In this document: piece after piece, positions 1 to 51,811 of the stretch
How positions within the stretch are numbered: position 1 is the first letter of the stretch
Layout of the letters: every line of letters begins with the position of its first letter
The notes under the pieces: generated by a model
Told to the model about the DNA's origin: nothing
The model's input: only the letters and a program-made list of their open reading frames with translations
Databases searched by the model: none
DNA from: Microcaldota archaeon
GTDB taxonomy: Archaea; Micrarchaeota; Micrarchaeia; Micrarchaeales; Micrarchaeaceae
NCBI GenBank assembly: GCA_021816885.1
Contig: JAKAWS010000007.1
Span: 1 to 51,811 of the forward strand
Length of the DNA stretch: 51,811 bases
Direction of reading: 5' to 3'
Program-made: the position numbers and the translations under genes

Positions 1-1
1 C

Positions 2-157
2 ATATTCATAGCGATAGGCGGAACATTCGGCCTTATCCTTACTATGTTCATCTTAAGAAGATACAAGCGGGCGCTGCCGGCCATACCTCCGATTCTGTTT
101 GGGATACTTTGCTCGCTGTTGGCTTACTTTTTGGTATTCGCAAAGCCTCCGTTCTAG
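2..157 (+). CDS. Presenilin-like intramembrane aspartyl protease, C-terminal end (partial)
   Basis: The left edge cuts this gene; only the last 51 residues are present, read in frame 2 and ending at TAG 155-157. Two hydrophobic segments flank a short basic loop followed by a PALP-like motif (RALPAIPP). In presenilins and signal peptide peptidases the basic loop plus PALP motif precedes the last membrane helix and helps form the active site; human presenilin-1 has KKALPALP at the same point, with similar hydrophobic spacing on both sides. The catalytic aspartates (YD and GxGD) would lie upstream of the window and cannot be checked. The stop codon directly abuts the stop of the convergent MTA phosphorylase gene. 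The family call rests on one motif and its context. Confidence 0.62.
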   Translation: MFIAIGGTFGLILTMFILRRYKRALPAIPPILFGILCSLLAYFLVFAKPPF

Positions 158-931
158 CTAAACCTTCACTGCCGAGTCGAGGGAGCCCGAACATCCGCAC
201 TTTCTTCTATCATCTGTCTTTTTTATAATCTCCGAAAGGAGAATCTCTAGCTTGTCAAGACTGCGCTTAAACGTTTTCTCCACCTCTTCGTATGACACCG
301 GTCCTTCCTTTTTGCCTTCTACCCCAGAATCGTAGTCTGTGACTATCGATATGTTGAGATAACACATTGCCTTTTCCTTTGCAAGCGCAACTTCGGGATA
401 TTGCGTCATGTTTATTGTATCGGCTCCCATACCCCTAAAGACCTTTGATTCGGCGTTGGTCGAGAATCGCGGCCCGTTCACTACAACAACGGTGCCTCTT
501 TCATGGAAGTCGTAGCCGAGCTTTCTTGCGGAATCCACAGCTATGCCTCTCATCTCTTCACAGTAAGGGAACGCTGTGCTTACATGCACGACCTTTTCAT
601 GAAAGAAAGTGTCGTCCCTTCCATGGGTCATATTTATGAACTGGTCCGTTATGACGAAGTCGCCAGGTTTGTAGTCCGCCCGCAAAGAGCCTACTGCCGT
701 AGTTGATATTATCCGCTCGACGCCCATGCCGGCGAGCTTCTCTATATTCTGCTTATACAATATCATGTGTGGAGGCAAATAATGGCCAATGCCGTGCCTT
801 GGAAGGAATGCCACTTCCTTTCCGCCGATTGTTCTAGATTGACCGCCGCCCTCATGATTGCTTCCCTCCTGGACTTCATACATCCCGGTTCCGCCTATTA
901 CACCTATCCTGAATCTGGGAGCATCTACCAT
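158..931 (-). CDS. mtnP: S-methyl-5'-thioadenosine phosphorylase (MTAP)
   Basis: Cytosolic enzyme splitting methylthioadenosine with phosphate into adenine and methylthioribose-1-phosphate, for purine and methionine salvage. It has the PNP/MTAP family 2 marks: an N-terminal IGVIGGTGMY, TTAVGSLR, GPRFST, and the base-binding stretch around NMTQYPE followed by TDYDSG. The C-terminus carries CGC, like the CXC disulfide motif of hyperthermophile archaeal MTAP/PNP enzymes. I chose the ATG at 931 because it overlaps the glutamate dehydrogenase stop as TGATG and has AGAGG nine bases upstream; another in-frame ATG at 940 would add three residues and has no spaced ribosome site. It is translationally coupled to gdhA. 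A purine nucleoside phosphorylase specificity cannot be excluded by reading alone. Confidence 0.9.
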   Translation of the reverse strand: MVDAPRFRIGVIGGTGMYEVQEGSNHEGGGQSRTIGGKEVAFLPRHGIGHYLPPHMILYKQNIEKLAGMGVERIISTTAVGSLRADYKPGDFVITDQFINMTHGRDDTFFHEKVVHVSTAFPYCEEMRGIAVDSARKLGYDFHERGTVVVVNGPRFSTNAESKVFRGMGADTINMTQYPEVALAKEKAMCYLNISIVTDYDSGVEGKKEGPVSYEEVEKTFKRSLDKLEILLSEIIKKTDDRRKCGCSGSLDSAVKV

Positions 932-2199
932 CAATACCATCCTCTGATCTTCATCGCAGCAGCGACCCTTTCTATAGCTATCACATACGCTGCAACTCTC
1001 GGGGAGACGTTTTTGCCGTGAGACTTCAGCTTGCTTCTTGTAGCTTCCATCTGGTCGTACGATCTTGTTATTATAGTGTCGAGTTTTGAGTATACGTCAT
1101 CGGCCGTCCAATAATATCCCTCCTTGTTCTGCACCCATTCGAAATAAGAGCCGATGACCCCTCCGCTATTCACGAGAAAGTCCGGTACATCAAATACCTT
1201 GTTCTCGTGAAGTATGTTATTTGCTTCAGGAGTCACCGGTCCGTTTGCAAGCTCAAGCACAATCTTCGCCTTTATCTTATCCGCATTGCTGCCGGTTATC
1301 TGGTTCTCTATTGCAGAGGGTATGAGAATGTCGACATCCCATTCCAGGAGCTCTTCGTTTGTGACTCTTGTCCCTCCCTCGTATCCGGTAACGCTTCCCG
1401 CCTCCTCTTTGGCCTTTGCGAGTTTTGCCTCATCTATTCCATCTTCGTCTATTATTCCGCCTTTCGAATCGCTGATGCCTATTACCTTTGCTCCAAAAAG
1501 CTTCTTTGAAAGCAGATAAGCATACATTCCTGCATTGCCGGCTCCCTGCACCGCTATCTTCGCGTTCTTTAGGTCTATACCTTTGCTCTTTGCTGCTTCT
1601 CTAAGCACGAACATCCCTCCCATTGCCGTAGAATCATTTCTACCCTGACTTCCCCAGATCTCGACTGGCTTTCCGGTTATGACGCTGAATGGATTGTTGG
1701 TGCGTGCTGTCGCAGCATACTCATCCATCATCCATGCCATTATCTGCGGGGTCGTGTAAACGTCAGGCGCCGGGACATCGATATCCGGCCCTATAAAATT
1801 TCCCAGTGCCCTTATGTAACCCCTGGACAGTGCCTCAAGTTCACGTTCGCTCATCTCTTTTACGTCGCATATGATTCCGCCCTTCCCTCCTCCGAAAGGA
1901 ATGTCAGCCAGAGAACATTTCCAAGTCATCCAAGCAGAAAGTGCCTTTACAGTATCGATAGTCTCTTCGGGATGGAATCGTATCCCTCCCTTTGCCGGGC
2001 CTCTCGCCGTATTGTACTGCACTCCGAATCCTTTGAAGAGCTTCACGTTTCCGTCATCCATTCTGACCGGTATATTTATCGTCAGGCTCTTCATAGGCTC
2101 TCTGAGTATCGCATGTGCGGTCTTATCGAGCTCCATTATCTCCGCAGCCTCGTCAAGCTGCTGCTGTGCTATTAAGAAAGGGTTTAGATTTTCAGCCAT
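931..2199 (-). CDS. gdhA: Glutamate dehydrogenase (NAD(P)+)
   Basis: Interconverts glutamate and 2-oxoglutarate plus ammonia. The 422-residue length fits the hexameric archaeal/bacterial class. Visible marks are KGGIRFHP in the substrate domain, the glycine-rich PFGGGKGGI with the catalytic-region lysines, a Rossmann nucleotide site AVQGAGNAG, and the C-terminal NSGGVIGSYFEWVQN. It is the first gene of a two-gene unit with MTAP. The region upstream (2200-2281) contains an AT-rich TATA-like stretch near 2240-2250 on the minus strand. With the class III aminotransferase and the ADP-forming acyl-CoA synthetase at 12148-15536 it would recycle 2-oxoglutarate during amino-acid fermentation (inference). 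Cofactor preference cannot be judged. Confidence 0.96.
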   Translation of the reverse strand: MAENLNPFLIAQQQLDEAAEIMELDKTAHAILREPMKSLTINIPVRMDDGNVKLFKGFGVQYNTARGPAKGGIRFHPEETIDTVKALSAWMTWKCSLADIPFGGGKGGIICDVKEMSERELEALSRGYIRALGNFIGPDIDVPAPDVYTTPQIMAWMMDEYAATARTNNPFSVITGKPVEIWGSQGRNDSTAMGGMFVLREAAKSKGIDLKNAKIAVQGAGNAGMYAYLLSKKLFGAKVIGISDSKGGIIDEDGIDEAKLAKAKEEAGSVTGYEGGTRVTNEELLEWDVDILIPSAIENQITGSNADKIKAKIVLELANGPVTPEANNILHENKVFDVPDFLVNSGGVIGSYFEWVQNKEGYYWTADDVYSKLDTIITRSYDQMEATRSKLKSHGKNVSPRVAAYVIAIERVAAAMKIRGWY

Positions 2200-2281
2200 A
2201 ATATCATCTAGAAACTAGTCTATTTCTAATCTCAGAATAAGAATAAATAGCTTCAAAACAAAGGCTTATACACCGATAAAA

Positions 2282-3199
2282 TCATTTGTGCGCCAATCCA
2301 TCTCTTATCTTAAGCATCTCAGACAGCTCGTTCGCGCTCAGTATCGGCTTCATCGTCCTATCGACATCGTCGATTGCGATCCTAGGGCACGCAGTGTTGA
2401 CAAAAGCGTCGAACTCCATCATGTTGTTCAGGCTGTTGAAGTCGAAAGTGTTGGATACGAGTATCTCTGCGTTGATTTCGTGTGCTTCTATCATTCTCTT
2501 TAGAAGGCGGCCAAGCGCAAGATTGGACTGCCCGTTCTTTGTGCTCACCATAACGCCGATGCTTTTCGCGTCTAGTGCAGAGAGTATCTTTCCCTTGCTT
2601 CTCTTCTTATGTATCTCCCTATAATTGTCTATGAACTGGACTAGTCCTTCGAATGGCTCTATCATAAGGAACGGTTTTGTGGTGTTTATAACAGCACCCA
2701 AAGGATGGAACCTCCCTCCGCCGAAGTATACATGTGCGTCTACCAGCCGGTCAACGCGCGCGGCGCTGCCTACGTCACATCCAAGTATCTGGCCTTCTGC
2801 CTTCGCGAAGCCGAATGGCTTTCCTAAAACAACCTCAAACCCGCTCTTTTCGTAGAAAGCTCTGATTGATTTAAGTTGGTGCAGGTGCTGGACTGTGGTC
2901 ACAATGCTTATCTTCCTGAACGGAGAGAGCTTTTCGAGCGAGCTTTCCAGTATGCCGAGCGGCGCGTCCACTTCACAAGGTACAAACTCGACATCGAAGT
3001 CGACCTTATTGAACTCGTTGTGGCCGAAGTGTATGAGCCTGTCAGCTTTTATGTTTCTTGCCTCGTCTATTGCAAGATCGCACGCCCCGAAAGTTGGAGA
3101 TGCGGATATGAATACCTCCTCACCTCTCATTTCCAGTTCTCTGGCGCGCGCCAAGGCGTATTGTTTAAGCCCCTCCGGAAACTGCAGTAATACGCGCAT
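2282..3199 (-). CDS. dph2: Diphthamide biosynthesis enzyme Dph2 (3-amino-3-carboxypropyl transferase)
   Basis: Radical SAM-like [4Fe-4S] enzyme that transfers the 3-amino-3-carboxypropyl group of S-adenosylmethionine to a histidine of elongation factor 2, the first diphthamide step. The 305-residue protein has the three-repeat Dph2 layout, with the three expected cluster cysteines in GACD (about residue 40), GCDVGS (about 145) and TACPR (about 265). The N-terminal LQFPEGL is typical. It follows L10e on the same strand with a five-base gap and probably shares its transcript. Archaea use a single homodimeric Dph2, unlike the eukaryotic Dph1-Dph2 pair. Confidence 0.93.
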   Translation of the reverse strand: MRVLLQFPEGLKQYALARARELEMRGEEVFISASPTFGACDLAIDEARNIKADRLIHFGHNEFNKVDFDVEFVPCEVDAPLGILESSLEKLSPFRKISIVTTVQHLHQLKSIRAFYEKSGFEVVLGKPFGFAKAEGQILGCDVGSAARVDRLVDAHVYFGGGRFHPLGAVINTTKPFLMIEPFEGLVQFIDNYREIHKKRSKGKILSALDAKSIGVMVSTKNGQSNLALGRLLKRMIEAHEINAEILVSNTFDFNSLNNMMEFDAFVNTACPRIAIDDVDRTMKPILSANELSEMLKIRDGLAHK

Positions 3200-3204
3200 A
3201 TCAT

Positions 3205-3723
3205 TCAGCTGAATCTTACTTTATAAGAGCCGGAGAGTTTTCTTGAAGCCCTCACAAAGGCATCTCTCACTACTGCCTCATTGCCTTTCTTTGTCTTTAC
3301 CATAAAGAGCGCCTGTCCGTCGTTGAGTCTTGCAGCGACGCCTACTGCCTTGCCGTAAGCATGTACCATACCTCTAGATAGACGGTCTGCACCTGCAGTG
3401 GTACCCATCTTATGCTCTCTTAAGACATTATGCGGATAGGTAAGTACCTTTAGGTAGAAGTTTTCAGGTATCTTGCTTGCTAGATATCTGTTCGCCTCGA
3501 GTCTGGCAGACTCTATAGCGTTTGACCTGAGTTGTATATAATCAACCGCGTTAAGCGTTGCGACCAGGTCGTATGCGCTGCTGTCCTTCCCCATATTGAA
3601 CACAAGCAGCTTGGTGTAAGGTTTAGCCCTTACATAACTCTTTCTGGGTTTGCTCTTAGAGAACCTGCTCCATGGTTGCTGCCTTTGGTCTCTGTACGCA
3701 CTTGCGGGTCTTATCCTTGCCAT
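3205..3723 (-). CDS. rpl10e: 50S ribosomal protein L10e (uL16)
   Basis: Large-subunit protein of the L16/L10e family, near the tRNA A/P sites. The start MARIRPASAYRD and the region KMGTTAGADRLSRGM are family hallmarks, and the length (172) is normal. I chose ATG 3723 because GGTG lies about five bases upstream; a GTG at 3729 would add two residues. It is first in a unit with dph2. The upstream region holds AT-rich TATA candidates at about 3750-3760 and 3785-3793 (minus strand). Confidence 0.96.
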   Translation of the reverse strand: MARIRPASAYRDQRQQPWSRFSKSKPRKSYVRAKPYTKLLVFNMGKDSSAYDLVATLNAVDYIQLRSNAIESARLEANRYLASKIPENFYLKVLTYPHNVLREHKMGTTAGADRLSRGMVHAYGKAVGVAARLNDGQALFMVKTKKGNEAVVRDAFVRASRKLSGSYKVRFS

Positions 3724-3784
3724 TGTCACACCAATAAGTAATAACTAAGCATAAATTATCTTAGCAAGGTAGTATAACAAAAAA

Positions 3785-3831
3785 GATATAAAAAGATTCG
3801 TATGTGTCTTAGCGTCGGCTCTCTAAGCCGA
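3785..3831 (-). terminator. Stem-loop plus T tracts after msrA; also carries a TATA candidate for L10e
   Basis: On the minus strand, 11 bases after the msrA stop, TCGGCT (3826-3831) pairs with AGCCGA (3815-3820) across a five-base loop. It is followed within about 20 bases by T-rich tracts. This resembles a terminator of the msr operon. The same T/A-rich stretch includes TTTATATC near 3788-3795, usable as a TATA box for the L10e gene downstream on the same strand. Confidence 0.45.
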
Positions 3832-3842
3832 TGTTCCTATCC

Positions 3843-4373
3843 TTACCTCTTCTTTTCTATGCCGAACTCATCCATTATCTTCTTCAGTTTGGGCCTAACG
3901 ACGAACATGCAATATGGGTTTGCCTTATTGTTTTTATAGTAATTATGGTGGTAATCCTCTGCCTCATAGAACCTTCCTAGTTTTTTGACCTCCGTTGTTA
4001 TCCTTTTTTCTGTTTCAGATTGCAGCCTTTTTATACGGGCTTCTATGATATTCTTGTCCATATCATCAATATACAATATTATCGATCTATATTGTGAACC
4101 TATATCGTTTCCTTGCCTGTTGACCGATGTCGGATCATGCATCGCGAAGAACACATCAAGAACCAAGTTCAAGTCTGCTTTGTCTGCATCGTAATCAAGC
4201 AGCGCCACTTCTGCGTGTCTTGTCCTTCCATGACAAACATCCTCATATGTCGGATTTTCTGTAAAGCCTCCAGCATAACCCGGTCTGACAGAGATTACCC
4301 AATCAAACATGAGAAATACTGCTTCTGTGCACCAAAAGCAGCCTGCCCCGAGAACTATGCTTTTCTTATTCAT
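3843..4373 (-). CDS. msrA: Peptide methionine (S)-S-oxide reductase MsrA
   Basis: Repairs the S epimer of methionine sulfoxide in proteins and free methionine. The catalytic motif GCFWCTE sits near residue 11-17, with the family stretches GYAGG, CHGRTRHAE and HDPTSVNRQGND-type downstream. Length (176) is normal. The ATG at 4373 is chosen because GGAG lies five bases upstream within the end of msrB; the longer reading from 4394 would begin inside msrB and has no support. It overlaps msrB by eight bases and is the last gene of the three-gene operon. Resolving cysteines are not obvious at the C-terminus, so it may recycle through its N-terminal pair or an external thiol. Confidence 0.95.
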   Translation of the reverse strand: MNKKSIVLGAGCFWCTEAVFLMFDWVISVRPGYAGGFTENPTYEDVCHGRTRHAEVALLDYDADKADLNLVLDVFFAMHDPTSVNRQGNDIGSQYRSIILYIDDMDKNIIEARIKRLQSETEKRITTEVKKLGRFYEAEDYHHNYYKNNKANPYCMFVVRPKLKKIMDEFGIEKKR

Positions 4374-4749
4374 CTGCTCCTCTCTCTGATACAAACATCA
4401 TAGAGACCGAATTTACGCAGTATCTCTTGTCCTTCTCGGTCAAGTGTTCCCCAGAGAAGAGATGGCCCAAATGTGCACCGCACCTTGCGCATTGTATCTC
4501 GGTTCTAATCCCATCGGGGTCTGGCAACTTCTTTACCGAATGGTTTATCTCGTCGTCGAAGCTTGGCCATCCGCATCCCGCATCAAATTTATCAGATGAC
4601 CTATATAGTTCTGCCCCACACCTTTTGCATATGTATGTTCCCCTCCTAAAGTTCTTATCATACTCGCCGCTGAATGGCATCTCTGTGCCTTTGTGTATGA
4701 TTATCCTCTCTTCCTCATTTGTGAGTTTTCTATATTCCATGTCTCTCAT
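4366..4749 (-). CDS. msrB: Peptide methionine (R)-S-oxide reductase MsrB
   Basis: Reduces the R epimer of methionine sulfoxide. Two zinc-binding CxxC pairs are visible (CKRCG and CARCG), plus GCGWPSF, HLGHLF and the catalytic cysteine in RYCVNSVSM. The 127-residue length is that of a stand-alone MsrB. The start ATG 4749 overlaps the upstream membrane-protein stop as ATGA, which indicates coupled translation. Together with MsrA it covers both sulfoxide epimers. Confidence 0.95.
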   Translation of the reverse strand: MRDMEYRKLTNEEERIIIHKGTEMPFSGEYDKNFRRGTYICKRCGAELYRSSDKFDAGCGWPSFDDEINHSVKKLPDPDGIRTEIQCARCGAHLGHLFSGEHLTEKDKRYCVNSVSMMFVSERGADE

Positions 4750-5228
4750 TTCAACCTGCAGTTCGGATTCCCTATCTTACTAAGATAAAAGATGCCTACC
4801 GTAATCTCTGATATCGCAACTGCACCTACAATATAAGGCGCATAGGTGCTCATAAAATCTATCGCGTATATCGCAGAGGAGCCGCCAAGCGCAAAACTGA
4901 ATAATCCAAACGCTATTGGTGCCGAGCATCCGCATCCTCCGACAATGCTCGTAAGGGCGGCAGATCCTGCACTCATAGAAACACCTGCGCCATATGCCTT
5001 CCTATAATTTAATAAGTAGAACACAGAGACAGAAAGAAGAAATCCTCCTGCAATGGCCTCCAAATAAATCAGGTATATGGGCATTACAAGGAATTCTATG
5101 CCTCTGTTTTGGTATGCTATGAGGTAAGAGATTATCGCGTAGTATATGGCTGAAAATACTGCGAAGAGCAAGAGATATAGTGCCTTACTATGTATCGGCC
5201 TTGCAGCTCTGACCAAATTGTTCAGCAT
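4746..5228 (-). CDS. Four-TM membrane protein with GCGC motif, linked to MsrBA
   Basis: A 160-residue integral membrane protein that I do not recognise. Hydrophobic segments lie at about residues 17-38, 46-72, 84-118 and 128-150. A strikingly conserved-looking GGCGCSAP sits around residue 97-104 inside or beside the third segment, and one further cysteine (NPNC) is four residues from the C-terminus. It is the first gene of the operon with msrB and msrA (ATGA overlap). A paired-cysteine membrane protein beside methionine sulfoxide reductases could deliver electrons across the membrane or handle a metal such as copper; both ideas are inference. Its TATA box about 25 bases upstream implies a nearly leaderless transcript. 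Confidence 0.8.
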   Translation of the reverse strand: MLNNLVRAARPIHSKALYLLLFAVFSAIYYAIISYLIAYQNRGIEFLVMPIYLIYLEAIAGGFLLSVSVFYLLNYRKAYGAGVSMSAGSAALTSIVGGCGCSAPIAFGLFSFALGGSSAIYAIDFMSTYAPYIVGAVAISEITVGIFYLSKIGNPNCRLK

Positions 5229-5245
5229 AAAAACTTTTTCTCATT

Positions 5246-5260
5246 AAAATATATAAGGCT
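5246..5260 (-). promoter_or_regulatory. TATA box of the membrane protein-msrB-msrA operon
   Basis: On the minus strand an AT-rich CTTATATATTTT element lies 20-30 bases before the ATG at 5228. With archaeal spacing, transcription would start at or within a few bases of the start codon. The rest of 5261-5388 shows no supportable gene; only a 17-codon reading frame without family resemblance. Confidence 0.5.
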
Positions 5261-5388
5261 GTTTCTTTAACCACAATAACACTCGTCCATTACTTTGGTA
5301 CCCTTATGGAAATGATAAAGAGCCATATGGCAAAATCAAAAACTGTGGATATGCGTTAACCGCAAAGACGACGGATTCTAATTCATAA

Positions 5389-5574
5389 TCAGGCCGCAGT
5401 TTTTGCGGAGGTCGCTTTCCGTTCCCTTCCCTCCTTCTTATTGAATTTCCTGTGCAGTACAACTTCATTCTTGTAGCACCTGCTGGAGCAGAAGTAACTT
5501 ATCTTTCCTTTGGTGTAGACATACGCCGTGCCTTTTCCCCTCGGAATCGGCGCACCGCAAAAATTGCAATCCAT
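5389..5574 (-). CDS. rpl24e: 50S ribosomal protein L24e (eL24)
   Basis: Small zinc-ribbon protein of the large subunit. The 61 residues contain the C4 zinc site CNFC at the N-terminus and CSSRC near residue 29-33, the core RGKGTAYV, and a basic tail. It is the last gene of the conserved archaeal run L7Ae-S28e-L24e; the nucleoside diphosphate kinase gene that often follows is absent here. Confidence 0.96.
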   Translation of the reverse strand: MDCNFCGAPIPRGKGTAYVYTKGKISYFCSSRCYKNEVVLHRKFNKKEGRERKATSAKTAA

Positions 5575-5584
5575 GCTAATACCT

Positions 5585-5833
5585 TTATCTTACTCTTATC
5601 TCTTTGGCCTCTCTGCTTGTGTCTGGCAGCCTTATCATATCTCCAGGCTTGGCTGGCCCTACCATCGTCCTTCTTATTATCCTGTCCTTGTCTTTTCCTT
5701 CAAGGATTCTGCACGAGACCACGTATACCTCTCCGTACATGCCTGTTTTCTTTTTCATGTCGACTTCGATTATCTCTGCAAGGTATCCCTGCAAGCTAGG
5801 TCCGGTCTGGTTCTCGTTTTTTGCCTCGGCCAT
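5585..5833 (-). CDS. rps28e: 30S ribosomal protein S28e (eS28)
   Basis: Small-subunit OB-fold protein near the mRNA exit region. The 82 residues end with the typical PGDMIRLPDTSREAKEIRVR-like tail and contain RRTMVGPAKPGD. It lies between L7Ae (12-base gap) and L24e (10-base gap) in the usual archaeal order, so the three are probably co-transcribed. The N-terminal 12 residues are a short extension relative to the core fold. Confidence 0.95.
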   Translation of the reverse strand: MAEAKNENQTGPSLQGYLAEIIEVDMKKKTGMYGEVYVVSCRILEGKDKDRIIRRTMVGPAKPGDMIRLPDTSREAKEIRVR

Positions 5834-5845
5834 TCAATCACAAAA

Positions 5846-6253
5846 TCATTCTTTCTTGCTCTCTTTTGTCCCCTTCTCCTCTTTCTTGTGGGACTTGCCT
5901 GTAACCTTTGAGAGTATTTCGCTAAGGGCTTCCTTTGCGTTGCCCGGGTTCTCAACTGCTACTGCAGCGCAGGGCACGTTCATGCCTATCGCCTTTCCCA
6001 GCTCAAGTTTGCTTGGCACATATGAGTAAGGGATGTTCTTCTGTTCGCAAAGACCCGGAAGATGCATAACGACCTCTTCTGGAGTTATGTCCTCAGCTAT
6101 CACAACGAAGGTGGCGATTCCGCGCTCTGCGCTCTTCGTTACCTCGTTTATCCCCTTCTTGAGACGGCCGCTCTGTTTTGTCATCTGCAACGCCTCATAT
6201 GTCTTCGAGACTACTTCGTCTGACACTTTGAATTTTATGTACGAATCTGTCAT
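5846..6253 (-). CDS. rpl7ae: 50S ribosomal protein L7Ae (eL8), kink-turn binding protein
   Basis: Kink-turn RNA-binding protein of the large subunit that in archaea also serves box C/D and H/ACA sRNPs and RNase P. Family marks are GINEVTKSAERG, VVIAEDITPEEV, LPGLCEQKNIPY and CAAVAV. A lysine/glutamate-rich tail of about 16 residues ends the protein. ATG 6253 is chosen because AAGGTGAT lies just upstream with four-base spacing; the nine extra residues of the longer frame lack such a site. It heads the L7Ae-S28e-L24e unit. Confidence 0.96.
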   Translation of the reverse strand: MTDSYIKFKVSDEVVSKTYEALQMTKQSGRLKKGINEVTKSAERGIATFVVIAEDITPEEVVMHLPGLCEQKNIPYSYVPSKLELGKAIGMNVPCAAVAVENPGNAKEALSEILSKVTGKSHKKEEKGTKESKKE

Positions 6254-6312
6254 GTGTATCACCTTGGTATTGAACCTCATCGGCTAAAATGAGCAATAAG
6301 ATAAATGAATAA

Positions 6313-6337
6313 AGGTATTTAACCTTTTCTAAGGTTA
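6313..6337 (-). promoter_or_regulatory. TATA box and adjoining inverted repeat upstream of L7Ae
   Basis: On the minus strand GGTTAAATACC (about 6314-6324) resembles a BRE/TATA element about 60 bases before the L7Ae start. A perfect inverted repeat, TAACCTT (6320-6326) and AAGGTTA (6331-6337) with a four-base loop, overlaps its upstream side. It could be an operator, or a terminator for the gene ending at 6450. Bases 6338-6449 hold nothing I can support. Confidence 0.4.
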
Positions 6338-6449
6338 GGTTTGCAACCGGCAAATGCATCAGTGTGCGATATACTCTCGCCCGTAAACGGCGCAGCCTTC
6401 CTTTGCGTTCATGCAATCACTACATTCCGCAATGGGTGTAGATGCTTGT

Positions 6450-6893
6450 CTATGTAGAAACTGGATACGTCGTCGTGTAAGTGAGATTTCCCGAGACTGC
6501 CGTATATTCTATCATGTAGATGGTGTTGTTTGTGACTCCGCTGATCGGGATCGTGGCGTTGGCTGTGCCGCCGGCAGGAATGGACGCAAGTGTGCCTATC
6601 ATGGAACCGGTCTCTGTGACTGTTATGTGAATTGTGTTTATGGACACGCTTCCGGTATTTTTTACGCTTGTTACAAAGTGGTAGGTTCCGCCGGAATTGA
6701 TGAACGTCGCATTCTTGACATAGAAATACAGGCCGTTGTGTGGAGTACTCTCCTTACCTATCGAATGCAAAACTCCCAAGGCCATTATGCCTGCTAAAGC
6801 CACTATTATGAGAAATGCCACAACCATTCCCAAAAATTTGGCTCTTTGCGCAGTGATACTCTGTTTAATTATCAAGCCAGATAACCATCCCAT
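6450..6893 (-). CDS. Single-TM surface protein, archaeal pilin/FlaF-like
   Basis: A 147-residue protein with an N-terminal basic stretch, one hydrophobic segment at about residues 22-44 (FLGMVVAFLIIVALAGIMAL) and a Thr/Asn-rich outer domain of beta character with several N-glycosylation sequons. The outer part reads like the immunoglobulin-like fold of archaeal FlaF/pilin accessory proteins (spacing VKNTGSVSINTIHIT), but I cannot assign a family. ATG 6893 is chosen over an upstream TTG at 6947 that would start inside ftsZ. It lies 34 bases after ftsZ on the same strand and may be co-transcribed with it. Confidence 0.7.
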   Translation of the reverse strand: MGWLSGLIIKQSITAQRAKFLGMVVAFLIIVALAGIMALGVLHSIGKESTPHNGLYFYVKNATFINSGGTYHFVTSVKNTGSVSINTIHITVTETGSMIGTLASIPAGGTANATIPISGVTNNTIYMIEYTAVSGNLTYTTTYPVST

Positions 6894-6927
6894 ACTATCA
6901 TGCGTCTGTTTGTGTAAAATGCTCGGT

Positions 6928-7998
6928 CTATATCTTTCCGATCTCAAAATCCTCAGAGCCTTCTATAATCTCTCTGAGGTTCTTCTCTTCGTACTCCGGA
7001 AAATCTACCCCGCCTATTACCAGCAATACCCTGACCGAATCCTTCTGCATGTCTTTGTCTATCCTCGCGCCCCACTTCACCATCGCATCCTTGTTTATGC
7101 GCGAAGCGACATCCTGGAATATCGATTCAGCCTCTCTTAGAGTAAGACTCTCCCCTCCGACAATGTTGACCAGTGCCTTCCTTGCATTGCTGAGATCCAC
7201 ATCCAGCATCGGGCTGTCTATCGCATTCTTGAGCGCGACCATTCCCCTGCTCGTGTTCGAATTTGGCATAGAGATTCCCTCCCCGCTGCCTATTACAGAA
7301 TAGCCTGAATCCTTGAGCACCGATTTGAGATCCGCGAAGTCTATGTTTATCATGCCAGGCAATGTTACCATCTCCACTATCCCCTTTGTCGCTGCGGCCA
7401 ACACCTCATCCGATACCCTAAAAGCCATGTTTATCGGTAGGTCGGCAGCTACGGACAGCAGTTTGTCGTTGTGTATTATAAGGACAGTATCAGCCTCCTT
7501 CTTGATCTTGTTTAATCCTTCGAGAGCGTTTCTCATCCTTGTCCTTCCCTCGCTGCTGAACGGAAGGGTCACTATCGCGACGGTTATGGCTCCCATCTCT
7601 TTAGCCTCATGTGCTATGGTGGCTATTGAGCCTGTTCCGGTGCCTCCTCCGAGCCCGCATGTTACGAAGACCATGCTTGCCCCTGATAGCATATGTTTTA
7701 TCTCCTCTTTGCTTTCTACTGCTGCCTCCTCTCCCAGCTTTATATCACTGCCTGCGCCGAGTCCCCTTGTTGCCTTCTTCCCAAGCAGTATTTTCCTTTC
7801 AGCTTTGGTCTTAACCAAGTGCGCCGCGTCGGTATTCATGCTTACAAGAGTCGCTCCCCGTATACCCCCAACATTAAACAATCTGTTAATCGTGTTGCTT
7901 CCGCTTCCACCAGTTCCAATAACATATATCTTCGGCCTCGAACTCTCTATGAAGCGCAATATCTCCTCATCATCCTGACTAAGTATCTCCTCCATCAT
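6928..7998 (-). CDS. ftsZ: Cell division protein FtsZ
   Basis: Tubulin-like GTPase that forms the division ring. The GTP-binding signature is seen as GTGGSGSNTINR near residue 31 and CGLGGGTGTGS (glycine-rich T4 loop) near 114-124. The T7 synergy-loop region NIDFADLKSVL is also present. The 356-residue length is normal for an archaeal FtsZ, with no long unstructured C-terminal tail. ATG 7998 is chosen because the next in-frame residues upstream have no family similarity and a TATA box lies 35 bases upstream. Confidence 0.96.
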   Translation of the reverse strand: MMEEILSQDDEEILRFIESSRPKIYVIGTGGSGSNTINRLFNVGGIRGATLVSMNTDAAHLVKTKAERKILLGKKATRGLGAGSDIKLGEEAAVESKEEIKHMLSGASMVFVTCGLGGGTGTGSIATIAHEAKEMGAITVAIVTLPFSSEGRTRMRNALEGLNKIKKEADTVLIIHNDKLLSVAADLPINMAFRVSDEVLAAATKGIVEMVTLPGMINIDFADLKSVLKDSGYSVIGSGEGISMPNSNTSRGMVALKNAIDSPMLDVDLSNARKALVNIVGGESLTLREAESIFQDVASRINKDAMVKWGARIDKDMQKDSVRVLLVIGGVDFPEYEEKNLREIIEGSEDFEIGKI

Positions 7999-8031
7999 AT
8001 CACTGCTGGTCAAAGATATTTCCCTGCAAAA

Positions 8032-8042
8032 AGATATAAACC
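8032..8042 (-). promoter_or_regulatory. TATA box of ftsZ
   Basis: The minus strand reads GGTTTATATCTTTTT, a good archaeal TATA box about 35 bases before the ftsZ ATG at 7998. It implies a leader of roughly ten bases. Confidence 0.5.
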
Positions 8043-8103
8043 TAATGAGTCGGATGCCCCGATAATGATAAAAAGGCGCGCCCAAGATAATATTGGCGAA
8101 TAG

Positions 8104-9057
8104 ATGATTCATCTCGGCGGCAGGTCAAAATCGCAATCCGCATTGGAATATCTCTCCACATATGCGTGGGCAATACTCATAATAGCCATAATACTCGCAG
8201 CTATGTATGCATTAGGCATATTCAATTCGTCTGTGTTCGTGCCAAGGGCGCAGCCAGGGAGCTGCACGGTCTTCAGGCCGAACGGCACCGACAGCCAGTA
8301 CGGCATAAATCGTGTTGGGCTGTGCGCAGACACTCTTCCAGAGTACATATTCCGATCAAAGGGAGTAGGAGATTACATATACGTGCCAGGGTCAAATCTC
8401 TCTTCGAGCCCGCTCAACATAGACGGCAACCTCACGATAACTTCGTGGGTCGAGCCTGTAGGAACGCCTTATCACGATGTAGTAGACAAGGAGGGTCAGT
8501 ACAGCATGAAACTTGATTACAACAATCAGCCTCATCCTTGCCTTCCAAGCAATTTTACTGGATTCTGTCTGGAATGGGACTCAAACGGCAACTGGACAGG
8601 TCCAGGCGCCGGAATCCCGAACTCGGGTTTCGGAAAGTGGATGTTCTTAGGAGTAAGCATAAGATATAACTCTACAACAAACACCAGCACAAAATATTGG
8701 TATGCAAATGGTCGATTGATAAGGGTGGGAAACATTGTAGGAGAAATGCAATACAACAACACGCTCTTCACAATTGGCGCTATCTCAAAGGATTCGCCGA
8801 ATCCCGGATACGGAAAGGCCGAGTGGTTCAACGGGAGCATATCTAACGTACAGGTATACAATGCATCCCTGCCTCTGTCATATATAAGCCAGATGTATCA
8901 GAAGGGCCTAGCGGCGCCGCCAATATATTTGCACAACCTTGTGGCGTGGTACCCACTGAACGGCAACGCAAACGACTACAGCGGCAACAAACTCAACGGG
9001 CTGACAGACAACGTAGTGTTCGGAAGCAGCTGGTATAACGGCTATGTAATTCCGTAA
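8104..9057 (+). CDS. Pilin-like surface protein with class III signal and LamG-like domain
   Basis: A 317-residue predicted surface protein. The N-terminus has a short basic leader, then SQSALEYL followed by a hydrophobic segment to about residue 39, the pattern of archaeal class III (prepilin-type) signal peptides. The remainder resembles a concanavalin-like LamG domain (about 70-270) closing with NVQVYNASL and LYxxGL-like spacing. It ends with a module W-YPLNGNANDYSG that also occurs in the large proteins at 42305-47292. Many Asn-x-Ser/Thr sequons suggest glycosylation. Its role could be a minor pilin, adhesin or S-layer-associated protein; binding partner unknown. It diverges from ftsZ. 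Confidence 0.75.
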   Translation: MIHLGGRSKSQSALEYLSTYAWAILIIAIILAAMYALGIFNSSVFVPRAQPGSCTVFRPNGTDSQYGINRVGLCADTLPEYIFRSKGVGDYIYVPGSNLSSSPLNIDGNLTITSWVEPVGTPYHDVVDKEGQYSMKLDYNNQPHPCLPSNFTGFCLEWDSNGNWTGPGAGIPNSGFGKWMFLGVSIRYNSTTNTSTKYWYANGRLIRVGNIVGEMQYNNTLFTIGAISKDSPNPGYGKAEWFNGSISNVQVYNASLPLSYISQMYQKGLAAPPIYLHNLVAWYPLNGNANDYSGNKLNGLTDNVVFGSSWYNGYVIP

Positions 9058-9094
9058 TACTTTTAAGGTTGTGGACTAAACTAATTATGCTTTT

Positions 9095-10072
9095 ATGAAA
9101 CACACAAAATCGGCAAGGAAAACAACGGCGCAAAAGAATGGTGCCGCATCAGTTCCGGTAAGGGACGTCAGATTGAAAAAAGGAATGAAGGTTGAGGAGC
9201 TCATTAAGGGAATGGACAAAGTTGGGGGATTTTCCGCGCAGCACATGGTAGATGGAATAAAGATACTCGAAAAGATGAAAGCTGACTCTTCGTCATTTAA
9301 CTTTCTCTCTTTTCCGGCCTGCATCATAGCTACTGGAATAAGGGGAATCATAGCGGACTCGGTCAAACACTTCAATGCGATAATAACAACATGCGGCACT
9401 CTTGACCACGACATAGCGCGCGCCGCCGGCGGGAAATATGTCCTTGGAAGTTTCAACGCAGACGACGCAGAACTGCATAGGAAGCACATATACCGTTTGG
9501 GGAACGTATTCATGGAAGACAAGGAATATGGGATGGCACTCGAGGGGAAGTTCAAGGCGATAATGGATGATATATATACATCAAAGGATTACAAGAAGGA
9601 ATACAGCCCCAGCGAACTCGCATACGAATTCGGCAAGAGGATAAAAGACAGCGGATCCATACTAAGGCAGGCATACCTTAACAACGTGAAGGTCTTTATA
9701 CCTGGAATAGTGGACGGCGCATTTGGCACGCAGCTGACACTTTTTTCTCAGGATCACGACTTCAAGCTTAATATTCTTAGAGACGAACTGGAACTTAGCA
9801 ACATAGCTTTTGATAATAAGCGGACTGGTGCACTGATGATAGGGGGTGGGATAAGCAAACATCATGTCATATGGTGGAACCAGTTCAAAGGCGGACTCGA
9901 CTATGCAGTGTACATAACTACCGCTACGCAATACGATGGGAGCCTCTCCGGGGCGCGCCTCACCGAGGCAGTATCATGGGGGAAGATAAAAGAAGACGCT
10001 AAGTACGTGACTATAGACGGGGATGCGACAGTCATCCTCCCAATTATGTTCGCCGCTTCCGGCATATTCTGA
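9095..10072 (+). CDS. dys: Deoxyhypusine synthase
   Basis: NAD-dependent enzyme that transfers the aminobutyl group of spermidine to a lysine of initiation factor aIF5A. Family marks: FPACIIATGIRGIIAD, TTCGTLDHDIAR, IPGIVDGAFG, and the catalytic-lysine motif GGGISKHH at about residue 250-257, then TATQYDGSLSGA, which forms the substrate site. The 325-residue length is normal; the first about 25 residues are a basic extension. It stands alone on the plus strand between a LamG protein and the convergent RNase gene. Its presence implies a polyamine supply. Confidence 0.96.
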   Translation: MKHTKSARKTTAQKNGAASVPVRDVRLKKGMKVEELIKGMDKVGGFSAQHMVDGIKILEKMKADSSSFNFLSFPACIIATGIRGIIADSVKHFNAIITTCGTLDHDIARAAGGKYVLGSFNADDAELHRKHIYRLGNVFMEDKEYGMALEGKFKAIMDDIYTSKDYKKEYSPSELAYEFGKRIKDSGSILRQAYLNNVKVFIPGIVDGAFGTQLTLFSQDHDFKLNILRDELELSNIAFDNKRTGALMIGGGISKHHVIWWNQFKGGLDYAVYITTATQYDGSLSGARLTEAVSWGKIKEDAKYVTIDGDATVILPIMFAASGIF

Positions 10073-10081
10073 TCTTCCAAT

Positions 10082-11332
10082 CTACAGTTCTACTACATCC
10101 CCGACAGCGGGCGCATACGCTCTACAACCCTGTTCCTTTGCGTAATCTGCAAGCGCAACAGTATTTTCTTTGCTTCCATGTACGCATACTACAGTATGCG
10201 CTCCCGACCTTTTTATGTAATCGCGCAATTCATCGGCGCCAGCATGCGCCGAAAAATCATAGTAGCTGAAATCTACTTTCAGTTTTTCAAACCTTCTGTT
10301 TATTAGAATCTTGTTCCCCTGCATCAGTGAATAGCCATTTGTGCCTTCAATCTGGTATCCAGTAAAGAAGATATGCGAGTTTTCGCGCAGCCTTTTTATG
10401 TAATTAAGGACCGGTCCGCCGTCGAGCATCCCTGCGGTGGTGACTATTATTGATGGCTTTCGGAGCGCTTTATCGCGGTCGTTATCGCCTTCCACCCATG
10501 AGACCTTTTCAGCCGCCCGCCTAAGCAGCTCTGCTGAGTCGACAAAACTCGTATTCCTTAATGTTATCTCTGTTGCATCCTTTGCCATTCCATCCAAATA
10601 AGCCATTTCAGAAAGACCGCTCTTCTCGAGCATCACTAGGATCTCTTGGGCTCTGCCAACAGCGAAGCTCGGCACCAACGCGGTCCCGCCCCTGCCAATA
10701 ACCTCCCTTACTTTTTCTATAAAATCATTCTTGAGTGCTACGGGGTCTGGGTGGTTCCTGTCCGCGTATGTCGACTCTATGATAAGCACTTCCGAATCCA
10801 CCATTTCTGCGCCTTTGTGCAGTTCCTGGCCAGAGAGCTTGATATCGCCAGTATACACAATCCTCTCTCTTTTCTTTCCCCTGCCTGTCTCCAATAGAAA
10901 TATCGCGCTCCCGCATATATGTCCTGCATCATATACAGTTAGGTTGCAATCCCCTACCATCCTGTTTTCATGGTATCTCATTCTTACAAAATGCCTCATA
11001 AACTCTGCGAGCTCTCTTTTATGGAACCGCTCAGAGAAGCCCTTTTGCCTTGCTATCTTCATGGAGTCTTGGAGGAGAAGCTCTGATATTTCCATTGTAG
11101 GCCCAGTCCCATAAACCGGTATGCTCATCTCACTAAATAGAAGAGGCACCGCGCCGCTATGGTCGAGATGGGCATGGCTCAGCACGACTGCGTCGACATC
11201 CGGCATAGAAGAGGGGTAGGTTATCTTGTTTCCGATAGTGACCCCATAATCCATCATTACCCTTGTACTGCCTTCAAGCATTATGGATGAACGTCCTACT
11301 TCCTGTGCCCCCCCAAAAAAGCGAAGTCTCAT
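10082..11332 (-). CDS. Archaeal CPSF-type beta-CASP ribonuclease (metallo-beta-lactamase fold)
   Basis: Zinc-dependent RNase of the beta-CASP group. Motif 2 reads HAHLDHSG near residue 53-60, motif 3 is DAGHICGSA, motif 4 is YTGDIK, and the beta-CASP motifs A-C appear as ESTYADR, FSAHAGADE and VHGSKEN. At 416 residues and without N-terminal KH domains it fits aCPSF2 rather than aCPSF1 or RNase J. Such enzymes act in RNA 3'-end processing and decay. ATG 11332 is chosen because the protein then begins MRLRFFGGAQEVGRS and a TATA box lies about 32 bases upstream; the longer frame begins with TTG. It is convergent with dys, nine bases apart. Confidence 0.92.
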   Translation of the reverse strand: MRLRFFGGAQEVGRSSIMLEGSTRVMMDYGVTIGNKITYPSSMPDVDAVVLSHAHLDHSGAVPLLFSEMSIPVYGTGPTMEISELLLQDSMKIARQKGFSERFHKRELAEFMRHFVRMRYHENRMVGDCNLTVYDAGHICGSAIFLLETGRGKKRERIVYTGDIKLSGQELHKGAEMVDSEVLIIESTYADRNHPDPVALKNDFIEKVREVIGRGGTALVPSFAVGRAQEILVMLEKSGLSEMAYLDGMAKDATEITLRNTSFVDSAELLRRAAEKVSWVEGDNDRDKALRKPSIIVTTAGMLDGGPVLNYIKRLRENSHIFFTGYQIEGTNGYSLMQGNKILINRRFEKLKVDFSYYDFSAHAGADELRDYIKRSGAHTVVCVHGSKENTVALADYAKEQGCRAYAPAVGDVVEL

Positions 11333-11357
11333 TTGTGCGCCAGTAATCAAACGCCAA

Positions 11358-11369
11358 AATGCTATTTAA
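11358..11369. promoter_or_regulatory. Shared divergent TATA element between the RNase and the HTH protein
   Basis: The near-palindromic GCTATTTAAATG lies about 30 bases from the RNase start (minus strand) and about 35 bases from the HTH gene start (plus strand, 11403). One TATA element could serve both directions. Confidence 0.45.
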
Positions 11370-11402
11370 ATGTTCTTGCATAATATCCTTAGTGGTTATA
11401 AA

Positions 11403-12095
11403 ATGGGAGAAGATGTAGATTTTGTGGATTTGTCAGCGCTTAAAAAGATACAGCCTGATACTATGGTGGAGAAGTTCGGCAGCACTATAAACTCGTCCTT
11501 CTTTGATGCTTCTAATGTGCTCGGAACGCTTAAGATAAAGGGCCTAGTTGATTTCACAAGCTCGATAGGAGGGCAGAACGCGATAACGATAACTGATGAA
11601 GGGAAGAAGGCGCTTGAAGAGGCAGACTCGAGGTCGATGGAACCAATAGATAATCTTGACAGTTCGATTCTGATGCAGTTGTCATCAGGGAAGAAATCCG
11701 TCAGGGAGCTCGAATCGGCGCTGAACCTGCGGCCAAAGGACCTTTCGCTCAGGTTGTACAAGTTGGACGAACAGCAGTTCGTAAAAGCGGATTTCAGGAA
11801 CGGAAACCTTGAAATAGTGCTGACAGAGAAAGGGTTCATGCAAGCGAAGACCCCTGTGCAGCAGACCAAGCCAGAGCCGGCACCCCAACAAGTCCAGCAA
11901 GTTAACGCCACATCACAGCAGAAGATGCAAGTCCCGCAGGCACAGCAACAGCAAAACCAGATGGGGATACTTCCAGAAGACCTATCAAAGACTCCTCCCG
12001 CGAAGGTCGGCGGCAGCTCAGCCAAATCTATATTCGTTGTTGTGATAATCATACTGTTGGTATTGATAGTCTTGGCATTCCTTAATGTTATATGA
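11403..12095 (+). CDS. Tail-anchored protein with predicted winged-helix domains
   Basis: A 230-residue protein of unknown function. The first about 140 residues look like two winged-helix units: FDASNVLGTLKIKGLVDF followed by ITITDEGKKAL, then SVRELESALNLRPKDLSLRLYKL followed by VLTEKGF. A Gln/Pro-rich linker follows (about residues 142-205). A single hydrophobic stretch (SIFVVVIIILLVLIVLAFLN) ends the protein, placing the N-terminal domains in the cytosol on a tail anchor. A membrane-tethered transcription factor or ribosome/RNA-associated anchor are both possible. ATG 11403 is preferred to 11370, which lies at the promoter. Confidence 0.7.
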   Translation: MGEDVDFVDLSALKKIQPDTMVEKFGSTINSSFFDASNVLGTLKIKGLVDFTSSIGGQNAITITDEGKKALEEADSRSMEPIDNLDSSILMQLSSGKKSVRELESALNLRPKDLSLRLYKLDEQQFVKADFRNGNLEIVLTEKGFMQAKTPVQQTKPEPAPQQVQQVNATSQQKMQVPQAQQQQNQMGILPEDLSKTPPAKVGGSSAKSIFVVVIIILLVLIVLAFLNVI

Positions 12096-12147
12096 TGTGG
12101 GTACATAAGAAAGGCATACGCGCACAGTGAAGTTAGGAGTGGGTATC

Positions 12148-12807
12148 ATGTCAAAAACAAACGCAAAAGTGGCTGCAGGAAAAGCCGCAAGGCTTTTAGA
12201 ATACGATAAGGCTGCTTCTCTTATGAAGCGGTTTGGCATAAGCATACCGCGTGCGGAGTACATCAACAGCAAAGAGGGAGCAGAGCGTTTTGCCCAGGAC
12301 AAGCGAATCGCCCTAAAGGTAATATCTGATAAAGCCCTCCACAAATCACAGAGCGGAGTGATAAAGCTGGGGCTGGATAGCAAGAGCGCCGGTGCGGCAT
12401 ATCTATCACTGCACGCAAAAGCCGTCAATGAGAAGCTTTCCCCATTCAAAATACTTGCGCAGGAGATGTCTGAGCCAGGCACAGAGATAATAATCGGAAC
12501 GAACACAGATAAGCAGTTTGGGAAACTCATACTGCTGGGGCTCGGGGGGATATATGTGGAAGTGTTCAAGGATGTATCGGTAAGAGCATGCCCGATAAAC
12601 GACTATGATGCTGAATCGATGCTTAGTGAGCTTAAATCAAAGAGCGTGATAGCACCAGACAGCGCATCCGAAAAGAGGGTGATATCGCTGTTGAAGAAGG
12701 TATCCGATATGGTTGTGTCTAACGAATGGGTAATGGAGCTGGACCTTAACCCCGTGATCATGCACAAGACCGGCTATTCTGCCGTAGATGTAAGGATAAT
12801 GGTGTAA
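12148..12807 (+). CDS. acdB: ADP-forming acetyl/acyl-CoA synthetase, beta subunit
   Basis: ATP-grasp subunit of the archaeal ADP-forming acyl-CoA synthetase, which makes ATP from acyl-CoA, ADP and phosphate. Visible are the ATP-grasp start (LLKxYGIPxP-like: LMKRFGISIPRAEY), the KVISDKALHKSQSGVIKLGL stretch, the GGIYVEVFKDVSVR loop and the metal-binding ELDLNPVI. Length (219) matches the separate beta subunits. ATG 12148 has GGAGTGGG upstream. It sits five bases before the alpha subunit gene. Confidence 0.95.
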   Translation: MSKTNAKVAAGKAARLLEYDKAASLMKRFGISIPRAEYINSKEGAERFAQDKRIALKVISDKALHKSQSGVIKLGLDSKSAGAAYLSLHAKAVNEKLSPFKILAQEMSEPGTEIIIGTNTDKQFGKLILLGLGGIYVEVFKDVSVRACPINDYDAESMLSELKSKSVIAPDSASEKRVISLLKKVSDMVVSNEWVMELDLNPVIMHKTGYSAVDVRIMV

Positions 12808-12811
12808 GGTT

Positions 12812-14227
12812 ATGGATTACAGAAAAATCAATCTTTTATTCAAACCAAAGAGCGTTGCGATAATAGGGGCATCGGAGAATCCGGATAAGGTGGGTCACGT
12901 CATAATGCAGAACTATATAGACGTAGGCTTTTCCGGAAAAATATATCCGATAAACAAGGATGCGGAAAAAGTGCTTGGGATGAAGGCTTATAAGAACATA
13001 AAGGATGTGGGAGCACAGATAGACCTCGCGGTAATAGCGATACCTGCGGAAGGAGCGATACGAGCACTCGACGACTGCGGCAAGTCGGGAGTAAAGAGCG
13101 CGATAGTGGTAGCGAGCGGATTTTCAGAGATAGGTAGGGATGACCTTCAGGCCGAGCTTGTGGAAATATCTGAGAAATATAATATGCCGATATTGGGGCC
13201 GAATTGTCTTGGGGTGATGGACATGCGTTCAAGAGTGGATACAATGTTCCTTCCAACATTTAAGCTAGACAAACCGAAGATAGGCGGGGTCGCGTTTGTA
13301 TCCCAGAGCGGCGCCGTGGGCAGCACCGTGCTGGACATGATATCCCATGAAGGCTTCGGACTTTCGAAGTTCATCTCCTATGGGAACGCCGCGGTAATAG
13401 ACGAAGTAGACTTACTCGAATACCTCTTGCATGACGACGACACAAAGATAGTCCTGTTCTATATGGAGGGAGTAAAAAGGGGAAGGAAGTTCATGGAGAC
13501 TGTAAAGAGGTTCACGCAGTCAAAGCCAATCATAATGGCAAAAGGGGGAATAACTCCAGAGGGTTCGAAAGCAGCACATTCACACACAGCATCTCTTGCA
13601 GGAAGCGCTATGGCATACGAAGCTGTATTCAAGCAGTACGGGCTCGTACACGCGAAGGACATAGATGACCTGCTCTCCTTCGGCAAGATATTCGAAACCG
13701 AGAATCTTTCTCAAGGAAAGCGCGTAGCGATAATCACGAACGGTGGCGGCACAGGCGTGCTTGCGACAGACGCTTTATACTCGAACGGGTTAGAATTGGC
13801 AGAGCTATCTGGGGGTTCTGCAGTGGCGCTTAGAAAGGTGATGCCCAACATAGTCAATGTAAGGATGCCGTTGGACATGGGAGGCGATGCAGACGACAAA
13901 AGATTCGCAGCTGCCATGGATATTGTCACAAAGGACCAGAGCGCAGATATGATAATGGTCATATCCCTGTTCCAGACACCGGGCGCAGACTCCAGAGTGG
14001 CTGCCACTCTAATACACTACAAAAGCACCACCGACAAACCGATGGTTGTAGTAAGCCCTGGCGGAAATTACGCGCAAGTGCACAACCAGATGATGGAGAG
14101 TTCCGGATTGCCGGTGTACGAATCCCCAAGCGCGGCTGCTCGCGCCATGAAGGCGCTGCTCGACTATTCCAATTATATAAGAGATACACGTGGTATATAT
14201 GGCAAGGCTCAGAAAAGGCAAAAGTAA
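12812..14227 (+). CDS. acdA: ADP-forming acetyl/acyl-CoA synthetase, alpha subunit
   Basis: Subunit carrying the CoA-binding domain (N-terminal SVAIIGASENPDKVGH) and the two succinyl-CoA-ligase-like domains. The phosphohistidine region reads KAAHSHTASLAGS near residue 253-265, and GPNCLG and SQSGAVGSTVLD are typical. At 471 residues it is a complete stand-alone alpha subunit. It lies between acdB and the aminotransferase, which starts 29 bases before this gene ends. Together alpha and beta give substrate-level ATP from acetyl- or branched/aryl acyl-CoA; substrate range is unknown. Confidence 0.96.
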   Translation: MDYRKINLLFKPKSVAIIGASENPDKVGHVIMQNYIDVGFSGKIYPINKDAEKVLGMKAYKNIKDVGAQIDLAVIAIPAEGAIRALDDCGKSGVKSAIVVASGFSEIGRDDLQAELVEISEKYNMPILGPNCLGVMDMRSRVDTMFLPTFKLDKPKIGGVAFVSQSGAVGSTVLDMISHEGFGLSKFISYGNAAVIDEVDLLEYLLHDDDTKIVLFYMEGVKRGRKFMETVKRFTQSKPIIMAKGGITPEGSKAAHSHTASLAGSAMAYEAVFKQYGLVHAKDIDDLLSFGKIFETENLSQGKRVAIITNGGGTGVLATDALYSNGLELAELSGGSAVALRKVMPNIVNVRMPLDMGGDADDKRFAAAMDIVTKDQSADMIMVISLFQTPGADSRVAATLIHYKSTTDKPMVVVSPGGNYAQVHNQMMESSGLPVYESPSAAARAMKALLDYSNYIRDTRGIYGKAQKRQK

Positions 14228-15536
14228 ATCAGAAAACATAATAGCAAGAGACAATGCGATTATGATAAAGACGACAAGAGAGCCGTACAACTTCGTGGCA
14301 GAGAGCGGCACAGGCGAATTTGTCTACGATGTAGATGGAAGGAAGTTTATAGACTTCAGCAGTTTCATATCTGTATACAACTTCGGCGTGAACTCTTCGG
14401 AGGCTGTAAGAAAGGCTATAGCAGAGCAAAGTTCAAAGCTTATGCATTCGGCGTTCACAGACTTCTATGCGGAGCGCCCAGTGCATTTTGCAGAATCGCT
14501 GATGAAGTTCATGCCGGCAGGTTTCGGCAGGATATTCTTCTCTAACTCCGGAACAGAGGCAAACGAGGCGGCGCTCAAGTTCTCAAAGCTGTTCACAAAA
14601 CGCAATTATGTTTTGGCCTTCTACGGCGGATTTCACGGACGTACAAAAGGATCGCTTGCTCTTACAGCATCGAAATCAGTGCAAAGGGCTTACAACGGTC
14701 CTTTCCCAGATGTAATACATGTCCCGTTCCCTTACTGCTACAGATGCCCGCTCAAGCAGACATATCCGGACTGTGGGTTTGCCTGCATAGACTACATCAA
14801 GAAGTATCCGCTCTCGAAAGAGGTCGATCCAAATGAGGTAGCCGCGCTTGTCACAGAGCCAATACAGGGAGAAGGCGGATACATAGTTCCACCGAAGGAC
14901 TACTTCAAAGAGCTGAAGAAGGTGTTAGACGAACACGGCATACTTATGGTATCTGACGAGGTGCAGGCAGGATACATGCGCACAGGAAAGTTTCTTGCAA
15001 TGGATAATTTTGGGGTAAAAGCCGACATATACACGATGGCAAAGTCTATCGGCGCCGGTCTTCCATTAGGGGTGACTATTGTAGATAAAAGGCTGGGCAA
15101 TATCCCGGAAGGAGCACATGCAAACACGTTTGGAGGGAACCTCGCGGTAATAGCCGGAGCGCAGGCACAGCTTGAGCACATCTCAAGGAACAAGGCAAGG
15201 ATAGAGAGTGAGATAAGGGCGAAAGGCAGGACTGCAATGAAAAGGATGGAAAAGATGAAGGAGGATTACGAGATAGTTGGGGATGTGAGGGGCATGGGCA
15301 TGATGCTGGCAATTGAGATAGTAAAGGACAAAATAGGCAAGGAGCCGGCCCCAAAACTGAGAGAGAGGATAATGATGGAAAGCTTTGCGAACGGGCTTAT
15401 TATGCTGCCCACAGGAGAATCGGCAATAAGGATAATCCCGCCGCTGACAATCTCTGAACACTCCTTATCAAAAGGGTTTGACATCCTCGAGCGTGCCATA
15501 GCAAAGATCAACGCCGAATCATCAAGGCGCAGATGA
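14199..15536 (+). CDS. Class III PLP aminotransferase (4-aminobutyrate/ornithine type)
   Basis: Fold-type I PLP enzyme of the GABA/ornithine aminotransferase group. Marks: NSGTEANEAALK, the PLP-stacking YGGFHGRT, EPIQGEGG, SDEVQAGYMRTG, and the Schiff-base lysine in MAKSIGAGLPLG (about residue 281). A Cys-rich insert, YCYRCPLKQTYPDCGFACIDY, occurs in archaeal members of this group. ATG 14199 is preferred to an in-frame GTG at 14190. It overlaps acdA by 29 bases and the following membrane protein by ATGA. Context suggests amino-group transfer to 2-oxoglutarate in amino-acid breakdown. Some archaeal homologues act as amino-acid racemases, so exact substrate is open. Confidence 0.88.
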   Translation: MARLRKGKSKSENIIARDNAIMIKTTREPYNFVAESGTGEFVYDVDGRKFIDFSSFISVYNFGVNSSEAVRKAIAEQSSKLMHSAFTDFYAERPVHFAESLMKFMPAGFGRIFFSNSGTEANEAALKFSKLFTKRNYVLAFYGGFHGRTKGSLALTASKSVQRAYNGPFPDVIHVPFPYCYRCPLKQTYPDCGFACIDYIKKYPLSKEVDPNEVAALVTEPIQGEGGYIVPPKDYFKELKKVLDEHGILMVSDEVQAGYMRTGKFLAMDNFGVKADIYTMAKSIGAGLPLGVTIVDKRLGNIPEGAHANTFGGNLAVIAGAQAQLEHISRNKARIESEIRAKGRTAMKRMEKMKEDYEIVGDVRGMGMMLAIEIVKDKIGKEPAPKLRERIMMESFANGLIMLPTGESAIRIIPPLTISEHSLSKGFDILERAIAKINAESSRRR

Positions 15537-16408
15537 CCATGTTTGAGGATCTTGTATCTGGATGGAAGCTTGGCGCTGCGATAAGGAAGCTAGTCTTCAA
15601 GGACAAAAGGCTTTTTATTTTTCCGGTGCTGGCGGGAATACTGATAGGGGCAGAGGCAATTGCCGTGTTCGGCTCGCTGTTCTATTTCGGATACTTTACG
15701 TCTCCACTAGCAATAGCGCTAGTTTTTCTTTACTACATCATTGTCTACTTCACGTCCGTCTACATACTGGTAGCAATGTTTGTCTCCTTTAGGGGATTCA
15801 TGGCAAAAAAGCCAATAAGCTTCTCAGCAGCGATGTCCAAGGCGTCCTCATACAAGCTCCTTATACTGGAATGGGCTGTATTTGAGGGGATAGTGACGAT
15901 GATAATAAGAGCAATAGAGCAGCGCCTCGGGCCGATCGGTTCAGCTATCTTCGGCTTTGGGGCATCGCTGGCGATGGGATTGGCTACTGCATTCGCAGTG
16001 CCCGTCATAGTGGACAAGAAGACCGGTCCAATATCTACGATAAAGGAAAGCACAGCATTCATAATGCACAATTTCGGGAAGACGTTCGGAGGATTGATAT
16101 ATTCGGAGCTATACTCGCTTATCTTTTCCGGAATCGGGATAATACTGATAATAGGGGCAGTTTTTGTGCTGGGCAGCATCCCGATAGCAGCAGCCGTGGC
16201 AATCGGTGTTGTGGGCTTTGTGCTGTTAGCGTATGGAATGATCCTTGGATACATCCTTTCTAACATATACAGGTTCGTGCTTTACGACTACAAGAACGGC
16301 GCCGCGCTTCCGGAAGGAATCTCAAAAGATATGGTTGACTCCTCTATACGGCAGAGAAAAAGCGCCGCGAGGTTTAGATTCGGCGGCAGTGGCGGAGGCA
16401 CGGTATAA
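15533..16408 (+). CDS. Polytopic membrane protein, DUF6159-like
   Basis: A 291-residue membrane protein with about six hydrophobic segments: residues 28-52, 58-85, 112-125, 135-160, 190-220 and 222-250. It starts with a short amphipathic cytosolic part containing DKRLFIFPVLAG, a pattern seen in DUF6159 proteins, and ends in a Gly/Ser/Arg-rich tail. The family assignment is from memory of that motif. Function unknown. It overlaps the aminotransferase by ATGA, making it the last gene of the acdBA-aminotransferase operon; a transport role for substrates or products would be guesswork. Confidence 0.75.
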   Translation: MTMFEDLVSGWKLGAAIRKLVFKDKRLFIFPVLAGILIGAEAIAVFGSLFYFGYFTSPLAIALVFLYYIIVYFTSVYILVAMFVSFRGFMAKKPISFSAAMSKASSYKLLILEWAVFEGIVTMIIRAIEQRLGPIGSAIFGFGASLAMGLATAFAVPVIVDKKTGPISTIKESTAFIMHNFGKTFGGLIYSELYSLIFSGIGIILIIGAVFVLGSIPIAAAVAIGVVGFVLLAYGMILGYILSNIYRFVLYDYKNGAALPEGISKDMVDSSIRQRKSAARFRFGGSGGGTV

Positions 16409-16436
16409 GGCACAGACTGCAAAAAGCTTTTAATCC

Positions 16437-16450
16437 TTATTATATATATG
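16437..16450 (+). promoter_or_regulatory. TATA box of the S19e-prefoldin cluster
   Basis: TTATTATATATATG lies about 30 bases before the S19e ATG at 16475, so the transcript has a very short leader. The tightly spaced genes to 19181 could all be expressed from it. Confidence 0.5.
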
Positions 16451-16474
16451 CAATAACGCTTTTTGGTAGTTGAT

Positions 16475-16894
16475 ATGTCGAACGCTTACGATGTAAAGCC
16501 CTCAGAACTTAATAAGAGGCTGGCAGAGGCCTTGAAAGGAAAGATAGTGCAGCCTGAATTTGTAAACTTTGTGAAATCTGGTCCGGGAAAAGAACGGATG
16601 CCTGCAGACGAGAACTTTTGGTATGTAAGGAGTGCCTCGATATTGCGTCAGGTCTATGTCAACGGCCCGGTGGGCACGTCGAGGTTGAGGACCAGATACG
16701 GAAACAGGGTCTCACACACAAGAAGCAGGAAACACCATAAGAGGGCAGGAGGAAACGCAATCAGGAAGGCGCTGCAGGCCCTCGAGAAGGCAGGATATCT
16801 CAAGAATACGCCGGCCGGGAGAGTTATAACTCCTGAGGGAAAGTCACTGATAGACAAGACTAGCAATACGCTGACGGTCAGCAACAAAGGCTGA
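16475..16894 (+). CDS. rps19e: 30S ribosomal protein S19e (eS19)
   Basis: Winged-helix small-subunit protein. The 139 residues show YDVKPSELNKRLA, WYVRSASILRQVYVNGPVG, the basic SRKHHKRAGGNAIRKALQ and the closing GRVITPEGKSLID typical of S19e. ATG 16475 with GGTAGTTGAT upstream is preferred to the frame start at 16463. It heads the conserved archaeal cluster S19e-PDCD5-L39e-L31e-aIF6-LX-prefoldin alpha. Confidence 0.96.
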   Translation: MSNAYDVKPSELNKRLAEALKGKIVQPEFVNFVKSGPGKERMPADENFWYVRSASILRQVYVNGPVGTSRLRTRYGNRVSHTRSRKHHKRAGGNAIRKALQALEKAGYLKNTPAGRVITPEGKSLIDKTSNTLTVSNKG

Positions 16895-16899
16895 GCAGA

Positions 16900-17202
16900 A
16901 TGGAAGAAAGTCAAGAAGGAGAGCAGCAAGAGATGAGGAGAGAGCTGCTGAAAAGATACAAGCAGGCACAACAGGAGCAGCAAATTAGGACGTATATGCA
17001 ACGTGCACTTGATGCAAAAGCCTACGAAAGGCTTATGAACATTAAGGTCTCTAACAGAGAGTTGTATATGCAGCTTGTCCAGTTGCTGATAAACATAACA
17101 CAGTCAGGCAAGACCGGAAAGATAACAGAATCACAACTCATAAGTCTGATAGGAAGGGTCTCGCCAAACAACGAGTCAAAAATAGAGTTCAGGCACAAAT
17201 AG
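16900..17202 (+). CDS. PDCD5-family DNA-binding protein
   Basis: A 100-residue helical protein of the PDCD5/TFAR19 family, usually found next to S19e in archaea. Recognisable parts are a charged Gln/Glu-rich N-terminal helix, the core QRALDAKAYERLMNIKVSN, and the C-terminal GKITESQLISLIGRVS. Archaeal members bind nucleic acids in structural studies; the cellular role is unclear. It lies five bases after S19e and shortly before L39e. Confidence 0.93.
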   Translation: MEESQEGEQQEMRRELLKRYKQAQQEQQIRTYMQRALDAKAYERLMNIKVSNRELYMQLVQLLINITQSGKTGKITESQLISLIGRVSPNNESKIEFRHK

Positions 17203-17220
17203 CGATAATAGTTGATTCAT

Positions 17221-17388
17221 ATGTCGAAGAAGACGGAGAAAAAGAAGAAGATGCTTGGAAAGAGGCTCAAGAGAGCGAAGCGCATCCCGTTGCTCGCATC
17301 GCTAAGGACGCACAGAAAGCTCCAGTCGAACAAGTTCCAGAGGAATTGGAGGTCGCAGAAACTAAAACTGAAGGTCGAGGAAGAATAG
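17221..17388 (+). CDS. rpl39e: 50S ribosomal protein L39e (eL39)
   Basis: A 55-residue, highly basic protein that lines the polypeptide exit tunnel. The core RIPLLASLRTHRKLQ and the ending RNWRSQKLKL match L39e (RIPLW...RRHWRRTKLKI in relatives). Compared with typical L39e it has a short Lys-rich start and three extra acidic residues at the end. It sits between PDCD5 and L31e in the standard order. Confidence 0.93.
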   Translation: MSKKTEKKKKMLGKRLKRAKRIPLLASLRTHRKLQSNKFQRNWRSQKLKLKVEEE

Positions 17389-17398
17389 GGGTGGTCAT

Positions 17399-17872
17399 AT
17401 GCAGAGCCGGGTTATTACGATAAGTATCAGGAAGTATCTGGTAAAGCAGCCCCGTACAAAGCGCGCAAGGAAGGCATCCAGATATTTCCGTGAGCGAATT
17501 GCGCATTACACAAAGACCGACCCAGATAATGTGAAGATAGATAGAGAACTCAATTCCTTGATAATCAAACATTATTCGAGGCGGATGGTCCCGATAAAGG
17601 CGAGCGTGAGCATAGAGAACGGAATTGCAAAGGTATACAGTTACGGTAGCAATCAAAACCAGAAGGTCCAGCCGCCCACCAAGGGAAAGCCAGTCAATGT
17701 GAAGCCAGCCCAGACCGCAGAGCAAGGGAAGCAGCAGAAGAAAGAGCCAGTGTCATCTTCCGTAAAAGTTGAAAAGACCGCGGTCAAAGACAAAAGAGAC
17801 GAGGGACAAGCAAGACAAGGAGGGAAGCCGGCGGCAGACAAACCCAATACCATGGCAAATCAGCAGAGCTGA
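17399..17872 (+). CDS. rpl31e: 50S ribosomal protein L31e (eL31) with long C-terminal extension
   Basis: Large-subunit protein near the tunnel exit. Residues 1-85 carry the L31e core (TISIRKYLVKQPRTKRARKA and KIDRELNSLIIKHYSRRMVP). Residues about 86-157 form a Gln/Lys/Pro/Ala-rich, probably disordered tail that is not usual: L31e is normally about 85-100 residues. GGGGTGG lies just before the ATG. The gene sits 10 bases after L39e and five before aIF6. Confidence 0.93.
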   Translation: MQSRVITISIRKYLVKQPRTKRARKASRYFRERIAHYTKTDPDNVKIDRELNSLIIKHYSRRMVPIKASVSIENGIAKVYSYGSNQNQKVQPPTKGKPVNVKPAQTAEQGKQQKKEPVSSSVKVEKTAVKDKRDEGQARQGGKPAADKPNTMANQQS

Positions 17873-17877
17873 GCGCA

Positions 17878-18549
17878 ATGGGGGAGATGAAGTCTGCAAA
17901 ACACGACATACTCGGTAGCGATTATGTCGGAGCGTTCTGCATAACTACCGACTCATACACAATCATACCGCACGGAGTAAGCAAGAGCATACGGCAAATA
18001 ATTGAAGATACGCTTAAGACAGAGGTGTCAAGTGCAAAGCTGGCGAACTCGGATATGCTAGGTATATTTGGAAGGGCGAACTCAAACGGAATCGTCCTAT
18101 CAAATATAGTGTACGAAGAAGAGATACGTGCTCTTGGAAGGCCTAACGGAGTAAACGCCGCGGTAATAGAAAGCGATTTAAATGCTGTCGGAAACAATAT
18201 AATGGCGAACGACAAAGTCGCCTTCATAAATCCAGAGTACTCGCCGAAGGCTGCAAAGGAGATTAGCGACGTATTGGGTGTGGAGGTATTTCCGATGAAG
18301 ATAGGTTACTTCAAGACGCTGGGAGCAACAAACATACTGACGAACAAAGGAATGGCGCTAAACAACACCGTGAGCGACGAACAGAAAGAGAGGATAGAGG
18401 AGATGCTTGGGATAAAGACAATAAGGACGACAGCCAATACAGGCTCGCTGAACATAGGGATTGCCACGCTCGCCAATTCATCCGGCATACTTGTCGGAAG
18501 CTCTACCACTGGGTTTGAGTTGGCGCGCCTCATGCAGACACTCGAGTAA
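17878..18549 (+). CDS. eif6: Translation initiation factor aIF6 (anti-association factor)
   Basis: Binds the 50S subunit and blocks joining with 30S; the protein is a five-fold pseudosymmetric pentein. The 223-residue length is standard. Repeated penteins are visible as GAFCITTDSY, GIFGRANSNGIVL, AVIESDLNAVGNNIMAND, GATNILTNKGMALN and GTSNIG-type (TGSLNIGIATLANSSGILVG). It lies in the ribosomal cluster between L31e and LX. Confidence 0.95.
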   Translation: MGEMKSAKHDILGSDYVGAFCITTDSYTIIPHGVSKSIRQIIEDTLKTEVSSAKLANSDMLGIFGRANSNGIVLSNIVYEEEIRALGRPNGVNAAVIESDLNAVGNNIMANDKVAFINPEYSPKAAKEISDVLGVEVFPMKIGYFKTLGATNILTNKGMALNNTVSDEQKERIEEMLGIKTIRTTANTGSLNIGIATLANSSGILVGSSTTGFELARLMQTLE

Positions 18550-18574
18550 ATAAATAAATGGAAAAGGTGAAACA

Positions 18575-18772
18575 ATGGAATACGTCGTAAAAGGTAAGGT
18601 GACATCAGGCAGAAACGGAGAGCCCAGGGACTTCACGATACAAGTTTCGGCCAAGAGCGAGAAGCACGCCGGTTCGCTCGCCAAGGCGAGGATAGGATCA
18701 AGTCAACATACGAAGTCGAACAGGATACATATAACGTCCGTAAGCGCTGGTGGGAATGGAGAACAAGCTTAA
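18575..18772 (+). CDS. rplX: 50S ribosomal protein LX / L18Ae (eL20)
   Basis: A 65-residue large-subunit protein of the archaeal LX (L18a/eL20) family. It is expected at this place, between aIF6 and prefoldin alpha. Visible are VVKGKVTSG, FTIQVSAKSEKHAGSLAKARIGSS-like helix and the terminal NRIHITSV strand. It is shorter than the bipartite eukaryotic protein, as is normal in archaea. It overlaps the start of prefoldin alpha by 17 bases. Confidence 0.92.
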   Translation: MEYVVKGKVTSGRNGEPRDFTIQVSAKSEKHAGSLAKARIGSSQHTKSNRIHITSVSAGGNGEQA

Positions 18773-19181
18773 CGCGCAGGGAGAGGAAGCGCAGGATGGG
18801 CATGCTCTCCAATATATGCAGGACTACTACCAGAACCAGTATATTGCACTGCAGCGAAGCCTGCAGAACGCCTCAGAGGCGTTGGCAGAAATGAGAGAGA
18901 CAAAGGAATCTGTAGAGAATATATCTAAGATAAGCGGCAAAGGGATACTCTCGAGCATAGGCTCGGGCATGATGATAAAGGCGCAAGCCGAAAAGATTGA
19001 ATATGTGATGGTTGGAGTAGGTGCGGGCTTCTACGTGGAGAAGGATGTTCAGGATGCGCAAGCATACATAGCAGCATCGATAAACACACAAGAAGGCCTG
19101 ATAAAGAGGTTGGTGGAAGCCCAAGATAAAGTAAAGAGGGCGATAATAGAGACTGCGTCGAAGATAGACAATCTAGGATGA
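18756..19181 (+). CDS. pfdA: Prefoldin subunit alpha
   Basis: Subunit of the hexameric prefoldin chaperone that passes unfolded proteins to the thermosome. The 141 residues form two long coiled-coil helices around a beta hairpin region with KGILSSIGSGMMIKA and VGVGAGFYVEKDVQDA. ATG 18756 follows GGTGGGA; a GTG two codons earlier is possible. Archaeal neighbours usually place ftsY next, but here the following gene is convergent and overlaps this one by nine bases. Confidence 0.93.
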   Translation: MENKLNAQGEEAQDGHALQYMQDYYQNQYIALQRSLQNASEALAEMRETKESVENISKISGKGILSSIGSGMMIKAQAEKIEYVMVGVGAGFYVEKDVQDAQAYIAASINTQEGLIKRLVEAQDKVKRAIIETASKIDNLG

Positions 19182-21059
19182 CGTTTGCTTCTGCCCTAAT
19201 ATCCTGTAGAAGCCGTATTTTGTAGTTTGGGCTCCGTTCCTGTATGTGGAAGAGGCGATTGTCTGCACAATCGAGCCGTTCATTGTAGCATTGCAGGTGC
19301 CGGAATATCCCGCATAGCACCAAAATCCATAATCCACTACAACGCACCTATAGCTATTGCCGTTGACAGTTCCATTAGAGTAGTACGACATTTGAGAAGA
19401 GTTCAACCCGTTTAAGTTGAACAATTCAGGATCAAAGCTCAGGACGATGCAGCCTCTGGGTATGAGATAGCTAGAATTGTATACAAAGTTCTCATAGTAC
19501 CGCGCGTTGCCAGCTTGCTGTATCTGTGCAGGATTGACTCCTATTATCGGAAATTGTTGATAAGCAGGATATCCAATAATAACAGCTCCGACTACGATGC
19601 TGAATGCAAGCCAGATAATCTTGTTTCGCTTTTGAACTGCGATCGGCCTGCCCTTCTTCGGCACAGATTTTTTGGCATGGCGCCCACGTATAGCAATCCA
19701 TGATTTTTCTGCCTTTACCTGCCTTTTCTTGTCAGCAATGCTGTTTTGTTTTATAGACGCGCGGTAAGAATACTTCTCTACAAAGCCAGTAAACAAGGAG
19801 AGGAAGAACCCTCCAAATATCGCAACTGGAGGTATGATGCTCAGCATGAATCTCCAGTCAACTCCATACATCACGCCTCCGGCATAAAAAAAGGTGTAAA
19901 CCATGAAGAACAATAGGAACCATAGCCCAAGGAAGAGCAGTGCTCTTCTCCTGTTTGGAATGATTGCCATGACTGCCGCGCCGAATATCCCTATCGTCGT
20001 GAAAACAAGAGGCTGAACTATCTGCGCGGCCGCAAACGAGTTAAACCAGAACAGTATGTTGCCGCATATATTGGCCCGGAAGTAATCAAAAGAAAATTTT
20101 TGGTAAGCGACAGTGTGGCCGATGTTGCAGCTCTCAGGCACATTAACTCCTGACGAGCTACTTGCGCCGAAGCCGGAATTCTGCACCTCGTAAGAGGCAT
20201 ATACTACCTCTGTGGAAGCTATAAGGACAACCACAAGCAGTACCAGAAGCAGTTTCGTATTGAACAGGTTTTTCTTGAACAGCGCAGCATTCACCTTGAT
20301 TGATGTGCTAATGCTTTGGTTGTCCAGTATGATATATGAAATTATTATCAGAGGCACAAACAGGACTGCATCGACCTTCATGTACACCAGCAGCGCCATC
20401 GAGGAGAGCATCAGCCCAAATGTGTAGATATTTTTGCTTTTGGTAAACAGAAGCATGCAGAATATCGCTATGAGCGAGTACGTGAGCATCGGTATGTCGG
20501 AAGTGGTGGGCATAGCCCATACAAGGAGTATGGGTGTGAGTGCCATGATGCTTTCGGAGAACAAGGCGGCCTTCTTGTCTTCGAGAAGCAGCAGCGCCAC
20601 GAAAAACGTGAGCAGTACCGCAACCGCCGAAAGCGTGAAGTTCGCAGCATACGCCGAGTATCTATGTACCCCCAAGGCAAGGAAAGCGATGGCAATGTTG
20701 AAAGCCTCGCCCACGGGCTCATGGAATATCTGTCCGGAGATGCAGTATGAAGGAGTGCCGTAGTTGCACATCCAAGCTTGGCCTGTGTGGATAAGGTCAA
20801 GTGCCATCCCCTGATATATTCCATCATCAAAGAAGAGTTGTTGTGTTGGTTTGACCACTGCAAGCTCAGCAGACACGAAAAGGGCTACGACAAGGATGGC
20901 AATAGCGATGTGATACCTGTTTACACCAAGCCTCTTCATTTCCCCGAGGAAGCTTGCTCTTGACAGCCAGCCAAAGATGCAGGTAAAAGCGAAAGCGAAT
21001 AGGACGCTTGCGCTCATCATATATTCTATCAGACCTTGCCCGATTAGAAATTGGCTCAT
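19173..21059 (-). CDS. GT-C type membrane glycosyltransferase (PMT/ArnT-like)
   Basis: A 628-residue polytopic protein with about ten or more membrane segments in the first 430 residues and a smaller soluble domain at the end. The first outer loop has FFDDGIYQGMALDL (about residues 75-88), the acidic pair expected of GT-C enzymes that use polyprenyl-linked sugars. GVDWRFMLSIIPP later resembles the Arg-containing motif of the family. A Lys/Arg-rich loop lies around 440-490. The N-terminus GQGLIEYMM looks unexpectedly like a class III signal. It follows the carbamoyltransferase with an ATGA overlap, suggesting joint building or decoration of surface glycans. Confidence 0.78.
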   Translation of the reverse strand: MSQFLIGQGLIEYMMSASVLFAFAFTCIFGWLSRASFLGEMKRLGVNRYHIAIAILVVALFVSAELAVVKPTQQLFFDDGIYQGMALDLIHTGQAWMCNYGTPSYCISGQIFHEPVGEAFNIAIAFLALGVHRYSAYAANFTLSAVAVLLTFFVALLLLEDKKAALFSESIMALTPILLVWAMPTTSDIPMLTYSLIAIFCMLLFTKSKNIYTFGLMLSSMALLVYMKVDAVLFVPLIIISYIILDNQSISTSIKVNAALFKKNLFNTKLLLVLLVVVLIASTEVVYASYEVQNSGFGASSSSGVNVPESCNIGHTVAYQKFSFDYFRANICGNILFWFNSFAAAQIVQPLVFTTIGIFGAAVMAIIPNRRRALLFLGLWFLLFFMVYTFFYAGGVMYGVDWRFMLSIIPPVAIFGGFFLSLFTGFVEKYSYRASIKQNSIADKKRQVKAEKSWIAIRGRHAKKSVPKKGRPIAVQKRNKIIWLAFSIVVGAVIIGYPAYQQFPIIGVNPAQIQQAGNARYYENFVYNSSYLIPRGCIVLSFDPELFNLNGLNSSQMSYYSNGTVNGNSYRCVVVDYGFWCYAGYSGTCNATMNGSIVQTIASSTYRNGAQTTKYGFYRILGQKQTSS

Positions 21060-22762
21060 GCGGCTCTCCTGTTCTTTACAGTGATTCCGTTGATGAACAT
21101 ATATTTGGTGCGGGTCTCCCTCATTGTGCGCAGCGCATCCTCCGGGTCCCGTACTATCGGAAAACCGTGGAGGTTGAAGCTCGTGTTGAGCACAACACCA
21201 TAGCCCGTATGTTTCTTCACGCTTTTGAGGAGCATAGAATACGGACTCCTATCGTTTCTGACTACCTGCGGACGTGTGGTCTTGTCTATGTTTACAACTG
21301 ATATCATGTTTGACGTTGCGGTGTTTTTTACTGCGTAGGCGTTAGTCATATACTGGTCAAAGCCCTTTCCATCGTAATCGACGAGATGGTCCATATCCTC
21401 TTCAAGCATGGATGAGGCGAATGGCTGGAACCATTCTCTTCTTTTGACATAAAGGTTTAGCTTTTCTTTCGCATCTTCGTCGCTGCTCGGGGCAAGTATG
21501 CTCCTGTGGCCTAGCGCTCTTGGCCCATATTCCATCCTGTCCTGAAACCAGAATACATAGTTGCCTTCGGCAAGGAGCTCTGCGGCATGTCTAGCCTGTT
21601 GTTCCCTTTCCTCTTCATGCAGTTCGAGGGACCTATCAGCTCTTAGGGTATGCTTTGTCTCATCTGTATTGTAAGCATCGCCCAGATAGGCATTGAACTC
21701 GAAGTTATCAAGCCCCTCGATAGCGTTATTTGCCCAAAGCGCAGCTCCGACAGCCAATCCTCCATCTCCCATATGCGGAAATACATACCATTTTTTCAGC
21801 GCCTCGAGAGATCTCAGTCGCATGTTCGCCTTTACGTTAGAGAAGACCCCTCCAGCGAAGGCGACATTTCCGATGCCGAACCTGTCTATCGCATTGCTTG
21901 TGAGTTTTACTACAGCATTCTCTAGAAGTTGCTGTACCATATAAGCCACTTGCTCTCTGGGAGCCTGCCATGCGACATCCTTTATCAAAGAGTATTGCCT
22001 TCTGGGGTTGCAGCTGGTGATGACTGAAGTGCCTTTGACCTTGACAAGCCCTTTGAGCTTGTTTTCTTCGAAGTCGAACGGGAATGAGTAATCAGCCATT
22101 GCCATTATCTTGCCCTCATCCTCGAGTTCCCGCATGCCGAGAGCATTTGTCGTCTGTTCATATATGATCCCTAGGGAGTCCCTGGCGGGTATGCTAAGTT
22201 GCCTCTCCAATTTGCCCTTATCCAGGATGCTGATGCTGCCCGACAGCCCGTCGCCGAGTCCATCAAGCGTTATTACCAGGGCATGCTCAAAGCCGGATGT
22301 GAACGCGGCAGATGCAGCATGTGCGGAATGGTGGTCGACAGCATAAAGCCTGAACCTTTCGAATCCCATCTTCCTAAGATGCCTGGATATGACGCTCTTG
22401 CTTATCGTGGAGCAGAGCGGCAATACGCCTACGGAGGTAAGCGTATATTTTAGGTTGTGCCTGAAGTCCTCGAAGTGCGGCCTTCTTATTTTTCTTCTTC
22501 TAAAGGCATAGTAGTTTTCCTTCATACCCGGGAAGAGCCGTTCAATGGTCTTTGTGAACTCTGTGGTAGAGAAGGCGATGTGCTCCACATCCTTCGGTTT
22601 AAGTCCGGAATGATACAGAGCAGCAATTATAGAATTGTAGGGGAACGATATCTCAAGTTTCCTTTTAGTGTAGCGCTCCTCGTTCGATGCGAAAACAACA
22701 CGCCCATCCTCGATTAGCGCGGCTCCGGAATCGTGTCCATCCCATATTCCAAGGATTCTCGT
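21056..22762 (-). CDS. NodU/CmcH-type carbamoyltransferase with probable ACG start
   Basis: Family transfers carbamoyl from carbamoyl phosphate to hydroxyls of sugars or antibiotics. Marks: HHSAHAASAAF (metal-binding histidines), DGLGDG, DEGKIMAMA, FAGGVFSNVKANMRL, MEYGPRALGHRSI and VVLNTSFNLHGFPIV. The first ordinary start is GTG at 22588, but that removes 58 residues of clear family sequence (RILGIWDGHDSGAALIEDG, FPYNSI). The frame continues to ACG 22760-22762, exactly where relatives have the Met of MRILGI, with GGGTG (22768-22772) five bases upstream and a TATA box at about 22806-22815. No ATG, GTG or TTG is in frame between there and the stop at 22793. It is either a non-ATG start or a T-to-C change or error. 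It is co-transcribed with the glycosyltransferase. Confidence 0.88.
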   Translation of the reverse strand, partial: TRILGIWDGHDSGAALIEDGRVVFASNEERYTKRKLEISFPYNSIIAALYHSGLKPKDVEHIAFSTTEFTKTIERLFPGMKENYYAFRRRKIRRPHFEDFRHNLKYTLTSVGVLPLCSTISKSVISRHLRKMGFERFRLYAVDHHSAHAASAAFTSGFEHALVITLDGLGDGLSGSISILDKGKLERQLSIPARDSLGIIYEQTTNALGMRELEDEGKIMAMADYSFPFDFEENKLKGLVKVKGTSVITSCNPRRQYSLIKDVAWQAPREQVAYMVQQLLENAVVKLTSNAIDRFGIGNVAFAGGVFSNVKANMRLRSLEALKKWYVFPHMGDGGLAVGAALWANNAIEGLDNFEFNAYLGDAYNTDETKHTLRADRSLELHEEEREQQARHAAELLAEGNYVFWFQDRMEYGPRALGHRSILAPSSDEDAKEKLNLYVKRREWFQPFASSMLEEDMDHLVDYDGKGFDQYMTNAYAVKNTATSNMISVVNIDKTTRPQVVRNDRSPYSMLLKSVKKHTGYGVVLNTSFNLHGFPIVRDPEDALRTMRETRTKYMFINGITVKNRRAA

Positions 22763-22805
22763 TAATACACCCGTGTCGTCAGAGCAGAAAAATCAGCAAC
22801 AATAG

Positions 22806-22838
22806 ACATATAAAGTTCTACCAAAAGATATATAAATG
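22806..22838. promoter_or_regulatory. Divergent TATA boxes between carbamoyltransferase and the T4SS-like locus
   Basis: On the minus strand CTTTATATG (about 22806-22815) faces the carbamoyltransferase start at 22762. On the plus strand AGATATATAAATG (22827-22838) lies about 36-47 bases before the VirB2-like gene. The two promoters are back to back, so the loci could be co-regulated. Confidence 0.5.
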
Positions 22839-22873
22839 AGATTTGCGTTAAAAGTTCTGTCAGAGGTAATAGA

Positions 22874-23305
22874 ATGGATAAGAGATTTAGTTGGATAAAT
22901 ATGTCGAATGGACTTCGACTTTTGTTTATTGTGTTGCCGATGTTGCTCGGATTCGTGTCGATAGCGACTGCTCAGCTCGGAGGTATTGGTACTGGTACAT
23001 CGGCCGGGGTCAGCACTGTCGAGCAAACACTGTGCAGCATATACAATGCCATACATAGTTTGGTGTTCGTAATAGCTCTTGTGTTGATAGTTCTTGGCGG
23101 AATACTTTATGCAGGTGCGCATATGGTGCCTGGAGATACAAGAGGTAAGCTGCAAGGATACTCATGGACGATGATTATAGGCGGGATAGTGGGCATAGTC
23201 ATAGTACTGCTTGCGCCGTGGCTTGTCGGACTGTTCGCTAACAGTAGCGGTGCAACAGGATTTTCCACATCGTTATGCGGGATTGGCGGGTTCGGCGGTC
23301 TCTAA
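22874..23305 (+). CDS. VirB2/TrbC-like (CedA1-like) pilin subunit
   Basis: A 143-residue membrane protein with a signal-peptide-like start (hydrophobic about residues 15-32, ending SIATAQ) and two further helices at about 55-82 and 98-122. They are joined by a short charged loop, PGDTRGKLQGY. Signal peptide plus two helices with a small basic loop is the plan of VirB2/TrbC conjugative pilins and of their archaeal relatives such as CedA1. It has two cysteines in mature outer parts (CSIYNA and SLCGIGG). GAGGTAAT precedes the ATG. It opens the region of six VirB6-like proteins and the VirB4-like ATPase, which strengthens the reading. Confidence 0.72.
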   Translation: MDKRFSWINMSNGLRLLFIVLPMLLGFVSIATAQLGGIGTGTSAGVSTVEQTLCSIYNAIHSLVFVIALVLIVLGGILYAGAHMVPGDTRGKLQGYSWTMIIGGIVGIVIVLLAPWLVGLFANSSGATGFSTSLCGIGGFGGL

Positions 23306-23320
23306 ACCCAGGTAAGCTGA

Positions 23321-24055
23321 ATGGCGAATGTGCTCAGGAATGCCTTTGAGACATATTCAGGGCATTTGGAGCTAATCGCCTTTTCAGCTATCTCTCTTGT
23401 CCTAGCATTTCTGATTCCGGCAATCTCTCCTTTTCCTACGTTTCTTGACCTTGGCTCAGAATTTGTCAGAACAGCGAGCGTGTTCTCGAACCTGACCGCA
23501 GTCGACCTTGTCATAATCATTGTTTCCACAATGTTTTCCATCCTGTTTCTCAGCTTTGCGATCGTCATGGTAAACATAACCATAAAGTACAGGAAGACAA
23601 GGGTAAAGATAGGCAGCGAGGTAATCCGTGCTCTGGAGAAATACACCGGAAATGTGTTTATCATCCTTTTCCTATTCACGTTCATACTTATGGCAGTTGA
23701 CATAGTCTCATACTCTTTTGTGGGCAGCACGGCCGGACTGATAACCGCAATAGCGGGACTGCTTCTAACCCCGTTCTTTTTCTATGCGCCATCTTCTATA
23801 GTGATAGATGAGAAGAAGGTAAGACATGCGTTAGGGGCAAGCTTCTCATTCATCTCAAAGCGCTTCGGATACCTTCTATTATGGCTGATTGTGGCGATAG
23901 CGTTTCTTACAGCCTCTGACCTTTTGTTTATGCCGCTGGGTCCACAGCTGTCAGGATACGTTCTGTTGTTCGTGGATTCGATTCTGATACTTCCTTTCCT
24001 GCTTATACTCCAGGGGGAGATGTACATAAACAGGTACGACATGCTCAGAGGCTAG
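23321..24055 (+). CDS. Six-TM membrane protein of the T4SS-like locus
   Basis: A 244-residue hydrophobic protein, not recognised. Membrane segments fall at about residues 16-38, 60-90, 108-130, 135-155, 184-205 and 210-232, with a cytosolic loop KYRKTRVKIGSEVIRALEKY between the second and third. The fold resembles generic membrane families such as DUF6159-like proteins rather than VirB6. AGGTAAGCTGA precedes the ATG, 15 bases after the pilin gene, so the two probably form one transcript separate from the VirB6-like run, which has its own promoter. Confidence 0.72.
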   Translation: MANVLRNAFETYSGHLELIAFSAISLVLAFLIPAISPFPTFLDLGSEFVRTASVFSNLTAVDLVIIIVSTMFSILFLSFAIVMVNITIKYRKTRVKIGSEVIRALEKYTGNVFIILFLFTFILMAVDIVSYSFVGSTAGLITAIAGLLLTPFFFYAPSSIVIDEKKVRHALGASFSFISKRFGYLLLWLIVAIAFLTASDLLFMPLGPQLSGYVLLFVDSILILPFLLILQGEMYINRYDMLRG

Positions 24056-24081
24056 ATTCGAGAGGATACAGACTTAAACAA

Positions 24082-24110
24082 GGTTTAAATAGCTTATATC
24101 ATTATATAAG
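24082..24110 (+). promoter_or_regulatory. TATA box and 7-bp inverted repeat before the six-paralogue operon
   Basis: GTTTAAATAGC (about 24082-24092) is a TATA element about 25 bases before the ATG at 24113. Directly after it, CTTATAT (24093-24099) and ATATAAG (24104-24110) form a perfect inverted repeat with a four-base centre, lying over the expected transcription start. This is a natural place for a repressor to bind. Confidence 0.5.
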
Positions 24111-24112
24111 TT

Positions 24113-25324
24113 ATGCTGAAACACATTGCAGCTGCTGTTCTGTTCGCATTGATGTTTCTACCTTTTGGTCATGCTTCAACATTGCCTGCCCCGTTTGTAT
24201 TTACCGGCATAATAAACTGCAACCTCACGTCGCAGTCAACAATAAACTCATGCGTAAGCAGCACCTTGACGCTATTCTTTGGACTGGTCATCGTTGGCGT
24301 GCTTCTCTCGTTGGCGATAGTCGCCCTGGCGTACATTGTCTCCAAAACATTTGACATCGGACGACTGGAGGGGTGGTACAAAGGGGAATTATACGAGACG
24401 GTAAAGACGCTCATCATATTAGGTTCTATCGTCTCTGTCCTTATAATAATGAGCGGGATATCCCTGGCGCTTGCTGGCGGCACCGCCGCATCTGGCACAG
24501 GAATAAGCAAGCTCATATCGAATTTTGATGGGCTTTGGTCTGCCGCATACAACGGATACATAACCCCTACTTTCCAGAAAAGCATAAGTGCAACATATAT
24601 TGTCGGGGGACTGTCTGTCGGGGTCGGCGCCCTCAAGAGCATCAATATCGGAATCACAGACAATGTGAATTTCGAATTTTTTGTTTTGGCAAGTGGTTTT
24701 AATGCCAATCTTTACACGAGTAGCATACTGGAGTCTGCGCGTGGATTCTCTTTCTTAAACGCATTGATGGATATAATTATAATCCCTGTAGATATACTGT
24801 TTGGGGTGTTGAATTACACCTTTTACATAATAGTCGGGGTTGGCCTCATCGGTCTAATACCGATAGGGATTGTACTGAGAGCCATACCGTTCCTAAGGGG
24901 TTTGGGCGGAACATTCATAGCGATGGGAATAGGGCTTTGTCTCATATATCCGAGCTTGCTCGTGCTGGTAAATATGCCGATAACTAATTACCTAAACAAT
25001 GTATTGCATCCGCCTGTGAACCAACCAGCAACGCATAATTATCCAGCTATACTGAGTTACGTCCAGGACATAATCACAGGCATAACAAATCTACTGGGGA
25101 AGACCTTTCTTGCGACTGTCGGAGCTTTCTACACTGGTTTCTACACCCCGGAGTTTGGAATATACCCGGTACTGAATTTCTCGACATACTACGCTATCGG
25201 CGATGTCCTGCAATTCATACTAATAGCAGTCGATTTGCTAATCGGTATAATAGCAACCGACAATATCGCTAAACTGATGGGCGGTTCTGTAAAGTTAGGT
25301 ATAGGCAAATTCAAGATTGCATGA
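24113..25324 (+). CDS. VirB6/TrbL-like polytopic membrane protein, paralogue 1
   Basis: A 403-residue protein with a signal-peptide-like start, a short Cys-containing outer segment, then about seven helices. Two features recur in all six tandem relatives. One is an early membrane segment entered through a short E-hydrophobic-x-E motif (GELYETVKTLIIL near residue 98). The other is a late signature R-x5-R-GLGG...AMGIGLCLIYP near residue 258-283. The C-terminal helix ends in a glycine-rich cytosolic tail. The plan resembles VirB6/TrbL inner-membrane channel proteins of type IV secretion and CedA, but sequence identity to them cannot be tested here. It overlaps the next gene by ATGA. Confidence 0.7.
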   Translation: MLKHIAAAVLFALMFLPFGHASTLPAPFVFTGIINCNLTSQSTINSCVSSTLTLFFGLVIVGVLLSLAIVALAYIVSKTFDIGRLEGWYKGELYETVKTLIILGSIVSVLIIMSGISLALAGGTAASGTGISKLISNFDGLWSAAYNGYITPTFQKSISATYIVGGLSVGVGALKSINIGITDNVNFEFFVLASGFNANLYTSSILESARGFSFLNALMDIIIIPVDILFGVLNYTFYIIVGVGLIGLIPIGIVLRAIPFLRGLGGTFIAMGIGLCLIYPSLLVLVNMPITNYLNNVLHPPVNQPATHNYPAILSYVQDIITGITNLLGKTFLATVGAFYTGFYTPEFGIYPVLNFSTYYAIGDVLQFILIAVDLLIGIIATDNIAKLMGGSVKLGIGKFKIA

Positions 25325-26553
25325 CGAGAATAAATAAAATCATTGTTCTGATCTCCGTCCTGTTAGTGTTAACTATCGTAGGTGCGGCAGCAGGCCAATC
25401 TGTCCCACAAACGGCCAATAGCTGCACTCTGGGCGGTGCTTATACATCAAACTGGTTGGGCCTGAACTTTATAGTCATCCTTCTCGGTTTCACTGTTATT
25501 GGAATAGTCTATGCAGCTTCAAGGTTTCTGCCCGCAAAGGCCAGTTCATTGATTCACGAGATGTCTAAAGTAGAAATAACCCAACTGGCAATAAGCGTAA
25601 TCATAATACTGATCTTGCTCTCTGCATCGCTCGGTGCATGTTCTTTGTCGAGCAGCATAGGATCGTCCCTGCTGAATACCCCAAATCTCAACCCTTTCCA
25701 GTACTCCGAATATTACCTTGAATCACTTTCAATAAACTCCGGCTTGAGTCTGCTTAGCTATATCTACACTACCGGGCTCAGCTACGCGATATGGGGCGCT
25801 GCAATACAAAGTCTCGCTCGCGATTTTATACCTCTGAATTACGGCTCAAGTTTTGGGGGCAGTATATCTATAGCGTTCTCTGGTGGGCTAGACCTATCGA
25901 AACTATTCAATATTCTCTCTGCCGTATACATGGATATGTTTTCAGAGATTCTAATAATAATGATAGGTTCGTTGTTCCTGCAATGGATATCCATACCATT
26001 AATACAGAGTTTTGCTTTTACTGTCCTGCTGCCCTTCGCACTGATAATAAGGTCGATATCATTTGCAGGTGCCGGCAACCCCGGACTTAGAGAAGCAGGC
26101 AATGCGATACTCGCACTTGCAGTAGCTTTCTATATAATATATCCAATGATGATAATGATGAACAGCTATGTCATATCCTACGCATTTAGTCCAAGCAACC
26201 CGCTGTATTCATGCCAGAATTGCCTTAGTTCCGAGCTAACTCCATTAACCATACCAAAATCTTTCTTCTCCTCCCTGTCAAGCTACAATTACAAAAGCAG
26301 CCTATTTGGCGGACTTGTATCCCCGACTATAGGGAGTTTTGTAAGTGGTCCTCTTCTGCAAAATATCGGACTAATCTCACCTATCGGGATTTTTGATCAG
26401 GCTCAGGCGGTCACATCCGGAATTGCAAAATACATATTTATGGGAATATTCATGGTCGGTATAGATCTGATGGTTACAATCGGATTTGCCTCAAGCCTAA
26501 CGAAGGCGCTAAATGCCGGGCTGGGCAACGTAAATTTCTGGAATAAATTGTAG
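25321..26553 (+). CDS. VirB6/TrbL-like polytopic membrane protein, paralogue 2
   Basis: A 410-residue member of the tandem set. It starts with a signal-like helix ending AAAGQS, and the early motif is KVEITQLAISVIIIL. The late signature is modified: IRSISFAGAGNPGLREAGNAILALAVAFYIIYP carries an insertion of about four residues and lacks the GG pair of its siblings, suggesting a divergent role in the assembly. A Cys-x2-Cys (SCQNC) lies in a late outer loop and could form a disulfide. It is coupled to paralogue 1 by ATGA and ends eight bases before paralogue 3. Confidence 0.68.
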   Translation: MTRINKIIVLISVLLVLTIVGAAAGQSVPQTANSCTLGGAYTSNWLGLNFIVILLGFTVIGIVYAASRFLPAKASSLIHEMSKVEITQLAISVIIILILLSASLGACSLSSSIGSSLLNTPNLNPFQYSEYYLESLSINSGLSLLSYIYTTGLSYAIWGAAIQSLARDFIPLNYGSSFGGSISIAFSGGLDLSKLFNILSAVYMDMFSEILIIMIGSLFLQWISIPLIQSFAFTVLLPFALIIRSISFAGAGNPGLREAGNAILALAVAFYIIYPMMIMMNSYVISYAFSPSNPLYSCQNCLSSELTPLTIPKSFFSSLSSYNYKSSLFGGLVSPTIGSFVSGPLLQNIGLISPIGIFDQAQAVTSGIAKYIFMGIFMVGIDLMVTIGFASSLTKALNAGLGNVNFWNKL

Positions 26554-26560
26554 TGTCATT

Positions 26561-27913
26561 ATGCTTGATATATTGCTTAATACGCTGATACCCCAAGAAG
26601 GAGCGCTAATACCTCTCGCAGTATTGGCTTTACTGATAAGTTCGGCTATCGTATCCATATGGTACATGATAGGGCTTATAATAAACGACAATAGGATCAA
26701 AGCCTCCGCTATAGGGGAGTTTACCCAAATGGTAGGGACGTTGATACTAATTGCCATAGTGATATACTCTTTAACGGTACTGTCTGCTGCACTGTATACA
26801 TCTCTGAATAGCACAAAATTAATGAGCCAGAGCGCTATCTCAACCATTTGCTCAAAATTAGAATCGACTTCCCAGCTTAGCATACTGGGTACCGGCACGG
26901 GATCGTTGTTAAGCTCTACCAACTCCCAATACCCTGGCATATGCTATTATATCAACTCTATTTCAGGAAGTAGCGTCAACACCCGCATAGATTATCCTCT
27001 TGCTGCTGCAGCGGTCGTCGATGCCAATGTAACAAATCAGATAGCCACACAGCTAAATAACCTCTTTGTGGTCGATGCTTATGTCGGATTCTACTCCAGC
27101 TTCAAAGATATCGTAGGGATCGGGGTAGGGATCCCAATAGTCTCAGCCGGCGTCACTCCTGACCTTGGCTTTGGGATGATATATGATTCGATGAAAGCCC
27201 TGGGTGCTCTAACATCCCTTGGTTTGGAGGCAAACATGGCGGCTCTTATAATATTGACGATATCCCTTTATGCATGGCCGTACCTGATCTTTGGCGGCAT
27301 CGTACTTCGCACAACAATATTTACGAGAAGGATTGGGGGATTGCTTATTGCAATAGGGATAGGTATTGTCTTCATATACCCTACCGTGCTGTCAATAGAG
27401 TACCTTACATTATCTAACCCATCCAGTTACGCGCAACTTAACGCATACTCCAATTCTTTCGGCCCGACGGTCGCCATCGCTCCAGGTCCAATAGACTCGA
27501 ACAGCATCTTATTGTCAAGTGCGATGCAGTCAACATACAAGCTCGATTTCTTCATCCTCCCAGATATAAGCAAGATAGCCTCGCAAGACGGTTGTTGGCC
27601 GCCTGGCGGCTACCTGATAGCTGGAGAGGCGAGCCAAATGGCGATATCTCTAGTCCCTATTGTATCCCAGTTAAACCTCATAGTCGCATTTACAGGAGGT
27701 TCGATACCGGACGTTAATATTGGCTTCTCAAGCTGTTCTGCCTCATCAGCTCAATCACTCATATTTGACCTATTTGATTTTTACGGCATAGGTGGAATAA
27801 TAATGTATTGGATTCCAATAATCAATATAATCATAACGCTTGTAGGTATATTGGGCCTATCGGGGCTGATGGGCGGCGACACAAATTTGGCCGGATTTGG
27901 TAGGTTGATATGA
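26561..27913 (+). CDS. VirB6/TrbL-like polytopic membrane protein, paralogue 3
   Basis: At 450 residues this is the longest of the six. It lacks an obvious cleavable signal and begins directly with a membrane segment (about residues 14-40). The early motif is GEFTQMVGTLILIA. The late signature RTTIFTRRIGGLLIAIGIGIVFIYP is close to the consensus. Two enlarged outer loops contain several cysteines (ICSKLES, GICYY, DGCWPPGG, FSSCSAS), so this subunit may present a disulfide-stabilised outer domain. It overlaps paralogue 4 by ATGA. Confidence 0.68.
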   Translation: MLDILLNTLIPQEGALIPLAVLALLISSAIVSIWYMIGLIINDNRIKASAIGEFTQMVGTLILIAIVIYSLTVLSAALYTSLNSTKLMSQSAISTICSKLESTSQLSILGTGTGSLLSSTNSQYPGICYYINSISGSSVNTRIDYPLAAAAVVDANVTNQIATQLNNLFVVDAYVGFYSSFKDIVGIGVGIPIVSAGVTPDLGFGMIYDSMKALGALTSLGLEANMAALIILTISLYAWPYLIFGGIVLRTTIFTRRIGGLLIAIGIGIVFIYPTVLSIEYLTLSNPSSYAQLNAYSNSFGPTVAIAPGPIDSNSILLSSAMQSTYKLDFFILPDISKIASQDGCWPPGGYLIAGEASQMAISLVPIVSQLNLIVAFTGGSIPDVNIGFSSCSASSAQSLIFDLFDFYGIGGIIMYWIPIINIIITLVGILGLSGLMGGDTNLAGFGRLI

Positions 27914-29004
27914 ATCGAAATGCTCTTTTACTGGCAAGATTACGAGTCCTGCCGGTTATACTGGTCTTGGTAGTGTTGCTTAGCACACTTGTAGGCTATT
28001 CGGCATCGCAGTCAACGCTCATCTCTGGTTTCTGTTCTGGCTTACTGTCGCCCAGCGGTACTAACATAACCAGCATAAGCATGCACAACCTTGTTGGTAT
28101 GAGCTTCTTGATAATATCGGTAATGTTACTGCTCATAGGGGCAGTATATGGGATAGGATACGCTTTCCAATACGAAAAGTTGAAAAATTTTTCAAAGATG
28201 GAATTCGGAGAGATAATCCTGACCGTGCTTATAATCTCCGTGTTTGTGGGCTCGGCTTTTGGAATAAATTCACTGTACTCAAGCGGGAACAGATTCGTGA
28301 CAGCATGCACATATCTATCCTCATCTTCGATAGGTACTATTCCCGGGATAATAACGGTCTATATCGTATCAACAATACTACAGCTGATTCAAAACATATC
28401 ATTAAACGCGGAAGTGAGCGCCCAATTCGTAGTCGGAGGACTTAGCGCGCAAATAAGCATGGCCCCGCTTACAGGGCTTTCATTGCTGACAAAACCAATA
28501 GGTTTTGCAATGTCTTTATTTTCGGTAACGTTGTCCCTAGATCTGGCAATTATCCTATTCATATCGCTGATCTATAACCTATTCCCGCTATTTTTATTTT
28601 CCGGTATAGCTCTTAGGACAATACCTTGGACTCGCGCAGCAGGCGGTGCGTTCCTTGGGATATTTATAGGTTTTTATGTGTTCTTCCCTGTCGTGCTTAC
28701 ATTAATGCTCGGAGTTGGAAATACCAGTACTGTATCTGTCCCAAGCGTCATCGCCCCCAATTTGCAGAGTACGCCCACAGCAGCCATATCACAAGCCGGC
28801 TCGGAAGTGAACTCAGTATTTGGGCAGAGCACCAATTCAGGACTACTGCAATGGTTTATTTCTGAGATCGCTGCGCCGAGCATATATTCTCTCTTCTCTG
28901 TTATAATCTCGCTCATCCTGTCCTTTGATTTTGCAGAAACCGTCGGAGACTACCTGGGTGCGCCAAGCTTTACCGGATCAAATATTCTAGGTAAATTGAT
29001 ATGA
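27910..29004 (+). CDS. VirB6/TrbL-like polytopic membrane protein, paralogue 4
   Basis: A 364-residue, most compact member. It has a signal-like first helix (about 12-30, ending GYSASQ), the early motif KMEFGEIILTVLIIS, and a clear late signature LRTIPWTRAAGGAFLGIFIGFYVFFP. Its mid-protein outer loop is short and Ser/Thr-rich, and it ends with a helix and NILGKLI. Start and stop are both ATGA-overlapped with the neighbours, so subunit stoichiometry may be set by coupled translation. Confidence 0.68.
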   Translation: MNRNALLLARLRVLPVILVLVVLLSTLVGYSASQSTLISGFCSGLLSPSGTNITSISMHNLVGMSFLIISVMLLLIGAVYGIGYAFQYEKLKNFSKMEFGEIILTVLIISVFVGSAFGINSLYSSGNRFVTACTYLSSSSIGTIPGIITVYIVSTILQLIQNISLNAEVSAQFVVGGLSAQISMAPLTGLSLLTKPIGFAMSLFSVTLSLDLAIILFISLIYNLFPLFLFSGIALRTIPWTRAAGGAFLGIFIGFYVFFPVVLTLMLGVGNTSTVSVPSVIAPNLQSTPTAAISQAGSEVNSVFGQSTNSGLLQWFISEIAAPSIYSLFSVIISLILSFDFAETVGDYLGAPSFTGSNILGKLI

Positions 29005-30116
29005 AGATAAGGAGGATCGAATGGCTGGCCTTTGCGGTTTCATTCATAGCTGTTGCTGTTCTAATATCACCCGCGGCAGGAGCCGTACCACAACCGCTTA
29101 ACCTGTCATACGGCCTATCCATTGCTGCGATAGCTCTCTTAGTTGTAATTACAGTTTCAGTAATTGCCTATGCGCTGAGTATCATGATAAATAATCCGAA
29201 CGCAGCGGCATGGACGAAGAATCAGATATTCGAAGGGATATTGTCTTTGGCGCTTCTCGTTGCATTCTCAAGCATGGCCTACGTCTTTTTCATAAACCCC
29301 CAAAACGGATATTCAGCAATAGGTCTGCTCCCATCACAATGCAAATCTTCATCTAACATATTTGAACTAGGGGAGTGCGATATGTCAACATTTAATAGCT
29401 ATGCATCTAGTCTAGTAGACATATCTTTATCCGCTAGTTATCTCGTGGGTCTATCTCCAGGCGTATCGATAAGTGCCTCGCTCGGGTCTCTTCCAAATCC
29501 TGCATTCCAATTCAGTGTAGGTGGATCTACTAAGTTAGGCTCCATCTTTCCCACCGATGCATTTCTTCCTATAACCGTAGTCATATCTGCGCTCCTTCTT
29601 GCTATGCTTGTCTCTTATACACAGGCAATAATCCTATCTCTCTCGATATTCTTCCTTTTGGTATTCATAACGCTTGGACTGGTTGCAAGGATATTCGGAT
29701 TCTCCCGCTCTTTTGCCGGTATTCTGATATCCATGGGGATAGGGCTTGGTCTAGTATATCCATTAATGGCAAGCATAACCTATGGGTTCATAATAGTCAG
29801 TATGTCTACTGCCTTCTCATCTCTGCTCACAAATCTCCCACTGATAATAACTGCATTACTTGCTTATATAGCTACATCAATAGGTGCCGGAGCAGGTTCT
29901 GCTACTGTTCTAGGTGCCGCGGCTTTCCTCAACGGAGGAGCCGGCGGGACATTATCATTCATAATACAGGCCTTCAAGGCAGTCGGATATATAATTCTGG
30001 GTCTCACAATCATACCAATGTTAAATTTTATCGTGCTGGAGACATTCATAACTGACTTTTCGGCAGCAATAGGCGAGAAGGTGACGTTCTTAGTCCTTCT
30101 AAGTGGTCTGATATGA
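29001..30116 (+). CDS. VirB6/TrbL-like polytopic membrane protein, paralogue 5
   Basis: A 371-residue member with a signal-like start (to AAGAVP), the early motif KNQIFEGILSLALLV (N and Q replacing the usual K/E pair) and a late signature ARIFGFSRSFAGILISMGIGLGLVYP. Two outer cysteines (QCKSSS and GECDM) flank a loop as in paralogues 1, 3 and 4. A glycine/alanine-rich stretch (GAGAGSATVLGAAAFLNGGAGG) before the last helices is unusual and may be a flexible or helix-packing element. It is ATGA-coupled at both ends. Confidence 0.68.
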   Translation: MKIRRIEWLAFAVSFIAVAVLISPAAGAVPQPLNLSYGLSIAAIALLVVITVSVIAYALSIMINNPNAAAWTKNQIFEGILSLALLVAFSSMAYVFFINPQNGYSAIGLLPSQCKSSSNIFELGECDMSTFNSYASSLVDISLSASYLVGLSPGVSISASLGSLPNPAFQFSVGGSTKLGSIFPTDAFLPITVVISALLLAMLVSYTQAIILSLSIFFLLVFITLGLVARIFGFSRSFAGILISMGIGLGLVYPLMASITYGFIIVSMSTAFSSLLTNLPLIITALLAYIATSIGAGAGSATVLGAAAFLNGGAGGTLSFIIQAFKAVGYIILGLTIIPMLNFIVLETFITDFSAAIGEKVTFLVLLSGLI

Positions 30117-31252
30117 GAAAGATTATATCTATTCTGATGGTTTTAGCGTTTTTTGGCGCGTTAACTTTAGTCCATACCCAAATTACTATGCTGCAGATAC
30201 CAATCACCTTACTATCAGCGCAGGGAGGTGGGTGCGGTCTACTGCCAAGCTCGGTTGCATCCCTAATATCAAGTTCAGCTCCATGGTACTGTCCGATAAA
30301 CCAACAAATATACTCGGAGTGGGCGCATTACCTTCCGCTTGGTATAATTGCTATAAGCATATCAATATCCATAGCAGCAGTAATTTTTGCCTTTGGGGTG
30401 GTCTTCAAGAATCAGACAATCCGAAACTTCGGAGTTGCCGAGCTGTACGAGGCATTTGCCACTGCGATAATCGTACTAGCTTTCCTATATGTCTGCGCTA
30501 TAATGTTCGGCTTTGTGCCATCTCTCTTCACCGGACAGCTTAATCCGTATGCTACCTCAATATTCCTTATAAAATCTACAATCAATCAAGCGGAAAGCCT
30601 TTATGCTGCATTATTTAACACATACCTCAAAGGATCAATGCTCTATTCCATAAGCTTAGGGTTCGGTAGCACAGGTACATTTGCTGCTGGCGGCAATCTG
30701 CTTAATGCCATATTGCAGGTGCCAATAAATCTTTATGGCATATTCGTCCTTGCCCCTACTCTGGAGATATCTAAGCTCCTGGCCGACGGCATAATCGCGC
30801 TATACGCCGAATATTACCTAATAATATTTTTTGCCACGGCCTCAATACCCGTCTTTATAATTCCCGGGACCCTTTTCAGGGCATTTATACCGACTAGGCC
30901 TTTGGGCGGCATGCTGATAGCACTCGGCATGGCATTTTATCTTGTCATGCCAATTATGTTTTCTGTCGGGTACTACTTTACAGCACCAAGCATAAACCAG
31001 CAATTTACCAATGCTGCATCACAGATAAACCTGTTTTCTCAGAATAACGGGTTCTTTACTAACGGTTTTGGCCAGAATTCCAACCTGGCGACTTCGGTCC
31101 GTGGTATCAGCAGCGGCATAGCCTCCTTCTGGTTCCTCGTTTTCTTCTATCCGGGACTGATTATTGCTGTGGTATATGTATTCGTGGTGCAGGTATCCAG
31201 CTTCATAGGCGGGGCGTCAAACATGAGCGGCCGTCTCAGATCCTTTATCTAA
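30113..31252 (+). CDS. VirB6/TrbL-like polytopic membrane protein, paralogue 6
   Basis: A 379-residue last member of the run. It has a signal-like helix, an outer Cys pair (GGCGLL, WYCP), the early motif VAELYEAFATAIIVL and the late signature FRAFIPTRPLGGMLIALGMAFYLVMP. The C-terminus ends with a long helix and a short basic tail (GRLRSFI), seen also in paralogues 3 and 4 (GRLI, GKLI). The next gene begins 50 bases on with its own promoter. Confidence 0.68.
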   Translation: MRKIISILMVLAFFGALTLVHTQITMLQIPITLLSAQGGGCGLLPSSVASLISSSAPWYCPINQQIYSEWAHYLPLGIIAISISISIAAVIFAFGVVFKNQTIRNFGVAELYEAFATAIIVLAFLYVCAIMFGFVPSLFTGQLNPYATSIFLIKSTINQAESLYAALFNTYLKGSMLYSISLGFGSTGTFAAGGNLLNAILQVPINLYGIFVLAPTLEISKLLADGIIALYAEYYLIIFFATASIPVFIIPGTLFRAFIPTRPLGGMLIALGMAFYLVMPIMFSVGYYFTAPSINQQFTNAASQINLFSQNNGFFTNGFGQNSNLATSVRGISSGIASFWFLVFFYPGLIIAVVYVFVVQVSSFIGGASNMSGRLRSFI

Positions 31253-31255
31253 GCC

Positions 31256-31270
31256 GCAAAAGATATAAAG
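31256..31270 (+). promoter_or_regulatory. TATA box before the twin VirB3/VirB4-N-like genes
   Basis: AAAAGATATAAAG lies about 35-45 bases before the ATG at 31303, which also has AGGTGCAGGG immediately upstream. A new transcript may therefore start here within the locus. Confidence 0.4.
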
Positions 31271-31302
31271 ATATGAAACAAATGATAAGATAAGGTGCAG
31301 GG

Positions 31303-32136
31303 ATGAACGTCAAGATACTGCTATTCATAATACTTGTCGCTGTCTCAGCCGGGCTGGTCGCAGCCGCCGCAGTCATTTCGCCAGCGCAGCTTCCATATCC
31401 TATTAAGATAACAATATTTGTCATCGGCCTTCTTATGGACATATTCGCGATTTTTCTCAAGGACTATTCGGAGTTCATGATAGGGATATTGGGCCAAAGG
31501 TCAAAGAACGTGGTGGTAAGCTCGGAAGCCCCATATGTATTTTCATCTGCAAGAGACGCTCTTGTGGTCAAATCCGGCGATGGCTACAACGCCACAATAT
31601 ACGTTAAGATACCGATATACCGATCTTCCACGGAGATGAAGATAGAGGAGAGGGTGGATTTTGCAAGAATGGTGGGGAGGATGGTCGGCCAGAGCAGAAA
31701 CGTAGCGCGCTACACAACAGGGATGTTCGTTATGAATAAGGACATGTATATACAGCAGCTTAGGGAGAGCATAAACGCTGCAGAGAACGAAGAATCGTCA
31801 GCAGTCACATCAGGCCAAAGCAGCGAAGAGTTGGCGAGAATCCGCGGCAAGCTTTCCATGTGGAGGAACATACTCGATAGCGTAAATTCGAATGTCTCAT
31901 ATGAGCAGATATCTTATGCGTCAGTGACTGCTTTCGGAACTAACGAATTTGAGGCAGTCAGCATAGCCCAGCAGCACGGCCGCGAGCTGATCTCCGGAAT
32001 CGGGACGCTTTTCGGAGTGCAGCCGGCAGTGATAACTGGCAGCGAACTTCTAAGGTTCATAGAACCAGAATACCAACTCCCCTACTCGACGATGGCGGAG
32101 AACATATCGAAAAGCGTCGAGGAAGAGGTGATATAA
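31303..32136 (+). CDS. Membrane-anchored T4SS-like protein, VirB3 plus VirB4 N-domain-like (copy A)
   Basis: A 277-residue protein with two N-terminal helices (about residues 5-25 and 33-52), then a cytosolic mixed alpha/beta domain of about 220 residues. That domain has a long helix after KIEERVDFARMVGRMV and ends near GVQPAVITGSELLRFIEPE. Two short helices joined to a domain with a late G-x-ELL-x-hydrophobic-F turn resembles VirB3 fused to the VirB4 N-terminal domain, here detached from the ATPase, which is two genes on. That is inference. The next gene has the same length and plan and overlaps by one base (TAATG). Confidence 0.65.
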   Translation: MNVKILLFIILVAVSAGLVAAAAVISPAQLPYPIKITIFVIGLLMDIFAIFLKDYSEFMIGILGQRSKNVVVSSEAPYVFSSARDALVVKSGDGYNATIYVKIPIYRSSTEMKIEERVDFARMVGRMVGQSRNVARYTTGMFVMNKDMYIQQLRESINAAENEESSAVTSGQSSEELARIRGKLSMWRNILDSVNSNVSYEQISYASVTAFGTNEFEAVSIAQQHGRELISGIGTLFGVQPAVITGSELLRFIEPEYQLPYSTMAENISKSVEEEVI

Positions 32137-32969
32137 TGTTTGATCCGGAGAAGCTGATGTTCATAATAATCGCCTTCCTTGTAGTGATAATAGGATTTGC
32201 CTTCGGCTCCTCTTTCAAGGGCATCTATTACCCTATCGCAATGTTGTTTGTGCTTATCGCCGCCATCTTCGTACTTGTAATGGGCTTTGCCGATACGATA
32301 TTCTTCCCGCTCCTTATGTCGGCTATCGGAATGAGGTTCCAGATAGCAGACGGTTACTGGATGTCGAGAGAGCAGAACTCGGTGATAAAGAACGTCAACG
32401 GACTCTACTACGCGACTGGGTACATATCCGCAAACCTCTTCCAGTACACATTTAAGCTGGAAATGCCTCTCGAAGAGGAAGAATCTAAGATGGAACAGGC
32501 GCCATCAAATTGGGAGAGGGCTGTAGCGACGCTTAGGTTTCCATGGAAATACAACGTTATATCTGCTGGCCTTGACGTACAAGACATCCGTTCCGAACTT
32601 GAAGGGAAAAGGTCATTCCAGGAATTCCAGCTTGCCAGGCTCATGCAATCCAGTAATCCCAGCGCTACAGCCATGCAGGACATACAGCGCGAGATAAATA
32701 TAATACAGACTAAGATGGATAGAATATCCGGAGGAGAGAAGCCTATTGCGACTCTTATGTATATAGAGACAACGTCAGTCGGGGTGAGCGAAAAGGCGGC
32801 AGCAGACTCTCTAAACAATCAAGCATCATCGATAAGCACGGCGCTCGGCGGATTTGATGTCCAGCTCGACCGCATAAAAGGCCGAGAGCTGCTAGCGCTG
32901 TTCAAATCCAATTTCGCTATACCGCAATCAATCGGCGAGCTCAATGACACATTCGACAAAATGGCATGA
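32136..32969 (+). CDS. Membrane-anchored T4SS-like protein, VirB3 plus VirB4 N-domain-like (copy B)
   Basis: A 277-residue tandem counterpart of copy A. Two helices (about 7-27 and 32-57) precede a cytosolic domain with a charged helical stretch (residues about 165-200) and a closing part, TTSVGVSEKAAADSLNNQ, then IKGRELLALFKSNF, matching the GSELLRFIEPE turn of copy A. In VirB4/TraC proteins a similar KG-x-ELL segment ends the N-terminal domain before the ATPase core. The pair could form a heterodimeric membrane dock for the ATPase encoded next (inference). Pairwise identity between the copies is low by eye. Confidence 0.65.
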   Translation: MFDPEKLMFIIIAFLVVIIGFAFGSSFKGIYYPIAMLFVLIAAIFVLVMGFADTIFFPLLMSAIGMRFQIADGYWMSREQNSVIKNVNGLYYATGYISANLFQYTFKLEMPLEEEESKMEQAPSNWERAVATLRFPWKYNVISAGLDVQDIRSELEGKRSFQEFQLARLMQSSNPSATAMQDIQREINIIQTKMDRISGGEKPIATLMYIETTSVGVSEKAAADSLNNQASSISTALGGFDVQLDRIKGRELLALFKSNFAIPQSIGELNDTFDKMA

Positions 32970-32976
32970 GAAGGCA

Positions 32977-32991
32977 AGCTCTATAAATATG
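32977..32991 (+). promoter_or_regulatory. TATA box before the VirB4/HerA-like ATPase operon
   Basis: CTCTATAAATATG lies about 40 bases before the ATPase ATG at 33027, and GGTG sits six bases before that ATG. Six genes follow with gaps or overlaps of a few bases, to 38545. Confidence 0.45.
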
Positions 32992-33026
32992 CTTTGCGGT
33001 AAATGGTTATATAAGCGGTGCCGCAG

Positions 33027-34556
33027 ATGAGTACTCTTAAGCTGCAATACATAATGAGCAATGAGATAGCGAAGCGCGCTTTTGTTTCGAGGCCGCCGGA
33101 ACCGCCGGCCAGCATCCTTTTAAATGACCCGTACAAGGCGATATTCGTAGGCACGACCAGTATATTCAAAGTGCCATTCAGTTGGTCGTTCGAGAACGTC
33201 ACGAACCCGCATATAGCTGTGGTCGGGATAACCGGCTCAGGAAAGAGCTACTTCGTGAAGACATTCCTTATACGCGCAAATTACGTATGGGGCACCAACG
33301 CGATAATAATAGATTGGGCCTCCGAATATAAAGAATGGGTGAGACAGAGCAATGGCCAGATTGTATCGCTTGGAAAAGGCGACTACCTGAACATACTCGA
33401 TCTGTCAGGTATACCTCCAATAAACAGGACCAAGCAGATAATGAATGCGCTGGAGATACTCACGGACATATCCATGTTTCCAGAACAGAGAAGGCTCACA
33501 GAAGAGGCGATAGAACAATCCTACACAAACATGGGATTTCGCCTTCCTGATGTGCCGCCAGAGAACAAGGAAGGCCCTACCTTACATAACGTTATAGCCT
33601 TGCTTCAGGAAAAGCTGCAAGAAGGCACTTACGAATATCCGGCAGAGATGGAAAACGCGATATACCGCCTAAGGCAGTTTGCCCGTGAGGGCCAGGACTT
33701 CTTCTCCAGAAAGAGCACGATAGACATGAAGAAGTTGTCTACATCCGGCTTGGTAGACATAGACCTTTCAGGGCTTCCGGACGAGCAGCACAGGGCACTA
33801 GCGGCGCTTGTAATACTTCAGATACTAAAGGAGAAGATGCGAATAGAGGGTTGGAACTCGGGCAAGGGGCTAAAGGCGCTTGTCGTTCTAGACGAAGCGT
33901 GGAAGATAGCCGGTGACGAAAAAAGCGATGCCGTCATGATAGTGAGGGAAGGTCGAAAGTACCAGTTCGGCCTTATAGTCGCATCGCAGAATCCTACCGA
34001 TATAAACGAGGCGATATTCTCGAATGTCGGTACGACCTTTATACTAAGGACGAGGTTCGAGAAGTTCCTCAATTACATACAAAGCTCGCTGAATTTCTCT
34101 GACACTATAAGGGAAAAGATATCGAGGTTCGGAGTGGGGCAGGCGGCCGTGGACATGGCGTTCCAGACAAATCTCAGCTTCCCGCAAGTGTTCACGTTAG
34201 AGAAGATCAGGGGGGAGGAGCCGTTATACGTATACAGGATAGATATGACAGACATATTAACAAAAGGGGAGATAGACTCCGGGACCCTGCCAAAGGACTA
34301 TCAATTCGAAGCGACGGAGTTGAAGAATAAGTTGATAGAGATAAACATGGGCGCCGAATCGATAGCATCTATAGTAGCAGCATTCGATCTGAGGAACAGG
34401 AGCCTCAGCATGCGGGATTTCATAGAACTTCTGACAAAGAACAGCTCTGGCACAAGGGATATAATGACGTTCCTAAAAAGCTTGAGCATAGACGACGTCA
34501 TTATCACAAGGATAATCTCGGAGATCGGAAGCACTCACGCAGAGACGGTAGTATAG
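33027..34556 (+). CDS. VirB4/TraC-HerA family ATPase (CedB-like)
   Basis: A 509-residue RecA-fold ATPase. The Walker A motif GITGSGKS is at residues 67-74, followed by IIIDWASEYKEW (the place of the DPxGEY motif in HerA/VirB4). Walker B ALVVLDEAWKIAG is near 283-293, and the SQNPTDI sensor-like motif near 317. A helical C-terminal extension of about 90 residues follows. It lacks the N-terminal VirB4 domain, which seems to be encoded separately by the two preceding genes. It is expected to power transfer of DNA or protein, or pilus assembly, by the adjacent membrane components. A VirD4/HerA-type DNA pump is the alternative. ATG 33027 is preferred to GTG 33018, which overlaps the ribosome site. 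Confidence 0.85.
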   Translation: MSTLKLQYIMSNEIAKRAFVSRPPEPPASILLNDPYKAIFVGTTSIFKVPFSWSFENVTNPHIAVVGITGSGKSYFVKTFLIRANYVWGTNAIIIDWASEYKEWVRQSNGQIVSLGKGDYLNILDLSGIPPINRTKQIMNALEILTDISMFPEQRRLTEEAIEQSYTNMGFRLPDVPPENKEGPTLHNVIALLQEKLQEGTYEYPAEMENAIYRLRQFAREGQDFFSRKSTIDMKKLSTSGLVDIDLSGLPDEQHRALAALVILQILKEKMRIEGWNSGKGLKALVVLDEAWKIAGDEKSDAVMIVREGRKYQFGLIVASQNPTDINEAIFSNVGTTFILRTRFEKFLNYIQSSLNFSDTIREKISRFGVGQAAVDMAFQTNLSFPQVFTLEKIRGEEPLYVYRIDMTDILTKGEIDSGTLPKDYQFEATELKNKLIEINMGAESIASIVAAFDLRNRSLSMRDFIELLTKNSSGTRDIMTFLKSLSIDDVIITRIISEIGSTHAETVV

Positions 34557-34859
34557 ATGGCAGGCAACTCGTATTCGATATCAAAAAGGGAGATAAAAAG
34601 GGCGCTCATAGCATATGGCGTGAGGGAACCGGAAATAGAGGCGCTCGTCGCTGACGCGGAGAAGAGACACATGCATATGAATGTGATAGCGTTTGTGCTG
34701 TTGCTCGAAAAGGTTAATCTAACAAGGAACAGGATAATACAGATAATGAGGAGGATAGGACTGGATGATATCAAGATAAGCAAGGTATTAGATATGGTAG
34801 ACGAGGAGAAGATGCTTGCGCAGGCTGGCCATATATACAAGGCAAGAATAGAGGTGTAA
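34557..34859 (+). CDS. Small all-helical protein of the T4SS-like operon
   Basis: A 100-residue, charged, predominantly helical protein with no membrane segment; I do not recognise it. It begins at the base after the ATPase stop, so translation is probably coupled. Basic patches (KREIKRALI and NRIIQIMRRIG) and an acidic C-terminal helix suggest a small adaptor that binds protein or nucleic acid. A role as accessory subunit of the ATPase is inferred from position only. Confidence 0.65.
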   Translation: MAGNSYSISKREIKRALIAYGVREPEIEALVADAEKRHMHMNVIAFVLLLEKVNLTRNRIIQIMRRIGLDDIKISKVLDMVDEEKMLAQAGHIYKARIEV

Positions 34860-34861
34860 AG

Positions 34862-35260
34862 ATGGAATCTAGGTGCATAATATGCGGGCTTGAGAAGAAA
34901 GGTCTCAAGGTCAAAGAGGATCATGTGATATACGTGATACGATGGTTCAAGAGAAATGTGAGCAGAAACGAGAAGGGCTACGATTTGGTCGTATGCAGAG
35001 ACTGCTACAAGAAGTATTCGAGCGCCAGAAGTTCGTACAATAGGAAGCTGTTCGCTTATCTTGGAATAGGCATACTTGCAACTGTGCTGTGGATTGCGGT
35101 GGGAGGCATTAAGCTCTACTCCATAGCTGCTGGCATAGTCCTTATCGCGTTCATGTACCTGCTCTCGCTGCTAAGCTACATCCCCGGCTTAGATGTGAAA
35201 AAGCCAGCTCTTGAAAAAGGAGCTAATGCGCGCAGCGACCGAAGCCACCGCAGAGAGTAG
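34862..35260 (+). CDS. Zinc-ribbon-like two-TM membrane protein of the T4SS-like operon
   Basis: A 132-residue protein. The N-terminal domain has CIIC (residues 5-8) and CRDC (about 45-48), likely one zinc site. Two hydrophobic segments follow at about 60-78 and 83-107, then a basic tail. The zinc domain would face the cytosol. No family assigned. It starts two bases after the helical protein and overlaps the next gene by 35 bases. Confidence 0.68.
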   Translation: MESRCIICGLEKKGLKVKEDHVIYVIRWFKRNVSRNEKGYDLVVCRDCYKKYSSARSSYNRKLFAYLGIGILATVLWIAVGGIKLYSIAAGIVLIAFMYLLSLLSYIPGLDVKKPALEKGANARSDRSHRRE

Positions 35261-36023
35261 TAATAAAAACATTCCCGCACAAAGGAATACTATGGCGGAG
35301 AAAGAGGCAGTTCTGGAAGAGCCCAAGATAAGCGAGTTTACCATAAGCGCAAAGCTCCTAGGAACAATGGCGGAGATAAGGCAGAGGGCAAGCTCGTTAA
35401 ACCTATTCGAGGTAAGGCAAGAGAACGACTCGTTGATACTGATAGATGTGGAAAGCCGCGATATCCAGAAGAATCCATACCTCTTTTTCATATTCACGCT
35501 AAAGAGCACCTCCTTATCAATACAGTACTCAATAGCAAAAGACACGAGCGAGCGCATCCGTCATCTTTTTATAATGAAAACACTAGCAGGACTACTATCG
35601 CTTATATATGACGTTTACCAAGTAGATGGCAAAAATTTCTATCAGCACATTGACTCGTCTATAGACAGCGTTCTCCAATCGCTTTCGCAGAGCTACAGTA
35701 CGTTATTCGGTAACTATGATTCTTTGCTTAACGATTACCGCGAGACAAAAAGGCTAAACATCGAACTTACCAACTCCAATAAGGCTCTGGTCTCAAGGTC
35801 TAGCGCGCTTAATGATGAGAACGAGCAGCTAAAATCTCGACTCAAAGAGCTCGAAAGCTATTCGGATCAATCGCTTATGGTCATGATAGAAGAATGGATA
35901 GAATCGCACGGTAACACAATCGACTTAGAGGAGTTCTCAAAGACAAAAAGAATCCCACAGCCGAGAGTCGAGCAGATACTGAATAAAATGGTGTCTCTTA
36001 GATACATAGAACTGAAGGGATAA
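35226..36023 (+). CDS. Coiled-coil protein with C-terminal winged-helix domain
   Basis: About 265 residues without membrane segments. An N-terminal alpha/beta part (to about 130) is followed by a strong coiled coil (about 150-210, ETKRLNIELTNSNKAL then LNDENEQLKSRLKELE). A winged-helix-like end follows (LEEFSKTKRIPQPRVEQILNKMVSLRYIELKG). It could couple the apparatus to DNA or act as the local regulator. ATG 35226 is chosen because GGAG precedes it; a TTG at 35211 and an ATG at 35292 are alternatives. It overlaps the zinc/membrane gene in another frame. Confidence 0.68.
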   Translation: MRAATEATAESSNKNIPAQRNTMAEKEAVLEEPKISEFTISAKLLGTMAEIRQRASSLNLFEVRQENDSLILIDVESRDIQKNPYLFFIFTLKSTSLSIQYSIAKDTSERIRHLFIMKTLAGLLSLIYDVYQVDGKNFYQHIDSSIDSVLQSLSQSYSTLFGNYDSLLNDYRETKRLNIELTNSNKALVSRSSALNDENEQLKSRLKELESYSDQSLMVMIEEWIESHGNTIDLEEFSKTKRIPQPRVEQILNKMVSLRYIELKG

Positions 36024-36025
36024 GG

Positions 36026-36175
36026 ATGCGTTATAGAGCAGATATAATCAAACGGCTCAGGTACGTAAGGGTCTACACGATACTGAAAAGCACCAAGCCG
36101 CAGAGCAATCCGATCTCAAGGGCGTTCGAGAAGGTCTTCACAAAGCTGTTTGTGAAGAAGGAGAAACGGGGATGA
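36026..36175 (+). CDS. 49-residue basic protein
   Basis: A short gene in the tight operon: ATG 36026 follows AAGGGATAAGG, and TGA 36173-36175 ends it six bases before the next gene. The product is strongly basic (RYRADIIKRLRYVRVYTIL at the start, KLFVKKEKRG at the end) with an amphipathic helix and no membrane segment. Good ribosome site, operon spacing and a composition matching its neighbours support it as real. Function unknown; nucleic-acid or membrane-surface binding is possible. Confidence 0.55.
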   Translation: MRYRADIIKRLRYVRVYTILKSTKPQSNPISRAFEKVFTKLFVKKEKRG

Positions 36176-36181
36176 GGGAAA

Positions 36182-38545
36182 GTGGCAGCGATAAAGAAAT
36201 TTGGGATCAGCAAGAAAAGCGCCTTGATAATCCTAGCAATAATAATCGTTTTTGCATTCTTGATGTTATACTTGTATATAGAGGTAGGCGCTGCATTGAG
36301 GGCTTCGGTATCGGTATATCAAAAACCATCTTTCGGCGCAAGCGTAGCGGGGGAGGGATTGGCATATTATAACAACTCATTGTCGTTGGTCCCTTATTCG
36401 ATTGTGTCCTATAACTCGGTCAATGAGTCGTATCTTAATATCAATACAACATTATTCGCAGCCGATCCGCCATCGCAGATATACGTGTTAGACCCGGCGA
36501 GCGGATGTTTCAGGTGCGGGAACTATCAAGAGACGATAACATACTTCTTTAACTACCTTTCAGAGTTCGGCGTGCCAAACGCAAGGAACGCGACAGTAAT
36601 ATCTAACCCCGGCGCTGCGACCGATAATTCGCTTCTGGTGATACTGAGCGGATATATGCCTAATTTTATGTTTAGCGCAGAGCCCGGCACGAATACGAGT
36701 GTAATCAGCAGCCTACTTAATAGGCATGTAAATATAATGTATATAGGGGATAATTTCTCATACATGCTGCATGGATCTACCGTAATCCCGAACAATGCGA
36801 CTCCAAGCTACCTGGGCACTATCCCATACTCGTTCGTCAATAATACGGTAGGCTATACTCTGAAGAACATGACGTTCTCTTTTACGAACGGGAGCAAGTA
36901 CGGCCCGACTACCTACGAGAACGCGCAGAACGGCACAATAATCGCATTCCCAAATGTCCTGGAGTCATGGCCTAATCCCCAATCTGCAGGTTTCGATATG
37001 GCACGAGCGGTATCGCAGCTCTTTTGGCTGCCTAAATACTCATCCTCATCAATCTCTTTTAGCCCCGGAACATCGTCATACAATGTGGTCATGCAGCTGA
37101 AGGAGCCGCTGATAAACCTGTCAGTAGTGGGCGGCATATCAAACGTATCGAAAGAGATAAACACCTTGAACAAAGGGTACATAAGGAGCGTGGTAGAGAA
37201 CAGCAAGAATTATACTGTTGGCAAGAACTACGCATACATATACGCGACATACAAACCTAATTATGTGCTTGACGGGGAATTCTCGATGCCAGGCATAGTG
37301 ACACCCGGGTCGGCGTTCGACGCCCAGTTTACTGTCTTCACAGGGACGAACAGCATCACATCCGTCCAATCTTATATCTCGATATATAATATAATAGCCA
37401 ATCAGATACAGAGGATACCGTTGGCAACGGTAAACAACGTGAGGAACAATTACACGTTTGTCGTACCGTTCGAGCTGAAAATCCCGCCGGGCAACTATAT
37501 AGCAGAGCTAGACAGCCCGTCAGGGATAAGATATGCAGCGGCAGCCTTCCAGATACTTCCAATAGTCCTAAACGTCACATCCGTAAACCTAACCAAAGGA
37601 ATCGTAAATTTCAGCGTATTCTCTGGGAAAAACCCAATATCGAATGTGAACTATACGCTTACGATAAACAAAGAGTATCCGCAGAATGGCACGATAAGCA
37701 ACGGGCAGGTAAGCTACGAGCTTCCAAAGGGCTCTGCCATACCCTCAGGCAAGATAACGTTCAACTTCTCGATGCTGTCAAGTAACTTCAACTTCACAAC
37801 GTTCAACAGCGCCGGCGCGGGACAGAACAGCCAGTTCATAGAGATAGGAGTCGTCGCTTTCATAACTCTTTTCGTAGTGATAGCGGTAAAGGCTCCTATA
37901 AGGGATGACATATACATAGATGTGCCGGATTTGCCTCCCCACCAAGTGACAGAGATAACTCTCAACAAGAACGATGTTGTCGGCACGTTCGACAAGCTGA
38001 ATATGTATTATCATTGGAAGTTCATGCCTTTGTCTGTGCCAGAGGCAAGGGTCGCGATATCTAACTATCTCAGGTATAACAATATGCCGGTCAACCTCAC
38101 GCTCAACAACGTAGACTCGATACTCACGCGCCTGGTCGGCAATGGAGACCTGAAGAGCACAGATAACCTTTATGCTCCAAAGCAATGGGGGGCGCAGACC
38201 GGCCATGACATAGAATACCTATCTACATTCAAGAAACTCCGGATGTACATGGTAACTCATGCGATACCTTTTACAGAGATAGACTCAAGCAACGATGCAG
38301 ATATGATAGTCACGTTCCGCGGAGAGAAGATACTGATAGTCATAAACTCGAAGACGACAAAGTTCAAGAAAGTGCCGGTAAAGAGCAGGGCGAAGACCTA
38401 CATTGCCTTCCTAAACAATGCCGCGCTATATGACTTCACAGATAAGCTAGGTGCGAGCATGGACAAAGAGGCGGAGGAGCTCCGTCTTTTCATATCAATG
38501 GGGCAGGTAAGGCTTATCGATGCCTCGAATCCCGGAATAGTCTAA
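36182..38545 (+). CDS. Large two-TM surface protein with cytosolic domain, end of the T4SS-like operon
   Basis: A 787-residue protein starting at GTG 36182 after GAGGG. It has a helix at about 14-38, an outer domain to about 548 rich in Asn-x-Ser/Thr sequons, a second helix at about 550-572 and a cytosolic part of about 210 residues. The outer part begins with an alpha/beta section (LLVILSGYMPN, VNIMYIGDNFSYML) that recalls GATase1/ThuA-like folds, then beta-rich repeats. The cytosolic part has a winged-helix-like region, then DADMIVTFRGEKILIVINSK, spaced like a PD-(D/E)xK core but with Asn where the acidic residue should be. It may be the outer face or recognition subunit. Its end overlaps convergent top6B by four bases. 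Confidence 0.72.
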   Translation: MAAIKKFGISKKSALIILAIIIVFAFLMLYLYIEVGAALRASVSVYQKPSFGASVAGEGLAYYNNSLSLVPYSIVSYNSVNESYLNINTTLFAADPPSQIYVLDPASGCFRCGNYQETITYFFNYLSEFGVPNARNATVISNPGAATDNSLLVILSGYMPNFMFSAEPGTNTSVISSLLNRHVNIMYIGDNFSYMLHGSTVIPNNATPSYLGTIPYSFVNNTVGYTLKNMTFSFTNGSKYGPTTYENAQNGTIIAFPNVLESWPNPQSAGFDMARAVSQLFWLPKYSSSSISFSPGTSSYNVVMQLKEPLINLSVVGGISNVSKEINTLNKGYIRSVVENSKNYTVGKNYAYIYATYKPNYVLDGEFSMPGIVTPGSAFDAQFTVFTGTNSITSVQSYISIYNIIANQIQRIPLATVNNVRNNYTFVVPFELKIPPGNYIAELDSPSGIRYAAAAFQILPIVLNVTSVNLTKGIVNFSVFSGKNPISNVNYTLTINKEYPQNGTISNGQVSYELPKGSAIPSGKITFNFSMLSSNFNFTTFNSAGAGQNSQFIEIGVVAFITLFVVIAVKAPIRDDIYIDVPDLPPHQVTEITLNKNDVVGTFDKLNMYYHWKFMPLSVPEARVAISNYLRYNNMPVNLTLNNVDSILTRLVGNGDLKSTDNLYAPKQWGAQTGHDIEYLSTFKKLRMYMVTHAIPFTEIDSSNDADMIVTFRGEKILIVINSKTTKFKKVPVKSRAKTYIAFLNNAALYDFTDKLGASMDKEAEELRLFISMGQVRLIDASNPGIV

Positions 38546-40137
38546 GCTCCTTTTTCTTTTTCTTCTTCTCCCTCTGGTTCTGCATCGGATTCCTTCGCCT
38601 TAGGGTAGTGCTTGAGGATTAGGCGCTCAAGCGACCCTTCTATCTCTTTCTTGTCGATCTTTGTAAGGTAAGAGAGGTCAGAAGAGAGCTGCCCAGCATA
38701 GTTCATCAGCGTCCTGTATCTTGTCTTTGCTGCACTGACCCTCTGCTTTCCGCCGATGTACTTCTGCAAGCCTCTGGCAGCGTCCATGAGCGCAAGTCTT
38801 ATCTCCTCTACAATCTCTTCCTCCTTGGATATTGCCTCCTTTCCAACTCCAGAGTATGGGATATAGATGGAGGACACATTCACAAATATGCTGACCGGCC
38901 GGTTCTCTATGTCGATGCCGTATCTCTTCCACTGAATGGCCTTCACCGCTTCAGTTATAGCACAGCTTCCCGCATCAAACAGGAGAGGAACCCTGTTGGC
39001 GAATCTCATTATGCTTCCGGCGTGCTCGTCATCCGAACTTTTCCTTCCGCTATTCCCGCCATAAGCTATCGCCGCCTCTACAATGAAGGGAATGCCACCG
39101 TGCAGAACCTGCGGTTTTCTCTCTACTATATACACGTATTCCGGGCTGAGGATGTTCTCTATGGCTGCCTTTATGCGCTCCTCTCCTATAGAGCTTATCG
39201 CAGTGGCATCAGGTGCTATCCATTTTACCAACTTGAATGCCTTTATCAGCGATTCTGCGCTCGACCAATCGAGCTCTTTGGGTGTCTTATCCATAATGCC
39301 ATCGCCCACAATCGCTGACATCTCCTGTACTTTGGCCGGGCTCATCCTGGCGAATGTCTCAGCAAGAAATACGGATGTCTTCCTGCTGCTGCTTATCCTT
39401 GCAAAATCGAGAAGGTCATTGACGCTGATGCCGAGGGGATGTGGTTTTATCGCTTTTGAAGGCGGTGGTATGCTCTCCACAGATCTTGTAAATGTATACT
39501 CCTTTCCGTCCGGCGCAGAAAACAATATCTCAACATGCGGATTGGCGAGAGCGGTGCGCCTAAGATACTCGAACACGCTCTTCTCGCTGTTCTCATACTT
39601 TATGCCGTCGAATTCTCCGTGCACAGACAGCCCCTTTGACTTTCTGTCTGACTGTGATATGTTGTTCACAACCGGCTTATTTTTCCCTATATCTATTGAT
39701 ATATCGCAACTGTATGCATCTCCTCCGGTGGAAGAGGTGACATGTATCGGCTTGCCTGTAGTTATCTGCGCGAAAAGCGTGCAGCCTGCGGCGCCGATTC
39801 CCTGCTGTCCGCGTTGCTGTCTGTAGACATGGAACTTCGTTCCTGTTAAGATGGTGCCTAGCGCCTTGCCTACAAACTTTTTAGGCACGCCAGGGCCATT
39901 GTCGTCAACGGATATGCCATAACGCTCATCACCGAGCTGTTTTATGCTTACCAATATCGAAGGAAGCACGCCTGCATCTTCGCAGGCATCCATAGAGTTG
40001 GACACATACTCATGCACTACCGTTACCATAGAGTGTACTTTCCCGGAGTATCCGAGCATCTGCTTGTTCCTCTTGAAGAACTCAGCTATAGAATGCTCCT
40101 TAAAGCCCTCGAATATATCTTCTGCGCTTTTCTCCAT
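38542..40137 (-). CDS. top6B: DNA topoisomerase VI subunit B
   Basis: GHKL ATPase subunit of the type IIB topoisomerase that passes one duplex through another. The 531 residues show the N box HEYVSNSMDAC (about residue 42), the G1 box DDNGPGVP, the lid GQQGIGAAG and the transducer domain with SIFVNVSSIYIPYSG and KRYGID. ATG 40137 is preferred; the longer frame would begin inside the preceding KH gene. It starts one base after the KH gene's stop, a common archaeal pairing. The cutting subunit Top6A, often next door, is not in the window. Confidence 0.96.
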   Translation of the reverse strand: MEKSAEDIFEGFKEHSIAEFFKRNKQMLGYSGKVHSMVTVVHEYVSNSMDACEDAGVLPSILVSIKQLGDERYGISVDDNGPGVPKKFVGKALGTILTGTKFHVYRQQRGQQGIGAAGCTLFAQITTGKPIHVTSSTGGDAYSCDISIDIGKNKPVVNNISQSDRKSKGLSVHGEFDGIKYENSEKSVFEYLRRTALANPHVEILFSAPDGKEYTFTRSVESIPPPSKAIKPHPLGISVNDLLDFARISSSRKTSVFLAETFARMSPAKVQEMSAIVGDGIMDKTPKELDWSSAESLIKAFKLVKWIAPDATAISSIGEERIKAAIENILSPEYVYIVERKPQVLHGGIPFIVEAAIAYGGNSGRKSSDDEHAGSIMRFANRVPLLFDAGSCAITEAVKAIQWKRYGIDIENRPVSIFVNVSSIYIPYSGVGKEAISKEEEIVEEIRLALMDAARGLQKYIGGKQRVSAAKTRYRTLMNYAGQLSSDLSYLTKIDKKEIEGSLERLILKHYPKAKESDAEPEGEEEKEKGA

Positions 40138-40138
40138 G

Positions 40139-40654
40139 TTATTCCTCTTTATGATGCGTCCTATGCGCCGACTCAAGCCTCTTATAAGCAAGCCGGTGCG
40201 AGCCGCCCTTTATGATTGTCTCTATGGCGGCTTCGGCCTCCCCTATCTGGTCGAGTTTGCCTATTATGGCGATGGTCTCCCCATATACGCTTATGTGGGA
40301 AGAGCTTTCCTGCTCTATCCGCGCCTTTGCCCGGCCAGAAGTCCCTATTATTCTGCTCTTTATTCTCTTTATCCTATCTTTGTTTCTAGTCCAATCCTTA
40401 AGGTCTATTATCTTTATATAATAATCGTCGATTAAGAGCTTTGATGCTTCCTTTAGGTCGAATCCCCGCCCGTAAGCTGTTACCATACCTTTAGATAGGT
40501 ACTCAGAGAAAGCGCCTTCTCCATAGATATCGACACAATGTTCGCCAATGTCCAAGCTAAGCCTACAGCCAGCAAGGCGCTCCAGCTCTCTAAGCATAGA
40601 ACTGTTCCTAGCAAGCAGCAGAATTCGGGCCTTGGGAATGTATACGCGCTCCAT
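40139..40654 (-). CDS. KH-domain RNA-binding protein, Pno1/Dim2-like
   Basis: A 171-residue protein with two KH units, as in archaeal Pno1/Dim2 (Krr1-related) factors that act in small-subunit ribosome assembly and 16S rRNA 3'-end maturation. The second unit shows the GxxG loop as IIGTSGRAKARIEQES and ISVYGETIAIIGKLDQIGEAEAAIETIIKG. The start VYIPKARILLL and the GMVTAYGRGFD region are typical. ATG 40654 is chosen; the longer frame adds a hydrophobic stretch from promoter sequence. It precedes top6B. Confidence 0.9.
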   Translation of the reverse strand: MERVYIPKARILLLARNSSMLRELERLAGCRLSLDIGEHCVDIYGEGAFSEYLSKGMVTAYGRGFDLKEASKLLIDDYYIKIIDLKDWTRNKDRIKRIKSRIIGTSGRAKARIEQESSSHISVYGETIAIIGKLDQIGEAEAAIETIIKGGSHRLAYKRLESAHRTHHKEE

Positions 40655-40784
40655 AAATAACCACAAATGATATATCACAAATAAATAAATCATTTTGCAT
40701 TGATAAAATTCAACACACCCGCAAACTCCTCTCCATAGTAAGCTGGTGGAAAAAGATTATGGCGTTTAATCTGAACATGTTCGC

Positions 40785-42308
40785 CTAACCAACGCTTCCT
40801 ACCGATACTTTGGGCATTACGCCGTTTGGCGGGTAGGCGCGGACACGTATCCACTGCCAAAACTCATTGCCACCGCAGCTTCTGGGACCCAGATAACCGC
40901 TTGCATAGTTAGTAGGGAATGAAGCAGTGCTCATAAATGCAGAATAATCCCTCTCCGCCGTAACCGGATTATTAGTCAGCCCATCGATTAGCGTATATAT
41001 GTGGTTGTTTCCATCCATCTCTCCGGCAGCGGATGGTGCATATTCAGTAAATGTAGTGGGTGCAGGATTACCTGTAAACAAAGCGTCTGGACCTGCGGAT
41101 GAGAGTGTCCCGCGCTCTGCCCATAAGTTAGTATCTGTAGACGTGCCCCTCCCCTGTGCATTGAACCATAATCCCATGTCGTCATTTGTGGCTCCGTTGC
41201 CATAAAAATCTATAACATACGGTGAAGCGAAGCTTGGTACTGAGGTCACAAATACGTCATTGCAGATAGTGTTGGTGCTTCTATAAGTAAATCCGTTGTT
41301 GACAGTATAGTTCATTCCGCTAACGATATACCAATTATTAGTGTTTAGGCTACTTCCAGCAAAGTTGTCATAGAAATTAAACATGCCAGTCCCATCATCA
41401 TATTGGGCATAAGTTGGGCTCAACTGCGGAGCCTCTCCAGTTGAAAGGTTGTTGAACAAGTTGGTTGTCATATTTGCGAAACCCATATAAATCGTGATCG
41501 AGCTCTGCGCAGGTATCTCCTGCGCCAGTTTCAGCCAGTATATGGTATTGGTGGATGTGTTGGAGTTTCCGCTCTCGAGCCAGCTTGGTACTGTGGTATA
41601 GTTCTGGTAGAAGAACTCTATGTTGTTCAGGTTCCCTGCCTCGTACGCCTTATACAGAGAGCTATTGATGTTGACTTTTTGCTGGAACGGTGCAGATGTC
41701 GGCACATTCTGCGTGTTTGTGATTGTTACCGGCACATAATACCGTATTGAAGGCGGTAGATTACCGATATATACTTGTGCGAATAACGATGCCGAAGGCA
41801 CCGTCACATTCACGTTTATAGGGTAGGTAGAATTTATTCCATCCACATTAACTACAGCAAGAGCGGTGTAGGCCGCTTTCAGCAGCAATGGACTGACCTG
41901 AAATACAGTAAGCGTCCTATTGACTATCGTGAGATTTTTTCCTTCGATTTTCGCTTGCTGCTCTATGCTGTTTATGTAAGTGCTCATATTAACTATTGTG
42001 CTGTTCTTTCCGGTGAGCAATGCTTTGACAGCGGATGCAGTGCTTGTTCTATTCGCTATGTTATTGGCCGAAATCCCTCTGGTGTCGATAATGTCAATGT
42101 CTGTTAACATCTCATTATGCAGGAAAGCCCTTATCTCAAGACCTGCCTTTGTGCCAATCGCCGAAACAGATTCTGACTCCGACAATTGGGTCGTCAATCT
42201 GTTTCCAGATATATTAAGTGATACGTATGTGAACACCTCCGCAAACATGAGTATAACCAATATCAATGTGGCAAGAGTCAGCAGTATTCCTTTCCTATTC
42301 CTTTTCAT
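40785..42308 (-). CDS. Surface protein with pilin-like N-terminus and DUF2341-like domain
   Basis: About 507 residues, last gene of a four-gene surface operon. After a basic RNRKG comes one hydrophobic segment (about 9-30). The middle (about 205-310) resembles DUF2341: VTITNTQNVPTSAPFQQKV, IEFFYQN, SWLESG, IYWLKL, ITIYMGFANMTT. A concanavalin-like C-terminal half starts at FNFYDNFAGSSLNTNNWYI. Many N-glycosylation sequons are present. ATG 42308 is preferred to TTG 42314; it overlaps the upstream gene's stop as ATGA. Likely an outer-surface structural or carbohydrate-binding protein. Confidence 0.75.
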   Translation of the reverse strand: MKRNRKGILLTLATLILVILMFAEVFTYVSLNISGNRLTTQLSESESVSAIGTKAGLEIRAFLHNEMLTDIDIIDTRGISANNIANRTSTASAVKALLTGKNSTIVNMSTYINSIEQQAKIEGKNLTIVNRTLTVFQVSPLLLKAAYTALAVVNVDGINSTYPINVNVTVPSASLFAQVYIGNLPPSIRYYVPVTITNTQNVPTSAPFQQKVNINSSLYKAYEAGNLNNIEFFYQNYTTVPSWLESGNSNTSTNTIYWLKLAQEIPAQSSITIYMGFANMTTNLFNNLSTGEAPQLSPTYAQYDDGTGMFNFYDNFAGSSLNTNNWYIVSGMNYTVNNGFTYRSTNTICNDVFVTSVPSFASPYVIDFYGNGATNDDMGLWFNAQGRGTSTDTNLWAERGTLSSAGPDALFTGNPAPTTFTEYAPSAAGEMDGNNHIYTLIDGLTNNPVTAERDYSAFMSTASFPTNYASGYLGPRSCGGNEFWQWIRVRAYPPNGVMPKVSVGSVG

Positions 42309-44047
42309 CTCCAAGTCACCACGCTTATGTTACCTATCACTTCGTTGCCAGACAAGGTATCCATCGGCAACGGCAAAGTTGCCTTGCTTATCTGATAAGC
42401 TCCTATAAGAGATGCTGGTTCGTATCCCGAATGGCCGTACGTTACATTGTTGTTCTCAAAGCCTATATTCCCATTCCCGGAACGGTCCGTTCCCAATCCG
42501 AGTAACGGCCACCACCCGACAAGCGAAGAATAGTTGACAGGTCCGCCTGCAATCCCGGAAGAGTATAATTCATCTATTCCGCTGCCTGACAAAGATGTGT
42601 TGTAAATTTGCACATCAGCTATAGAACCATTGAAATAGCTGTCTCCATAGCCTATATTTAATGTCTTGTTATCCACAAAAGTGTGGTTCAATCCAGTGTA
42701 TTGCGCGGTCTGGTTCCCGTTCTCATACAGAGTAAGGACGTTTCCATTCATGACTGCCGCGATGAATTCCCACTTTCCGGCCGGCAAGCCTTTGCCAAAA
42801 CCCAATTGGTATAGTGCCCCATTATACGCTTTCCACTTGAATGTCGGAATGGTGTTCGCCTCTGAACCTGCTGAGCACCCGGCAGTAGTCTGGGAATAAA
42901 TCAGAAGCTGTGCGCTTGAAGGCATTCCAATAACGCTTTCGCATGTTGTTGCATAGGCAGATTTGTTCAGCCACAAAGATACAGTAAATCTCTGGTTTAT
43001 GCTGAGGGTCGTATTCTTGACTGTTATCAAAGAATCGGCCCCATTGAAATGCGCAACAGTCAGTCCAGGCGCGTATGTGTTGTTTATGAAGATTGCTGTA
43101 TTATTTGAGAGGTTGAGTCTCTGCAGCAACGCATCGGCAGAAGCAGCATGTCCATAAAGATACAGAAGCGCCAGGGAGACCAGAGCGCTATCGTTATTGT
43201 TGATGTAATCGAAGCCTGCGCTTGAATATCCATTATATCCGAAAATGACGTTTGAGTCTGTCGTAGAAATCCTACCGATAGAATGGTCCGATGCTGATCC
43301 AAACAGTGGAAGCCAGAACTGCACATTCTTTGATGCTACAGGCAATCCATGCTGCCCACCGGTAAACATGCTTGCTATCTGATCAGAATATAATATCGAA
43401 TTGTAGGCCTGCACATTAGAGATGTATCCTAACCAGTAAGACTCGGATGAATTATAGCCTATTTTATAGCTATTTCCTGTAGGGAGATTCCCTGATAACT
43501 TCGAGTTAGCGGTCACCGCGCCGTCTATATAGATAATTACCTGCGGGTTAGCGTCTCCGGATATTGATACCGTCACCATACTCCAAGTGTTGCTGTATAA
43601 TTTCCCGGCAGGAAAGCTTCCGGCGCTGCTATAGAATGAAAGATTGCCGAACGGTCCGACCCCGAGTTGCCACCCTGCCGACATTATCACCATCTTTTTG
43701 CCGGATGTTTCGGGATACACCCACGCCGAAAAAGTCATCGGCCCTCCATTATATGTGTCAGAGACATTAATGTGGCTGCTCTCTCCATTGAATACCGCAT
43801 ATCCTGCCGGTTCGACTGGCGGCAGGCGTATCGCCCCGTTCTGAAGGTACGGCGGAGAAGTAGGGACAATCTGCCCGGTCTTAAGCTCCAGAAGTGTATC
43901 TATTGTGCTCCTTGCGGTCTTTATCGGAGCCTGGTAAATTATGCCGGGGGCAAAATGCGCGTACAGCAGCACAGAGACGGCAAAGGTCGCAAGCGTGAGC
44001 GCGAACACCGCATCCATAGTAAATATAAAACCTTTTCTGTTTCTCAT
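42305..44047 (-). CDS. Surface protein with pilin-like N-terminus and two LamG-like domains
   Basis: About 580 residues. The N-terminus RNRKGFIFTMDAVFAL followed by a hydrophobic helix is a prepilin-like leader common in small archaeal genomes. Two jelly-roll LamG-like domains follow (about 85-225 and 335-500). Each closes with a module GY/GS-x-I-x-N/DVQ-x-YN (GYISNVQAYNSIL, GSIADVQIYNTSL), and the second is followed by GWWPLLGLGTDRSGNGN. ATG 44047 follows GGTGTGAAA. Probably assembled or anchored on the surface with its operon partners. Confidence 0.76.
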   Translation of the reverse strand: MRNRKGFIFTMDAVFALTLATFAVSVLLYAHFAPGIIYQAPIKTARSTIDTLLELKTGQIVPTSPPYLQNGAIRLPPVEPAGYAVFNGESSHINVSDTYNGGPMTFSAWVYPETSGKKMVIMSAGWQLGVGPFGNLSFYSSAGSFPAGKLYSNTWSMVTVSISGDANPQVIIYIDGAVTANSKLSGNLPTGNSYKIGYNSSESYWLGYISNVQAYNSILYSDQIASMFTGGQHGLPVASKNVQFWLPLFGSASDHSIGRISTTDSNVIFGYNGYSSAGFDYINNNDSALVSLALLYLYGHAASADALLQRLNLSNNTAIFINNTYAPGLTVAHFNGADSLITVKNTTLSINQRFTVSLWLNKSAYATTCESVIGMPSSAQLLIYSQTTAGCSAGSEANTIPTFKWKAYNGALYQLGFGKGLPAGKWEFIAAVMNGNVLTLYENGNQTAQYTGLNHTFVDNKTLNIGYGDSYFNGSIADVQIYNTSLSGSGIDELYSSGIAGGPVNYSSLVGWWPLLGLGTDRSGNGNIGFENNNVTYGHSGYEPASLIGAYQISKATLPLPMDTLSGNEVIGNISVVTWR

Positions 44048-44049
44048 TT

Positions 44050-44598
44050 TCACACCGCTATGTTCTGTGCACTCCATACCTCCACACTGACTACTACTGC
44101 TTCTCCGTTCAGGCTGGCCGGCTCGGTATATACATACACGTCCCGAGCGCCATTCGTGTTAGGGTTTTCTCCTATGCTTATATCCAGGTTACTGTTTGTT
44201 ATTCTTATATAATAATCGTATCCTACGCCTAGTGCGGTTTTTGTGTCTTGGTAGTTGGTGTTCGCCATTGCGATAAAAGTGTAAAGCTTGGCTGAAGAGA
44301 TGATTGTGCTTCCATGACCTGCAGCAAGACCTATGCTCACGTTGGTCCATGTAGATGGATTGGTTGTGTTGATATTGCTCATCCAGTCTGCAGGATAGCC
44401 AGGCGACATTATCGATTTAGCAAGCGTTACCGCCTCTGCTTGCATTATTTCGGCAGTATTGCCATAAGAGCTCGCCAGCTGGGTGCTCACATTATTCCAA
44501 GTGAACGCAAGTATCACTATCACTACTGAAAATACTATCATAGCGAAGATTACGTCGAAACTCCAGAACTGGCCCTTTAATACCGCAAAATTTTTCAT
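44050..44598 (-). CDS. Pilin-like protein
   Basis: A 182-residue protein with a prepilin-like start (KGQFWSFDVIFAMIVFSVV), one hydrophobic helix and an outer beta-rich domain with sequons. The start resembles the KGF-IFTMDAVFAL leader of the next gene, suggesting processing by the same prepilin peptidase. It lies between the three-LamG and two-LamG genes, with short gaps of two or three bases. Could be a pilus subunit or a minor pilin. Confidence 0.72.
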   Translation of the reverse strand: MKNFAVLKGQFWSFDVIFAMIVFSVVIVILAFTWNNVSTQLASSYGNTAEIMQAEAVTLAKSIMSPGYPADWMSNINTTNPSTWTNVSIGLAAGHGSTIISSAKLYTFIAMANTNYQDTKTALGVGYDYYIRITNSNLDISIGENPNTNGARDVYVYTEPASLNGEAVVVSVEVWSAQNIAV

Positions 44599-44601
44599 AA
44601 A

Positions 44602-47292
44602 TTAACCATAAGACGTTGATGCTCTGGCAATAGGCGGAAGCCCTTGGTAGTAAAGCTGCTTTACGGTGCTAGAGTTAAGCGCAATGTCATAGACCTGTAC
44701 ATCGGCTACAGTGCCGTTGAATTCATATGTGGTAGGGCCTACGCCCAATGCTCCTATATAGCTGTTAAATGAAGCTGGCGTTCCTGCAGGTACAGTCGCC
44801 GCATTGGAACTTACCAGTTTCCCATTCATATAAAGATCGATATGAGTGCCATTGTAAGTCCCGACAAGTAATGTCCATGCGTCGTAACTGGCGTTGCCGC
44901 CCGTTGCATACTCATAGTTTCCGCTTCCTAAAGAGGTGTTCCAGATTTTGAATAATCCCTGATGTCCATCTAGACCGATCTCAAAACCGTTGTAGGATCC
45001 GCAGCAATCCCTCGCATTTGAGAAAGCATAGTCATAGTTTGAATAATTAAGTGGATATACCCAAGTAGCCACGCTCAGATCTCCAGAAAGGTTCGTTAGT
45101 GCCCCACCAAGATTAACATAACTGCCGGAATTTTCTCCCTTAAAATTGAGCGTAAAGACATTCTGGTTCTTTCCGATATATTTCCTATTTGGATAAGTCA
45201 CGCCGAAGGGTATTCCGCTCCCAGAGCTGTTTACGTAGTCATTTGCATTTCCGTCCAAAGGATACCAACCTGCAAGGCTTTGCGTGTATAATGGTGTTCC
45301 ATTCATCCCTTCATTGTATATCTGCATTATACTTTTTCCGGATAGGGCCGTATCGTATATCTGTACATTCGACACGTTCCCATACATGTAATCGAGACTG
45401 CCTATTCCAGACAGATTATCCTTTCCTATGCTCATCGCGGTTATTGGGTAGGCTTCTAAATTGATTAATGTCGAGTTGGCTAGGTTTCCATTGAAGTATA
45501 TCTTCACATGACCTCCAGAGTACGTCACAGAAATGAGCGATTCGTTGCCCAGCATATTGCTGGTCGTTGCAGTTATGCTGACTGCTGTTCCGCAACTCGC
45601 TGAAGCGCCAAAGACTACTTGCGTGTAAGATGAAGCTTCGAGTCTAAAGCAGTTCGATGCAACGATGTTTCTGAAGAAGCTTGGGTTGTTGTTCAATTCC
45701 ACCCAGGCGCTTATTGTAAACGGCATTGCATTATTCAAAGGCGCATTCCTTATAAAGACAGATTGGCTTCCTCCGAAGCTTGCTGTCTGGAGGTTTGTCG
45801 CATTTAAGGGCATCGGTCCCCACGCCGCCCCGTTTATCGCTCCGTTATTGCGGTGAGTGCTAAGATCGTATGCTGTAGATCCGTATCCCAATTCCAAGGG
45901 CCAAAAGCCCACGATGTTGCCGGCAAGCGCAGGGTTCCCATTGTATATCATGCCTGTAAAGTTGTTTCCCGTGAGTCTGTTCGTGTTTAAGTATCCCGTT
46001 ATATTTCCGCTTGCATTTGCATAGCTTGTGAATGAACTTCCTGGTATTATTATCCCGCCGGGCGTGTCTAAGCCTGGCGCGCCGTTCTGCAGGGCCGAAT
46101 GCAGGTCAACCTCGGCGGAGTACGCATAAGACATATTGTACGGAACGCCGTTGTTGTTATTCGGGCTGTAATCATTTGTGTTCCCATTGAGGGGCAGCCA
46201 GGCGACAAGGCTGTTCGTATTGACGGGCGACGCGTTTATCCCGTTCCTGTACAGCTCGCTTATCAGTGTATTGCTCAGGGTTGTGTTGTATATTTGTACG
46301 TCAGCCATGTATCCTCCGTATTCGTATCCTGTATACTGTTTTCCTATACTTATCGGAGTATTGCTAACTGCGGATGGATATCCAGCACAGCTTCCCTGCG
46401 TTTCCAGCGAGCCGTTTAGATAAGATAATATCGAATTTGTAACAATACCATTTCCGCTTCTTGTTATTGCGACAAATTTCCATGTGTCATTCAGGAGGCT
46501 GTTGCTCGGCAGAAAATTTGTCAAAGCACAATACGTGCTTGATGAAGTGTTTGGTCCTTGATAGTAGCTCATCCCTCCTCCAATCTCCACGGTCAGAGCG
46601 AATTCCCCCCAGTACTCCTTCGCTATCGGGTTAAGCCTTCCGGCATCAATGTTCCTCGGATCAATCCAGAACGCAATCGTCATGGACCCAGCCAGATTCT
46701 GTTTTGGATTCGGTATCTCTATGACATTGTTGGCCAGCGCCCCGCTAAAGTTCGCGACTTCTGTAGAAGAGGGGACCATCAAAGAGGCCTGGTTCGGAGA
46801 AAGTAGTGCCTGCGGCGCTGTGCTATCAACATATATCTTTCCATCGAAGTTCGTGACCTTTACCTCTCCAGTATATGCAGGTATGGAATAGGCTGTCGGA
46901 ACGCTTCCTGGTATTACTGAAGGGCCTACAACATCCTTAGCGTTAGAATACGCTGTGGCGATTATCTTCTGTGTGCCTACTGTGGTATTAATTGTGACAA
47001 TGCCTGTCGAAGTAATCGAAATTGAGTAAGGTTGCACTCCTGTATATTGCGGAAGTGCCATGGTTCCGTTAAATCCACTTCCTGCAGCAGCTGCTTGATC
47101 CAGATAAGATACTATGTTCTGTCCGACTAGCTGCACATTTGAGTATTGATTGTTAGCTAGACCAGCAGCTCTCTGCGTCGCTGCTATCCCAAAGACGATA
47201 ATGAATACTATCAGCACGAATGAATACACTATTATGAATTCTAGGGCTATCTGCGACTTTTTTCCGTTGTCATTAAAGCAAGTACTGGTCAT
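44602..47292 (-). CDS. Large surface protein with class III signal and three LamG-like domains
   Basis: About 896 residues, first gene of the operon. The leader NGKKSQIALEF followed by a hydrophobic helix matches class III signal peptides (compare SQSALEYL at 8104). Three concanavalin/LamG-like domains are visible, each ending in a module of the type ADVQIYN-TTLS...LYRNG (GGYMADVQIYN, GNVSNVQIYD, GTVADVQVYD), with W-x-PL-x-GN-x-NDY linkers between them. Dense sequons suggest heavy glycosylation. ATG 47292 has GTGAGG upstream; the longer frame would start within the operator. Such proteins probably mediate adhesion or sugar binding; ligand unknown. Confidence 0.78.
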   Translation of the reverse strand: MTSTCFNDNGKKSQIALEFIIVYSFVLIVFIIVFGIAATQRAAGLANNQYSNVQLVGQNIVSYLDQAAAAGSGFNGTMALPQYTGVQPYSISITSTGIVTINTTVGTQKIIATAYSNAKDVVGPSVIPGSVPTAYSIPAYTGEVKVTNFDGKIYVDSTAPQALLSPNQASLMVPSSTEVANFSGALANNVIEIPNPKQNLAGSMTIAFWIDPRNIDAGRLNPIAKEYWGEFALTVEIGGGMSYYQGPNTSSSTYCALTNFLPSNSLLNDTWKFVAITRSGNGIVTNSILSYLNGSLETQGSCAGYPSAVSNTPISIGKQYTGYEYGGYMADVQIYNTTLSNTLISELYRNGINASPVNTNSLVAWLPLNGNTNDYSPNNNNGVPYNMSYAYSAEVDLHSALQNGAPGLDTPGGIIIPGSSFTSYANASGNITGYLNTNRLTGNNFTGMIYNGNPALAGNIVGFWPLELGYGSTAYDLSTHRNNGAINGAAWGPMPLNATNLQTASFGGSQSVFIRNAPLNNAMPFTISAWVELNNNPSFFRNIVASNCFRLEASSYTQVVFGASASCGTAVSITATTSNMLGNESLISVTYSGGHVKIYFNGNLANSTLINLEAYPITAMSIGKDNLSGIGSLDYMYGNVSNVQIYDTALSGKSIMQIYNEGMNGTPLYTQSLAGWYPLDGNANDYVNSSGSGIPFGVTYPNRKYIGKNQNVFTLNFKGENSGSYVNLGGALTNLSGDLSVATWVYPLNYSNYDYAFSNARDCCGSYNGFEIGLDGHQGLFKIWNTSLGSGNYEYATGGNASYDAWTLLVGTYNGTHIDLYMNGKLVSSNAATVPAGTPASFNSYIGALGVGPTTYEFNGTVADVQVYDIALNSSTVKQLYYQGLPPIARASTSYG

Positions 47293-47318
47293 CTGCCTCA
47301 CTATCTTTACGTGTGCAA

Positions 47319-47351
47319 AGATTAAAATACATGTCAGCGTCAGCTGACATG
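47319..47351 (-). promoter_or_regulatory. TATA box and perfect 9-bp palindrome before the LamG/pilin operon
   Basis: On the minus strand GTATTTTAATCT (47319-47330) is a TATA-like element about 30 bases before the ATG at 47292. Immediately upstream, CATGTCAGC (47330-47338) and GCTGACATG (47343-47351) form a perfect inverted repeat with a four-base centre, covering the BRE position. It looks like a binding site for a dimeric regulator. Bases 47352-47514 hold nothing further that I can support. Confidence 0.6.
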
Positions 47352-47514
47352 GGTCGCAGCGCCTTATCGCGACAAAAAAGGAATCGCACAAGTGAAAGGT
47401 AGCCCGTAGGGGCTGCTTGCATCGCGCAAAACATTCCTATATGCCACCCTGCTTTCTACCACCTTCAAACAAGTATAAAATTCCAAATTGTTTCAGGAAC
47501 AACACTCAAAATAT

Positions 47515-47549
47515 ATTGTAATAAACAATAAAAGATTGTTTATTACAAT
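47515..47549. promoter_or_regulatory. Perfect 14-bp inverted repeat upstream of the heat-shock operon
   Basis: ATTGTAATAAACAA (47515-47528) and TTGTTTATTACAAT (47536-47549) are exact inverted copies with a seven-base centre. The element ends about 22 bases before the TATA box (47572-47580). Its size and place are comparable in idea to the CIRCE operator of bacterial hrcA-grpE-dnaK operons, but the sequence differs. The winged-helix protein encoded first in the operon is the obvious candidate to bind it. Confidence 0.65.
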
Positions 47550-47570
47550 CCAAAACCCATAAAAACGAAA

Positions 47571-47581
47571 ATTATTTAAAC
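47571..47581 (+). promoter_or_regulatory. TATA box of the regulator-grpE-dnaK-dnaJ operon
   Basis: ATTATTTAAAC lies 22-32 bases before the ATG at 47603, so the transcript is probably leaderless or nearly so. Confidence 0.55.
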
Positions 47582-47602
47582 CTTTCGTAACATAATAAGA
47601 TT

Positions 47603-48040
47603 ATGGAAAGCATAACAATACGGTCTGTAGAAAAACCGGACTACAACGATCCAAAAGCGCTGCTCAAATGGTTCTGCACCACTTTCGGGCTTATAGAGAG
47701 CTCAGAAGGAAAGGACAGCGCCGAAGAGCAGATACTCGTGCGGTTCATATATGCCGCCAGACAAAATCGTAACCTTTCGGTATCAGACTTAAAGATATCT
47801 CAGAAGATGCCAAGGAGCACACTCATCTACCATCTGAACAGGCTTGTTGATGCTGGTATTATATCGAAGAAGGGGCACACGTATAAACTCAGGGCAAATG
47901 ATATAAGCCGCGTAGTAGAGGAGATAAACTATGATGTGAGCAGAGAGTTCATGCGTATACTCGATACTGCGAAGGAGCTGGATCGTCTCATAGAAGGCTC
48001 GCTTTCAGAGACCAAAGCGCTCAAGAACAGAGGTGTTTGA
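47603..48040 (+). CDS. Winged-helix (ArsR/MarR-like) regulator, first gene of the heat-shock operon
   Basis: A 145-residue DNA-binding protein. The helix-turn-helix is seen at about residues 58-92 (LSVSDLKISQKMPRSTLIYHLNRLVDAGIISKKG, split by the turn), with the wing at HTYKLRAND. A C-terminal helix (SREFMRILDTAKELDRLIEG) likely dimerises. It is followed without a gap by grpE, then dnaK and dnaJ. Position suggests a heat-shock regulator, comparable in role to Phr of Pyrococcus or HrcA of bacteria but not clearly of either family. The 14-bp inverted repeat upstream is its likely target (inference). Confidence 0.8.
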   Translation: MESITIRSVEKPDYNDPKALLKWFCTTFGLIESSEGKDSAEEQILVRFIYAARQNRNLSVSDLKISQKMPRSTLIYHLNRLVDAGIISKKGHTYKLRANDISRVVEEINYDVSREFMRILDTAKELDRLIEGSLSETKALKNRGV

Positions 48041-48598
48041 ATGGAAGATGAAAAGGCAGACAATCAAGCCAACAACGACCCTATGATTAATAAGGACACG
48101 GACAAAGACAATGCTCCTGCAGTTGTCGCAACCCCAAATGAAGCAAAGGATTACGAGGAATTAAAGGACAAGATGCTAAGGATAGCAGCGGAGTTCGATA
48201 ACTATAAGAAAAGGACTCAAAACGAGGTGTCAAGAGCTAGAGTTCACGGCAAGGTGGAGCTAATCAGGCAGATAATCCCTGTGCTTGACGAGTTTGAACT
48301 TGCGATAATCTCGCTTCAAGTCACAAAGCGCGCAAAAGACGGCACTAATGTCTTCAAAGGGATTGAGATGGTGTATGCAAACCTAAAAGAGTCGCTCAGC
48401 AAATCCGGACTTTCAGAGATACGCACAGATGGCACATTCGACCCGATGTCGCACGAGGCAATCATGACAAAGTCTGACGAGTCGGAGAGTGGAAAGATAA
48501 TAGAAGTGGTAAAGAAGGGGTATATGTTTGAGGGTGTACTGGTAAGGCCAGCATCAGTGATAATATCATCAGGAGAACCAAAAGAGAATAACGATTAA
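48041..48598 (+). CDS. grpE: Nucleotide exchange factor GrpE
   Basis: Cochaperone that releases ADP from DnaK. The 185 residues have an acidic, disordered start, a long helix ([25 protein letters not shown]) and the C-terminal beta domain with [10 protein letters not shown] and [21 protein letters not shown]. All are standard GrpE marks. It begins at the base after the regulator's stop and lies 11 bases before dnaK. Archaeal GrpE-DnaK-DnaJ sets are generally considered acquired from bacteria. Confidence 0.95.
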
Positions 48599-48609
48599 TA
48601 GGTGTAAAT

Positions 48610-50445
48610 ATGAAAATAATAGGAATAGATCTCGGAACATCAAATTCAGCAGCGGCAGTGCTGGAGAACGGCCGGCCGGCGATAGTGCCGAGCAGTGAGG
48701 GCGCATCTCTATACGGAAAGGCGTTTCCAAGTTATGTCGCGTTCACGAAAGATGGACAAAGGCTCGTCGGAGAGCCGGCAAAGAGGCAGGCGGTTGCCAA
48801 CCCAAACGGTACGGTTTCTGCATTCAAGAGATCAATGGGCACAGACAATAAATACGAGATATTCGGGAAATCGTATGCCCCTCAGGAACTATCGGCGCTA
48901 TTGCTCCAAAAAATAAAGAAGGATGCAGAAATGTTTCTGGGAGAAGAGGTGAAGAAGGCAGTGATAACCGTGCCGGCATACTTTAATGACAATCAGAGGC
49001 AAGCGACGAAAGATGCCGGAGAGATAGCTGGACTTGAGGTGGTACGACTAGTAAACGAGCCTACTGCAGCGTGTCTCGCATACGGGCTTGACAAATCCGA
49101 GAAAGAGATGAAGATACTTGTATACGACTTCGGAGGAGGGACCCTCGATGTGACAATCATGGAATTTGGAGGAGGGGTCTTCGAGGTAAAAGCGACAAAC
49201 GGTGATACCCAACTCGGAGGGACAGACATGGACAAGGACATAACGGACTATCTGATAGAGGAGCTGAGAAAGGAATCAGGAATAGATATAAAGAAGGACA
49301 AGCAGGCTGTGCAGAGAATCAAGGAAGCGGCAGAGAAGGCCAAAATAGAGTTATCCACAGTAATGACTACCGAGATAAACCTTCCGTTCCTTGCACAAAA
49401 CAATGGAGGGCCAGTGCATTTTACACATACTCTTACAAGGGCCAAGCTGGAAAGCCTCATAATGCCAATAATAGAGAAATCTGCATCTCCAATAAAACAG
49501 GCACTTGCAGACGCGAAGATGGAGCCGGAGAATATAGACAAGATAATAATGATCGGAGGCCCGACAAGGATGCCGGCCATGCAGAGATACGTCGAGCAAC
49601 TTCTAGGCAAGAAGATAGAGCGTGGTGTAGATCCTATGGAAGCAGTAGCGCTCGGCGCCGCCATTCAAGGAGGGATAATAAGCGGCGAAGTTAAGGACAT
49701 ACTGCTCCTTGACGTGACTCCACTGACGCTTGGCATAGAGACGCTTGGCGGGGTCGCAACCCCAATAATAGAGAAGAATACGACTATTCCTGTCAAGAAG
49801 TCACAGGTATTCACAACTGCCGCAGACCTTCAATCCAGCGTCGAAATACACATATCGCAGGGAGAGCGCCCGCTCGCCAAGGACAACATAGATCTGGGAA
49901 GGTTTTCGCTGACAGGTATACCTCCAGAGAAGAGGGGGATGCCGCAGATAGAGGTATCGTTCGACATAGACGCAAACGGCATACTTCACGTGACAGCAAA
50001 GGACAAAAAGACAGGAAAAAGTCAGAGCATGGACATCGTGGCGCCGCATAAGATGAGTAATGAAGATATAGAGCGCAAGATAAATGAGGCGAAGAAGTTC
50101 GAGGAGGAAGACAGAAAGACAAGGGAGAAGATAGAAATAAGGAACAACGCAGAGTCCATGGTTTATTCTGCGGAGCGAACCATAGAGGAGTTCAAGGACA
50201 AAATAAAGGAAGAAGACAAGAAAGAGATAACAAAGAAGAAGGAAGAGCTGGAGGAAGCCATAAAGAAGGACGAGCTCGAAGCGGTAAGGACAAAGGGAGA
50301 GGAACTCAAAGAGCTTCTTACCAAATTAGGCTCAAAGATGTACGGAGCCGGAGATGCAGAGCAGGCATCCTCTGGAGGACCGGCAGGAAACAGCACCAGC
50401 GACGACAACACGGCAGATGCGGACTTCAAGGTAAACGGCAAATAA
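48610..50445 (+). CDS. dnaK: Chaperone DnaK (Hsp70)
   Basis: ATP-driven chaperone. The nucleotide-binding domain shows [13 protein letters not shown], the phosphate-2 motif [12 protein letters not shown] and [10 protein letters not shown]; the linker is [16 protein letters not shown] and the substrate domain follows. At 611 residues it is full length, with a helical lid and a Gly/Ser/Asp-rich tail. The bacterial DnaK-specific GrpE-binding arrangement is consistent with the grpE gene upstream. Confidence 0.98.
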
Positions 50446-50458
50446 GAAGTAAGAGAAC

Positions 50459-51574
50459 ATGGCAAAGGATTACTACGAGACACTAGGAGTGAAGAAAGGG
50501 GTCACTCAAGACGAGATAAAGAAAGCATATAGGAAGCTCGCTCTTGAGTATCATCCTGACAGGAACAAGAGTAGCGACGCGGAACAAAGGTTCAAAGAGA
50601 TAAACGAGGCTTATGCTGTACTGAGCGATCCTTCAAAACGCAAACAGTACGATACATACGGTCCAGAGCAGTTCAACCAGAGGTTTACGCAGGAAGACAT
50701 ATTCCGTGGATTTGACTTCGAAAGCATATTCAGGAACATGGGCTTCGACATGAACGACATGTCTGGCTTTGGCGGAAGTATATTCGAGAACCTTTTCGGC
50801 GGTGGCGGACGCCGTGGAGACTATGGGAACAGCATAGCCTACGGACTCGAGGTGCCTATAAGGGAGGCTTATTCGGGCTCGACAAAGAGGATAAATATAA
50901 AGCACACCGTCAGATGCGGAAGGTGTAGCGGAAATGGAGTCGAGCCTGGAAGCAAGATGAAAAGATGCGAGAAGTGCAGCGGGGAGGGACAGACAAGGGC
51001 AACGCGCCGCACGCCTTTCGGAATAATACAAACAGTATCAACATGCGATAAGTGCGGCGGAAGCGGCAGTTTTCCAGAGAAAGTATGCAGCATGTGCAGA
51101 GGCACGGGCCGGTCGCAAAAGACAGACTCTATAGACATAAAAATTCCGAAAGGAGTAAAGGACGGAATGAAGCTCATTGTTAGAGGGATGGGAGACTATG
51201 GTTCTGATGGGAATGGGGACATAGAGATACACATAAAGATAAAGAACGACACAGACTTCATGCTGGAAGGAGACGACCTTAGATACAAGATCAATGTACC
51301 TTTCTATACGGTAATACTCGGAGACGATGCGGAGATTGAGACGTTCGATGGCAAAGAAAAGATACGGATAGAGCCAGGCACGAACCCCGGCACAGAGATA
51401 AGGCTCGGAGGGCGCGGCATGCCGCATTTCAACAGGTCGGGCGCCGGCGACATAATCATAGAACTGGATGTTGATATGCCGTCGAAGTTGACCAAGGAGC
51501 AGGAAGAGCTTATCAGAAGGTTTAAGGAGCTTGACTCAGGTTCGCATCAGAAGAAGGGATTTTGGGGAGTGTAA
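50459..51574 (+). CDS. dnaJ: Chaperone DnaJ (Hsp40, type I)
   Basis: Stimulates DnaK ATPase and delivers clients. The J domain has HPD in YHPDRNKSS (about residues 31-39), followed by a Gly/Phe region ([14 protein letters not shown]) and four zinc-finger repeats ([32 protein letters not shown]). The C-terminal substrate domain follows. At 371 residues it is a complete type I protein. It closes the heat-shock operon, 13 bases after dnaK. Confidence 0.98.
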
Positions 51575-51603
51575 TACATAGAAAGCCCACGATGTTTGCT
51601 TTG

Positions 51604-51626
51604 ACAACATTAAAACCAAATGTTGT
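51604..51626 (+). terminator. Inverted repeat after dnaJ, possible terminator
   Basis: ACAACATT (51604-51611) and AATGTTGT (51619-51626) form a perfect 8-bp stem with a seven-base loop, 30 bases after the dnaJ stop. They are followed by a moderately T-rich stretch (TTGACCTTTCATTTT). It may end the heat-shock transcript or be an operator of the downstream gene. Confidence 0.35.
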
Positions 51627-51686
51627 TTGACCTTTCATTTTGGGTATTCGGTCGGAAAAATCAATTAGTGGTCGGGAGTTGGCCAA

Positions 51687-51704
51687 GCAAATATTTATAT
51701 ATAT
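51687..51704 (+). promoter_or_regulatory. TATA box of the VapB-like gene
   Basis: GCAAATATTTATATATAT lies about 25-35 bases before the ATG at 51724 and fits archaeal promoter spacing. Confidence 0.5.
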
Positions 51705-51723
51705 ACATATACATAGTGATAAT

Positions 51724-51811
51724 ATGCCAAAACAAGTAATGCTGTCGGATACTGCATATCGCATGCTGGTCCAAAGAAAAGGGGAGAAGAGTTTCTCAAA
51801 AGTCATTATCG
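51724..51811 (+). CDS. VapB-type antitoxin (DUF217-like), N-terminal part, cut by the window edge
   Basis: Twenty-nine residues are visible, starting MPKQVMLSDTAYRMLVQ and then KGEKSFSKVII. The pattern (K-x-hydrophobic-x-LSD-x-AY-x-x-L, followed by a KGE-x-SFS-x-VI turn) is that of archaeal VapB/DUF217 antitoxins, small ribbon-helix-helix-like proteins usually paired with a PIN-domain VapC RNase gene just downstream. That partner would lie outside the window. GTGATAAT precedes the ATG. Confidence 0.7.
   Translation, partial: MPKQVMLSDTAYRMLVQRKGEKSFSKVII

Follow-up and report, generated by a model that had tools for sequence, protein, structure and literature searches.

Six divergent CedA/VirB6-like paralogues in a fixed order at a putative type IV secretion locus of Micrarchaeota

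The window is a 51,811-nucleotide stretch of contig JAKAWS010000007.1 from a Microcaldota archaeon (assembly GCA_021816885.1). Between positions 24113 and 31252 it encodes six homologous polytopic membrane proteins, p1 to p6, inside a longer run of genes (Table 1). The coordinates and lengths that the initial annotation gave for the six were correct on re-check. So was its description of a coupled run, with a 4-nt ATGA overlap at four of the five internal junctions and a 7-nt gap between p2 and p3. The motifs said to unite the six fared less evenly. A late signature of two Arg residues, a glycine-rich stretch and a Pro is real, but looser than claimed. When the six proteins are aligned, the invariant residues are just R256, R262 and P280 (numbered as in p1). 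Four of the six have the GG pair; p2 has GN and p5 has AG there. Among the lines (each gene position being one line), p2 is the one that strays most frequently from the shared signature. An acidic motif, E-hydrophobic-x-E, is found in p1, p4 and p6, whereas p2 and p3 have E-x-x-Q and p5 has Q-x-x-E. In the translations it follows the first long hydrophobic segment and precedes the second, whereas it had been placed ahead of the first. Loop lengths are also line-dependent. The genus has two genomes, and between them pN/pS is 0.22-0.38 for p1-p6, with p6 the best-conserved line. Purifying selection acts on all six lines.

Table 1. Genes of the locus in order along the window.
Feature	Position	Strand	Description
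VirB2/TrbC-type pilin	22874..23305	+	143 aa, signal and two hydrophobic segments
M6	23321..24055	+	244 aa, hydrophobic, several membrane segments; no homology to p1-p6
p1	24113..25324	+	CedA/VirB6-like line 1, 403 aa; ATGA overlap with p2
p2	25321..26553	+	CedA/VirB6-like line 2, 410 aa; pilin-like N-terminus
p3	26561..27913	+	CedA/VirB6-like line 3, 450 aa; longest, greatest length variation
p4	27910..29004	+	CedA/VirB6-like line 4, 364 aa; CedA model (NF041796) match
p5	29001..30116	+	CedA/VirB6-like line 5, 371 aa
p6	30113..31252	+	CedA/VirB6-like line 6, 379 aa
X1	31303..32136	+	277 aa; membrane hairpin and VirB4 N-terminal-domain-like fold
X2	32136..32969	+	277 aa; paralogue of X1
VirB4/CedB/HerA-type ATPase	33018..34556	+	ATPase domain without large N-terminal domain
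s100	34557..34859	+	small conserved protein, 3' of VirB4
s132	34862..35260	+	Cys-motif N-terminus, two membrane segments (read from translation)
s270	35211..36023	+	coiled-coil, probable winged-helix C-terminus (read from translation); start codon uncertain
L787	36182..38545	+	large; two membrane segments (the first N-terminal) with a long outside domain between them, and a cytoplasmic domain (topology read from sequence)

The neighbours of the six genes are recognizable parts of a type IV secretion system (T4SS). The pilin passes the cut-offs of two Pfam families (TrbC PF04956, 30.0 bits against 27.9; T4SS_pilin PF18895, 29.3 bits against 26.6), and its position is conserved among relatives. 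The ATPase matches DUF87 (1.6e-18), AAA_10 and the TraG P-loop in Pfam, and CedD (1.7e-18), CedB (2.1e-18) and VirB4/TraC in NCBIfam. The VirB4 N-terminal domain is present as separate protein. One clue is the AF2 model of X1 (pLDDT 81), whose 14 best PDB matches are all chains of R388 TrwK/VirB4 (probability 0.97-1.00). Another is that X2 matches the N-terminal part of NCBIfam CedB (model positions 131-218, E 0.0013). The X1 model also carries an N-terminal membrane hairpin, which may be the counterpart of VirB3. M6, s100, s132, s270 and L787 do not score above any Pfam cut-off, and no Pfam family was found for L787. M6 is kept beside the six genes in the window's order and in family f15. Linkage to VirB4 is phylum-wide for s132 and s270 and extends over most of the phylum for L787.

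What if these genes belong to a mobile element, either a conjugative plasmid or an integrative element, with the copies as cargo or decay? In favour of this, conjugative elements typically carry T4SS parts. However, topoisomerase VI-B, prefoldin, eIF-6 and deoxyhypusine synthase, found among the partly annotated flanking genes, belong to the core gene set. The relaxase family PF03432 and the coupling protein family PF02534 were searched for and are absent from the genome, and no plasmid relative of p6 was found. The mobile-element reading was rejected on these three grounds. The purifying selection on p1-p6 also speaks against it, as does the near-universal presence of VirB4 in high-quality genomes (46 of 46 in the window's order and 89 of 96 in the phylum). 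The data favour vertical inheritance at fixed chromosomal sites, and a mobile element is very improbable.

Assigning the six genes themselves is less simple. Searches of single p proteins against Pfam, PHROGs and NCBIfam returned nothing useful, and a PDB sequence search with a p profile had no match. The TrbL/VirB6 family PF04610 matches nothing in the genome, nor any of 34 family members searched one at a time, and therefore the label VirB6-like required other evidence. This came from CedA, a link that is visible only once many family members are scanned. The CedA model (NF041796), which stands for an archaeal channel of VirB6 type that imports DNA, has one match in the window's genome, inside p4 (28393-28716, E 2.6e-6). 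With E 0.01 as the limit, it matches 23 of 46 genomes, and every match that can be placed falls inside a p-family gene. Among 14 control genomes it matches Sulfolobus acidocaldarius only. The best score in the 46 genomes is 25.5 bits, against an equivalog cut-off of 330 bits. Judged by sequence, the p family is a relative of CedA and not a CedA member. With the AF2 model of p6 (pLDDT 84.6) as query, Foldseek ranks 7o3v TrwI/VirB6 chains second, fourth and 36th, but these matches are not significant (E 0.14, TM 0.27). The CedA match at p4 together with the VirB2 pilin, the VirB4 ATPase and the VirB4-NTD-like X1 bears out the earlier description of VirB6-type genes in a T4SS-related locus.

Is the likeness among the six merely that of hydrophobic proteins, so that they are unrelated or belong to a non-T4SS transporter family? 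The lack of Pfam matches would fit this. The profile comparisons do not. All 15 pairs of lines align in hhalign of ortholog profiles (probability 96.3-99.5%, E 2e-9 to 2e-23), whereas reversed profiles reach at most 7.5% and the unrelated polytopic neighbour M6 at most 5.8% against the p lines. The shared plan that had been proposed thus exceeds chance. The CedA matches in half of the genomes and the constant linkage with pilin and VirB4 are further arguments, and an explanation by hydrophobicity is extremely improbable. The pilin also aligns with the p2 profile (hhalign probability 91.8%). In a tree the p2 line forms a single clade with support 99; the clade status of p1 and p4 is not resolved there.

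The initial annotation named one finding that would speak against six distinct copies, namely varying copy number with recent duplications. The opposite was found. All 65 clusters uncut by the end of the fetched sequence contain exactly six members in identical order; they come from the window's order and from at least ten further families. Position profiles built with one family left out label the hexad members of that family correctly in 162 of 162 cases. Where a genome has two hexads, the copies predict each other (A to B 66/72, B to A 90/90), and the duplication is of the hexad as a whole unit. When positions in other orders are compared with p1-p6 column by column, the best match lies on the diagonal for all six. 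The tree needs 12 label changes, against 81.5 when labels are shuffled and a minimum of 6. One comparison is less clean: when lines of the window's order are set against position models from other orders, identity is the best one-to-one assignment in only 20 of 34 loci, with p1 ambiguous. Because number and order are fixed and labelling carries across families, the copies are six fixed ancient lines rather than recent duplications.

Some apparent exceptions were considered and rejected. Raw matches suggested 8-19 copies per genome, but these counts are not copy numbers because long members are matched piecewise; after mapping, the count is 6 or 12, and several genomes carry a single-copy gene as well. 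A genome-wide look at ten genomes shows nine with their p-family genes in hexads, several of these having one additional single-copy locus, and the tenth (G074) with partial hexads at contig ends. Gaps in five clusters (L065, L070, L099, L127 and L153) are gene-calling artefacts or contig edges. The VirB4 neighbourhood alone gave the impression that other orders lack p genes, whereas a genome-wide search places them elsewhere, in hexads.

Micrarchaeota are tiny, mostly host-dependent archaea, and most of the phylum has the hexad arrangement as a core trait. It is also present in two cultured organisms with closed genomes, Ca. Mancarchaeum acidiphilum Mia14 (952,257 bp) and Ca. Micrarchaeum harzensis (989,838 bp). 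The available part of the Mia14 genome paper describes type IV pili and not the hexad locus, and that of the Ca. Micrarchaeum harzensis paper describes no such system, the hexad locus included. A few genomes of the window's order (G063, G081) have VirB4 and no hexad found in the assembly, through either loss or missing sequence. Outside the phylum, no hexad was found in 68 archaeal genomes with a profile built from Micrarchaeota members, so distant cases could escape it. A Ced-like locus with a single copy occurs both in the same genome as a hexad and in a basal family. This one-copy locus is likely the ancestral state.

How does this compare with known systems? The Ced system of Sulfolobales (CedA, CedA1, CedB, CedD and CedE; PMC9905601, PMC11868833) is likewise a chromosomal archaeal T4SS derivative with a VirB2-like pilin, a CedA/VirB6 channel and a VirB4-type ATPase. 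In both, the pilin is similar to the N-terminal part of a channel protein (p2 in Micrarchaeota). In both, the VirB4 N-terminal domain is divided among proteins, which in Ced are ATPases (CedB and CedD), whereas X1 and X2 are separate from the ATPase. The Micrarchaeota sequences score below the CedA and CedB cut-offs, and Ced has one CedA (with a paralogue, CedE, in Saccharolobus) in place of six fixed lines. The Ted system of Thermoproteales (TedA, TedB and TedC; PMC9905601) is a similarly minimal, chromosomally domesticated set of pilin, VirB6-like and VirB4-like proteins. However, one TedA is described and no hexad. The T4SS of Patescibacteria (PMC12102498) is also widespread in an ultra-small epibiont radiation and mostly lacks a relaxase, but is bacterial, and the accessible part of that source does not mention a six-copy VirB6 arrangement.

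The closest precedent is the set of five VirB6 paralogues in Rickettsia (PMC2653234), which also means that the earlier statement of one, rarely a few, VirB6 genes per T4SS was too low. RvhB6a-e of the Rickettsiales vir homolog system are several divergent, conserved paralogues in a host-dependent lineage, as here, and one of these lines is reported as lost in R. massiliae (PMC2653234). In contrast to the Micrarchaeota locus, that system is bacterial and diderm, with a nearly full vir set and five lines that have long extra domains. The p proteins also lack the VirB6/TrbL Pfam match.

Taken together, the locus probably encodes the central parts of a minimal type IV secretion machine that is chromosomal, resembles Ced and Ted, and has a channel of six co-assembling paralogues. 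The VirB2/TrbC-type pilin would be drawn out of the membrane. Power would come from a split VirB4-type ATPase, made up of the ATPase protein and the separate N-terminal-domain proteins X1 and X2 with a VirB3-like membrane hairpin. The channel, or pilus platform, would derive from one ancestral CedA/VirB6 protein that became six ancient, non-interchangeable paralogues. These would form a hetero-oligomeric ring on top of the VirB4 hexamer, and its pore would be asymmetric, with outside loops that differ from line to line. The favoured version is a hexamer in which each line occurs once, in fixed order. The cargo would most likely be DNA, either imported from kin or host or exchanged with them; protein transfer on cell contact is the next most likely option. 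We infer co-assembly, stoichiometry, the sixfold match to VirB4, cargo and direction from this arrangement.

The number six deserves comment. By analogy with pentameric VirB6, the initial annotation proposed one gene per position of a ring. In R388, VirB6 is indeed pentameric, but it is a homopentamer from one gene on a hexameric VirB4 base (PMC11294453, PMC12624023), with TrwK/VirB4 a hexamer of dimers below the TrwI/VirB6 pentamer (PMC9259494, PMC11294453). Since the pentamer sits on a hexamer, the six lines fit the ATPase and not VirB6. R388 is otherwise close in the match of X1 to TrwK, alongside the weak, non-significant match of p6 to TrwI; at the Micrarchaeota locus no outer-membrane parts, such as a VirB7/VirB9/VirB10 core, were recognised. 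In its most specific form, the proposal is an obligate hetero-hexameric pore in which each line occurs once and the circular order is fixed, to match the VirB4 hexamer. Such a pore, ancestral to most Micrarchaeota, would replace a homo-oligomeric channel and remove the five-to-six mismatch of R388. The chance of this is a shade under even.

Two other arrangements have to be weighed against this hetero-hexamer. One is that the paralogues form six separate channels, each homo-oligomeric (for example a pentamer, like R388 VirB6; PMC11294453), sharing pilin and VirB4 and differing in cargo, partner or stage. Several genomes have two hexads and one primary VirB4, so ATPase sharing seems to occur, and the line-dependent loop lengths also suit separate channels. 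However, such channels would be expected to come and go individually, which does not fit 65 of 65 clusters with six in one order and hexads duplicated whole, and translational coupling favours equal amounts. Separate channels are therefore unlikely. The other is a different hetero-oligomer, such as a hetero-pentamer with an accessory line or a ring with repeated subunits (3+3, or a 12-mer). The known VirB6/VirB5 stalk is fivefold, Rickettsia has five paralogues (PMC2653234), and p2 is the line most often off the signature. Against this, all six lines have the homologous core and all six are in every complete cluster. A different hetero-oligomer is on the unlikely side.

In Micrarchaeota, then, the single channel protein of other organisms appears to be replaced by six different sister proteins in a fixed order. 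The hexad lends itself as a natural test of VirB6-type pore construction, and of why R388 has five VirB6 on a sixfold ATPase. If the proposed pore is true, a homo-oligomer has been converted to a fixed set of six, comparable with MCM2-7. The hexad locus also marks the likeliest machine for DNA or protein transfer linking these archaea with hosts or kin.

Six consecutive genes of the window, p1-p6, had been described in the initial annotation as sharing one plan and as overlapping, or nearly so, at their junctions. The shared plan reflects homology. When ortholog profiles of the six, built from orthologs in 40 relatives, are compared pairwise, all 15 pairs align (probability 96-99.5%, E 2e-9 to 2e-23), whereas reversed-profile controls reach at most 7.5%. 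Only R256, R262 and P280 (p1 numbering) are invariant in the six-protein alignment. M6, the adjacent 244-aa multi-pass protein, gives no signal against the p-line profiles. The junctions are also as described, with an ATGA overlap at 4 of 5 and a 7-nt gap at the other. A comparison of the two genomes of the genus shows purifying selection on all six genes: pN/pS is 0.22-0.38 for p1-p6 and 0.10 for VirB4, with synonymous sites saturated. A/T-rich TATA-like boxes precede p1, X1 and VirB4, which suggests that this run of six (hereafter a hexad) may be a transcription unit of its own.

Coordinates of the features discussed
Feature	Position	Remarks
p1-p6	24113-31252 (+)	hydrophobic proteins of 403, 410, 450, 364, 371 and 379 aa
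CedA model match	28393-28716	within p4
TATA-like box, p1	24055-24113	A/T-rich
TATA-like box, X1	31252-31303	A/T-rich
TATA-like box, VirB4	32969-33018	A/T-rich
L787	36182-38545	large outside domain, two membrane segments, cytoplasmic domain
Pilin-like/lectin-like proteins	8104-9057 and 40785-47391	type IV pilin-like N-termini and lectin-like domains
Laminin_G_3 domain	within 42305-44077	
Single-copy locus of the same genome (contig C8)	L132 4886-8360 (~75886-79360)	TrbC-like pilin, one p-family protein, one X-like protein, VirB4-like ATPase

Is each copy an ancient orthologous line? The evidence on gene order, position and phylogeny answers that it is. Within the window's own taxonomic order, the best partner of each of p1-p6 lies in the same place. 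In other orders, a genome-wide family-profile search finds p genes away from VirB4, yet in runs of six and often with two runs per genome. A six-frame scan of all fetched clusters gives the order exactly 1-2-3-4-5-6 in 65/65 of those uncut by a sequence end. Moreover, position profiles for 27 other-order hexads, trained without the tested family, assign 162/162 genes correctly. We divided these hexads into two types according to their neighbouring genes, and training on one type and testing on the other gives 66/72 and 90/90 correct assignments. This cross-type prediction makes it most likely that the whole hexad was duplicated at once, when the six lines already existed. When the window's order is compared with the other orders, every column of the 6 x 6 profile matrix has its best match on the diagonal. 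Individual proteins are placed less clearly in this comparison, with identity assignment in 20/34 loci and p1 the weakest. In a tree of 122 proteins p2 forms one clade (99), as does p3 (69, weak), while p5 and p6 group in 18/19 (96) and 17/19 (94) cases; p1 and p4 are not resolved as clades. The tree requires 12 label changes, where the minimum is 6 and shuffled labels average 81.5.

The two hexad types differ in their surroundings. Downstream of one (L115, L119, L123, L150) lies the gene of a very large protein, ~1000-1850 aa long, whose start is lipoprotein-like and whose N-terminus has a similar Cys-rich pattern; it may be a surface partner of the adjoining channel. The other (L118, L124, L126, L128) is divergent from a gene reading like leucyl-tRNA synthetase and is often near a large secreted protein. 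A single primary VirB4 can coexist with two hexads in one genome.

Public genomes found with a VirB4 of the window's type are Candidatus Micrarchaeota MAGs, the closest being YP3.bin43. This VirB4 occurs in 46/46 high-quality genomes of the order and 89/96 of the phylum. The genomes surveyed are mostly MAGs; the hexad also adjoins the VirB4 genes in the closed genomes of two cultured Micrarchaeota, Mia14 (G010, locus L050) and Ca. Micrarchaeum harzensis (G031, locus L052). Two genomes, G063 (L043) and G081 (L159), have VirB4 and no hexad beside it or elsewhere in the assembly, through either loss or missing sequence. In G222 the hexad, X1 and X2 lie apart from VirB4, and in G018 the hexad is spread over two contigs; both still have six lines. 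At contig ends of G074 (C2, C11, C18, C22; L144-L147) there are four partial hexads of the own-order type, more than in its relatives, which may reflect an extra copy or mixed strains. Outside Micrarchaeota, the hexad was found in 0/68 archaeal genomes, a search of limited sensitivity.

One clue to the ancestral state is the second locus of the window's genome, which has a single p-family gene. This Ced-like mini-locus adjoins genes reading like SUF genes. Two genomes of family f24 hold the single-copy kind only (one p, X and VirB4, with the pilin found in one of the two). With these profiles, neither kind is detected in the basal families f23 and f25-f27 and part of f24. Of eight single-copy proteins tested, seven fall near p6 in the tree, yet none of the six position models fits them well. 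The simplest history would be that one channel gene gave rise to six lines before most of the phylum radiated.

What kind of channel is this? The p proteins match no Pfam family. The NCBI CedA model has a single match in the window's genome (E 2.6e-6). Among 14 control genomes this model finds only Sulfolobus acidocaldarius, and it matches 23/46 Micrarchaeota genomes, where all placeable matches are p-family genes. CedA is the VirB6-type channel of archaea (PMC9905601). In a structure search with the p6 model (pLDDT 84.6), TrwI/VirB6 chains of the bacterial conjugative system R388 rank 2, 4 and 36, without significance. The pilin profile matches the p2 N-terminus (probability 92%), a parallel to Ced, the DNA-import system of Sulfolobales, in which CedA1 is reported to resemble the CedA N-terminus (PMC9905601). 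The family is therefore named CedA/VirB6-like: by sequence it is a relative of CedA, below the cut-off for membership.

The pilin 5' of the hexad is above the Pfam cut-offs for TrbC/VirB2 and T4SS_pilin. On the 3' side follow X1 and X2 (277 aa each), a VirB4/HerA-type ATPase, and the conserved genes s100, s132, s270 and L787. The best 14 PDB matches of the X1 model (pLDDT 81) are all R388 TrwK/VirB4 chains, over ~190-210 aligned columns; for X2 the match is to the CedB N-terminal part (E 0.0013). The match of the 512-aa ATPase to CedB begins only at position 253. What is one VirB4 in other systems thus appears here as an ATPase plus separate N-terminal-domain proteins anchored in the membrane. 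Ced shows a related split, in which the N-terminal domains of CedB and CedD correspond to different parts of that of VirB4 (PMC11868833). In most of the phylum L787 is kept together with VirB4; it matches no Pfam family. The pilin-like/lectin-like proteins elsewhere in the window are probable surface adhesins.

The component parts are of an already known kind, archaeal derivatives of T4SSs. No phylum-wide channel of strictly six lines turned up in the literature searched, the nearest parallel being the five VirB6 genes of Rickettsia. In R388, VirB4 is a hexameric base joined to the membrane by VirB3, VirB6 is a fivefold platform where pilin assembles, and substrate is thought to pass through VirB6 (PMC11294453, PMC12624023). 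A matching set is encoded here: pilin, VirB6-like proteins, VirB4-NTD-like proteins with a membrane hairpin, and VirB4. The lines never number five or seven, their order is kept and they are translationally coupled, as would be expected if each line filled a distinct seat in one complex. VirB4/HerA ATPases are hexamers, so six seats would be a natural match. Most likely p1-p6 form a hetero-oligomer; whether it would be a hexamer with one of each is close to an even bet. What might such a channel carry? Self-transmission is unlikely because the genome has no PF03432 relaxase and no VirD4-type coupling protein. Perhaps there is contact-dependent transfer with a host, a rival to the best guess, which, by analogy with Ced, is that the system may serve DNA import or exchange.
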